Positions 1 to 43,867 of a stretch of 43,867 nt of DNA are shown here, one piece after another; the first letter of the stretch is position 1, and each line of letters starts with the position of its first letter. The position numbers and the translations under genes were made by a program. The notes beneath the pieces were generated by a model. That model saw only the letters and a list, made by a program, of their open reading frames with translations, searched no databases and was not told the DNA's origin. Where the stretch lies: positions 1-43,867 of the IMG/VR virus record IMGVR_UViG_3300037089_000376; one strand, 5' to 3'. The stretch is from a virus.

Positions 1-47
1 TTCTATATAGTTTTTCAATATATCAATTGTTATATATCGAACTATTG

Positions 48-143
48 ATGGGTTTCTCGACTTATTTCAGACGGCAATTCATCCCCCAGCTAAAGCAAGG
101 GGATTTCTTGCACGATCAGGTTAAAAATCGCATCTTCAAATAA
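48..143 (+). pseudogene. Short ORF possibly truncated by a tandem duplication
   Basis: An ATG at 48 opens a frame that ends at TAA 141-143 after 31 codons. The frame is also open back to base 3, so this could be the tail of a gene lying mostly outside the window. If one copy of the adjacent 17-bp repeat is removed, the frame continues for 12 more codons. It then stops at TGA 194-196, which overlaps the Shine-Dalgarno of the next gene, a typical phage junction. The current stop therefore looks secondary. I recognise no family, and chance coding cannot be excluded at this length. Confidence 0.3.
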
Positions 144-158
144 ATCGCATCTTCAAAT
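125..158 (+). repeat. 17-bp perfect tandem direct repeat
   Basis: The unit AAATCGCATCTTCAAAT occurs twice with no gap, at 125-141 and 142-158. Because 17 is not a multiple of three, the duplication shifts any reading frame that crosses it. Confidence 0.95.
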
Positions 159-203
159 TCAACAACTGGCACATGCATATTCTTAGATATACTTGAGGTT
201 GAA

Positions 204-2261
204 ATGGGTTTTGTATCGTACAAAGACACGAGTTTGCTGGCCACTGAAAGCACAGAGGGGATGCTATCCGCCCAAGGCAAGCGAATCGAGCGGCAGTCGT
301 ACGAGAACTGCAAATACCAGTTGAACGTGGCGGCCATTGCGGGATTCAACCCCGCAGCCACAAGTGCCGCTGATTGGGACGGTGCGGTCGCGGGTGCGTC
401 GTGGGCTGCTGACGTTGCTGCTCACGTGCGACTGCTGAATCAATCGACAGGCGCGATTTATACACTGACTACTGCGACGATTTGTACGGCTACTGGTGAT
501 CCATTGCTGTACGGGGCGCTGTTGTCCGTGCCTGGAAGCGCTGGCACTCCGATGTATCGGCAGACTGCTACGGACGGGACGGCGGTGTTTGCTCTTGTTA
601 CGACGGGCGGTTCAGGAGTTCAAGGGGCTCAGGGCACTCAAGGCCAACAGGGGTGGCAAGGGAGTGTTGGTGCAGGGGTTCAAGGAAATCAAGGAGCTGG
701 ATCGCAAGGTAACCAGGGTCTCACAGGGAACCAAGGGACCACTGGCGGGCAAGGATACCAAGGCACGAACCCAGGGCCTCAAGGCAATCAAGGTAATACC
801 GGCGCTCAGGGAAACCAAGGCGATGTTGGAGGCACCGGGGTTCAGGGCAATCAGGGACCTCAAGGACGACAGGGTAATCAGGGTGTTGGTACTACAGGTG
901 TTCAAGGTAATCAAGGCACTGTAGGGTCAACAGGCGTTCAGGGCAACCAAGGTAATCAAGGATGGCAAGGCAATCAAGGTATTGGTGGCTCTTCTGTCAT
1001 AACAGATACATCTTTGAGCGATGTAAATCTAACGCTAGGGGCCAAGTTTTTTACTACTGCTCATTCGGGTGATGGGTTTGCCGCAGGCATACGTTTACGA
1101 GTAACCGCGACGTTTAATGGATGGTGGGTTGAAGGCGTATGCGTGTCATACAGTGGGACCACGTTAGAAATTAACGTGGATCTGTACACCCCTGGGGAAG
1201 GCGGGAATACCGTCTCTGGCGGCTGTGTTATAACCGTTGCTGGCCAACCCTCAGCTGGTATACAAGGTAATCAAGGCAATCTAGGAACTCAAGGAAACCA
1301 AGGGAATCAAGGTGCAACCGGTGCCTCAGGTGTGCAGGGGAATCAAGGTAACCAAGGGAATCAAGGCAATCAAGGGAATGTTGGAAGTCAGGGTAACCAA
1401 GGGAATCAAGGGACCACCGGCGCGACAGGAGTACAGGGGAACCAGGGGAATCAAGGGAATCAAGGGAATCAAGGCAATCAAGGCACAACAGGAGCTGGCG
1501 TCCAAGGGAACCAGGGTAATGTAGGAGCTGGGTTTCAAGGGAACCAGGGTAATGACGCTATTGGAGTCCAAGGTAACCAAGGGAATCAAGGTCTAACAGG
1601 AGCTGGGTTTCAAGGGAACCAAGGTAATGATGCTATTGGAGTCCAAGGGAACCAGGGGAGTGTAGGGGCTGGGTTTCAAGGGAACCAGGGTAATGACGCT
1701 ATTGGAGTCCAAGGTAACCAGGGGAACCAAGGCCTAACAGGAGCTGGGTTTCAAGGGAACCAAGGTAGTGGAGGTACTGGAGCACAAGGCAATCAAGGTA
1801 GTGGAGGTACTGGAGCACAAGGCAATCAAGGTACTGGAGCACAAGGTACTCAAGGGTTCCAGGGTGCTAGTGGCGGCGGTGGCGGAGGGCCCGCCCCGTC
1901 TTACTTATACTTACCGCTTATATCTGGATTACAGGCCGTTGGGGCTAGCTATACGGTTGTTGGACTGATTCCATCAACCAATTACTCAGCTCTTGGTAGT
2001 GGATCGTTATCTTTCGTGTTCTCAGCTACCCTTAATATCCCAACATCCTCAACGGCTCAAGTGCGCCTGTATGATGTAACAAATCACAACACTCTATGGG
2101 AATCAACTGTTATCAGTGGTCCCCAAACAGAGTACGTCGCTAGTTCTACAATCACACCCGCGTCGGGTAGTTCTGTTTTGGAACTTTGGATAGCCACACC
2201 AACAATCTCGGGTGGTAATGCCATCTGTCTATCAGCAGTAGTCATTGTAACATTTTCATGA
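204..2261 (+). CDS. Collagen-like tail fibre protein with GNQ triplet repeats
   Basis: A 685-residue modular protein, probably a trimeric virion fibre. Residues 1-135 form an N-terminal domain that presumably attaches to the virion. Residues about 136-262 and 352-553 have glycine at every third position in a collagen pattern dominated by G-N-Q triplets with very few prolines. Between them (about 263-351) lies a beta-rich domain containing FFTTAHSGDGFAAG and GVCVSYSGTTLEINVD. Similar islands interrupt collagen stretches in other phage fibres. A G-rich hinge leads to a C-terminal beta-sandwich-like domain (about 565-685) that could trimerise or bind receptor. The start is ATG 204 behind TTGAGG. 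The collagen assignment is clear. The adsorption role is inferred from the family and the neighbouring structural genes. Confidence 0.85.
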   Translation: MGFVSYKDTSLLATESTEGMLSAQGKRIERQSYENCKYQLNVAAIAGFNPAATSAADWDGAVAGASWAADVAAHVRLLNQSTGAIYTLTTATICTATGDPLLYGALLSVPGSAGTPMYRQTATDGTAVFALVTTGGSGVQGAQGTQGQQGWQGSVGAGVQGNQGAGSQGNQGLTGNQGTTGGQGYQGTNPGPQGNQGNTGAQGNQGDVGGTGVQGNQGPQGRQGNQGVGTTGVQGNQGTVGSTGVQGNQGNQGWQGNQGIGGSSVITDTSLSDVNLTLGAKFFTTAHSGDGFAAGIRLRVTATFNGWWVEGVCVSYSGTTLEINVDLYTPGEGGNTVSGGCVITVAGQPSAGIQGNQGNLGTQGNQGNQGATGASGVQGNQGNQGNQGNQGNVGSQGNQGNQGTTGATGVQGNQGNQGNQGNQGNQGTTGAGVQGNQGNVGAGFQGNQGNDAIGVQGNQGNQGLTGAGFQGNQGNDAIGVQGNQGSVGAGFQGNQGNDAIGVQGNQGNQGLTGAGFQGNQGSGGTGAQGNQGSGGTGAQGNQGTGAQGTQGFQGASGGGGGGPAPSYLYLPLISGLQAVGASYTVVGLIPSTNYSALGSGSLSFVFSATLNIPTSSTAQVRLYDVTNHNTLWESTVISGPQTEYVASSTITPASGSSVLELWIATPTISGGNAICLSAVVIVTFS
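1524..1763 (+). repeat. Degenerate 66-75 bp tandem repeats inside the collagen-like gene
   Basis: Units beginning GGAGCTGGGTTTCAAGG (GGGGCTGGG in one copy) start near 1524, 1599, 1665 and 1740, giving spacings of 75, 66 and 75 bp. Each encodes GAGFQGNQG followed mostly by NDAIGVQGNQG. The near-identical DNA suggests recent expansion by recombination or slippage and probable length variation between strains. Confidence 0.85.
1764..1829 (+). repeat. Two 33-bp tandem repeats in the collagen-like gene
   Basis: Two adjacent copies (1764-1796 and 1797-1829) encode GSGGTGAQGNQ. A partial third copy follows. They continue the triplet register of the upstream repeats. Confidence 0.8.
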
Positions 2262-2270
2262 GGTAAATTT

Positions 2271-3221
2271 ATGGCACTCCCTTCTCTCGAAAGAACTTGG
2301 CAATACAACGTCAACCAACAGGTCGCACCGACTTCTCTCACAGTAGATCTACAGAACTTGATGTATCTGATCAAAGCCAGCTTAGTTGGTTTTATCAGCA
2401 GCCCTTGGACTGTTGTCAGTTCAAGCGACGGAACTTCTAATTTTGGGGCCTCGGATTACTGGTCTGATTACACCAAACTTGTATGGACTAGCGCTGGAAG
2501 TAACCATTCTTGGATTGTTCTGCAGCAAACAGGTGTGGCATCAACGTTCCAAATACTAATTGATCTCTCTAATTACACCCAACTAAATTGTAATATCCTA
2601 ATGTCTTTCGCTGGGTTCACCGGAGGGAGTCTTACAGCAGCACCAACTGCAAGCGATTCTGTGACAATCCTAAGTAATTCTAGTTGGATTTACTACCAAT
2701 CATCAGTGAATACTATTCTCGATGTCTGGATGGATTCTACTGGGAAGTCAACTAGAGTTGTGATACTTGCTGGGTCTACAGTTCGATCAATGTTCTTTAT
2801 TGAATACCTAGCAGACTCTCCTTTGACGAATAAAGCAGTAGGTGTCTGCAAATCTTCGTCAGGAGAAGTAACTCTTGGTTCCTTTCAAGGAAGCGCTTAT
2901 TGGGCCGGAAGATACAGTTCGATCAACTTTACTGGGTACACCTGCAGTGAGGCCTATGGGACAACAAACAGCCAATCCCCTGTAGTCAATCAAGCCTCCG
3001 GATCAATCTCCAACTTCAGTGGTGCTTATCCGATATCACCCTTGTCAGTGTTTTCTGCCACGGGTGGTGCAACAGGACGGGCCGGGAGGTTAGTTGATAT
3101 GTGGGCGGGTTCGTCATCCATTGCTACTGGTTCTACCTACCCGGCAGCAGGTTTGGCACTTATTCAACTCAACCAGTTTGTACTCCCGTGGGATGGAGTA
3201 TCAACCCCTGTAATAGCATAG
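2271..3221 (+). CDS. Probable virion surface protein, unknown family
   Basis: A 316-residue protein that follows the collagen-like gene after 9 bases, with TGAGG 7-8 bases before the ATG. It begins MALPSLERTWQYNVNQQ. The rest is rich in Ser, Thr, Gly and aromatics, with no Lys-rich or catalytic motif and no signal peptide or membrane segment. Such composition is typical of beta-structured phage surface proteins. Its position between two probable fibre-region genes suggests a structural or receptor-binding partner. I recognise no named domain, so the role is inferred only from composition and context. Confidence 0.6.
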   Translation: MALPSLERTWQYNVNQQVAPTSLTVDLQNLMYLIKASLVGFISSPWTVVSSSDGTSNFGASDYWSDYTKLVWTSAGSNHSWIVLQQTGVASTFQILIDLSNYTQLNCNILMSFAGFTGGSLTAAPTASDSVTILSNSSWIYYQSSVNTILDVWMDSTGKSTRVVILAGSTVRSMFFIEYLADSPLTNKAVGVCKSSSGEVTLGSFQGSAYWAGRYSSINFTGYTCSEAYGTTNSQSPVVNQASGSISNFSGAYPISPLSVFSATGGATGRAGRLVDMWAGSSSIATGSTYPAAGLALIQLNQFVLPWDGVSTPVIA

Positions 3222-3237
3222 TCGTTGAGGTGAATTT

Positions 3238-3561
3238 ATGGCTGATTATGATGGTGAGTTTATTTGGGGTAGCTCTACCCCACCTGATGGTTACGATGGT
3301 TACGCTGGTGTTGCTTGTGTCGCAGATGGGGACTCTATTAGCTCCCTTTACAAATACGAGAGTAATTTTGAGTTCTCTATCTCAGCTAACGGTGAGGCAG
3401 TACAATACAAGCAAACCACAACTCACTATCACAAGAGAGCTTGGAGAACTGAGTCATCGGCCTTTGTGGAGTGGGAGACAACAGACCTATCCGGAGCTTA
3501 TCCTGGAGGTGGGACTTTGGAGCCAACTCTTGGAGCCATCGTATATTGGTGGACTTCATGA
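3238..3561 (+). CDS. Small structural-region protein with DGYDGY motif
   Basis: A 107-residue protein of unknown function starting at ATG 3238 behind a good Shine-Dalgarno (GAGGTGA). It carries PPDGYDGYAG near residue 16, two copies of the DGY tripeptide that recurs across this window. It is rich in Tyr and Trp and ends in a hydrophobic aromatic stretch (GAIVYWWTS). It is the last of three closely spaced genes after the leader, so it is probably co-expressed with the fibre proteins. No domain is recognised. Confidence 0.6.
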   Translation: MADYDGEFIWGSSTPPDGYDGYAGVACVADGDSISSLYKYESNFEFSISANGEAVQYKQTTTHYHKRAWRTESSAFVEWETTDLSGAYPGGGTLEPTLGAIVYWWTS

Positions 3562-3640
3562 CACACCAAGGTCCAAACACCCGTCCCTCGACTGACTACA
3601 AGCGGAAGCTTGCGCTTCAAGCCCGATATATACATGATCA
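3562..3640. other. Spacer between fibre genes and accessory cassette
   Basis: 79 bases without a gene. A 5-bp hairpin (GAAGC-TTGC-GCTTC, about 3605-3618) lacks a following T tract, so I do not call a terminator. The spacer ends in the GATATATA element described below. Confidence 0.5.
3624..3633 (+). promoter_or_regulatory. Candidate GATATAT late-promoter element
   Basis: CGATATATAC lies 7 bases before the ATG at 3641, and the gene has no visible Shine-Dalgarno. It is one of seven such elements in short gene-start gaps. If it acts as a -10-like box, transcription would begin at or next to the start codon. Function is inferred from recurrence only. Confidence 0.35.
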
Positions 3641-4729
3641 ATGCAAATATTTTTAGATGCTAATGCGCATCTTCCTCTCCATCCAAAGGCCCTGGAAGCA
3701 TATGTAAGCTTCAATCAATCGATAGCCGGACATGGCCATGCGATGTCTATCTCTATGCCCGGCAGACAGGCTGCTTCTGAAATCGAGACGGCAAGAACCA
3801 AAATTGCCAAATTAATCGGCGCTGAAAATCCCAACCAAATCATATTTACCTCATCCTGTACCCAAGCCTGCGAATGGGGATTGGAATTATTACATGCACA
3901 GAATTTTAGCAAAGTCTATTGTTCTACCCTTGAACATAAATCTGTCTCAATAAAATCTAGAGAACTCTTTGGTAATAACGATCTCTTTGTAAATAAAGAC
4001 GGAATTGTAGCTTGTACATTTATCCCTCCTGAGAAATCTGCTTTCGTATGTATTCATGTACAAAATGAAATTGGTACAATACAAGACATAGAGAATATTA
4101 AGGTTCCATTCTTTTGTGACATGACTCAATCACTTGGCAAAATTCCAGTAAATGTTTCTACAATACCAAATTTGATGATAGGTGTATTTGGGGCTCATAA
4201 ATTTGGTGGCCCAGTAAATGTTGGTTTCATATATATAAGAGATAATAAATGGTGGAGAGAATTTGGAGTTGGAAGCAGATATCACTCAGATCGTACTGGA
4301 ACACCAGATGCTGGAATGGTTCTAGCCACATCCGTAGCTTTGGAAGAAGCTATCAAAACGTTACAGTCCAGATATCACAGGGCCTTGACATTTCGTTCTA
4401 TAATTGAATCAGCGGCTAGATCGATTGGTATTGAGATAATTGGTGAAAATACCAACAGAATTCCGCATGCTACTTTTCTGAATATTGGCAAGAAGATGGG
4501 CCCGCACGTAATGGCCCAACTGGAAGCTGAAGGGATATTTGTAGGTCTTGGATCTGCTTGTGGATCTTTGCACTCAAATACAAATCCAGTCATGACGGCA
4601 TTAGGGTATGGCGGCAGCTCCCAAGACAATCTTCGAATCTCCCAGTGGGGAGATTATGGAGAGCGAGAAGCCAGGATAGTGGCTCAAGCCCTGATTAAGT
4701 ATTGTCCAAAGCCTGATATATTCCAATGA
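3641..4729 (+). CDS. Cysteine desulfurase-like PLP enzyme (NifS/IscS class)
   Basis: A 362-residue class V aminotransferase-fold protein resembling NifS/IscS, which take sulfur from cysteine as a protein persulfide and release alanine. The landmarks are in order: His99 in STLEHKSV, Asn142 in QNEIGTIQDI, Asp160 and Gln163 in CDMTQSLGKIPV, the PLP lysine Lys187 in GAHKFGGP, RTGTPD at 218-223 matching the family RSGTxN site, and the persulfide Cys307 in GLGSACGSL. The length is slightly below the usual 380-400. All key residues are present, so an active enzyme is likely. The start is ATG 3641, without a clear Shine-Dalgarno. The HNH gene follows after one base. It may feed a sulfur-modification or Fe-S pathway, but no acceptor protein is encoded in the window. 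Confidence 0.85.
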   Translation: MQIFLDANAHLPLHPKALEAYVSFNQSIAGHGHAMSISMPGRQAASEIETARTKIAKLIGAENPNQIIFTSSCTQACEWGLELLHAQNFSKVYCSTLEHKSVSIKSRELFGNNDLFVNKDGIVACTFIPPEKSAFVCIHVQNEIGTIQDIENIKVPFFCDMTQSLGKIPVNVSTIPNLMIGVFGAHKFGGPVNVGFIYIRDNKWWREFGVGSRYHSDRTGTPDAGMVLATSVALEEAIKTLQSRYHRALTFRSIIESAARSIGIEIIGENTNRIPHATFLNIGKKMGPHVMAQLEAEGIFVGLGSACGSLHSNTNPVMTALGYGGSSQDNLRISQWGDYGEREARIVAQALIKYCPKPDIFQ

Positions 4730-4730
4730 T

Positions 4731-5063
4731 ATGGGCAGGCGGAGTAGTTATTTCAGAAGCGTAAAAAAGATCAATTGTGAAATTTGCAGTGAAAATAACA
4801 GGGCCGTTCTTCATAGACATCATATAATTCCAAGAACTGACCCCTTATGCACCGATGAGTGGGATAATGTCTGTGTAATCTGCAGTAATTGTCATAATAA
4901 AACGCATGCTGGCCAGATTAATATTATTGGAGTTTTTTCGTCCACTAAACTGCCATATAAACGTACGTTGGTATTTGAAGAGAATGGAAAGTGTAATGTT
5001 CCTGATTTGGCCAGTATTCCATTCAAACCCACTAGGTCCGAATCAATGAAGGTATTTTTATGA
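4731..5063 (+). CDS. HNH endonuclease-like protein
   Basis: A 110-residue protein with a compact zinc-bound HNH fold. It has CEIC at 16-19, the HRHHIIPR motif at 28-35, CVICSNC at 48-54 and a final His in HNKTH at 55-59. HNH proteins of this size are usually nucleases, either free-standing homing endonucleases or DNA-processing enzymes. It starts one base after the desulfurase stop and overlaps the next gene by 4 bases, so it looks translationally coupled. It lacks the DNA-binding region seen in the HNH protein at 22820, which leaves its target unclear. Confidence 0.75.
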   Translation: MGRRSSYFRSVKKINCEICSENNRAVLHRHHIIPRTDPLCTDEWDNVCVICSNCHNKTHAGQINIIGVFSSTKLPYKRTLVFEENGKCNVPDLASIPFKPTRSESMKVFL

Positions 5064-5353
5064 GTAGAAAAATTCAATCAGAGCGAGAAACGATCATAAT
5101 CATTTTGAAGTTGGCGCGTGAACAGGGCTGCGAAGATAAGGTAAGGAAACTTATTGAGAAATTTCAGAATGCAGTTAAAGGTGCCAAATCTAATCTTGAG
5201 CGTCATCAAATTGCAGCTATGGGAATAGCTGAGATTCATAAGACCATTGGATGTGTTGGTGGGCTGGTAGTTGATGGTGTTGGTGTTTTACCACCCGATA
5301 TTGGATATCAAGAAGCAATCGATCAGCATAAGGGAATGGTTCGATTGGATTAA
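5060..5353 (+). CDS. Small hypothetical protein
   Basis: A 97-residue protein with a 4-base ATGA overlap with the HNH gene. The N-terminal half is strongly charged and probably helical (about 7-60, many Lys, Glu and Arg). The C-terminal half has a Gly/Val stretch (GCVGGLVVDGVGVLPP). I recognise no domain. The tight coupling suggests expression with the cassette but does not show function. Confidence 0.55.
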   Translation: MSRKIQSERETIIIILKLAREQGCEDKVRKLIEKFQNAVKGAKSNLERHQIAAMGIAEIHKTIGCVGGLVVDGVGVLPPDIGYQEAIDQHKGMVRLD

Positions 5354-5432
5354 TGTTACCAAGAAGAAGCAATATCTTAGTATAGCCTTGAAGGAGCCGC
5401 TTGGCGGTAAAGAAAGTCCATTAAGGAAGATT

Positions 5433-5663
5433 ATGCAAGAAGAAAAATATGTTGGGACGGTGGTTTGGTTTGATGCAAGCTTAGGGTACGGATTCATCTC
5501 CAGACCAGACGAGGCTGATTTGTTTGTACATTGGTCTGACATTATCAGCGAAGGTTTCAAAACTTTGAAGAAAGGCCAAGAAGTTATATTCTCAATTGGT
5601 TTGAACAATCGAAAACAACCCAAAGCAATTGAAGTTATTATATCTGAGGCAAAGGGTGAATAA
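5433..5663 (+). CDS. Cold-shock-domain protein
   Basis: A 76-residue single cold-shock domain, a five-stranded OB fold that binds single-stranded RNA or DNA. The order GTVVWFDASLGYGFI (8-22, RNP1) then LFVHWSD (30-36, RNP2) then EGFKTLKKGQEVIFSI matches the family, though RNP1 has Leu where Lys is usual. The frame is open from 5271, but I place the start at ATG 5433 because AAGGAAG sits directly upstream at 5423-5429 and the product then has family length. It overlaps the next gene by 8 bases. Phage cold-shock proteins are presumed RNA chaperones or expression modulators. Confidence 0.8.
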   Translation: MQEEKYVGTVVWFDASLGYGFISRPDEADLFVHWSDIISEGFKTLKKGQEVIFSIGLNNRKQPKAIEVIISEAKGE

Positions 5664-6108
5664 ACCAGAAGAGCTTTGGGTTACGAACATCAATCGTTTT
5701 CAGGATATTACAATTGGGGACCTAACCATTACGGTGCGCCGTGGGCAAAGCTTAAATTTGCTTGCCAGGAAGAAAAATGGCTTATCTATGTACAACATCA
5801 CCAGAAAGCAAATTGATGATAGTATTCAAAGTGGTTCGATTTACCAGAAAGGACTTCACATAAAGGTTAGGTCTGTAGCTCCTCAAATATTTACCAAGAA
5901 GATTGAAGTGGCTAAAGTTTTGGATATGGGTTCTACTCGTACCATTCGAAAGCCGCCAGAGATTGAACAACTTGAATTTCCAGATCTGGATATGGACGAG
6001 GGATCTGCTGAAGATTTTGCCGCAGAAAATGCGGATATGGATGCGGCGGATCGCGCTCCGATTTTGGCAGTTGATCCTATTTTCAAGAAAAATTTTGACG
6101 ACGAATAA
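5656..6108 (+). CDS. Hypothetical structural-region protein, GTG start
   Basis: A 150-residue protein of unknown function. The frame is open from a TTG at 5629, but GTG 5656 is the better start: GAGG at 5646-5649 is well spaced, and it overlaps the cold-shock stop by 8 bases. The first 100 residues are basic and probably beta-rich. The last 50 are very acidic (DLDMDEGSAEDFAAENADMD), ending in FKKNFDDE. The acidic tail could mediate assembly contacts. It opens the run of small structural genes and is 14 bases from the next one. Confidence 0.55.
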   Translation: MNKPEELWVTNINRFQDITIGDLTITVRRGQSLNLLARKKNGLSMYNITRKQIDDSIQSGSIYQKGLHIKVRSVAPQIFTKKIEVAKVLDMGSTRTIRKPPEIEQLEFPDLDMDEGSAEDFAAENADMDAADRAPILAVDPIFKKNFDDE

Positions 6109-6122
6109 CAAGGCATATAGGC

Positions 6123-6707
6123 ATGGGATCTGTTAATTACATCTTTGCTAATACGGGGCAGACGGTTCGTTTGATAGTTCAAGTGCTAGGTAGTGACGGA
6201 CGCCCTATGGATTTGGACGGCTATGGAAATTGGCTAGATGGCTATGGTTATCTTCTGCCGGATGGCTATTATTCAGATCCGCCAGACGGGTATTATCCAG
6301 ACGGATATTCGGATGGATATTGTGACGGATATTCGAGCTGGCAAGCTGAGTGGCTAAGTTGTGCAAGATATACGACAGATTATCACGAGTGGCATAGATG
6401 GTGGCATCATCATGGCCATCACCATCATCACAAGCATCATGAACGTGAGCCTAATGATGGTTACTATGTACCAGTTGTTCAGCGAGTAATGTTTCCAGAT
6501 CTATCGAGCGCTGAACATTACCCAAGGCCAATGACCAGAGTGGGTGTTGGTTTATATGCTCATGGTGTTGGTTTGCCAAGTGGCGTTCCGGCAATTGGAA
6601 CATATATCTCGTCTATTTCTTGGACAGAAGATGATGGTGTGCACTGGGAAACATATGGAATTAATGCTGCAAGACCATTTGGGGTTACTTCGGTAAGTCC
6701 GGTCTAA
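6123..6707 (+). CDS. Structural protein with DGY-repeat and His-rich insertion
   Basis: A 194-residue protein. Residues 1-33 and 115-194 together resemble the N-terminal beta domain of the protein at 6721: TVRLIVQVLGSDGRPMDLD pairs with TVALAAKFAIDGAPVDLD, and RVGVGLYAHG pairs with MRIGLGTYQF. The domain is interrupted by about 80 residues. These hold seven DGY tripeptides (32-70), a Trp/Tyr-rich stretch and a His cluster (88-106, HHHGHHHHHKHH), then an eighth DGY at 112-114. The insertion looks exposed and able to bind metal ions. The role is probably structural, near the neck or another virion surface, by position only. AAGG and TAGG precede the ATG. Confidence 0.65.
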   Translation: MGSVNYIFANTGQTVRLIVQVLGSDGRPMDLDGYGNWLDGYGYLLPDGYYSDPPDGYYPDGYSDGYCDGYSSWQAEWLSCARYTTDYHEWHRWWHHHGHHHHHKHHEREPNDGYYVPVVQRVMFPDLSSAEHYPRPMTRVGVGLYAHGVGLPSGVPAIGTYISSISWTEDDGVHWETYGINAARPFGVTSVSPV

Positions 6708-6720
6708 CCTTAGGCCGTTA

Positions 6721-7632
6721 ATGAGACATATAAATATGTCCACTCTTCATCGTTCAGAGATTATACAACCAAACGATACCGTAGCTCTTGCGGCTAAATT
6801 TGCTATTGATGGGGCTCCCGTTGATTTGGATAGTTTCCCAACCATAACAATCATTCAACCAAGCGGTGGGGTTGCTGTTGGACCAACCAGTGCTGGCGTT
6901 ATGAGAATTGGTTTGGGTACATATCAATTCAATTACTGCGTTGGCCTTTATCCTCCAGTTGGAACATGGAAGGATGCCTGGAGCGGTCTCTACCAGGGAT
7001 ATGATATGCTTGGTGAATATACATTCACGACATTCAACTCTCAACTTCCAGGTCTTAATACTGATGGTTTGCACAAGCTAGGCGATGATCCTGGCTATAA
7101 TTTCAGTCAGGTTGCTATCTGTAATATCAACAATGTAGTGAAATCTTTGAGAGCAAGGCTCAAGGCTCGTGGCAAGGCGCGCAGAATGGATGAGCATGGC
7201 AATCCGGTTTACAAGGATTGTGATGTATTTACTCTTGATGAGTTGGTGGCTTTTATTTGCCAATCACTAACGATGTTTAACGAACTTCCTGTATTTACGA
7301 TGTTTACCTGGGATGATACGCCAATCATTGAGCAGTTCCATGATATTCTAGTACAGGGTGCTTTGTACCTTGCATTGGGTGCCCAATCATTGATCGAGCG
7401 CGGTAGAGAATTCACTATCAATGATAATGGCATTGGGTTTACTCCACCACAACAAGCCGAGCTTTTGAATAGTCAGTATGCAAAGGAAATGGATAATTGG
7501 TATGAGAAATGTAAAATGATAAAAGCATCGATGAAGCCCAGTCCATTGGGGTTAGGCACGCTATCTTTCGTTGGAGGGGCTAGTCCACAAGTGAGACGCC
7601 TACGCCACATGCGTGAGCGTCAAATATTCTAA
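6721..7632 (+). CDS. Putative neck or connector-region structural protein
   Basis: A 303-residue two-domain protein. Residues about 10-105 form a beta domain related to the interrupted domain of the 6123 product. The C-terminal part (about 165-275) has LDELVAFICQSLTMFNELP, LVQGALYLALGA and FTINDNGIGFTPP. It aligns with most of the 9037 product, which suggests a duplicated assembly domain. A basic stretch (SLRARLKARGKARR, about 140-155) lies between them. I chose ATG 6721 behind TAGG; ATG 6736 is an alternative. The location upstream of the tail genes suits a head-tail or appendage connector, but the family name is unknown to me. Confidence 0.6.
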   Translation: MRHINMSTLHRSEIIQPNDTVALAAKFAIDGAPVDLDSFPTITIIQPSGGVAVGPTSAGVMRIGLGTYQFNYCVGLYPPVGTWKDAWSGLYQGYDMLGEYTFTTFNSQLPGLNTDGLHKLGDDPGYNFSQVAICNINNVVKSLRARLKARGKARRMDEHGNPVYKDCDVFTLDELVAFICQSLTMFNELPVFTMFTWDDTPIIEQFHDILVQGALYLALGAQSLIERGREFTINDNGIGFTPPQQAELLNSQYAKEMDNWYEKCKMIKASMKPSPLGLGTLSFVGGASPQVRRLRHMRERQIF

Positions 7633-7684
7633 TAATATCAAGTACTTACAGATTTTCAACCAAAACAGCGCAGTCTCCTAACTT

Positions 7685-7695
7685 GTGGATATATA
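7685..7695 (+). promoter_or_regulatory. Candidate GATATAT late-promoter element
   Basis: GGATATATAC lies 17 bases before the ATG at 7713, with AGGAGG between them, which would give a short leader with a strong ribosome site. Confidence 0.35.
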
Positions 7696-7712
7696 CAAAA
7701 ATAGGAGGTTGT

Positions 7713-8699
7713 ATGAGTAAGATAGATCCTAAGAAAGTAGCAGTGTTGTATCATAAGTATCATTCGGTTAAAGCTGTGGCGCGAGAACTTGGCTGCACAG
7801 GCGAGGGTGTTCGGTGTGTAATGCAAAGAAACGGGATCGCAATTGATGCGCCTATTAGATATTCATTTGATGAGCGTTTCTTTTCAGAAGATTCTGAAAA
7901 AGTGTTTTATTGGGTTGGGTTTATCGCAGCAGATGGGTGTTTGAAAAAACAAGGAAACAGTGATGTGTTGGGTGTCGCCTTATCTGTTAATGATATAAAT
8001 CATATTGAAAAGTTTAAATGTGATATTAATGCAACGCATCCAATTCATGAAACATTAGTAAAAAATAACAAAAGAAACCCAAAATGGAATGACTCTAAAA
8101 AAGCAGAGATAAATTTATTATCTAAACATTTACCAGGAGATTTATCTAGATTTAATATTGTTCCGCGTAAATCTCTTATCTATACATTTCCAGAATGGTT
8201 GATTAATCATCCATTGTGCCATCATTTCATGCGTGGCTATTTTGATGGAGATGGATCATGGTTTGTGGGGCCTTCTAAGAAGACTGATCAGCTATTCTTT
8301 GCACTTAGAGGCACTTCGGAGTTCCTAACGGTATATCGCTCGATTCTTGAAGATAAATGTGGCTTGCCAGAACGAAGCAAGGACATTCGCATCAATAGCG
8401 GTATTGGTGTTCTTGAGTATGGCGGCAATGGTGTGGCGTCCAAGATACGAGATTTCCTGTATCGAGATGCCGTGACATTTATGCAAAGGAAATTTGATAA
8501 GGTAAAGGATGTGGTAGTGGTGGAAAGGCTGTCGGTGACACCAGAGTTTCTAATTCAAAAGATGCGTGAACTTGGCGATCAGAAGAAAATTGCTGCGGAA
8601 TTGGGGTGTTCTAAGCCAAGTATTTCTCGCTATATTTCTCAATTTGGAATTCGGGAGCAAATAAAGGAAGCAAAACGCTTGTATTTACAGGCAGCTTGA
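7713..8699 (+). CDS. LAGLIDADG homing endonuclease with two HTH regions
   Basis: A 328-residue protein with two LAGLIDADG-type helices, YWVGFIAADG (66-75) and FMRGYFDGDG (172-181). Their acidic ends contribute the catalytic Asp residues. A helix-turn-helix-like segment at 8-40 (VKAVARELGCTGEGVRCVM) and another at 288-312 (QKKIAAELGCSKPSISRYI) probably help DNA binding. Homing endonucleases cut an allele lacking the gene so that repair copies it in. The gene sits between structural genes and is not inside one, so it is free-standing. ATG 7713 is chosen because of AGGAGG at 7703-7708; the frame is open further upstream. It is related to the 9470 product. Confidence 0.85.
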   Translation: MSKIDPKKVAVLYHKYHSVKAVARELGCTGEGVRCVMQRNGIAIDAPIRYSFDERFFSEDSEKVFYWVGFIAADGCLKKQGNSDVLGVALSVNDINHIEKFKCDINATHPIHETLVKNNKRNPKWNDSKKAEINLLSKHLPGDLSRFNIVPRKSLIYTFPEWLINHPLCHHFMRGYFDGDGSWFVGPSKKTDQLFFALRGTSEFLTVYRSILEDKCGLPERSKDIRINSGIGVLEYGGNGVASKIRDFLYRDAVTFMQRKFDKVKDVVVVERLSVTPEFLIQKMRELGDQKKIAAELGCSKPSISRYISQFGIREQIKEAKRLYLQAA

Positions 8700-9013
8700 T
8701 TCTACTAAACTATCTGCATATTTACATGCATCCTATAATTGTTTTTGTCACAGCTCATTATGTTTGGATTGCCGTTATTGCGCTATACATTTGCAACTTA
8801 TTATTGGGACACCGCAGCCAATTAGATAGTTGGGTTATTAAGCACCCAAAGATGGGAGGATTCCTCAAGATAGTTCGAGGTTTCCTTCCACTGGATCCTT
8901 GGCTTTGTATCCAGGGCTGTTCGTTACTACTCAAGGGTACTTTGCCGCAGAAACTGATGCCCATTGTTAATGCTTTGGATGTCCCTCAACCGCCACCTTC
9001 GCCGCCCAGCTGA
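8696..9013 (+). CDS. Small membrane protein, one predicted helix
   Basis: Up to 105 residues, with one strong membrane segment near residues 12-37 (PIIVFVTAHYVWIAVIALY) followed by a basic and then Pro-rich cytoplasm-like tail (PQPPPSPPS). The TTG at 8696 overlaps the stop of the homing endonuclease and has AGG upstream. The ATG at 8726 (MHPIIVF) is an equally plausible start but has no Shine-Dalgarno. A holin-like or membrane-associated role is possible, but no lysis enzyme is nearby, so I leave the function open. Confidence 0.5.
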   Translation: MILLNYLHIYMHPIIVFVTAHYVWIAVIALYICNLLLGHRSQLDSWVIKHPKMGGFLKIVRGFLPLDPWLCIQGCSLLLKGTLPQKLMPIVNALDVPQPPPSPPS

Positions 9014-9020
9014 TATATGA
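9011..9020 (+). promoter_or_regulatory. Candidate GATATAT late-promoter element
   Basis: TGATATATGA, with the TGA overlapping the stop of the preceding gene, lies 16 bases before the ATG at 9037. GGAGG follows. Confidence 0.35.
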
Positions 9021-9036
9021 ACCCTCGGAGGTTCGT

Positions 9037-9444
9037 ATGTCCGTTTTAGATAATCTTGTCGAAGTAGTTAAGTTTCGTATTGGGCTGGATGTTGATTCTG
9101 ATGCTACCAACGTAAGGCTTGCACTGCAATTAGCGTTGAGTGCATTCAATATGGTGCCAGCAGTAACATATTTTTCGTTCGATGATGACGAAGAGAACAT
9201 AGCCCAGATTTTAGATCTCTTGGTAACTTATGCCTCTTATGTATTGCTCACCAAGAAAGCTGCGGATCTTGCAAATAAGATCCCAGAGCCCGCAATAAAT
9301 GATAATGGTATTAGTTACATTCCTGGCATTTCTAATATTCACGAGGTCATTACTCTGGCACGTGAATTATGGAATAACTGGGATTCTCAGGTAAGTAATC
9401 TGAAGGGGAGTGACAGTTTCTACGCAGATTTCGTTCGGGAATAA
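9037..9444 (+). CDS. Putative neck or connector-region protein, paralogue of 6721 C-terminus
   Basis: A 135-residue helical protein starting at ATG 9037 behind GGAGG. It shares an ordered set of features with the C-terminal half of the 6721 product: LALQLALSAFNMVP, F-S-F-DDD, LVTYASYVLL and INDNGISYIPG. This suggests duplication and divergence of an assembly domain. The conserved structural partner genes on both sides are separated by inserted homing endonucleases. I cannot name the family, so the head-tail role is inferred from location. Confidence 0.6.
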   Translation: MSVLDNLVEVVKFRIGLDVDSDATNVRLALQLALSAFNMVPAVTYFSFDDDEENIAQILDLLVTYASYVLLTKKAADLANKIPEPAINDNGISYIPGISNIHEVITLARELWNNWDSQVSNLKGSDSFYADFVRE

Positions 9445-9469
9445 TCCCTGCATATTTTAGCACTTTATT

Positions 9470-10318
9470 ATGCCCAAAAAATATTCTTTTAATAAGAGCT
9501 TTTTCTTAAGTGATTCTGAACAGGTGTTTTATTGGGCAGGATTTATTGCCGCTGATGGTTGCTTGAGGAAAAGAGGAAATACATATGAGCTATCTGTTTG
9601 TCTTGCACAAAAAGACAAATATCACATTGAGAAATTTAAACATGATATTGGTGCTAATCATCCTATTATAGAGCGCATACAAAGAGATTGTAGGGCTGGG
9701 TTTAAAGATAGCGCTAAGGCTCAAATTTCTTTGTATTCAATGCGTTTTTTAGGTGATTTATATAGATTTAATATTACACCAAGAAAAACCAAAATATATA
9801 CTTTCCCTGATTGGCTGGTTAATCATGAATTGTGTCATCATTTCATGAGAGGTTATTTTGATGGAGATGGGTGCTGGTCTTTTATGACATCTAGGAAAAC
9901 CCCACAATTAAAATTTGCCGTTCTTGGTACGATACAGTTTTTGAAGACATATCAATCTATACTGTTGCAAAAATGCAATTTGTCATTGACAGCAATTTGT
10001 TCTGTTCCAGGAGCTAGCAAACTTTCGTATGGGGGCAACGGTAATTCTGTAAAAATTAGAGATTTTTTATATAAAAACGCAACGGTATTTTTACAGAGAA
10101 AATTTGATTTGGTTAGTAATATTAATATTGCTATAAATACACGAATAAAAATTACACCAGAACTTCTAATTAATAAGATGTTAGAGTTTGGAAGTCAAAA
10201 TAAGATAGCAAAAGATATTGGATATTCTAAAACTCACATAAGTAGGAATGTGAAAAAATTTGATATTGTTAACCAAATGATGATTGCAAAAGCAAATTAT
10301 GTGGTGGTTTATGGTTGA
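9470..10318 (+). CDS. LAGLIDADG homing endonuclease, shorter paralogue
   Basis: A 282-residue protein with YWAGFIAADG (21-30) and FMRGYFDGDG (125-134), clearly related along its length to the 7713 product. It lacks the N-terminal helix-turn-helix segment but keeps the C-terminal one (QNKIAKDIGYSKTHISRNV). Its DNA is visibly more AT-rich than the structural genes around it. No Shine-Dalgarno precedes ATG 9470. Its last bases overlap the start of the next gene at 10311, so insertion or fusion near that junction is possible. Likely a free-standing homing endonuclease. Confidence 0.82.
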   Translation: MPKKYSFNKSFFLSDSEQVFYWAGFIAADGCLRKRGNTYELSVCLAQKDKYHIEKFKHDIGANHPIIERIQRDCRAGFKDSAKAQISLYSMRFLGDLYRFNITPRKTKIYTFPDWLVNHELCHHFMRGYFDGDGCWSFMTSRKTPQLKFAVLGTIQFLKTYQSILLQKCNLSLTAICSVPGASKLSYGGNGNSVKIRDFLYKNATVFLQRKFDLVSNINIAINTRIKITPELLINKMLEFGSQNKIAKDIGYSKTHISRNVKKFDIVNQMMIAKANYVVVYG

Positions 10319-10874
10319 TGAGATTACCACCAGGGGAATCCCTCACAAAAAACTTGCGCCAATTCTTGACAGAATCAAGAAGCGAGTTTTTGATAGCGAT
10401 GTCGTAAAAGATATATGCAAAGAGTATGATATCGGTGAGGAAGAACTTCCTTTGGTTCCAATATGCTTTGCCAAGATCCCCGTATCCGCTAGAACAGATC
10501 ATGGCGTCATATATGTAAATGTTGATTTGTTTATTGATGAAAATGGCAACTTGATTGATGGATCGATTGAGAATAATGATCATTACATCCCTCATGAGTT
10601 TACGCACTTTGGGCAACAAACTACCGGAAACAAAGCAACTCCAGGATCTACTGACGACAATTATCTAGACAACCCTACTGAGCAAGAGGGATTCCGTAAC
10701 CAGACCAAGTACATTTCTGATACGCAGGGCGATGATGAAGCAGAGGAGTATGTAGAACAAGTGCTGGATCATCACACTCACGACAATGCTGATGATAAAA
10801 AAAGAGATAAGCGGCGTGAAAAATTGCTTGAATTAGCGAGCTTATTCAAGGTTGACATTAACATTGTAGGATAA
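10311..10874 (+). CDS. HExxH zinc metalloprotease-like protein
   Basis: A 188-residue protein with HEFTH at 95-99, the zinc-binding and catalytic motif of gluzincin/zincin-type peptidases. A later acidic motif NPTEQEGF (121-128) could supply the third ligand. The beta strand before it (DHGVIYVNVDLFID) also fits the fold. The C-terminus is highly charged (DKKRDKRREK). I choose ATG 10311 behind GTGGTGG because the upstream residues belong to the overlapping endonuclease frame. Within a structural cluster it could process a virion protein or act on a host target. No substrate is evident, and activity is inferred from the motif alone. Confidence 0.65.
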   Translation: MVDEITTRGIPHKKLAPILDRIKKRVFDSDVVKDICKEYDIGEEELPLVPICFAKIPVSARTDHGVIYVNVDLFIDENGNLIDGSIENNDHYIPHEFTHFGQQTTGNKATPGSTDDNYLDNPTEQEGFRNQTKYISDTQGDDEAEEYVEQVLDHHTHDNADDKKRDKRREKLLELASLFKVDINIVG

Positions 10875-10888
10875 TCCAGCATGTAATT

Positions 10889-12937
10889 ATGGCATGCAAT
10901 CCTCCAGTATTTCTACGTACATTTGACGCATCCCTTCATGGCGTTCGTACCGTGGTCTGCGCTGGAGACGGCTATACCGTTGCGCTTCAATGGTACAAAG
11001 AATATATTCAGCCAAGGCCTGGTGGCAATACCGCTAATTGGGATCTGTTTTACAATATATATTGGTCTACAAATCATGCCAAGGTTTATGATGAAGGTGT
11101 AAAGTTAATAGTTAGGCCAAATACTAAAGATCAATTTTTGTCACTTGATATTTTTGGCGCATTCAATCCAGGAAGAACCTATTATTTTGCGGTAAAGGGA
11201 GCTGCATATGAATCTGGGACGCTTCAGTACGATCAGTTATTAGACGGCGATCCAGGATCAAAAATTGCTCCAGAGGCCGTATTGGTTCAGGATATGACGG
11301 CAACTGATAATGTCATGTACTTGGATGACGTTGCTGGCTTTCCGCCAACCGGAATCGTTAAGATTGGCGACGAATTGATATTGTACTCACATGTTGATGT
11401 TGGAACTCTAAAGCCAAAGGAACATTGTCATCATCCAGAATATTTGGTTTTTCCAAATCTATCTGGTTTGCAGCGAGGTTATTTATCGGATGACATTCTA
11501 ACCACCATAGCAGTAATTTCTGATGGCTATACTATTGGAAATAATGTTGGTAATGGATATATTTCAAATCTTAGTGTAATAGATCCAAATTCGATACCTC
11601 AAACCTGGAAGATTTTCTGTTCACTTGATGGTTCTGAAAATGATGGCTACGCTAAATTTGCGGCTATTGGTTCTTTAACCGGATCTGCTTTGGATGGATA
11701 TGGGGATCCTGTTATGTGGAATCCAGATGGGGTTATTGTTTCCAACGGAATCTTTAGTTTCGCAATCCAAAACGGTACAGTTCCATTCAAGCGAGGAGAC
11801 TACTTCTTGGTCCAACTAGATGGATACGTGGTCAATGGGGGCCCAGGCGGGGCTCGTCCGCATACTGTTGATGGGTATGACGGGCATCATCGACATCATC
11901 CATTTGTACGTCTTTGGGAAGGTTGGCAGGACATCAATACGGCCATTGGCATGGTTACCATCAGGTTTGATGAGCAATATGCCAGGACCAATAAGGATGG
12001 TTTTAGGGAGCGTACAGACATCTTATCTGGGACGAGCAATCTCAATGTTGTGGACGTAGCAAACGCAGGGTTTCCGGCTTATGATCAAGCGGGCTGGGAT
12101 CGTACATTTTTACCTGATTGGTTATCTGGAAAGTGCGTAGGATCATATTTTGGCGGAGAATATGGTTGTTCTGATGGCTCGGAGTGCGATGGGGCTGTGC
12201 GCGGGCTTAGTGTTCAAGAGCACATGGACATGAGAGAGGAGTATTTGCTTCAGGTTACTGGAGAGCGAGTGGTTTTGTTCAGGCGCATGTGGGCTGGAAA
12301 GCAATCGCGGCATACTAGCGCCACCCGCGAAAATACAACTTATCGTGGAACAGATACTTATGGAACCTCTTTGGTAACTGGATATGAACAATACTTCAAT
12401 CCCCGTGAAAGCGATGGTAAGATTTTGGTTCGCTTTGGGCCAACCAAGGAAGATTTCAAACGAGAAGATGTTGGCATTGAGAATTCTTACATTGCCAATT
12501 GCTGGACATTGGTAACGCCAACAATTAAGGATGGTGATTTTATAATCAGATTCAATCAAGATGGAACTGAGGAGTGGCGTTACGAAATCATTGATGTAGA
12601 TCGAAATAGAACTATGCTTTTTGAATCTGGTGCTCAAAAGTTCACCGCAATACGTGTACGCAAGACAGATCCTATTTGTCAAGTTCGTTCGATTCGTGAT
12701 ACTAGTACGCTTCCATCTGAGATTCTTACTTCCATTGGAATGGTGATGGGCCCAGGTGGATTGCCGGCACACATGCACAGAATTGTCCTGCCGTTAGATA
12801 AAATAAACCATGTACATCAAATCAATCAACTTACCAGTGTTGATCAGGGGCACAATCATCCGGTAATCTCGGGAGAGGTTTCTGTTGTTTTGGGCCATAC
12901 CCACAAAATACTTCCATCTATTTGTTCAAATAAATAG
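10889..12937 (+). CDS. Large tail appendage protein with HxH ladder
   Basis: A 682-residue structural protein. Residues 218-316 match a module in the tail sheath (149-252), sharing DGYAKF, LDGYG and VSNG-(V/I)-(L/F)-SFAI. Six DGY tripeptides and a His cluster (VDGYDGHHRHH, 327-337) occur in the first half. The C-terminus has four HxH motifs at 628-630, 641-643, 655-657 and 670-672, spaced 13-15 residues apart. In T4 gp37, repeated HxH motifs hold iron in a trimeric needle. A fibre tip or similar trimeric spike is therefore plausible. ATG 10889 lies 14 bases after the previous stop, with no strong Shine-Dalgarno. Confidence 0.65.
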   Translation: MACNPPVFLRTFDASLHGVRTVVCAGDGYTVALQWYKEYIQPRPGGNTANWDLFYNIYWSTNHAKVYDEGVKLIVRPNTKDQFLSLDIFGAFNPGRTYYFAVKGAAYESGTLQYDQLLDGDPGSKIAPEAVLVQDMTATDNVMYLDDVAGFPPTGIVKIGDELILYSHVDVGTLKPKEHCHHPEYLVFPNLSGLQRGYLSDDILTTIAVISDGYTIGNNVGNGYISNLSVIDPNSIPQTWKIFCSLDGSENDGYAKFAAIGSLTGSALDGYGDPVMWNPDGVIVSNGIFSFAIQNGTVPFKRGDYFLVQLDGYVVNGGPGGARPHTVDGYDGHHRHHPFVRLWEGWQDINTAIGMVTIRFDEQYARTNKDGFRERTDILSGTSNLNVVDVANAGFPAYDQAGWDRTFLPDWLSGKCVGSYFGGEYGCSDGSECDGAVRGLSVQEHMDMREEYLLQVTGERVVLFRRMWAGKQSRHTSATRENTTYRGTDTYGTSLVTGYEQYFNPRESDGKILVRFGPTKEDFKREDVGIENSYIANCWTLVTPTIKDGDFIIRFNQDGTEEWRYEIIDVDRNRTMLFESGAQKFTAIRVRKTDPICQVRSIRDTSTLPSEILTSIGMVMGPGGLPAHMHRIVLPLDKINHVHQINQLTSVDQGHNHPVISGEVSVVLGHTHKILPSICSNK

Positions 12938-12962
12938 AAGGGCAATATTGGGGCATTAGAGT

Positions 12963-14690
12963 ATGGTAAGGAGCAGATACATCGGATCTAACCGAACGCG
13001 CCAAGCTGGGTACTCCGCTACGGCAAAGCAGGACTTTACAGCCCATGTGACTGGTGGGGATTGGATTCATCCAGCCAGCAATATCTCTGTGACTGATGGC
13101 TATGGAAATGTCCAGGCCGAGCTTGATGCCATTATGGCTTCCATTTCTGTTCTTTCAGAAATGGTTATCAATCCATTTGCATCTGTAACCGGCGCTATTG
13201 CAACATTCACCGACTCAACTGGCAAGGTGATTGGAGAGTCATTTTATCCAACCGCGCTAAGTTCCTATGGTGATTTGATTTTTCCTGATTTTGGTAGTGG
13301 GTATATTTACCATAATATAATCAGTCCGGCACATTCTTCAAGCGCCACTAAAGGGCAAGGTCTTTTAGTTAGTGGACAGGACAATCTCGGTGGCCCTGGC
13401 GGAGACTTATATCTATCCAGTGGGTACAATTGGTTTTCTGGAAAGTATGATGGAGCCATTGGTTTGGTTACTCCAATTTTAGTTTTTGATGCAAGCGTAG
13501 ATTCGCCAACGATAACTCAAAACCCAGCTGCCGCCGTTAGTGATTTCTTTATTATTCCTCAAGCCAATACAAGCTCTGGAGCGCCAAGCAATTTATGGCT
13601 TCAATCTGGAGCAAATGGCATTGGACAGGCAGGCAACATCAACCTATACACATCCCCAGGAATTGTAAATGTAATGTCTTCGGGTTTGTATTTTGATAAA
13701 GATTATTCAGCGTCAATTGTGCAACATGAGAATGATGTTCCTGTTGCTACTGATATGTACATCATAGCCCAAAACATTACGTCTGGAGGTGCGAACTTAG
13801 CTGGAACACCTGGTAATTTGTATTTGCTTCCGGGGTATAATCCAAATAACAATACGGCTGGAAATATTTATCTTTATAGTTCTCCTGGTGGAATATCTTT
13901 CGCCGGAGAAATAATTTCAAACATAGTATTTGAGCCTAGTGTTGTATCTCCGACAATAACGCAAGATACTATCGTTACACCGGCGGCTCCTGGTCAAACA
14001 TTAGTCGTTCAATCGCAACATAGTGATTCTGGAACTGGTGGCGATTTGAGTTTGGCTGCTGGTGTTTGTGTCGATGCTACTCATAATGATGGTTATGTAA
14101 ATATAGCTTCACGCTTTTCAAACATTAATTTCTTTGGAGGGGCACTCCTTATAACAGAAAGTTCAAATGTTCCGGTAGTGGCTCCGTCACCATCTGGTGT
14201 TTATTTATATGTAAGCGGTGGTGAGCTTTATGCAAAGGGCGCAGATTTGGTTCCACATGCATTGGGTGTTAGAACCTTAGTCTTTTCACCAACCCTTGCA
14301 ACTCAAACCAATACAATTAACTACGCCGTAACAAATACCCTATCAGAAATAACAGATGGTGGTAGTCAAAACGTGGCTCATGGTTGGGTTGGGCTGGTAG
14401 AGGCTGGTGATGTTATCAGAGGAAATGTATATTTCAAAATCGATGTAACATCAGGGTCTATGTTCTTAGATGTTAGAATTTATGAGGACGCAGTTAATGT
14501 TGCACACTTTACTATTCAAGTATTATCAACGACCCTTTCCTTTGTAACTTTACCAATTTACTGGCAAGCTCTATCATCTCCCGGCACGTTTAGCGTTCAG
14601 GTTTGGGCATCTACCACTGGGAGTGCTATTATTACTCAAATGTATAGCGGTAATAAGAATTGGGGAGATTTTGAGTTCATTAGAACATAA
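12963..14690 (+). CDS. Repeat-containing tail fibre-like protein
   Basis: A 575-residue protein. Near residue 36 is HPASNISVTDGYGNVQAELDAI, a motif shared with the 14701 product that commonly precedes trimerising helices in phage fibres. Residues about 120-380 hold four diverged repeats of 60-80 residues, anchored at LLVSGQDN, FIIPQANT, YIIAQNIT and LVVQSQHS. Each is followed by a GNLYL-type strand, suggesting a beta-structured shaft. The last 140 residues form a separate beta-rich domain with no named match. It probably forms an appendage with the two large genes on either side. Start ATG 12963 has only weak ribosome-site sequence. Confidence 0.6.
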   Translation: MVRSRYIGSNRTRQAGYSATAKQDFTAHVTGGDWIHPASNISVTDGYGNVQAELDAIMASISVLSEMVINPFASVTGAIATFTDSTGKVIGESFYPTALSSYGDLIFPDFGSGYIYHNIISPAHSSSATKGQGLLVSGQDNLGGPGGDLYLSSGYNWFSGKYDGAIGLVTPILVFDASVDSPTITQNPAAAVSDFFIIPQANTSSGAPSNLWLQSGANGIGQAGNINLYTSPGIVNVMSSGLYFDKDYSASIVQHENDVPVATDMYIIAQNITSGGANLAGTPGNLYLLPGYNPNNNTAGNIYLYSSPGGISFAGEIISNIVFEPSVVSPTITQDTIVTPAAPGQTLVVQSQHSDSGTGGDLSLAAGVCVDATHNDGYVNIASRFSNINFFGGALLITESSNVPVVAPSPSGVYLYVSGGELYAKGADLVPHALGVRTLVFSPTLATQTNTINYAVTNTLSEITDGGSQNVAHGWVGLVEAGDVIRGNVYFKIDVTSGSMFLDVRIYEDAVNVAHFTIQVLSTTLSFVTLPIYWQALSSPGTFSVQVWASTTGSAIITQMYSGNKNWGDFEFIRT

Positions 14691-14700
14691 TTGAGAAGCT

Positions 14701-17700
14701 ATGATAAATTATCCTGCAGCTATAGATAATGATAGAACGATCATTCGAATTGATGACAATCTCTCTGAGCTTGGTACTCAGGCTATTAATCAACTACGAG
14801 ACGCCGTCTTTGCAATAGAGAAAACTCTTGGTATCAACCCACAAGGCTCGATGTCTAGCGTAGACGATCGCATTTCAGTTCTGATTGGGCCAGATGGCAG
14901 TCCTAATGCAGCGGCCCTGGCAGCTGTTGGTTTGGTAACCCTTCCCATTAGCGATAATCAGGTTGGCACGAACGCAGGCATCAAAGAAACGAAGCTTGCT
15001 TTAAGTTACTCCACCGCGAGTTTGAATACGGCTATTACGGCTGCTCAATCTCAACTTACATTGGTTCAGAACGATCTGGCGGACGAGGATACCAACTTAC
15101 TAACTCACATTTCTGGTGGTGCACTTCTTGTGGATCATCTTACTTTAGCAAGACATGTTGCTAGTCATATCGACCTGAATGCTGTTCCAGTTGATTCGCG
15201 AGACACTTATTCATGGACTGGTTTGTTAGATATCAACGGACATCTTCGCTCAGCTACACAAGTGGCCGAAGCACTACTTGAGATAAACAACGAATTAGTT
15301 GGCCATGAAAACGCCACGATAGCATTGGTACATCCGGCATCGGCTATTTCGGTTGACGCTTCTGGATTTACACAAATCCCAAGAACAACAACTAATGTGC
15401 AGGCAGCCATAACCTATATTGATAATATAGAAGATTTATCGGCCGGTGTAGATCGTGCTACGCTAAATGCAAATGGTGTCCCAAGAACCGCTCGTATTCA
15501 AGATCTTGCAAATGATGGATATACGGTAAACGTTGTTCCATTAACGCCGGTTCAAGTCAATTTGTCCGAACCTAGCCAATTAGCTCCTAATGATAGTATA
15601 AACAATGGCGATGATGTAATCAATTTTACTCCAGATAACACGAATTTTGTGTTTGATTCTCAATTCACAAATGTAGAGCCAGGAGATATTCTGCGTGTCA
15701 ATTATGGAAATGGTATTGCGGCAGAATATGAAATTGTAGCGGTTAGGTTTACGTCAGGTGTTGAGTGGGCTGTAAGGATTAATTCCAACAATCTATTCGA
15801 TGTTAGTGATGGATATCAGGCATACGCTAGAATTGATCGTCCAAATTTTGATAGAGACACTTGGGGTGTATATGCTGCGGCTGGTGTTGTTCCTGGCATT
15901 ACCCAAAGTTCAATAAATAGCATTATCCTCGGCAGTCCGCGTGGAGCTGTTGCTGTTGGTATTGGATTTGATCCAAACAAGATCGACGCTAATCATTACA
16001 ACCTATATCTTAGACTTTATCCATCTGGGAATTCTGGTGTGTTCTTTGATCTTCCAGCAATTGATGTAAGTGGGAATCATGGAGCAACACCGGGATATTA
16101 CAATCTAGATATCATTGTTGAAGCAACTAACAAAAAATTTAGGGCTATTGGATACAACTACAGACTCATTGCGTTCAATCAACAAGGTGAGTTTGGTTTG
16201 ATGTTGGCAGATGACTATAACGGCGTTTCATTTTCTATCATTTCTGGTCAGATAAATACATCTACTGGAAATTTGGAGCAGGGCAGCTACATTTTGAATG
16301 TTGTCGGAGATGCTACAGATCAATATGACGCACTTGGTTTAGGTTCCTATCGTTCAGGTTTTGCAACTCCGGTTATGAGCCGCGCTGGAATTGCCGTACC
16401 TTATCCAAGTTCAATTGTTGCAGCCAATTACTCCACGCTAATTATTTCTCCAGTGGGCAATCGCAATGCCGTAGTAAATGGTGACCGAAGAGATGCTTTG
16501 GCTAAACCAAGGTTTACCGAGGGTAATGGCTATTGGCCAGCTGCAATTACAAATATTACAAATGATGTTCCAGATAACACTCAAAAAGTAACCTATTCAA
16601 TTTCATTGGATTTGGCTACTGAAAATATAGCTCCTGGCAAAACTATTGTTGTGCAACCAACAGATCCAACCAGTACTGATATTCAAAATTATGGTAGATT
16701 CATTATTGATTCTGTATCCTTCTCATGTACAGGATCTGGGCAAACCAACATAACGGTTTTTAATAGTATTCATGCTACCGCAAGTCCAACTCCGCTATCA
16801 TTGGGAACACAAGTTAATATCTATTTATCTGATGATTCGGTTATGTTCAATTTAGGGAACATGCTTGGAGCGGACGGATCAGATGATCCTTCTGACTATC
16901 ACCATTATCACGAAGTATTTGTCAATGATATTGGAAAGTCAGTAGCCGTTGAGCGTGCTCGAATGCCCCAATCTAATACTGGCAGCATTTCATCTTTGGT
17001 TGGTGTTGGAAATATTGGTTTGCTTTCTGGGTGGAGAATCAGAAGGGTTTCTCCGAAGCTAAAGGGCTATCGAAGCATTAATCCAGCGGTACCGGCGGGT
17101 GCCACTGATTTCCGTCATTATATCTGGCTGAAAATTCAAAACTATAACGCCACAACTGGAGAGTTTGATATTTTCATGTACAACATGGACTTCTCTTCTT
17201 CCGGTCAAATTGCTCGCGGTAAGAAGAACCATCCTGTTAGAGTATATGATGAAACTTTCGTCAATTTTATAGATATTGAATTCAGGGAAGAATCATCCGC
17301 CCCTGGAACGACAATTCCTACTGGCTATGTAGCAATTGAGCTGTTTCCTTCTTTATCAGAAAACGATGAATACTTTGCCGTTGCCGGCGTAAGCCACAAT
17401 GGAAAGAATTTCGGATCTATAACTGATCTGAGGGAATTTGGTACGTTATCAGAAGATAACTTTACAGATTCGGCAATTAAGTTTATTCAAGCCGGCGAGC
17501 GCTATCTTCATGCAAACGGTATTGTTAGAGGGTTTGCTTCGCAGGGTTTTGGAATAAATAATTACCAATTGAAATTTACCGGAGGTTTGGCTCTGGTCAA
17601 TGGCGCATTTGTACCAATGGATGCCATGAGCGTAAATATTCCGGTGCTTGCGGCGGCTACAAGTACTGTTGAGCACTTCATTTGCGTTACAGAAACTGGA

Positions 17701-18801
17701 CAACTTAGAGCTGTTCTAAAGAATACCGGAGCGCAATTCTTCGACGCAACCCATCTAAACTTTGTAGAGTCGCTGACATTCCAGGAAATTGTAGACAGCA
17801 GAAAAGATCTTGTAATTATTGCAAAGGCCATAGTTACAATTAGTAGTGCGTCTGTGGTCGTAACCGATGCTAGAAGGTTTGTTGTAAACCAAGATCTCGG
17901 ATCATATACTTATGATATTTCTGGCAGCAGCAATGTCAATTTTGAGAGTACGGAGTCTTGGAATAATTGGATAAGTGAATATGCTGGCTTTATTAGTCCT
18001 GATTTTACAACCGGCTTTTACAATCTTTTCTGCAACGGAACCGCCCAAGTCAATGGCTTCTTCCATGCGATTAACGATGCCACGATCGATGGCGGGACCA
18101 GTGGCACGCACAAGAATCTATACATTGGACAATTTGTTGACACTGAGATTGCCGGCGCTTGTCAGTTCTCTGGCGGATCGTTCGCAGTAGACGGACCGGC
18201 AACATTCAATAGTGCAGCTGTATTATTCAATGGCGGAAACTCGGGAACTCACGGGACGGTAACGCTTGGGTCTCATACAGACATGCTTATCAATGGGTTT
18301 TTTGCCTCTCAGGTAAATACAGTCATAGGTGCTAGCGGTATTTCGCCAGGCAGTATGACTGTTTGGGCGACCGGAACGTTCAACGGCACGCAGACTTTCG
18401 ACGGAGTCACAATAAATAATGCAAGTGAGACGCATAAAGGAACTGTAACTATCACTGGTTCAGGACAATTTATCAATGCATCTCCTACGATTCAAGCTGG
18501 CGTATTCGCGCAAACTCATATGCATTTCACGGCGAGTGGGTCGATACCACCTACGGTTCGATATGTAACTGCCGATATTACATCTGGCTTTGTTAAGCTA
18601 GACGATACCGGAATGATTGCCGGTGTGGTAATTTCTATAATAAATCAACACAACACAACACTTGAAATAAAGAATCCAGACGAGAGTCGGAATTGCTTGA
18701 TTGATGCAGATCCCGGAGCTGGAGCGACTCGCCCTTGGGTTGATATGATGTGGGACGGAAGTGAGTTTATTGCTCTTCGATGGGCAGGGACGCTTAACTA
18801 A
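14701..18801 (+). CDS. Very large tail fibre or appendage protein
   Basis: A 1366-residue protein starting behind GAGAAG. The N-terminal 240 residues are helical with coiled-coil-like stretches (about 100-135 and 180-205) and include HPASAISVDASGF (211-223), as in the 12963 product. The middle is mainly beta-structured. A region around 1130-1290 has repeated turns (GGTSGTHK, GGNSGTHG, ASETHKG) that resemble a beta-helix. The C-terminus ends in a compact beta domain finishing WDGSEFIALRWAG, a form common at the tips of phage structural proteins. It overlaps the convergent lipoprotein gene by 4 bases. Fibre or baseplate-appendage function is inferred. Confidence 0.65.
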   Translation: MINYPAAIDNDRTIIRIDDNLSELGTQAINQLRDAVFAIEKTLGINPQGSMSSVDDRISVLIGPDGSPNAAALAAVGLVTLPISDNQVGTNAGIKETKLALSYSTASLNTAITAAQSQLTLVQNDLADEDTNLLTHISGGALLVDHLTLARHVASHIDLNAVPVDSRDTYSWTGLLDINGHLRSATQVAEALLEINNELVGHENATIALVHPASAISVDASGFTQIPRTTTNVQAAITYIDNIEDLSAGVDRATLNANGVPRTARIQDLANDGYTVNVVPLTPVQVNLSEPSQLAPNDSINNGDDVINFTPDNTNFVFDSQFTNVEPGDILRVNYGNGIAAEYEIVAVRFTSGVEWAVRINSNNLFDVSDGYQAYARIDRPNFDRDTWGVYAAAGVVPGITQSSINSIILGSPRGAVAVGIGFDPNKIDANHYNLYLRLYPSGNSGVFFDLPAIDVSGNHGATPGYYNLDIIVEATNKKFRAIGYNYRLIAFNQQGEFGLMLADDYNGVSFSIISGQINTSTGNLEQGSYILNVVGDATDQYDALGLGSYRSGFATPVMSRAGIAVPYPSSIVAANYSTLIISPVGNRNAVVNGDRRDALAKPRFTEGNGYWPAAITNITNDVPDNTQKVTYSISLDLATENIAPGKTIVVQPTDPTSTDIQNYGRFIIDSVSFSCTGSGQTNITVFNSIHATASPTPLSLGTQVNIYLSDDSVMFNLGNMLGADGSDDPSDYHHYHEVFVNDIGKSVAVERARMPQSNTGSISSLVGVGNIGLLSGWRIRRVSPKLKGYRSINPAVPAGATDFRHYIWLKIQNYNATTGEFDIFMYNMDFSSSGQIARGKKNHPVRVYDETFVNFIDIEFREESSAPGTTIPTGYVAIELFPSLSENDEYFAVAGVSHNGKNFGSITDLREFGTLSEDNFTDSAIKFIQAGERYLHANGIVRGFASQGFGINNYQLKFTGGLALVNGAFVPMDAMSVNIPVLAAATSTVEHFICVTETGQLRAVLKNTGAQFFDATHLNFVESLTFQEIVDSRKDLVIIAKAIVTISSASVVVTDARRFVVNQDLGSYTYDISGSSNVNFESTESWNNWISEYAGFISPDFTTGFYNLFCNGTAQVNGFFHAINDATIDGGTSGTHKNLYIGQFVDTEIAGACQFSGGSFAVDGPATFNSAAVLFNGGNSGTHGTVTLGSHTDMLINGFFASQVNTVIGASGISPGSMTVWATGTFNGTQTFDGVTINNASETHKGTVTITGSGQFINASPTIQAGVFAQTHMHFTASGSIPPTVRYVTADITSGFVKLDDTGMIAGVVISIINQHNTTLEIKNPDESRNCLIDADPGAGATRPWVDMMWDGSEFIALRWAGTLN

Positions 18802-19199
18802 GGCACTCCGCATATTCCGTTGACTGGGCTGGAAAGCTCACTTCCGGAAGGCAACACATACCCGGCACAATGGACGCACACTCCCTGGTAGCATCCAACT
18901 CCCGTCTGAGTTTGGTCACAAGCGCCAGTTGACAGACACGCGCACCCCATTTTACCTATTGTGCAAGTTGTAGCTCCGCCAGTTGCGGCATTGCCACCGG
19001 TTCCGGCATTAGCTGAGCCGCCGGTTACCTGAGCTTGAGCAGACGATCCTCCGGTTCCATTTGGTTGGCCGGCCACACTAATTGTCTGTGATGTGCTTCC
19101 GCCTGTCTCCGGCAGAGGCTCAACATTTGTAGTTGTGCTGGAGCTGCAACCAACGGTTATTATTGCCAAAAGAACCGATGAAATGAATTGTCTGGTCAT
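18798..19199 (-). CDS. Cys-rich phage lipoprotein (moron-like)
   Basis: A 133-residue protein and the only convincing minus-strand gene. It has a basic N-terminus, a hydrophobic stretch and lipobox TVGC with Cys18, so it should be lipidated. Ser at +2 suggests outer-membrane rather than inner-membrane retention. A Gly/Thr/Ser/Ala-rich stalk (about 30-75) leads to a C-terminal domain with eight cysteines (CTIGKMGCACLSTGAC and after), probably disulfide-bonded. AAGGAG and a sigma70-like promoter lie upstream. The gene is more GC-rich than its surroundings. A host-surface role, such as blocking superinfection, is a reasonable guess but not shown. Confidence 0.75.
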   Translation of the reverse strand: MTRQFISSVLLAIITVGCSSSTTTNVEPLPETGGSTSQTISVAGQPNGTGGSSAQAQVTGGSANAGTGGNAATGGATTCTIGKMGCACLSTGACDQTQTGVGCYQGVCVHCAGYVLPSGSELSSPVNGICGVP

Positions 19200-19429
19200 C
19201 TAAAAAAATCTCCTTTGCGTACTCAAGAAACAATAACCCAACCAAATCTTTTAGTCAATAGAAAAGAGATGAAGACTTGATCTTAAAGTCTTTGCACTAG
19301 AAGTCTTGTTTAGGCTCATGGGCCAAATTTGTTACCAAGAGATATAATTAACCACCTATATTTCTTATGGCGGCCAATGCGTTGATATAGAAAGTCCTCA
19401 ATATACTTAGCATAACTTTGTATATTGGT
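19200..19429. other. Divergent intergenic region
   Basis: 230 bases between the minus-strand lipoprotein and the + strand tail genes. It contains the lipoprotein promoter and Shine-Dalgarno. On the + strand it has TATAATTA near 19343 without a matching -35 box, and TGATATAG at 19383-19390, a shortened form of the GATATAT element. It is the longest non-coding gap in the window. Confidence 0.7.
19230..19258 (-). promoter_or_regulatory. Sigma70-like promoter of the lipoprotein gene
   Basis: On the minus strand, TTGACT (19258-19253) and TATTGT (19235-19230) are separated by exactly 17 bases, matching 5/6 and 4/6 of the bacterial consensus. AAGGAG (19215-19210) follows at a suitable distance from the ATG at 19199. 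This would let host RNA polymerase express the gene independently of the late operon. Confidence 0.6.
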
Positions 19430-20239
19430 ATGACAACTCCGGGAACCGGTTCGTTCATTAGATCCGATCTTTACTCGATTCATCATGTCGTTAGTAATGC
19501 TCTCATGGCATATCCGAAGGAACTCATTATCGAGATGCTTCGGGAAGAATTCGCGAAGGATTCATGGTTTCACTACGCTTGCGATCAGTGGGGATACCCT
19601 AAGATTCCTGACCACACAGATCTGCCATTAGAGGCGGGGCTCAATGGTGACGAACAAACGACGCGCATCTTCATCGGCGAGGCGTTCAGATTTGACGCCA
19701 TATTTTATCCTGCTCTTCTGGTAAAAATGGTTTCGGCCAGATCCGTTCCAATTTCTTTAAATAGAAACAAGGACGTGATTGAGTATGAAAAGCAATTAGT
19801 GATTGATGGATACGGCAACACTAAAGAATTTTTCACACCAAAATATATCGATCTTGCTGGTGCCTGGGATGGGACGATATCAATCGATATCATAAGCAGA
19901 GACATATTGGATAGGGATAATTTGGTAAGTATAGTGATGCTGCTTTTCACCGATATTAGATTTGAGAGTTTGAGAAAAGCCGGAGTATTGGTGAAATCCG
20001 GACAACCCACCCTTGGTGGCATTTCTGAAAGCGAAGACCGGCAGCAGGACAAGATCTATAAAGCAACGATTAGCGTGGACATTCGAACAGAATGGAGGCG
20101 CTTAATTCCAATAGAAAACATAATAGAGCGTATCAATTTTTGTGTAGATTTCAGGGCATGGGGATCGGAAACCATCACAAGCCCAAATATAGCAATAAAT
20201 GAGTCCATATCAATTTTGGACCAAATTGAAGCTTTGTAA
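19430..20239 (+). CDS. Putative tail terminator or tail completion protein
   Basis: A 269-residue protein directly upstream of the tail sheath gene, where many contractile-tailed phages encode the tail terminator. It has mixed alpha/beta character, with segments such as LIIEMLREEFAKDSW near the start, LVSIVMLLFTDIRFESL in the middle and ISVDIRTEWRR near the end. No catalytic motif is present. It carries one DGYG. I choose ATG 19430 over the TTG at 19418; neither has a strong Shine-Dalgarno. Terminator function is inferred from position and size, and I do not recognise a sequence family. Confidence 0.5.
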   Translation: MTTPGTGSFIRSDLYSIHHVVSNALMAYPKELIIEMLREEFAKDSWFHYACDQWGYPKIPDHTDLPLEAGLNGDEQTTRIFIGEAFRFDAIFYPALLVKMVSARSVPISLNRNKDVIEYEKQLVIDGYGNTKEFFTPKYIDLAGAWDGTISIDIISRDILDRDNLVSIVMLLFTDIRFESLRKAGVLVKSGQPTLGGISESEDRQQDKIYKATISVDIRTEWRRLIPIENIIERINFCVDFRAWGSETITSPNIAINESISILDQIEAL

Positions 20240-20328
20240 CGCATATCTAAGCATAATTTTAATACAAAGCTGAGAAGGTAATATCTTCACATCTTAACGA
20301 GCAACGCATAGCTTTGAGAGGATTCTAA
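20240..20328. other. Gap upstream of the sheath gene
   Basis: 89 AT-rich bases with AGAGGA shortly before the sheath ATG. CATAAT at 20252-20257 could be a -10 box but has no properly spaced -35 box. I see no gene or hairpin. Confidence 0.4.
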
Positions 20329-22800
20329 ATGAGCGCAGATATTTCGGGTGCGACAAGTGTAGTTCCAGGAACTTACTCAGAAACCAGAACGATTCAGACC
20401 GGTGTTAGTGTACCAGTTGGTAGTCGTATACCAGTTATTATTGGTGAAGGTTTAACAGAGGAAGTTCTTGTTGGATCGGCAAATGGTAAAGGTAACGATG
20501 GATTTGATCCTACCTATACCACAACGAGAGGCTCTGATGGACGTCACTTCCTTTTTGGAAAGGGACAGACCGCCGTAGCTCCAGTTGTTCAAAACAGATC
20601 TCAACTTCTCAAGAATGGTATCACACTAAAAGTTCTTGAGCATACCATTGATAGTGATACTGTACCAAACGGATATGATGCCGAGGTAGACTCTTCAACT
20701 GGAGAGATTCTATTACAGGGCGCTTCGTTAGCAGATCAGGGTGGCGCGTTCTATTTGGCAGCCGGAAGCAATACCGGAAATGGAACGATTTCTGGCCTGA
20801 CACTTGTTGACGTGAATGCCCCACCAGAAACCTGGACGATTCGTTGCTCAAGTGTTCGTCGAACTTCAGGAAATGTAGTTGTAGATGGTTATGCCAAGTT
20901 TATTGCTCGTGGCTCGGTAAGTGGAATCTTACTAGATGGTTATGGAAACCAAGTCACCTGGCAGTCAAATGGAACGGTTGTTTCGAATGGAGTTTTGAGT
21001 TTTGCGATTTCCGAAGGGGCTACCGCATTCATTGAAGGAGACAACTTTGTTGTTGAAGTTCAAAGTGGGACTTTGGTCCGTGGAGACACCCTTACTGCTC
21101 GTTATATTTCTTGGGCATCGCTCAATGACCCAGAGTTCTTCTCTGATCTAAATGCAGTAATCGCAAAGCATGGCCAACCATCGCTTACAAATAGGGTGTC
21201 GTTGGGTGCTCAATTAGCATGGGCAAACGGAACTCCTGGTATCTATACAATTCAAGCAAAGCCATCTGTTCCAAGACGCCTATCATATAGTCTTGTTGAA
21301 TCCGCTGATGGGTTTAATGATAGCGATGACGTTACGTTCGTTCTTCCCCTGAACGTTACTCCAGATGTCGATGATGATATTCATTTCTTTGTAACTGATC
21401 CGGTTACCAAGGTAGAGAAACAAATTATCCCCAATAAGGAGCCTTTCTATACAGCTGACCCGGCCACATTTTTAGACAGCTATGCGTACTCTTACACGGT
21501 TGTTGAAGAGTCTTCTGTGCAGAAAGCTGGGGCTGATGGTGTTCTGGTAAGCGATGGTTATTTGGTAGATGGTTATTATGCCGATCTATCAAGTGCCACG
21601 GTTGCTTTTGGTCTTGCCGATCTTGCGGGCACTCGTTTATTGGTAATATTTGATTCTCTTAACGGAAATGATGGAACTTATATTATTAAGAATATTACAC
21701 AAGATAAGCTACATCTAAAGAGTGCCTCTTCTTTCACAAATGAGACGAGCATTCAGTTTATGGTTGTAGATTCATCTTCTACAAGTGCTCGAATTCTTTG
21801 GACAAGAGATATGGCTCTTACTCTTGGCCAATCATTACGCTGTACTTTGATAGATGCCAAGGACGCTGACTTTTATGATGCAGGATGGTTAGAGGCTTAT
21901 ACGGCTGCAGAAATAATTGATATTGATATGGTTGTTCCTCTGCCAAGCCAGACGATCAGTGCCATTTTCCAAAACGGAAAGGTTCATGTTGAGACGCAGA
22001 GTAATATCCGCAATAAGCATGAAAGGATTTTGTTGATAGGAGCCATTCGGGGACTCACTCCAGATAACGTAATTGGAAACAAGCCTGCTGCGGTTGAAGA
22101 TATTGGTATTCTGGAAGGAATCCAAGGAGCATCAGTTGCAGATATTTTGGCAGGAAATATCGAAGATTTGGCCAATTACAGTGTGCCGCTTGCGTTTGGA
22201 GATTCGTATAGAGTTGTGTACTTCTATCCTGATCAGATTGTTGTTCAGGCCGGGGCTAATAACATCTTTGTTGATGGCTTCTTTATTGCGGCGGCTGCGG
22301 CTGGTTACTTGTCTGGTAATACGCAGATTCAAGAGCCTCTTACAAATAAGAGACTGGTTGGATTTAGCATTCTACGTAACAAGCTATTCTCTCCATTGGT
22401 TGTAGAGAACATTGTAAACTCAGGAATTACTCTACTTACACCTGTTCAGGGTGGAGGTAACGTAATTTGGGGTAAGACAACAGTTGGGTCTCTTGAGCCT
22501 ACCGAAGAGGAAATTAGCATTGTATTCATTCGTGATGATATTTCATTCTCCATGCGTAGGGCTTTTGCCCCATACGTTGGTAGGGCGGAAACTCCAACAA
22601 CGAAAGCAACCTTATTTGCGGTTGCACAATCATTGATGCAGACATTTATTCAGCAGAAGTTGATTACTACTTATGGTGGTTTGACAGTGAATAGGGATGC
22701 GGTTGAGCCAAGGCAGTGGAACGTTACTGTTGCCGTACAACCCGTCTATCCCGTATCATGGATTTTTATATTAATTGGTATTGGAAATCTTGGCGGATAA
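20329..22800 (+). CDS. Contractile tail sheath protein
   Basis: An 823-residue sheath subunit. The C-terminal part is diagnostic. DDISFSMRRAFAPYVGRAET is followed by the helix LFAVAQSLMQTFIQQKLI, a strand with AVEPRQWNVTVAVQPVYP, and a hydrophobic end WIFILIGIG. This is the sheath domain that packs on the tube. The N-terminus (VVPGTYSETRTI) supplies the inter-subunit strand. Residues 149-252 are an inserted module also found in the 10889 product. With insertions, the protein is longer than the roughly 660-residue T4 sheath. It is followed by an inserted HNH gene and then the tube. AGAGGA precedes the ATG. Confidence 0.87.
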   Translation: MSADISGATSVVPGTYSETRTIQTGVSVPVGSRIPVIIGEGLTEEVLVGSANGKGNDGFDPTYTTTRGSDGRHFLFGKGQTAVAPVVQNRSQLLKNGITLKVLEHTIDSDTVPNGYDAEVDSSTGEILLQGASLADQGGAFYLAAGSNTGNGTISGLTLVDVNAPPETWTIRCSSVRRTSGNVVVDGYAKFIARGSVSGILLDGYGNQVTWQSNGTVVSNGVLSFAISEGATAFIEGDNFVVEVQSGTLVRGDTLTARYISWASLNDPEFFSDLNAVIAKHGQPSLTNRVSLGAQLAWANGTPGIYTIQAKPSVPRRLSYSLVESADGFNDSDDVTFVLPLNVTPDVDDDIHFFVTDPVTKVEKQIIPNKEPFYTADPATFLDSYAYSYTVVEESSVQKAGADGVLVSDGYLVDGYYADLSSATVAFGLADLAGTRLLVIFDSLNGNDGTYIIKNITQDKLHLKSASSFTNETSIQFMVVDSSSTSARILWTRDMALTLGQSLRCTLIDAKDADFYDAGWLEAYTAAEIIDIDMVVPLPSQTISAIFQNGKVHVETQSNIRNKHERILLIGAIRGLTPDNVIGNKPAAVEDIGILEGIQGASVADILAGNIEDLANYSVPLAFGDSYRVVYFYPDQIVVQAGANNIFVDGFFIAAAAAGYLSGNTQIQEPLTNKRLVGFSILRNKLFSPLVVENIVNSGITLLTPVQGGGNVIWGKTTVGSLEPTEEEISIVFIRDDISFSMRRAFAPYVGRAETPTTKATLFAVAQSLMQTFIQQKLITTYGGLTVNRDAVEPRQWNVTVAVQPVYPVSWIFILIGIGNLGG

Positions 22801-22803
22801 GCT

Positions 22804-22813
22804 TGATATATAG
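22804..22813 (+). promoter_or_regulatory. Candidate GATATAT late-promoter element
   Basis: TGATATATAG ends 6 bases before the ATG at 22820, which lacks a Shine-Dalgarno. The identical 10-mer occurs at 24380 and 28545. Confidence 0.4.
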
Positions 22814-22819
22814 CATAAT

Positions 22820-23707
22820 ATGAAGTTTTCTCAAGAAGAACTAGATGCAGTAAGCAGATTATTTGACGGAAAACGAGGTGTTCGAAGTATTGCCAAAGAG
22901 CTTGGAATGACTCGCCATCGTATTTTGTGTATTTATAAGGAATTGGGTCTAGACAATTCAAATATAAAAGTGCCAACAACAGAGGCTCCAACTCATAAGC
23001 CTTGCAAAACTTGTACACAAGACAAACCAATTGATAGTTTTAGATATAAGAAGCAACATAATGGCAAGTATTATTACGAACCATATTGCAAAGATTGTGA
23101 AGCCAAAAGAAGTATTGTCCAAGGAAAGAAGCGCTATCAAGAGAAAGGTAAAAAAGAGTTTGATAATTTTTATTCTGATCCTGTCAAAAAACAAGAGTAT
23201 CTTCTTAAAAATAAGAAATATCGACAAACCAATAAAGATAAACATAGAGAAACTAGAAAAGAGCAAGATCGCAAAAATTTAAGAGAGTGGGAAGCTAAGA
23301 AGAGATTGGAAGATCCATTTTTCAAGCTTCGGAGTATTGTTTCTTGTTCGGTTGCTAGGGCTATTAAGAAACTTGGAAAGTCTAAGGGTGGGTCAGTATT
23401 GAAGCATTTACCATATACAATTAAAGAATTGAAGGCGCACCTAGAGAAACAATTCGAACCATGGATGAATTGGAACAATAATGGTAAATATGAGTTGAAA
23501 ACATGGAATAATAACGACCAAGTTACTTGGAAATGGCAAATTGATCATATAATTCCGCACTCTGATTTACCATATGATTCAATGGATCATCCAAATTTTC
23601 TAAAATGTTGGTCACTGAATAATCTTCGGCCTTTATCTGCCAAGCAAAATTTGGAAGAGGGTACCAGAAGAATTAGGCATAAAACAACATTATCTATAGC
23701 AGTATAA
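22820..23707 (+). CDS. HNH homing endonuclease with zinc finger
   Basis: A 295-residue free-standing HNH endonuclease. Residues about 5-45 form a helix-turn-helix (VRSIAKELGMTRHRI). A zinc finger follows, with CKTC (54-57) and CKDC (about 90-93). Next is a long basic helical region, then the HNH core WQIDHIIPHSD with a downstream Asn/His-rich part (CWSLNNLRPLSAKQNLEEG). The gene sits between sheath and tube, two of the most conserved tail genes, and is visibly more AT-rich than either. This supports mobility. No ribosome site is visible before ATG 22820, which suggests poor or leaderless translation. Confidence 0.85.
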   Translation: MKFSQEELDAVSRLFDGKRGVRSIAKELGMTRHRILCIYKELGLDNSNIKVPTTEAPTHKPCKTCTQDKPIDSFRYKKQHNGKYYYEPYCKDCEAKRSIVQGKKRYQEKGKKEFDNFYSDPVKKQEYLLKNKKYRQTNKDKHRETRKEQDRKNLREWEAKKRLEDPFFKLRSIVSCSVARAIKKLGKSKGGSVLKHLPYTIKELKAHLEKQFEPWMNWNNNGKYELKTWNNNDQVTWKWQIDHIIPHSDLPYDSMDHPNFLKCWSLNNLRPLSAKQNLEEGTRRIRHKTTLSIAV

Positions 23708-23724
23708 CTTTTAGTAGGTGAATT

Positions 23725-24375
23725 ATGTCGTACCCTCATACCGGATCGATCCTGACTGATGCAGGAAGAAATGTAACCCGCACTGGTGTTTCAACTGAAA
23801 TTATTATCCAAGTGGATGGGAACCCCATAGGGGCAATCCAAACTATATCCTACAAGGAAGATCGAGCCATTCATATGATTGATGAAGTTGGGACAGACGG
23901 TCATATTGATTCTGTTCCTCAGAAGGCAACTGATATTTCTGGAGACTGCACTCGTGTTAGATTCGACAATTTGAGAATGGCCTCCGCATTTTCGCGTGGT
24001 TATATTCATGCAGCCTCTCAGCGCATTCCTTTTGACATTGTCATTCTGGATATTTTTGCCGCAGACGAAGATGATGCTGGCAGTTTCGAAGCCTCTGATA
24101 ATGTAATCACCACTGTTATCAAGAACGTTTGGATTCGCAACTTAGGTGTTACCTATACGGCCAATGATTTCGTTATCTCTGAAACTATGAGTTGGGTAGC
24201 TGAACATATTTACTCATATCTTGGTCAAGGTCAGAACGTTGTTCCCGCTTCAAACGCTCGTCAAATTCCCATCATTGATAATGATACATTTGAAAGGCAG
24301 ACAGATCTTGGCAAGCGCCGTGGGGCTCTTGACGCTGCTGGTTTGATTAATGTGGTTGATAACATCCTCCCATAA
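23725..24375 (+). CDS. Tail tube protein
   Basis: A 216-residue protein next to the sheath and ahead of the chaperone and tape-measure genes, the expected place for the tube subunit. It has mixed beta content (VSTEIIIQVDGNPIGAIQ, FDIVILDIFA, NVWIRNLGVTYTANDFVISET) compatible with the tube beta-barrel fold. TAGGTGA precedes ATG 23725. It is longer than the roughly 160-residue T4 gp19. The assignment relies on order and fold-like pattern, not on a recognised signature. Confidence 0.72.
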   Translation: MSYPHTGSILTDAGRNVTRTGVSTEIIIQVDGNPIGAIQTISYKEDRAIHMIDEVGTDGHIDSVPQKATDISGDCTRVRFDNLRMASAFSRGYIHAASQRIPFDIVILDIFAADEDDAGSFEASDNVITTVIKNVWIRNLGVTYTANDFVISETMSWVAEHIYSYLGQGQNVVPASNARQIPIIDNDTFERQTDLGKRRGALDAAGLINVVDNILP

Positions 24376-24379
24376 TTGC

Positions 24380-24389
24380 TGATATATAG
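24380..24389 (+). promoter_or_regulatory. Candidate GATATAT late-promoter element
   Basis: TGATATATAG lies 19 bases before the ATG at 24409, with TAAGGAG between them. It is identical to the elements at 22804 and 28545. Confidence 0.4.
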
Positions 24390-24408
24390 TGCTGTTAAGG
24401 AGTAATTT

Positions 24409-25074
24409 ATGAGCAGTATTCGCAGCACAATTGGAGAGAGTAAATTTGCAGGAGCTGGGCAGAGGCGGATGGTAATTCCAAATGCCAACGGTAATGAAGA
24501 TGCTCAGTCATCACAACCGCAGATTACGCCAGAGCTAGCCACTTCTTTACGCATGCAGGCGCAGGAACGTCAAGAACAGGTTGAGTTGCGCGGTCTTGCT
24601 GATGCTAGACGTCGCATTGATATCATCACTGGACTTGGCAGAAGAACAAAAGAAGTTCCATTAGAAACTAATGATGGTACAGTTATCTTCACGCTAAGAA
24701 CGCTCAAGACATTTGAGCAGAATTGTTTGGCGCAGGTTGTTGAACAGTCAGAGCGGCTAACAACAACAGAGGGAAGATTGATATTCGCGCCTACCAGTCT
24801 TGCGAAAATCAGGGTTGAGGCGTTATCACACTCTCTATTTTTGATTGATGGTCAGTCCATAGATATTATTCTTGGGACGGCCAATGTAGCATATGAAGAT
24901 CAGGTATTAGCTCGTAAGGATTTGATTAGTGAGATGGATCATGCCCTCATCAATCATTTATTCAACAACTATGAAACGTTAGCCCAAGAAACCTATGACG
25001 GTTATATTCCAAAGACCGCCGAAGAGGCCAAGGAGGTGGTGGAAACCATCTCCAAAAGTGGTACGGACGCCTGA
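24409..25074 (+). CDS. Tail assembly chaperone, first ORF (gpG-like position)
   Basis: A 221-residue protein between the tube and the tape measure, where tailed phages encode tail-assembly chaperones. It has a Gln/Glu-rich N-terminal region, a central beta-containing part (EVPLETNDGTVIFTLRTLKTF) and a helical C-terminus. TAAGGAG precedes ATG 24409. Its 3' end overlaps the next ORF, which is in the +1 frame. A strong internal Shine-Dalgarno-like AAGGAGGTGG (25030-25039) lies near the end, upstream of a TCC-AAA-A site (25051-25057). The chaperone assignment is based on position and overlap. Confidence 0.65.
   Translation: MSSIRSTIGESKFAGAGQRRMVIPNANGNEDAQSSQPQITPELATSLRMQAQERQEQVELRGLADARRRIDIITGLGRRTKEVPLETNDGTVIFTLRTLKTFEQNCLAQVVEQSERLTTTEGRLIFAPTSLAKIRVEALSHSLFLIDGQSIDIILGTANVAYEDQVLARKDLISEMDHALINHLFNNYETLAQETYDGYIPKTAEEAKEVVETISKSGTDA
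25030..25060 (+). promoter_or_regulatory. Candidate +1 frameshift site between chaperone ORFs
   Basis: AAGGAGGTGG (25030-25039) precedes TCC AAA A GTG at 25051-25060. A lysyl-tRNA on AAA (25054-25056) can re-pair on AAA (25055-25057) and continue with GTG in the downstream frame. This is a mechanistic inference from the overlap. Confidence 0.4.
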
Positions 25075-25399
25075 GCACCAATTTATAAGACATCTCATGA
25101 AAACGTTTGGTAAGCCACCAGACGATCCACTGTATGAGAATATTAACGCATACTTAAAGGTATGGTTGTATGAAAGTTGGCTTCATGATCAGGAGTTAGA
25201 GGCTCAGAAGCTAAGAAACCAGGCTATTCTTATTGGATCTTTCTCCAATCTCGAAATGGCTCAAGGAATGATCCGGCAGGAGAATCCAAATGTGCAAGCC
25301 ACAGATTTGGATGAGACCAGCAAGAAAGTTCGTGAGCAAATTCTTGAGGCCAATAAAGTTGGTAAGAAAAAACGCAAGAAGCGCAAGGTGGTTAGCTAA
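25058..25399 (+). CDS. Tail assembly chaperone, second ORF (gpT-like position)
   Basis: The frame is open from 24983 to the stop at 25397-25399, in the +1 frame relative to the preceding ORF. From the candidate shift at 25058 it encodes 113 residues: a helical domain (HQFIRHLMKTFG, AYLKVWLYESWLHDQELEAQ) and a very basic end (KKKRKKRKVV). ATG 24995 and ATG 25097 are possible independent starts, but neither has a convincing ribosome site. By analogy with lambda G/GT, it may be made mainly as a fusion of about 329 residues. It overlaps the tape-measure start by one base. Confidence 0.6.
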   Translation: MVRTPEHQFIRHLMKTFGKPPDDPLYENINAYLKVWLYESWLHDQELEAQKLRNQAILIGSFSNLEMAQGMIRQENPNVQATDLDETSKKVREQILEANKVGKKKRKKRKVVS

Positions 25400-27579
25400 T
25401 GGATGAAACAATTAATCTTGATAATGCCATAAGGTTTGCGGAAAGTCTTGGCGGAAAAGCTAAAGAAGAGGCTATCAAGTGGTTTCAGACCATGAAAGAT
25501 GGTGGCAAAGAAATTGTAAGTTTTGCCACCATCCATAATAAGATGGGGGATGAGGTTACTAAGGCCCTACAGGCAGCTGCTCAAGCCGCACATGAATTGT
25601 TTAACCAATTTTTATCTCTCAGTTCTATTGGTATTGCTGTAAAAGAAGAAACAGGCAAAGCCGTAGCGGGTATTGCGGAAATATTTAAGCAGTCGGATAT
25701 TGGTATTTCAAATGCTGTGATGGGTACTTTTGATCTACTGGGAGTGATTGATAAAAGCATTACTGGAATGGGCAAGTTGGGAGAGTCTGGTCTGGAAGCC
25801 AGCTCAAAAATGACAACTGCCTTCAAGAGTGTTTCTCCAATATTGAACAGTATGTTTGGTAATAATTCCGGGATAATGAATTTTACAAATGCTGTTATCG
25901 AAGGAAGAGATCGTGTAATTAGTTTGGAAAGAGAGTTGATTAATATGGCTCTGTCCCAGGGGCGAGTCGCTGATGTTAGTGATGATTCAGCTAATAGCTT
26001 TAAAGGTATGAATGAATCATATACGGATTACGTAAATATGTCCGTTAAAGCGGCTACGGAAACTGGGCAGACGGTTGCCTCTATGATGGATCTGAATAAA
26101 GCGCTTTCTGCAATTCCAGGATCGTTGAGTAGTGCAGAGGAAACTGTAAAGACTTCTAGATTGGCAGCCGCTGCCGGAATGCAGCAATTGGATGTAGCAA
26201 AACAATTAGCGGATATGTATACGCGCCTTGGTACTAGCGAGAAAGATGCCCTCGAAAATATGGCTTATATGCACGACAAGGCTGGTGATTCCAAGCTTCG
26301 ATTTGAGGCTTTCAATCAGACAGTGTTGAGCATAGCTGGTAGTTTCAAGATGTTAGGCGACAATACTAGTGCAACTACCAATTTTGTGAATGCTTTTGAT
26401 AAGGCCTTCCAAGATAGCAAGATTAGTCCAGAGGCTATGAAGGAAGTAATTACGGACATTGGTACTGGCATTGAAAAAATGGATGTGGCCAAGCAAGCAT
26501 TTATATCGGGAGCTTCGGGCGGGCCTGGTGGTTTAGCTGGAGCTGCCCAAATTCAAGAGCTTATGGCAACTGGTCATATGGATGAAGTAATTAAAAAGAC
26601 AATGACCGCAATGCAAGCTCAATTTGGAGGGCCAATTGTTACTAGGAAAGATGCTGCTAATGACCCAGCTCTTGCTGGTGAATGGTTTAAGCAAACACAG
26701 TATTTAACCCAAACAGCTGGTATTGCAAAAGATGAGAAAGAGGCTAATCGAATTTTAGAGGCCATGAAGAGTGGCGTAATGGATATGTTTAAGCCAGGTG
26801 CCGCCGAGGAAGAAAAGGGATCGGCTCTGGATAGGCAACTTGGAAGAGGGGCAAGTCTTCAAAAAGAAACCCAAACTACATTGATGAGTATTCATCAAAC
26901 GTTGGAAGCTAGCCGTCTGAGACAAGATCAGTTTTATAGCAAGGAGTTTGGGGATGTAGACAAACAATTGCATATAATGGCCGAGTCTATGGGTTTGGTT
27001 CGCGATAATAGAAAAGGCAGTGGCGCGGAACACGCGGGGGTTCTGGCCCTTGCTAGGGGCAATGAAGATGCTGCATATCAAAAGCCAGACTGGAATGAGA
27101 TGACGGGTAATTCTTTCAGTTTGGGAGGTGTTGGCGAAAAGGCCAAACATGAGTTTGACTCTTTCTTGACTAAAATGTCTGGTGGCAAACCAGCTGCCGC
27201 TGGCAAAGCGCCTGCAGATACCACCATGATTCGACATCATCAGCCAGTGACTACTGCTGGAATTTCGCCGGACGCCACCATGATGCGACAGCAGCCACCA
27301 CCAGGAACAACCGCTGGACTTCCACATATAGCCCCAAGTCATAGGTCTGGTTTGGGATTGCCAGAACTTCCAGATGTTCACAAGATGACATTACCAACAC
27401 TACCAACATTAGGGGAGAATGAAACAGCCGCCCAATCAATTGAACATAAGTTTAAGGACATGAATCTCAATCTAACTATTGATTTGGGCGATCATAAGAT
27501 AATCAATGAAATGATTAGAGCCGAAATACAGAAAGAAGATCAATTAAAAACTCAACAACAGGCAACCGGAATTAGATAA
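25399..27579 (+). CDS. Tape measure protein
   Basis: A 726-residue, mostly helical protein starting in the TAATG overlap after the chaperone ORF, with AAGGTGG upstream. Long amphipathic and Ala-rich helices dominate residues 1-600, with moderately hydrophobic stretches around 85-140. Near residues 603-642 it has two short repeats (DTTMIRHHQPVTTAG and DATMMRQQPPPGTTAG). It ends in a helix rich in Glu and Lys. Tape measures occupy the tube and set its length; at about 1.5 angstrom per residue this would suggest a tail near 110 nm. Order and composition support the call; no enzymatic domain is evident. Confidence 0.8.
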   Translation: MDETINLDNAIRFAESLGGKAKEEAIKWFQTMKDGGKEIVSFATIHNKMGDEVTKALQAAAQAAHELFNQFLSLSSIGIAVKEETGKAVAGIAEIFKQSDIGISNAVMGTFDLLGVIDKSITGMGKLGESGLEASSKMTTAFKSVSPILNSMFGNNSGIMNFTNAVIEGRDRVISLERELINMALSQGRVADVSDDSANSFKGMNESYTDYVNMSVKAATETGQTVASMMDLNKALSAIPGSLSSAEETVKTSRLAAAAGMQQLDVAKQLADMYTRLGTSEKDALENMAYMHDKAGDSKLRFEAFNQTVLSIAGSFKMLGDNTSATTNFVNAFDKAFQDSKISPEAMKEVITDIGTGIEKMDVAKQAFISGASGGPGGLAGAAQIQELMATGHMDEVIKKTMTAMQAQFGGPIVTRKDAANDPALAGEWFKQTQYLTQTAGIAKDEKEANRILEAMKSGVMDMFKPGAAEEEKGSALDRQLGRGASLQKETQTTLMSIHQTLEASRLRQDQFYSKEFGDVDKQLHIMAESMGLVRDNRKGSGAEHAGVLALARGNEDAAYQKPDWNEMTGNSFSLGGVGEKAKHEFDSFLTKMSGGKPAAAGKAPADTTMIRHHQPVTTAGISPDATMMRQQPPPGTTAGLPHIAPSHRSGLGLPELPDVHKMTLPTLPTLGENETAAQSIEHKFKDMNLNLTIDLGDHKIINEMIRAEIQKEDQLKTQQQATGIR

Positions 27580-28547
27580 TGTCTATATTAGATTCGATTA
27601 CAGATCGGGCTTCCCAATCATTTCATACTGCGCAGGGTGCAGTGGCTGGAAATTCTGCCGATCCGCCGGGATTCACTAATCTGGCCTCACCCCCATCTCC
27701 GAGTGGAAGCCAAGTTCGTCAAGCTCAAATTCCAAACTATCGCTTAGCGACCGCTACCAGAAATATGGTTCGCTGGTTTTTGCCAGAGCTTGGTATCGTT
27801 GAGATGTATATCAATCCACAGGGTATCAAATATACAGAAACCAAACACATCGGAGCGCCTATCAGGACTCGTGGTGGATACATGGTTCAGTATTGGGGCG
27901 AAGAACTTGGTAAAATTTCGATCAGTGGTACAACGGGATCTTCTGGTGTCGAAGGAATCAATGTTATCTATGATATTTATCGCAATGAACAAGTTGCATT
28001 TGACCCAATAGCTTTAGCGGCCGAAGCTGCGAAAGATCTGGCGTCTTTGAGCAATGGTGTGTTTAGCGGTATTAAGGGAGCAGGTACATTGCTTGGTGGA
28101 ATTGGAAAAGCCGTTGGGGTTGGGGTCAACTCGCTATTCGATCAGGTAAATAATGTAATCAAGACAGGCAATGTAGATCCATTACAACCACGCCCAACAT
28201 TGGCGTCTATTGCATTCCAAACAGAAATGTATTGGTCAGGCTGGGTATTTCGTGGCTATTTCACTTCGATGACAGTAAACGAGGCGGCTGATAAGCTTGG
28301 ACAATTTGATTATGGTTTGGAATTTACAGTAACGCAGAAGCGCGGTCTTCGTTTGAATTTCATGCCTTGGCATCGCAGCGCTGTTAATGGGCCATCGAAT
28401 TCAGATCCATCGTTTGGTACCCCTTATTCTTTTTCAACTCTGATGGACCAAACCCCAAAGAGAAGTGTTAGTCCTGCTCAGCAAGCAGTTTTTACAACCG
28501 CAGTACGCTCTTTGGATAGTGCCTTACAGAGTTCTAGACCACTGTGA
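27579..28547 (+). CDS. Baseplate or tube-proximal protein after tape measure
   Basis: A 322-residue protein sharing a one-base overlap with the tape measure. The core has EMYINPQGIKYTETKHIG and QYWGEELGKISISGTTGSSG, a beta pattern seen in proteins joining tube to hub. A Gly/Ala-rich insertion (about 155-195, GIKGAGTLLGGIGKAVGVGV) separates it from FRGYFTSMTVNEAADKLGQF, which ends in a strand typical of tail tube-like folds. It probably forms part of the baseplate hub or distal tail. No LysM or lysozyme motif is visible. The functional name is inferred from position. Confidence 0.6.
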   Translation: MSILDSITDRASQSFHTAQGAVAGNSADPPGFTNLASPPSPSGSQVRQAQIPNYRLATATRNMVRWFLPELGIVEMYINPQGIKYTETKHIGAPIRTRGGYMVQYWGEELGKISISGTTGSSGVEGINVIYDIYRNEQVAFDPIALAAEAAKDLASLSNGVFSGIKGAGTLLGGIGKAVGVGVNSLFDQVNNVIKTGNVDPLQPRPTLASIAFQTEMYWSGWVFRGYFTSMTVNEAADKLGQFDYGLEFTVTQKRGLRLNFMPWHRSAVNGPSNSDPSFGTPYSFSTLMDQTPKRSVSPAQQAVFTTAVRSLDSALQSSRPL

Positions 28548-28554
28548 TATATAG
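28545..28554 (+). promoter_or_regulatory. Candidate GATATAT late-promoter element
   Basis: TGATATATAG, overlapping the stop codon TGA of the preceding gene, ends 8 bases before ATG 28563. It is identical to the copies at 22804 and 24380. Confidence 0.4.
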
Positions 28555-28562
28555 GGAATTTG

Positions 28563-31500
28563 ATGAGTTTTTTACAATCGCTCGGCGGTATTATTAATGA
28601 TCAATTTGGAATTGGCGAAAATACCTCTCACTCACTGGATACAGTATCTGGTGGTGCGTACGGCCGTCTAGGTGATTACGCTAAAAAATTCGATCAATCT
28701 GCTGAACGCACATATATCGAAGATGGGTTTATCAGAGATATAAGGCCACGTAGAAGATCTATTCTATTTCAACAGCCAGATTTCTATGTTGTAGTTAAGA
28801 AGAGAATGTTTTCAACTCTGATAGATAATTCAAAATTGGATGTTCTTGAAGAGAAAGAGAGAATACTTATAGCCGCAACAAAAAGGCTATTCCAAAATAA
28901 ATGTCGTATTTTGGCGGCATATGAGAAACTAACCAAAATTGAACAGCTTACATTTGATTCTGGAAGATTCAATACCTTTTTAGGGCCTGCATTATTAGAT
29001 TTGATAGATACTAGTAATGATCTATTTACGGCTTTAGGATCGAATGGACTTAGTCCATCCACAAAGTCAGCTATTGATACTCTGCGAAAGGTGATTTCAT
29101 ATTCAGAGCCGGGAGCGTTTAGTAATTGGACAACCAATGATTATGACGCTGTTTTTGGAAAGGATATTGGAGAGGGGCCAGGAACGTTTGAATTAACAAA
29201 CATTACCTCCATCAAGACTACTGTTTCTACCGAATGGGGCAACGGGCAAGCAAGTATTACGCTTGAAAACCCATATGACCTATTGACTATTAAGGAAGCT
29301 GACATTGATCAGGCAATTACTGATGTTACCAATCCAATGAGGACTGGTAGTTACTATATGTTTGTCGAAAATGAGCTTCAGAAGACGATTGATAAATTCA
29401 AGGCCGATCTTGCTGTAGAAAGACAACTTCGTGGAGCCAGTCAGATTAGTTTCAAGACAAGTCCAGGCACAGTGTTGTCAAAGCCAGTGAGGGCGATTTT
29501 AGATGATGAAGGGGTTGAGGTTTTGTTTACATACTCAACCGGGATAAACAATTTTCTATCCTCTATTGGTAACGCAAAAAATATCAGCAAAGTATTTTCA
29601 TCGGTGGCCAATGTATTTTCAACGGGAAGTGTTACCATTGAGCCACAATTTTTGGCAGGGAATCCAAGTGGAAACATCGGCCAAAACAATCAATTAACCG
29701 CGTCTGAGCGCAAGAAGTTTGAGCAAATCATTTCAGACACTTTCACACAGCTGTCTCAACATGAAACTTCGCAGCGCGATATGAAGACTCGGAATCTTAA
29801 AACAAACTATGCGCGCAATCGAATGCGTTTGTTCTTCAATGGTAAACACATTGTCCAGCCAATGGATACGATTTCGATTTGGATGACAAGCAGGACTGAT
29901 GAAGATGCCAGGATGCCTGGAGGGTTTAAGAAGCAGCAAAACGAATTGGGTATTGGTATAACTCAAAAATTCGATACCATTATCAAGAACATAAATAGTT
30001 CTATAAATTCAATGTTAGCTCCCACTGGAACTTCCTATGATGATCTTGAACGACTCAGTGTAGTTGGGCCAGATATGCCAAAATGGCTGTGGCGCATGTT
30101 CAGGCAAGATATTACCAATCAGCCTACTGGGCCTTGTATTTTCTCTGGGCTTGTTGGGAAAGGTGGCCAGGGAGTTACCGGAAGCTGGAATGATGGTAAG
30201 TTTGCTATCAGTTTTACCTGCGAAGATAATACAGGATATTTTGACAAGAGTATGGTTAATTTCAAACCATCCTCAGATGTATTTAATGCATCTATTTATG
30301 ATCCTCTAACTCCATTTGATGTTAGCCTTGACGCAGCCACTGGCGCGGCAATTACAGATCCTGCTAACGGAAACGTGCCTCCACTATTGAAGGAGAACAG
30401 GGACTTGCTTCAGAGCGGAATGCTGATTTTTAGAAGTGGCCCAAATAAAGGAACCCAGGCTACAGAAAACCTATATACACATGCCCCCAAGGAGGTTTCT
30501 TTTGACACATGGCGAAGTGTATTACACGACCCAGAAGGCCTGGTATACCGCTGGAAGCAGGGAATCCAGTCGTTGACATTTACTCAACGTCCAAATCGTT
30601 TATCAAACACCGAGCATGAAAGGGCTGTATTATTGACGGCCAAACCATTTGCTGGTCAAGATGTAATGAATGTTATATCTCTTTTGATAACTGGAGTTCC
30701 ATACAATTACGATACCTTCTTGAAAGCGGCTATTGAAAATGGAAACTCATTAGGCGGTCGCGATGGTTTAGCCAATCTTCCGTCGGCATCTACATACATT
30801 CAAGGTCTACTTGCCGAGATTGAGAGAAACAATCTTATTTGGGGAAATTTTATACCTCACAAGCAGTTAGTTGTCAATGAGGCGGCTGAGCAATTTATAG
30901 CTCAACAACGTTTGGATATTGTAACCAAAAACTCAAATCTAACTCAGCAATTGAATGAGCTGGCACGCACACAAGACCAATTACTTTTGTATCAACAGAA
31001 TGATATGTTCCAAGGAGCAAAAGTCCCGGCCTCTGTAGATAGCGTTGTGTTTGCTAAGAAAATTCAGGCATTGAAAGCAAATATTCAAACGGCGCAAACT
31101 AACTTTATGAATACCATCTCGGTAAACAATCCGGATGTTGGTCTTACGGTTATTGGTAATGATGTAAACTCAGATCCTCTGGTAACAGACACTAATCCAA
31201 GCAAAAACCAAGCACAAAGGCAGAGAGATGCTCTACAATTGAGGCAGAGATTGTTTGCGATGACGGCTCGTAGGTTTTGGCAGGTTAGGGCCAATCAAGA
31301 CAAGAACCTATTTATTGTAGACGATCAATATGACAAGAACTTTGACATCATGGCCTTTGAGAGAAAGATTGGAAACAAGATAGACTTGTTCAATAGCCAG
31401 TACTCAAATGTCGGCGAGCAAATTGGTCATGTCAAGAAACTGTTGAGTTTGGAATGTTTTGCAAATACTCAAGGCCACATTATAGTAAGGCCCCCTGGTT

Positions 31501-33689
31501 ATAATAAAGTTCCAAGCTCTGTATTTTATAAGATGTTCAAAGACCGTGACAATAATGGTGTCAAGGTTTTCCCTGATTTCTTGGAGAGCTTATATTTCAA
31601 TCAGGTAAAAGATACACTGACTCAAATTGAAGTTACAGAGGATAATATTCGTTTGCGCGCGATAGCTCTTGGTGCGCTTACGGATCAGGATATGGTCAAC
31701 CTAATCAATGGAAATTCGACCACTGGTGGAAGTTTCAACTTCCTAACAAGTACGGGCACCGGAACAAATCTATTGCAATTCTCTCAGCAATCAAATCCAG
31801 AGGATCAAGACCCAAACCACTCATTGCTTATATCTCTGTCTAATTATCAGCAGCGGATTTCAAATCAAGTAAAGAATTCAAAACTATTTACGGCAAGCAC
31901 TCAGGCGAGCGTTTTCCTTAATCAACTCAACCCAAGCCCAGATACACAAACCAGTGCGTTAGAGGTGATTCGTAATAGATTGAAGATTGTAACCGGCACA
32001 GAGCCGCCAACGCTTGATCAATTATTTTCAGATCCTCAATTTTCGCGCATTGGACAGAGAAGTCAAACCAGCAAACTCGCCCTAATAACTCAAATAGCTC
32101 AGTTTGTTTCACAGCGTCAAACGCTGTTGAAATCAGCTTTGGGGGCCATTAGGAATCTAAAGGATGGGGTTAGTGTAAATGCCGTGCCAGATCTTGGTGC
32201 TCAAAATTCAAATAACCAAGTAGTCAATGCTGTTGTTGCTCCATTCCTGAATCGAAAGACTCAAATCCCTCAGATTTTGGAACATATGATTGAGTATGAG
32301 GATGAGGATGATCTTGGGCCAGGATCTGGTCGCAGGTTTATACTTACTGCTGATAGAATTGTCAGTTTGACGATTTCTGAAAACCCACCTCCATTTACAA
32401 TGGTATCTGTAAATGGATTGTTTGGGCAAGGTTTTACAGATCCTCCTGGCGGGTTACAGACCTCTAATGATGGTAATGCGGTAACCTCAGCTTATGCTGT
32501 TGATTATGATATGTGGTATCAATATGGATTCAGAGCGCCTAAATCTATAGAAGCTCCATTCTTCAATGATCCGAACATTCAATGTGCACCATATGCCGTT
32601 GCTGCTTTATTGGAAGCTCGCGAGAATATTCTGCAGGGCAGTGTTGGTGTTGTTGGATACAACGAATATTACCAACCTGGAGATGTAGTTTACATTGAAG
32701 ACAAAAATCTGCTTTTTTATGTCAAATCCGTAAGTCATTCATTTTCGTATGGGAATCTATCCACGACACTTGAGCTTAATTATGGCCATAGTCCCGGTGA
32801 GTATATTCCTACGATGTTGGATATTGTTGGTAAGGTTCTGTATAGTTCTAAGGGCTTCTTTGATCAGTATCGAAGCGAAAGATTCGAGATGTTGGGATCT
32901 GCCAAATCACTTGGGGCTCTTACATTTGTTTCTTCGTTATCAACATATACAACTCCTCAGGGCAATGATACCAGGCTGCCACCTAGCACAGATCCTTTGG
33001 CGGCTTTATTGGGTGGGCGGTATGGAGAGCGTAATAAGAATATTCTGAGTAATATTCTGCTTTATGTTAGTGGTAATCTAAACCAACAGACTTTCCAGAA
33101 TAAAAAGCCATTTGTCAAAATAGTTTATTATAGAACGGTAGGTTCTTTTGATAGCGATATGTTTAACTTTGCAACCAGTGTCAAGGATTGGCTTATTAAT
33201 CCAGAGAGCAGTACATCTACTGGCCTAAGCCCGATAAAATTTAACACTGGCAGTAGTGGTAAGGCAAACGCAGTTGGGCTCAATCCAAGTGATATTGTAA
33301 TTGAACAGGTTGACTTTACTGATCCTGCGAACCAAACAAGGGTTCAGGTATTTCCTGATACTGTGGCAGATTCTGTTGCTAACACCCAAGGGCCATCATC
33401 GGCTGCCGTTTATGCTGCAAGAGCTTGTAGTGTATCAACAATATCTCCGGAAGATTTCAGAGTATTTTTAGCCAATACGGTTATTGATGTATTTATAGAC
33501 TCTAAGCCGATACCAGTTTTGTCCGCTGATTCTGTTGGAACGGCCCGTGCCGCCGCCGCTGCAAGTTCTGGGGCTGGTGCTGGCGCTGGTAGCGCCGCTG
33601 GAGCGGTTCAAAGCGCTTCTAGCTCAGCAAGTGCGGCAACCGCCGCTGCAGCCGCTGGAGCCGCCCGTAACGCAGCTGGAGGCAAATAA
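28563..33689 (+). CDS. Giant baseplate hub protein
   Basis: A 1708-residue protein, far longer than T4 gp27 (about 390). Several segments fit a hub of the gp27/gpD type: ASITLENPYDLLTI and NRMRLFFNGKHIVQPMDTIS in the first third, and VYIEDKNLLFYVKSVSHSFS then YGNLSTTLELNYGHSP near residue 1380. The centre (about 770-860) is Gln-rich and coiled-coil-like. The last 50 residues are a low-complexity Ala/Gly/Ser tail (AGAGAGSAAGAVQSASS). The ATG at 28563 is preferred over TTG 28560, with AGGGA upstream. It overlaps the spike gene by one base, consistent with a shared hub-spike complex. Confidence 0.68.
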   Translation: MSFLQSLGGIINDQFGIGENTSHSLDTVSGGAYGRLGDYAKKFDQSAERTYIEDGFIRDIRPRRRSILFQQPDFYVVVKKRMFSTLIDNSKLDVLEEKERILIAATKRLFQNKCRILAAYEKLTKIEQLTFDSGRFNTFLGPALLDLIDTSNDLFTALGSNGLSPSTKSAIDTLRKVISYSEPGAFSNWTTNDYDAVFGKDIGEGPGTFELTNITSIKTTVSTEWGNGQASITLENPYDLLTIKEADIDQAITDVTNPMRTGSYYMFVENELQKTIDKFKADLAVERQLRGASQISFKTSPGTVLSKPVRAILDDEGVEVLFTYSTGINNFLSSIGNAKNISKVFSSVANVFSTGSVTIEPQFLAGNPSGNIGQNNQLTASERKKFEQIISDTFTQLSQHETSQRDMKTRNLKTNYARNRMRLFFNGKHIVQPMDTISIWMTSRTDEDARMPGGFKKQQNELGIGITQKFDTIIKNINSSINSMLAPTGTSYDDLERLSVVGPDMPKWLWRMFRQDITNQPTGPCIFSGLVGKGGQGVTGSWNDGKFAISFTCEDNTGYFDKSMVNFKPSSDVFNASIYDPLTPFDVSLDAATGAAITDPANGNVPPLLKENRDLLQSGMLIFRSGPNKGTQATENLYTHAPKEVSFDTWRSVLHDPEGLVYRWKQGIQSLTFTQRPNRLSNTEHERAVLLTAKPFAGQDVMNVISLLITGVPYNYDTFLKAAIENGNSLGGRDGLANLPSASTYIQGLLAEIERNNLIWGNFIPHKQLVVNEAAEQFIAQQRLDIVTKNSNLTQQLNELARTQDQLLLYQQNDMFQGAKVPASVDSVVFAKKIQALKANIQTAQTNFMNTISVNNPDVGLTVIGNDVNSDPLVTDTNPSKNQAQRQRDALQLRQRLFAMTARRFWQVRANQDKNLFIVDDQYDKNFDIMAFERKIGNKIDLFNSQYSNVGEQIGHVKKLLSLECFANTQGHIIVRPPGYNKVPSSVFYKMFKDRDNNGVKVFPDFLESLYFNQVKDTLTQIEVTEDNIRLRAIALGALTDQDMVNLINGNSTTGGSFNFLTSTGTGTNLLQFSQQSNPEDQDPNHSLLISLSNYQQRISNQVKNSKLFTASTQASVFLNQLNPSPDTQTSALEVIRNRLKIVTGTEPPTLDQLFSDPQFSRIGQRSQTSKLALITQIAQFVSQRQTLLKSALGAIRNLKDGVSVNAVPDLGAQNSNNQVVNAVVAPFLNRKTQIPQILEHMIEYEDEDDLGPGSGRRFILTADRIVSLTISENPPPFTMVSVNGLFGQGFTDPPGGLQTSNDGNAVTSAYAVDYDMWYQYGFRAPKSIEAPFFNDPNIQCAPYAVAALLEARENILQGSVGVVGYNEYYQPGDVVYIEDKNLLFYVKSVSHSFSYGNLSTTLELNYGHSPGEYIPTMLDIVGKVLYSSKGFFDQYRSERFEMLGSAKSLGALTFVSSLSTYTTPQGNDTRLPPSTDPLAALLGGRYGERNKNILSNILLYVSGNLNQQTFQNKKPFVKIVYYRTVGSFDSDMFNFATSVKDWLINPESSTSTGLSPIKFNTGSSGKANAVGLNPSDIVIEQVDFTDPANQTRVQVFPDTVADSVANTQGPSSAAVYAARACSVSTISPEDFRVFLANTVIDVFIDSKPIPVLSADSVGTARAAAAASSGAGAGAGSAAGAVQSASSSASAATAAAAAGAARNAAGGK

Positions 33690-35713
33690 TGGGCACTGGC
33701 ACTCGTATTGGATCGATCCCTGGAATTCCGATTCGCGGAGTGATTCAAAGCTTTGACATTCAAAGAAAGGTGGCAATGGTCAAGTTGCCATTGGCATCTT
33801 CTCCTGGCCTACAACCAATCAAACTTCCAGTTGGTTGGGTGGGGCCTAGAGGGGAAATTTCTTGTGGCTATCCGGCAAAGGGAACTAACGTTTTCGTAGT
33901 TATGGGGCAAGGCAACGAATGGATATTCGTGAGCTATGATCAGCCAGATTCAACGAGCGTATACGACTCTGATGGTGTTCGACGAGTTTCAGCAACCAAG
34001 CTTCGTCCGGGTCGTTGGGTTACCTTGGTTCAAAATGATGTTGGTCTTATTGTAGACCCGCAAGATGGTGTGATACAGGGAGATTCCACTTCATTTGCTC
34101 AAGCAGATTCAATGCTTGATATTTGGAGTTCTAGGTTTGCCCAAGAGATGCACTTTACAGAGGCGCATCGCGAGGTAACCGGCACAGTTCTGAGGGATAT
34201 TGATTCTGATAGTACTAGAAATGTTACTGGATCATCTCTAACAGATCATACATACAATAATTCTTTGACTCCAATTGGTCTTGATCCAAGTACATATCCA
34301 TCTGTTTCTGCTGTAGCTAATAGAAACCCTGCGTTAACAGAAAGCAGGAAGATGTTCTATGAGTTCATTGATAGTTTTGGATATACTTATGATCAGGCCG
34401 AAGAGAGAATCTATGCTGGGCAAGACCTTGCTCAACCATTACCTTTCCAAAGAAAGAGAAGCCGAACCGATACGATGAGTTTGAGTTTGGATCAGCCAAA
34501 CTATCTAGCCGAAGTAATTATTGGAACAGTTGTTGATATCTACGGCAACATTCTTGATATCAACAGGAGCGCTCTTCCAAGCGGAATTATTGATTCGTTA
34601 TCATTTAGGAAGTCTTCAGATGATCAAAATGTAGCATTCACAAATCTACTAACACAACTTCGAAAGAGCATAGCATATCATTTCGAACTCAATGCCAGAA
34701 AGCCTGGATTGGATTTGCCTGATTATTCTGATACAAGTGACTATGCTCGTGACCGCAGTAGGTTTTTCTTTGACATAGATAAAGAGGGTCAATTCAAATG
34801 GAATGTACCAGCTTCCAGCGAGACTGGTAACGTTCCGGTTTTGGTACGCCATGAAAACTTTTCCAACCTCAAAGGATTTATAGATAAGTCTGATCGTGGC
34901 CAATTGTTGTACAATGTTACCAACAATACAGATTTGCAACTCGAACCTCACGGAAAGGGAACTGTAAGCCTTATAAGTACTGAAGATACGCTCAAGAATT
35001 TTGCAGCGCCGGTAAATAGATTAGACGGAAGCGTCATAAAGCTTGGCACAGGGTTTCATGATATAGGCGAAATCCTATTTCTTCACAAGATAGATAAACC
35101 CTATTCATCTTCTGGTAATGCTGGTTATGAAAACAGTCTTTTGAACTCAGTACCGCCAATTACAGATGTTGTATCCTCTCAGTTGATAGTATCTGGGACA
35201 GGAGCTAACGCGGGTGGTAGAAGTGGAACTATATCTTTAGATGGTATGTTATCATTAAGCATTGGAGCAAATACCGTAGATCGCCAAAGCTTTTGGTTGG
35301 ATTGTGCCGGTGGCATCGTAGCGGCAATTGGAAGAGACAGATTTCAACGCTCGATAGCGGCCTCACTTGACGGAGATGTACTACTGGAAGTTGGTGGTCC
35401 AACAGTAAATTTCTTGGAATTGGATGATTCCAGATTTCCGTCAGCCAATTTCAATAATGAGGCCCGGGATGGAACTATCGATATTCGAGTATGGAACTCT
35501 GGAAGCTTTCATACGTTTAGGATAGATCCGCAGGGAATAAAGATCCATACTCCACAGAACATTGATATAGTATCTGAGGGTTCTATGCGATTTAAGTCTG
35601 TGAATAGCAATATATATTTCGATGCTGAAGGTATATATTTCTATCCATCAGACAAGGCTACAGGAAGATCCGTATTGAGGGCCACAGAAGGTGCGGCAGG
35701 AAGGACTATCTAA
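33689..35713 (+). CDS. Baseplate spike-like protein, OB fold and beta-helix
   Basis: A 674-residue protein. Residues about 15-85 form an OB-fold-like region (RGVIQSFDIQRKVAMVKLPL, then GYPAKGTNVFVVMGQGNEW), as in the N-terminal domain of gp5/VgrG-type spikes. The C-terminal region (about 615-665) has alternating short strands, IKIHTPQNIDIVSEGSMRFK and NIYFDAEGIYFYP, resembling the trimeric gp5 beta-helix. No lysozyme or other peptidoglycan hydrolase domain is visible between them. It overlaps the hub gene by one base. A central puncturing spike is the best interpretation; exact attachment is inferred. Confidence 0.65.
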   Translation: MGTGTRIGSIPGIPIRGVIQSFDIQRKVAMVKLPLASSPGLQPIKLPVGWVGPRGEISCGYPAKGTNVFVVMGQGNEWIFVSYDQPDSTSVYDSDGVRRVSATKLRPGRWVTLVQNDVGLIVDPQDGVIQGDSTSFAQADSMLDIWSSRFAQEMHFTEAHREVTGTVLRDIDSDSTRNVTGSSLTDHTYNNSLTPIGLDPSTYPSVSAVANRNPALTESRKMFYEFIDSFGYTYDQAEERIYAGQDLAQPLPFQRKRSRTDTMSLSLDQPNYLAEVIIGTVVDIYGNILDINRSALPSGIIDSLSFRKSSDDQNVAFTNLLTQLRKSIAYHFELNARKPGLDLPDYSDTSDYARDRSRFFFDIDKEGQFKWNVPASSETGNVPVLVRHENFSNLKGFIDKSDRGQLLYNVTNNTDLQLEPHGKGTVSLISTEDTLKNFAAPVNRLDGSVIKLGTGFHDIGEILFLHKIDKPYSSSGNAGYENSLLNSVPPITDVVSSQLIVSGTGANAGGRSGTISLDGMLSLSIGANTVDRQSFWLDCAGGIVAAIGRDRFQRSIAASLDGDVLLEVGGPTVNFLELDDSRFPSANFNNEARDGTIDIRVWNSGSFHTFRIDPQGIKIHTPQNIDIVSEGSMRFKSVNSNIYFDAEGIYFYPSDKATGRSVLRATEGAAGRTI

Positions 35714-35721
35714 GGTGAACC

Positions 35722-37851
35722 ATGGTTTGCAATCCAGCTGATACGAACATTACTATTGGACCACCGGGACCTAGCCCGCAGATCCCCGGCCTTGGCTTGC
35801 CATTTTCAATACCCAAGATTCCATTTGGTGATCTGTCTCTTCCGGATGGCATTCCAGAAGATTTGATAAATCTGATTGAAACAATATTTGCCATGTTCCC
35901 GGCCGGTATAAAATTTCAGCCAAACACAGATGCAATGACCAAGGGCATTTGGGATGCATTGGCTAGTTTGTTCAATCAGATAGCCCCATTCTTAGGGGTT
36001 TACAAATTTATTCAAGCGTTGCTGAATATGATACTTTGTATCATTGATGTTTTCTGCGCTTTGATGAACCCATGGTCAACCCTAAGGGCTATTCGTAGGT
36101 TGTTTAAGCGGTGTTTGCCAGATTTCTTATCTATGTTTCCATGGTTGGCATTGCTAATCATGATCCTAGCATTGATATTGCTTATAATTGCCTTAATAGA
36201 ATACATCATTCAAGTAATTATTGCATACATTAAACAGATACTTCATAACCTCAAGGTTCTTTTAAGGGCGATAACGGTGCATGATACCGACGCCATCTTA
36301 GCGGCGGTTCAGAAGATATCGTTTGTGTTATGTCTAATTGAACAGCTATTCACAATTCTAATGGGCATTAGTGCACTGCTGGCTATTATTCGGCCTCTCA
36401 TGGGTATTCTTGGACGTTCTGTTTGTAGTGGTGGAGATAGTAATGGCAATGGTGCTGAAGACTGTTGTACCCCAGATTTTTGCCCACCATTTATTCGTAA
36501 TAATCCGGATGGTTTGTTTCAAACTAGCGGGCGTCTAATTTATCAAAGTGAAATAGATCCTATTATAGTAGATTTCGATAGGTTGTTTTCATTAATCAGA
36601 ACTCCAACCCCTCTTGTCCTAAGGCCACAGCGATGGCAACTTGTTGACGATCACCCAACTGAATTTAAGTTTTTGGATATCATTACGCCGTCGCCACAGT
36701 ATGGTTTCATTTATTGGCCAAATAATGATGTGTTTGATCAAAAGTCAGCGCTAATACGTGTGCCATATAAAGTGGACATGACCATACTTATTAATCCTAG
36801 TCATTTTGGTAATCCTTTTGATTCTGGAAAAGAACGTTACATGAGTATTCAGGATATAATTGTAACGACAAAGCCAACCGAATATCCCTTGTCTTGGAAT
36901 AATAATCCTGATACCAGCGTTACCTCTGGGGCTTTGAGTTTGGTTGGTGGTTCTGTATTTGAGATTACACAAGACGGCTATGTTCCATATCACATCAATG
37001 GAGTTCAAGCAACTCTTCAGACGCTGATAACCAAGCCAGTGAGTAGTATGGCTGATTTTCCGTCGCATAATGATGGTTACAATTTCTTAGATGTTAAGTA
37101 CAAGCTAAAAGTTAATCACGAAGTATTGATTCAATATGGACTTATTGGGTTGATGTGTCAGCCAGATACCGCCTCAGAGTCTGCGGTATTAAATGCCGAG
37201 TACAACGACATGAGAAGTGTTCTGGACAAGGTCGGGCCACTACCAGATGTTGATGGCACGATAGCCTGTTTGACACAAGCTCTTGCGAAGTTCCGTGGGA
37301 ATTTAAACGAAGATACTGCAGCAATATTCCAAAACGAAATTACTAGCTGTCTTACTTCTTTGAAAAATCAATCGTTAGACTTTTATGCTACTGGTACAAT
37401 TGCGGCAACTGACCGATATTCAAGCAGTTTTTCTCTATACCCAAGTGTTCAATTTATCAAACATGATATCCGGGTAACGGTTCAGCTTAGGGATAAGTCT
37501 GGCAATCAATTGGCGGTGAATATTGGTGCTGATGCTGCTACTGGTCTAAGTTCTTTAATAAAGGCAGTTCCGACATTTGGTGCCATTTCTAGTTTCACTT
37601 ATGATGGATACGGAGATTTTGTTGCCTCACTTACCAGTGATAGGGCTGGCACCGGGCAAATAACTGCTTATCTTAATAATGAATCTATTGCAACAGTTAT
37701 TAATAGAGATAGTGATACTTTACCGACAGAGATTGTAGATAACGTTCTAACCTATGAGTTTGTTGATAAGGTATCTTATTCGTATCGTACAGATGGTGAT
37801 TATTACAAGCAGAGATTCGGCGATACTGATGTTGCCGAGGATGGTACATAA
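35722..37851 (+). CDS. Baseplate-region protein with long hydrophobic helices
   Basis: A 709-residue protein behind AAGGTGA. It starts with a Pro/Gly-rich stretch (GPPGPSPQIPGLGLPFSI), followed by strongly hydrophobic segments at about 90-115, 138-170 and 200-230. The middle one is a nearly unbroken run of Leu and Ile. A Cys-rich part follows (GAEDCCTPDFCPP, 244-256), then beta-rich domains. Near 575-680 lies an Ig-like segment (HDIRVTVQLRDKSGNQLAVN to GTGQITAYLNNES). Such segments are rare in baseplate proteins. They suggest a virion protein that inserts in the host membrane during injection or one assembled as a buried helical bundle. Family unknown. Confidence 0.65.
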   Translation: MVCNPADTNITIGPPGPSPQIPGLGLPFSIPKIPFGDLSLPDGIPEDLINLIETIFAMFPAGIKFQPNTDAMTKGIWDALASLFNQIAPFLGVYKFIQALLNMILCIIDVFCALMNPWSTLRAIRRLFKRCLPDFLSMFPWLALLIMILALILLIIALIEYIIQVIIAYIKQILHNLKVLLRAITVHDTDAILAAVQKISFVLCLIEQLFTILMGISALLAIIRPLMGILGRSVCSGGDSNGNGAEDCCTPDFCPPFIRNNPDGLFQTSGRLIYQSEIDPIIVDFDRLFSLIRTPTPLVLRPQRWQLVDDHPTEFKFLDIITPSPQYGFIYWPNNDVFDQKSALIRVPYKVDMTILINPSHFGNPFDSGKERYMSIQDIIVTTKPTEYPLSWNNNPDTSVTSGALSLVGGSVFEITQDGYVPYHINGVQATLQTLITKPVSSMADFPSHNDGYNFLDVKYKLKVNHEVLIQYGLIGLMCQPDTASESAVLNAEYNDMRSVLDKVGPLPDVDGTIACLTQALAKFRGNLNEDTAAIFQNEITSCLTSLKNQSLDFYATGTIAATDRYSSSFSLYPSVQFIKHDIRVTVQLRDKSGNQLAVNIGADAATGLSSLIKAVPTFGAISSFTYDGYGDFVASLTSDRAGTGQITAYLNNESIATVINRDSDTLPTEIVDNVLTYEFVDKVSYSYRTDGDYYKQRFGDTDVAEDGT

Positions 37852-39488
37852 TGGTGGTTGTTACCAAAGATACATGGTTTAATAATATTGGCGATCACTC
37901 TCCAAAAGATCCACTGGATGATATCCGAGCAATTGATTTGGATATCGGTGATTTGGTGGCTAAATTCCTGCGCCCGATTGATTTGTTCAGGAGTCATGTT
38001 TCTCCAGATGTAAATGGAGATTTGGTTCAGCCCAATCTATCTACGTCTACTTCGCCCACCGAAAGCAGATGCCATGCATTTTACAGAATGCTAGGATTGC
38101 CAACAATATCTCCAGATGGAAACCTTGTTAGTTCTGGATTCCCTCTCAAAGATCAAGATCGTCAAAAAAGCATTAATGACAATATACCAGATGGTGTCAA
38201 AAAGGCCATTTCTGATAGGGAAAATGGTGCTCTGTATAGAACAAATCTATTTTCGGTACGCAATGCCGACACCTCTGTTTTTGGGCTTTCGCTAGCAACT
38301 CCCAATGGTCAGCGCAAATTTGCCGTCGATATGGGATCATTAGATGACATTACACTTACACCACAAGCTATTCCGGCCCGAACCCAATACATTAATAGAT
38401 TTTTTCAACATGCAGATAGATCGGCAATAACTAATAAGTTTGAAAGCGTATCACATCAGCTTGCTCCACTTATCACTGATTTAGTTATTGCATCAAATGT
38501 AGAACCAAAATCAGGGTCTAATAGCGTGTTGGTGGGCCAGTTATTTCTTGATAAGAAAGACCTGGAATACGAGTCTGGTAAATATGCAAAGCGCCCCGGT
38601 TTAGAATTTATCATACGAACAAAGTTGCGCGAAAGTAATGTTTTGCAAAGTTTGGTTACGGCTGCGGCAAGTGTATTGCCCAACATCAATACACAGGCAG
38701 GCTTAATTGGTGTTGGAATTAGTGAGGATGATGCTGCCAGGCTGTTTCAAGAAGGATTGATAGACGTATATACAGTGAGTGATTTGTTTAAAACGTATAA
38801 GGGTCTTGTAAATGTATATTACAATGCAGTAAAAGCTATTGCGGATATTGGCAAAGATATTATTTGGATTCCTATGCCAAATGAAGGCGGGCCAGAATCT
38901 GGATCTGTGGTGAACTCTAGTTTTGTTGTGCCAAGCTACTATCTTGACTCTTGGGAGATTGAACGAAGGCTTTCTGAATTAAAAGTGAAGTCTATTCTTG
39001 CAAAGACGCAAGTTAATATTGGAACAAATGCCGACAATTCATCTTTGGTGTATAGTGACTTCACAATCTCTGAGTTTAGTAATGTGGCTAATACTTTTGA
39101 GAGTGACTTGGCGGATGAGGATTCAAAAAGATCTTCATTAGAAGCACAGGGCAGTGATGCCTTGAGAACAATTGAAATTATTGGTGGGGAAGTAAGCGGG
39201 CTTGGCCTGATCGATATCATTGCTATTTACCTTTCCTTATGGGCGCTGGATGTTCCAACGCTACTTAATTTGATTGATGATGCCGCAGCTGCGCGATTGA
39301 ATGCCATTCCTGATCTTGCAAATGGCGCAACCAAGAATCGGGTTAATAAGCCTGGAGAAGCGGCGGCTGCTTATGAAACACTAACATCGGCAGTTTCCAG
39401 TTTGCTGCAATTTGGTGATTATGTCTTTGATCGTCTAAAGGGTTCTCCGAAGGATGGTGGAATTGGAGATGTGAGAAATAAGGGATAA
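37851..39488 (+). CDS. Putative baseplate structural protein
   Basis: A 545-residue protein with a one-base overlap with the preceding gene, placed between hub/spike and the gp25-like wedge gene. It begins MVVVTKDTWFNNIGDHSPKD and has a hydrophobic stretch near residues 450-475 (LGLIDIIAIYLSLWALDVP) that could be a buried helix. The rest is mixed alpha/beta with no catalytic motif or signal peptide. The close coupling to the hydrophobic protein upstream suggests they act together. No family is recognised, and a baseplate role is inferred from context. Confidence 0.55.
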   Translation: MVVVTKDTWFNNIGDHSPKDPLDDIRAIDLDIGDLVAKFLRPIDLFRSHVSPDVNGDLVQPNLSTSTSPTESRCHAFYRMLGLPTISPDGNLVSSGFPLKDQDRQKSINDNIPDGVKKAISDRENGALYRTNLFSVRNADTSVFGLSLATPNGQRKFAVDMGSLDDITLTPQAIPARTQYINRFFQHADRSAITNKFESVSHQLAPLITDLVIASNVEPKSGSNSVLVGQLFLDKKDLEYESGKYAKRPGLEFIIRTKLRESNVLQSLVTAAASVLPNINTQAGLIGVGISEDDAARLFQEGLIDVYTVSDLFKTYKGLVNVYYNAVKAIADIGKDIIWIPMPNEGGPESGSVVNSSFVVPSYYLDSWEIERRLSELKVKSILAKTQVNIGTNADNSSLVYSDFTISEFSNVANTFESDLADEDSKRSSLEAQGSDALRTIEIIGGEVSGLGLIDIIAIYLSLWALDVPTLLNLIDDAAAARLNAIPDLANGATKNRVNKPGEAAAAYETLTSAVSSLLQFGDYVFDRLKGSPKDGGIGDVRNKG

Positions 39489-39502
39489 TTGAGTATATAT
39501 AC

Positions 39503-39931
39503 ATGTCATTTGATTTGAAGCTTTTTGGTGGAGATTTAGTCATCCAAAATGGGGATTTGGCTATTGTAGAGGATACTGACAAACTAACTCAGGATATTTT
39601 GAAGTTAGTTAGTACTCAACTGGGGTCTAATCCATTCTTCCCGGCATATGGATCTCCTATAAGTCAGGCCTTGATTGGGACTACTGATATAGATTTTGCA
39701 CAAGACGTTGCAACCCAGCAGCTTCGGGCCAGCATTGAGCGGCTGAAGGATCTTCAACAGGATCAGATAAAGAATAATCAAATTGTAACGGCGGAAGAAC
39801 AAATTTCAGCAATCCAAAACGTCTTTGTTACTCAGGCTCGGGATGATCCTCGATATTACTTCGTGAATTTGACAGTTATCAATAAGGCTTTTCGTAGTGT
39901 GCCCATTTCCTTTGCCGTAGTTACTAGCTAA
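39503..39931 (+). CDS. gp25-like baseplate wedge protein
   Basis: A 142-residue protein of the GPW/gp25 family. The signature region is DTDKLTQDILKLVSTQLGSN followed by PFFPAYGS (residues 24-51), typical of T4 gp25 and P2 gpW-type baseplate proteins that initiate sheath polymerisation. The C-terminus ends in beta strands (YYFVNLTVINKAF), also expected. In the family this protein binds the gp6-like wedge, whose gene follows after 56 bases. ATG 39503 comes directly after a GTATATATAC stretch. Only a weak TTGAG serves as ribosome site. Confidence 0.78.
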   Translation: MSFDLKLFGGDLVIQNGDLAIVEDTDKLTQDILKLVSTQLGSNPFFPAYGSPISQALIGTTDIDFAQDVATQQLRASIERLKDLQQDQIKNNQIVTAEEQISAIQNVFVTQARDDPRYYFVNLTVINKAFRSVPISFAVVTS

Positions 39932-39954
39932 TAATCCGGTATTCTGAAAGCAGT

Positions 39955-39964
39955 GGATATATGC
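39955..39964 (+). promoter_or_regulatory. Candidate GATATAT late-promoter element
   Basis: GGATATATGC lies 23 bases before ATG 39988, with TTGAGGT between them. Confidence 0.35.
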
Positions 39965-39987
39965 TATTTTGGTAGCTTTGAGGTAAC

Positions 39988-42900
39988 ATGGCACGGGTTA
40001 GGACGGCAAATGATATCGTTCTCGGAAGTATAGATTTTTACAGAACTGCGCAGCCACAACTTGACCTACAGCCAGGTCAAGTGGCTCGTGATCTACTTAT
40101 TGACGGCCCAGCTGTTCAACTGAGTAGTTTGTATGAAGAATTGCAGAGTGTGCAATCAGCTCAATCGTTATTCCTATCATTAGGCTCAGAGCTGGATGCC
40201 TTGGCGTCTAACTTTGGAGCATCTCGTAAACAGGGATCTCCGTCAATTGGAACTGCCATTTTGACTTTCAATGCCATTGAGGCTGATATTCCAATCAATG
40301 CTGGTGGGGTTGTAACAGCAAGCAATGGAGCTTCATTTACGGTCATAAACTCCTTTACGGTAGCTGTGAATAATAAAAATACTTATCGGGCTACCGCCTC
40401 AAAGTATGCAGCGGCCTTGGCTTTTGCAGCAATCACCGATCAATATGCCGTTGAGGCTCAGGTAACAGCCACATCCACGGGAAGCAATGGAAATATTTCC
40501 AGTTATTCATTGAACAGCACGACGATTCCTGGGGTTTCAAACGTTACAAACGCAGCTTCTTTTCAGGGTGGCTCTTCAGCAGAAAGTGATTCTACTTTCA
40601 AGCGTAGGCTTCTTGGCATTTTTAGCGGAGCAAATACTGGAACGGCTCTTGGGTACAAGAATACAATCATAGCGGATCCTGATGTTATTGATGCCTTGGT
40701 AGTTGGCCCAGGTGACCCGTTGATGATACGCGATGGAACTCAGGTATACACTGCGCCAGATGGCACGAAGACTATTGTCTCTGAAGGAACAGGCGGCAAG
40801 GTAGATCTTTATGCTTATGGTTTCCGTCTTGTTGAAATTATAGATGGATTTGTATACTTTGACCATAGTAACAAAGATGACCCAACTGATCCGTCTAATG
40901 ATTTTGTATTGGGGCAAATTGTCACAGATGCCAACAAGACCGTTTCTAGGAAGAGAATTGACGATATCAACAATCAACAACTTCCAAACCAGCCAGTTAC
41001 CAACATCATTAGTATTACCGGATCGTCTAGTGGCTCTAATTTTGGGCTGAAGAGTGTAGACGCTTCTGGAGTTGTATCTGGAAACTACGAACTTCTGCGT
41101 GACACCGGAGTATACGCTGGCAGCCCATGGGGATTTGATCGTCTACATTGGGTTGATGATAGAATTAGAGACTTATCAGAAGATATTACTAAGGGTAAAT
41201 TCAATAGTCAGGATTCTACCAACTACTCTGATGTTACTTTGATTAGTGCGGTCAATCAAAACATCCAAATTGTCAACGAAAATAGTACGGTAACCCCTGC
41301 AGATCGATCGTCAATTCAACTATCTCACGCGCCAGTCACTGCGGTTACCCGAGTTTTCAACCAGACAACCGGTGAGCGCTACATAGTTACAAACCAGAAC
41401 CCAGATGGTGGAACGCAAAACACAACTGGGCGTATTACAATTTCAGGATCAACTCTTCCAGCCGTAAGTGATATTCTTCAAGTAGATTATGTTTGGATTT
41501 TCAATTACGATCAAAATTGGGATTTTGATAATAAAGTATCCTCTGATAACATTCGTGATGTTGTTGACAGCATTGATTGGGGATATTCTAATGTTGTACG
41601 CAGAGAAGAGGTTGTGGTAACCGGAACCACCATAAAAACCGTTACAGTAACTCATCCTGTAAATGCGGTGGCGTCTATTAATGTGTTCACCGATGGTTAT
41701 GGTGTTGTGCAGCTTATCAGTAATAGGCTAGCTGTCGCTGTTGCCGCTATAGTTTCAAATGTAGTCTCTGTGGTTGAATCTTCTAACAATGCTGAAGTTT
41801 ACAATACAGGAACTAAAGACGGAAGCTTTAGTGGATATACTGTTTACCTACCAACAGACACAACTGCGCAAGTTGGAGATCTTGTAAACGTAAGGTACAA
41901 CGCGCTTGATCAATTTATGAGCAGTGGTATTTCTGGAAGCTTTAGTGATAATGTAATCACCCTACCATCATCCACCAGTGTAATTTCGGGTACGCTCGTT
42001 GAGGTTAATTATCTAGCCAATATCAATCAACTTGTTCCATCTACGGCATTATCTGCGTTACCAATCCATAGAAATGGAAACGGCTTCTATTTTGGAACGG
42101 GCAGTGTATTTGGAACCCAACCAACAACTCACATCTATTATCCAAGCGCACCATCTCCGGTACCAAATATAGCACCACAAATTGAACTCAATCTTCGAAA
42201 GGCCCCAACCCGGCTGAAGCTTACGATTGCCGGAACCATATCTCCTGGGGTGGTCACCGTTTCTGGCACAACGATTCAAGGAATATTTGATGGAATTTTC
42301 ACGGCCACTTCGAATGGTCTTATTCAAGATCTTTCTTCATTGATACGATCATCTTTGGGGCTGAATAGTAACCAATCAATCCCATCAAATGTTGGTATAA
42401 TAAGTTTGGTTGGTTTCGAGAAAATAGAGTTATCTGGTACAGAGGTAATTTCTGTAGACCATGTTTATGATGTGTTTGGCTACTCCATTAGAGATAATCG
42501 CTTTTCTAAGTTTGAGGCCACTAGTAGCCCAAGCCTAACCGCCACTCAAATAGCAATCCCCAATACGGTTGGTAACAATGATAACTTGCCGAAGATTGGT
42601 GATAAAATTAGAGTTACTTTCTATATTGACAAGACAGGTGATATAGAAAATGTATCATTTAGCAAGAGTGGAACCCTGTATACGCAGAAGAGATTTGCTT
42701 TTGTTGATGTTGTATCGATTTCTAGTGGTTTTACTTCCACGGCATCACAATCTGCAACACTTTCTATTGCGCCACAGAACCAACCGGTACAGGGCACCAG
42801 ATATACTGCATATTATGATTACTTAGCCCCAAAGCCAAATGAAAGAATCACCATACACTACAACGCAAACCAAGTAATTACCGACAATACTTTGAATATT

Positions 42901-43248
42901 GAAAGAACGCGCCCGATTGGGGCGGATGTTTTGGTTAAGGCGGCCGTACCAATTCTAGTTAATATTACCTTGGCAATTGTTGTTTCGGCTGGTTTTGAGA
43001 ATTCTAGCGCTGTTGTTCTTCAAAATGTAAGGGATGCGATTACTAACTCTCTAAACTCTACGGCCCTGGCCACTACAATAGACGGTAATGATTTTGTTAA
43101 TGTAGCTTATGGCGTGAGTGGCGTGGACAGGGCAAGAGTTTTGGCATTCAACGCAGATGGGGCGGCTGGACAAGTATTAAGTATCACAGCCCAGAGCAAT
43201 CAGTATATTCAAGCAAATAATGTTTTAGCTCAAATTGAGACAAGATAA
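39988..43248 (+). CDS. gp6/baseplate J-like wedge protein
   Basis: A 1086-residue protein. The N-terminus (ANDIVLGSIDFYRTAQPQLD to PGQVARDLLIDGPAVQLSSL) and the region near residues 195-245 (AESDSTFKRRLLGIF, GTALGYKNTIIADPDVIDAL) match baseplate J/T4 gp6 proteins, which form the wedge ring that contracts with the sheath. The canonical J proteins are about 300-660 residues, so several inserted beta domains enlarge this one. A late segment (VLVKAAVPILVNITLAIVVS, ENSSAVVLQNVRDAITNSLN) resembles the J C-terminal domain. TTGAGGT precedes the start. Confidence 0.8.
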   Translation: MARVRTANDIVLGSIDFYRTAQPQLDLQPGQVARDLLIDGPAVQLSSLYEELQSVQSAQSLFLSLGSELDALASNFGASRKQGSPSIGTAILTFNAIEADIPINAGGVVTASNGASFTVINSFTVAVNNKNTYRATASKYAAALAFAAITDQYAVEAQVTATSTGSNGNISSYSLNSTTIPGVSNVTNAASFQGGSSAESDSTFKRRLLGIFSGANTGTALGYKNTIIADPDVIDALVVGPGDPLMIRDGTQVYTAPDGTKTIVSEGTGGKVDLYAYGFRLVEIIDGFVYFDHSNKDDPTDPSNDFVLGQIVTDANKTVSRKRIDDINNQQLPNQPVTNIISITGSSSGSNFGLKSVDASGVVSGNYELLRDTGVYAGSPWGFDRLHWVDDRIRDLSEDITKGKFNSQDSTNYSDVTLISAVNQNIQIVNENSTVTPADRSSIQLSHAPVTAVTRVFNQTTGERYIVTNQNPDGGTQNTTGRITISGSTLPAVSDILQVDYVWIFNYDQNWDFDNKVSSDNIRDVVDSIDWGYSNVVRREEVVVTGTTIKTVTVTHPVNAVASINVFTDGYGVVQLISNRLAVAVAAIVSNVVSVVESSNNAEVYNTGTKDGSFSGYTVYLPTDTTAQVGDLVNVRYNALDQFMSSGISGSFSDNVITLPSSTSVISGTLVEVNYLANINQLVPSTALSALPIHRNGNGFYFGTGSVFGTQPTTHIYYPSAPSPVPNIAPQIELNLRKAPTRLKLTIAGTISPGVVTVSGTTIQGIFDGIFTATSNGLIQDLSSLIRSSLGLNSNQSIPSNVGIISLVGFEKIELSGTEVISVDHVYDVFGYSIRDNRFSKFEATSSPSLTATQIAIPNTVGNNDNLPKIGDKIRVTFYIDKTGDIENVSFSKSGTLYTQKRFAFVDVVSISSGFTSTASQSATLSIAPQNQPVQGTRYTAYYDYLAPKPNERITIHYNANQVITDNTLNIERTRPIGADVLVKAAVPILVNITLAIVVSAGFENSSAVVLQNVRDAITNSLNSTALATTIDGNDFVNVAYGVSGVDRARVLAFNADGAAGQVLSITAQSNQYIQANNVLAQIETR

Positions 43249-43867
43249 TGGCAAATCTCAGAATATTGGACATAAATGCGGCCGATAGCAGAGTGATCAA
43301 GGTAAGGTTCTCGGACGCACTAGCAATTGACATTGGGCAGTCAAATGTATTGGTATTGTCTGAGATTGTGAATGTTCCAGATGTTCAAGTGCTTACCGTT
43401 GAGGTGTCGGATGACATTCTAATCATTAACACATTGCCACAAACTCCATATGCCAGATATAATGTTACTTTCCAATCAACAAATGCTGTCAAATTCAGAA
43501 GCTTAGACAATCGATCATTTTTGCTTGAAGATGGAAGAGCCAATGTTGCTAGGGTATTGGGCGCTGAAAATGATTACAATCCAACTCGCGATAATTTGGT
43601 AACATTCTTGGGTGGCTCTCAAAGCGTTTACAACCTGTCTCGCGAAACATTTGTTCGTACTATTCTAAATCAGACGGCAGATCTGTTAAATAAGGCTCAA
43701 GCTGATGTTGGCCAGGCAAAATCGGCTAATTATCTTGAGATTCTCATAAAAGATGAATTACAAACTCGTAATTATGGGCCTTGGGATCGTCTAAACCAAG
43801 AGGGAGCCTTTAAAATTTGGCGAGTTGGCTCAACCCCAACGGACGAAACTATACAGGGTGTCATTGC
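43248..43867 (+). CDS. Partial baseplate structural protein, runs off the window
   Basis: The ATG at 43248-43250 overlaps the stop of the gp6-like gene by one base, and the frame is open to the window end, giving 206 residues. It begins MANLRILDINAADSRVIKVR. Residues 1-85 look like an Ig- or fibronectin-type beta domain. A more helical part follows (FVRTILNQTADLLNKAQADV) with WDRLNQEGAFKIWRVG near the end. The position after gp6 suggests another wedge component, perhaps in the role of gp7, but this is inferred and the C-terminus is unseen. Confidence 0.6.
   Translation, partial: MANLRILDINAADSRVIKVRFSDALAIDIGQSNVLVLSEIVNVPDVQVLTVEVSDDILIINTLPQTPYARYNVTFQSTNAVKFRSLDNRSFLLEDGRANVARVLGAENDYNPTRDNLVTFLGGSQSVYNLSRETFVRTILNQTADLLNKAQADVGQAKSANYLEILIKDELQTRNYGPWDRLNQEGAFKIWRVGSTPTDETIQGVI

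Follow-up and report, generated by a model that had tools for sequence, protein, structure and literature searches.

How the DNA of contractile phages crosses the inner membrane of the host is poorly defined, and the hydrophobic part in this step is usually ascribed to tape measure proteins (TMPs). A stretch of viral DNA of 43,867 nucleotides (IMG/VR virus record IMGVR_UViG_3300037089_000376, here referred to as the window) raises the question of whether a different tail protein could play this part. Its baseplate region contains a gene, here designated MEM, whose product had been predicted to carry three membrane-like helices and possibly an Ig-like end; a membrane-inserting injection pore carried in the virion and an internal helical bundle were offered as explanations. 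We analyzed the gene, its relatives, its neighbours and its predicted structure, and compared the protein with other systems.

The MEM gene and the baseplate module

The open reading frame is confirmed as a real gene by its ATG at 35722, closely preceded by the ribosome-binding site AAGGTGA, by its TAA stop (37849-37851), which shares bases with the ATG of the following gene, p545, and by homologues with 23-84% identity. The tail module of the window consists of the sheath, a tube-position gene, chaperone-position genes, the TMP, a tube initiator, a hub-position protein, a spike-like protein, MEM, p545, a gp25-like protein and a gp6-like protein. MEM lies after the spike, and the slot between the tail assembly chaperones and the hub is held by the TMP. 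The gap between spike and MEM is just 8 bases, so no gene lies between them in the window. The coordinates of these genes and of the parts of MEM are given in Table 1.

Table 1. Tail genes of the window and parts of the MEM protein.
Feature	Coordinates	Strand	Basis
Tail sheath (contractile tail)	20329-22800	+	
Tape measure protein, 726 aa, phrog_4704, without strongly hydrophobic segments	25399-27579	+	
Tail-tube-initiator-like protein, 322 aa, matches phage G gp184	27579-28547	+	
Large hub-position protein, 1709 aa	28560-33689	+	By position
Spike-like protein, 674 aa	33689-35713	+	Profile match to Tunturi_5 gp253; spike role by position
MEM, 709-aa baseplate-module protein with conserved hydrophobic helix domain	35722-37851	+	ORF and homologues
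MEM N-terminal Pro/Gly-rich tether, residues 1-45	35722-35856	+	Conservation, disorder prediction
MEM helix domain, residues 76-228	35947-36405	+	Column conservation, fold model
MEM hydrophobic segment 1, residues 89-121	35986-36084	+	Kyte-Doolittle
MEM hydrophobic segment 2, residues 131-174; strongest membrane-like helix	36112-36243	+	Kyte-Doolittle
MEM hydrophobic segment 3, residues 191-231, with invariant Lys198	36292-36414	+	Kyte-Doolittle, alignment
MEM cysteine cluster C235, C248, C249, C254	36424-36483	+	Alignment
MEM beta-rich middle, residues about 261-475	36502-37146	+	Fold model
MEM helical linker, residues 481-562	37162-37407	+	Fold model
MEM C-terminal Ig-like domain (Invasin_D3/Big_1-like), residues about 564-690	37411-37791	+	Pfam, fold
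p545, 545-aa partner gene, start overlaps MEM stop	37851-39488	+	
gp25-like baseplate wedge / sheath initiator	39503-39931	+	
gp6/gpJ-like baseplate wedge protein, matches phage G gp188	39988-43248	+	

Relatives were collected from IMG/VR in two censuses. A profile of seven MEM members gave 77 loci in the first, and a profile of the helix domain alone gave 97 loci in the second, of which 80 were kept and 79 were examined for neighbours. Counted by name, the two censuses together comprise about 120 contigs. The order TMP-initiator-hub-spike-MEM-p545-gp25-gp6 is held in nearly all sufficiently long loci; with few exceptions MEM comes after the spike gene, and each of the 79 loci examined in the second census has a homologue of spike, gp25, gp6 or p545 next to it. 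About 120 contigs show MEM in synteny with spike and gp25/gp6, which bears out its assignment to the baseplate region and strongly supports its membership of the baseplate module. Moreover, p545 adjoins MEM in most relatives, and in one locus (L061) the two genes are inverted together with the rest of the baseplate operon collinear, which suggests that they form a functional cassette.

The relatives lie on contigs of up to 481 kb, and jumbo phages are therefore among the carriers. Bacterial genomes yielded a single match, on a contig binned with a Chitinophagales MAG; this match is consistent with a phage contig, and the binning gives a weak hint of Bacteroidota hosts. In a divergent branch, at the same place in the operon, the helix domain is found inside proteins of 1.5-2.7 kaa, and these large-protein loci (L075, L080, L083 and L106-L144) have the gene between spike and gp25. 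The idea that hub domains had moved into the 2.5-kaa versions was discarded, as the hub shortening is a locus-end artefact and no hub match was found inside them.

The MEM family appears to be undescribed. No cultured homologue was found in INPHARED by tblastn with five different queries, PHROGs gave no match for the protein of the window, Pfam gave nothing above cut-off (the Ig-like end matches below threshold only), a sequence search of the PDB returned nothing credible, and no paper on the family was found in a literature search.

Other genes were seen at the border of spike and MEM. HNH-type homing-endonuclease-like genes, recognized by eye, lie exactly between the two in four loci (L014:3506-4315, L022:9085-9999, L040:8941-9999 and L065:8720-9493), which makes this gap a recurrent HNH-type insertion site beside conserved virion genes. 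L018 carries there a TnpA-like transposase ORF (9511-9954, IS200/IS605 type by eye) and also a 402-aa ORF on the minus strand. Immediately upstream of MEM, about 26 loci (for example L039:9616-9969) encode a soluble, acidic protein with a length of about 118 aa. It is absent from the window, is located elsewhere in three other jumbo-phage genomes and matched no known family.

Hydropathy and conservation of the helix domain

Hydrophobic segments were defined by a 19-residue Kyte-Doolittle mean of at least 1.6. The stretches predicted at 90-115, 138-170 and 200-230 were recovered at 89-121, 131-174 and 191-231. The peak value, 3.36 at residues 141-159, was attained in 2 of 10,000 composition-preserving shuffles. 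The total coverage of 118 residues is unexceptional on its own (P = 0.064 against shuffles), so it is conservation, and not the single MEM sequence, that bears the claim of a hydrophobic domain. This domain is present in all 65 distinct homologues of the first census, with peak hydropathy of 2.33-3.68 (mean 3.15), and the second census, which overlaps the first, shows it in 79 of 79 loci (minimum peak 2.24). The mean peaks of the module neighbours are 1.06 for the TMP (41 orthologues), 1.08 for the initiator, 1.35 for the hub, 1.17 for the spike, 1.80 for p545, 1.04 for gp25 and 1.72 for gp6.

The helix domain is also the best-conserved region of MEM. The frequency of the top residue per column is 0.58-0.72 in this domain versus 0.48-0.51 in the beta/Ig parts, and the remotest relatives align solely over it. 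Twelve positions are invariant in the 52 aligned members (C112, P117, P133, F135, P140, K198, C235, C248, C254, G270, C479 and F680). All branches have in common the core C-I-I-D/E-x-x-C-A-L-x-N-P-F/W, followed by A..RL and a conserved Pro; in MEM of the window the signature CIID-x-x-CAL-x-NP occupies residues 106-117, within hydrophobic segment 1. Polar or charged residues are conserved in segments 1 and 3 (D/E109, K198, E/Q207 and K/R224), and the linker between helices 1 and 2 is positively charged, with 5 K/R versus 1 D/E. The two flanking features described at the outset are likewise present: the Pro/Gly-rich start is conserved and predicted to be disordered, with Cys3 kept in 90%, and the hydrophobic part is followed by a cluster of cysteines at 235, 248, 249 and 254, each conserved in 96-100%, which may be a metal or disulphide site.

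The segments differ in how membrane-like they are. At 141-159 every face of the helix is hydrophobic, with a moment of 0.18 and a mean Eisenberg hydrophobicity of 1.06, and the stretch reaches about -6 on an approximated insertion-energy scale; by the same approximate measure segments 1 and 3 are borderline transmembrane. Residues 140-170 are the sole unambiguously transmembrane-like part of MEM. The original observation of three hydrophobic stretches is confirmed, and it is refined by this finding and by the model described below, which has four long helices. The membrane-like character of MEM is supported by the hydropathy kept in every homologue and by the uniformly hydrophobic stretch at 141-159 within helix 140-186.

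Predicted structure of MEM

An AlphaFold2 model of the monomer, built from the alignment of 52 sequences, reached a pLDDT of 79.9 and a pTM of 0.65 and replaced a poor model from 7 sequences (pLDDT 59.5). In it, a disordered N terminus leads into the four long helices, at 76-113, 117-138, 140-186 and 189-228; after these come a beta-rich middle, the helical linker and a C-terminal beta domain, in agreement with the beta domains anticipated downstream of the hydrophobic part. As a model of the monomer, it does not discriminate between an exposed helix 140-186 and one that an oligomer buries.

In a Foldseek search against the PDB, MEM matched the Ig-like domains of InvE, invasin, intimin and filamin (E about 3e-4 to 3e-3). 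These alignments span about 120-130 columns in an output without query coordinates, and the match is placed at the C terminus on the basis of the alignment length together with a Pfam match at 584-656. This Pfam match (Invasin_D3/Big_1) is sub-threshold, with 23.2 bits versus a gathering cut-off of 33, and the best member of the family (E 2e-7, 31.8 bits) is also below the cut-off. Thus the sub-threshold Pfam matches and the fold agree on the suspected Ig-like end, and the C-terminal region has its fold in common with Invasin_D3/Big_1 domains, but such a domain is a common accessory one and does not define MEM. For the whole protein or the helix domain, no credible match was obtained in a fold search of the PDB and BFVD.

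Comparison with other phage and secretion systems

Hydrophobic segments in TMPs have been linked to infection. The first hydrophobic region of the TP901-1 TMP is essential for infection (PMC5099701), and the diffocin TMP (CD1366) has five predicted transmembrane helices that are proposed to form a membrane pore (PMC10996793). Like MEM, the TMPs of TP901-1, P2 (gpT), T4 (gp29) and diffocin have hydrophobic helical segments in a tail protein, for which insertion into the cytoplasmic membrane and a DNA or ion channel have been proposed (PMC5099701; PMC10996793). Unlike them, MEM carries its helices in a separate gene after the spike, fused to beta/Ig domains, and its phage has a hydrophilic TMP of its own besides. 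By the hydropathy measure used here, a strongly hydrophobic segment is present in P2 T and T4 gp29 and absent from the TMP of the MEM lineage. Strong segments are likewise missing from the TMPs of phage G, Mu and lambda, so a hydrophilic TMP demands no replacement pore, and the argument that it proves replacement by MEM is weakened. The combination of a hydrophilic TMP and a hydrophobic MEM is compatible with a division of labour. We also considered whether MEM itself is a homologue of TMPs. Five members match phrog_305 (best 8e-6), yet in a control against TMP profiles reversed helix domains matched at similar E-values, whereas locally shuffled ones did not. Because the reversed sequences score equally, the similarity reflects the pattern of hydrophobic helices and not ancestry, and this candidate was rejected.

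In the phi29 tail knob, hydrophobic loops of gp9 lie inside the knob as long as the virion is intact, then exit and become a hydrophobic helix barrel (PMC6542822). gp9 is a structural tail-tip protein with hydrophobic segments, as is proposed for MEM; by contrast, MEM belongs to a contractile tail and has, in place of a loop, a hydrophobic helix bundle of about 150 residues. No relation in sequence or fold was found between the two.

The T6SS offers another parallel in the effectors with prePAAR and transmembrane domains (TMDs), whose TMDs are thought to help cargo cross the target inner membrane (PMC7773334). Here too, with Eag chaperones, hydrophobic helices are encoded beside the spike of a contractile machine. 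The prePAAR motif AARxxDxxxH (as defined in PMC7773334) is absent from the MEM sequence, Pfam gave no match to a PAAR domain and no toxin domain was recognisable in MEM. Nor is an Eag (DUF1795) chaperone encoded next to MEM at the locus; the protein of about 118 aa was rejected for this role, as it does not match DUF1795, the window lacks it, and three other genomes encode it at a distant site. By the tests made, none of the precedents from TP901-1, diffocin, phi29 and T6SS is homologous to MEM.

The nearest cultured baseplates found are those of Bacillus phage G, Phrappuccino and Tunturi_5, which have the initiator, gp25, gp6 or part of the spike in common with the window. In phage G, the initiator gp184, the gp25-like gp187 and the gp6-like gp188 match the module of the window by profile or tblastn, but neither MEM nor p545 has a counterpart in its baseplate module, which is also devoid of strongly hydrophobic proteins. 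Profile comparison found MEM and p545 in none of these three baseplates, and by this absence the pair looks like a two-gene addition peculiar to the uncultured lineage.

Other features of the window

The proteins of the window contain 30 copies of the tripeptide Asp-Gly-Tyr (DGY), about 12 times the expectation, and a milder excess is seen in relatives. Examples in structural genes are at positions 6216, 6237, 11522, 20884, 37072, 37603 and 41692. The tripeptide is encoded by many different codon combinations, which indicates selection at the protein level. MEM has three copies, of which 451-453 and 628-630 are invariant in the seven closest members. In addition, a minus-strand ORF near the structural genes (18798-19199) has a signal-peptide/lipobox-like start (MTRQFISSVLLAIITVGCSS) and a Cys-rich end, and its product looks like a lipoprotein. 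A collagen-like tail fibre with long Gly-Asn-Gln repeats is encoded at 204-2261, and an ORF like aminotransferase class V or cysteine desulfurase, judged by eye from its N terminus, lies amid the structural genes at 3641-4729.

Proposed role of MEM and alternative explanations

The gene, its conservation, synteny, hydropathy and predicted fold, and its absence from the compared baseplates are results of the analysis. The initial interpretation is partly supported, and that of MEM as a membrane-active tail-tip protein is plausible and on firmer ground than the sequence alone could give it, with the membrane step as the part that we infer. In our proposal, which we regard as evenly balanced, MEM is a virion protein at the spike/hub that would insert in the host inner membrane on contraction and help form a DNA channel. 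It would be built into the contractile tail tip together with the spike/hub, with the N-terminal helix domain as a membrane-insertion module made in advance. Either self-association or p545 and the spike/hub would shield its hydrophobic helices in the virion, and the Pro/Gly tether and the Cys cluster would fasten the domain to the tip. Once the sheath contracts and the spike/hub passes through the envelope, the helix domain would be freed and enter the inner membrane, where several copies could make or line the DNA channel; the beta/Ig-like part would remain docked on the baseplate. Presence in the virion, insertion and pore formation seem to us about as likely as not, and shielding and stoichiometry, like the channel function itself, are likewise inferred.

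The main rival is a buried helical bundle, which we consider rather unlikely. The helix domain would then be a permanently buried oligomer in the hub/spike complex, a plug or core that never meets a membrane, with helix 140-186 central in a trimer or hexamer and amphipathic helices around it. The long helices (38-47 residues) exceed what a bilayer needs and are confidently predicted, all homologues are located in the baseplate module, and the invariant polar residues in helices 1 and 3 could pair as buried salt bridges, so that the charged residues there fit a bundle about as well as a pore. However, a polar face is lacking in the helix at 141-159, and all other proteins of the module fall well short of the hydropathy of MEM; soluble virion cores seldom need such hydropathy.

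A clearly less probable alternative is that MEM acts as an inner-membrane protein of the infected cell, as a platform for baseplate assembly or in superinfection exclusion, and is absent from the virion or incidental in it. Host membrane-insertion pathways target early, strongly hydrophobic helices co-translationally, and such a helix within the first 160 residues of MEM would be a good target; the positive linker between helices 1 and 2 also fits. No signal peptide was seen in MEM, however, and its large beta/Ig-like part and fixed place among virion genes in about 120 contigs better suit a structural role. Least probable of all is a mainly host-binding or envelope-contact baseplate protein, whose Ig-like end binds and whose hydrophobic region merely anchors, for although Ig-like domains are frequent on phage surfaces and this one matches invasin/intimin-type folds, conservation centred on the helix domain is odd for a binding protein and the 1.5-2.7 kaa branch retains that domain in another setting.

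Returning to the membrane-active reading, MEM has its membrane-like domain as a distinct part of the baseplate module, conserved to a high degree across roughly 120 contigs, those of jumbo phages among them. Tentatively, and with somewhat less confidence than in the role of MEM itself, we suggest that a major uncultured jumbo-phage lineage may have moved the inner-membrane channel from the TMP to a dedicated spike-adjacent baseplate protein, which would be carried as an insertion module assembled beforehand, with p545 as its partner. Residues 76-230 are a compact, expressible fragment for testing membrane activity, and the core C-I-I-D/E-x-x-C-A-L-x-N-P-F/W can serve as an annotation marker for this lineage. 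If true, a channel in a dedicated MEM/p545 baseplate unit would be a new DNA-entry architecture for contractile phages.
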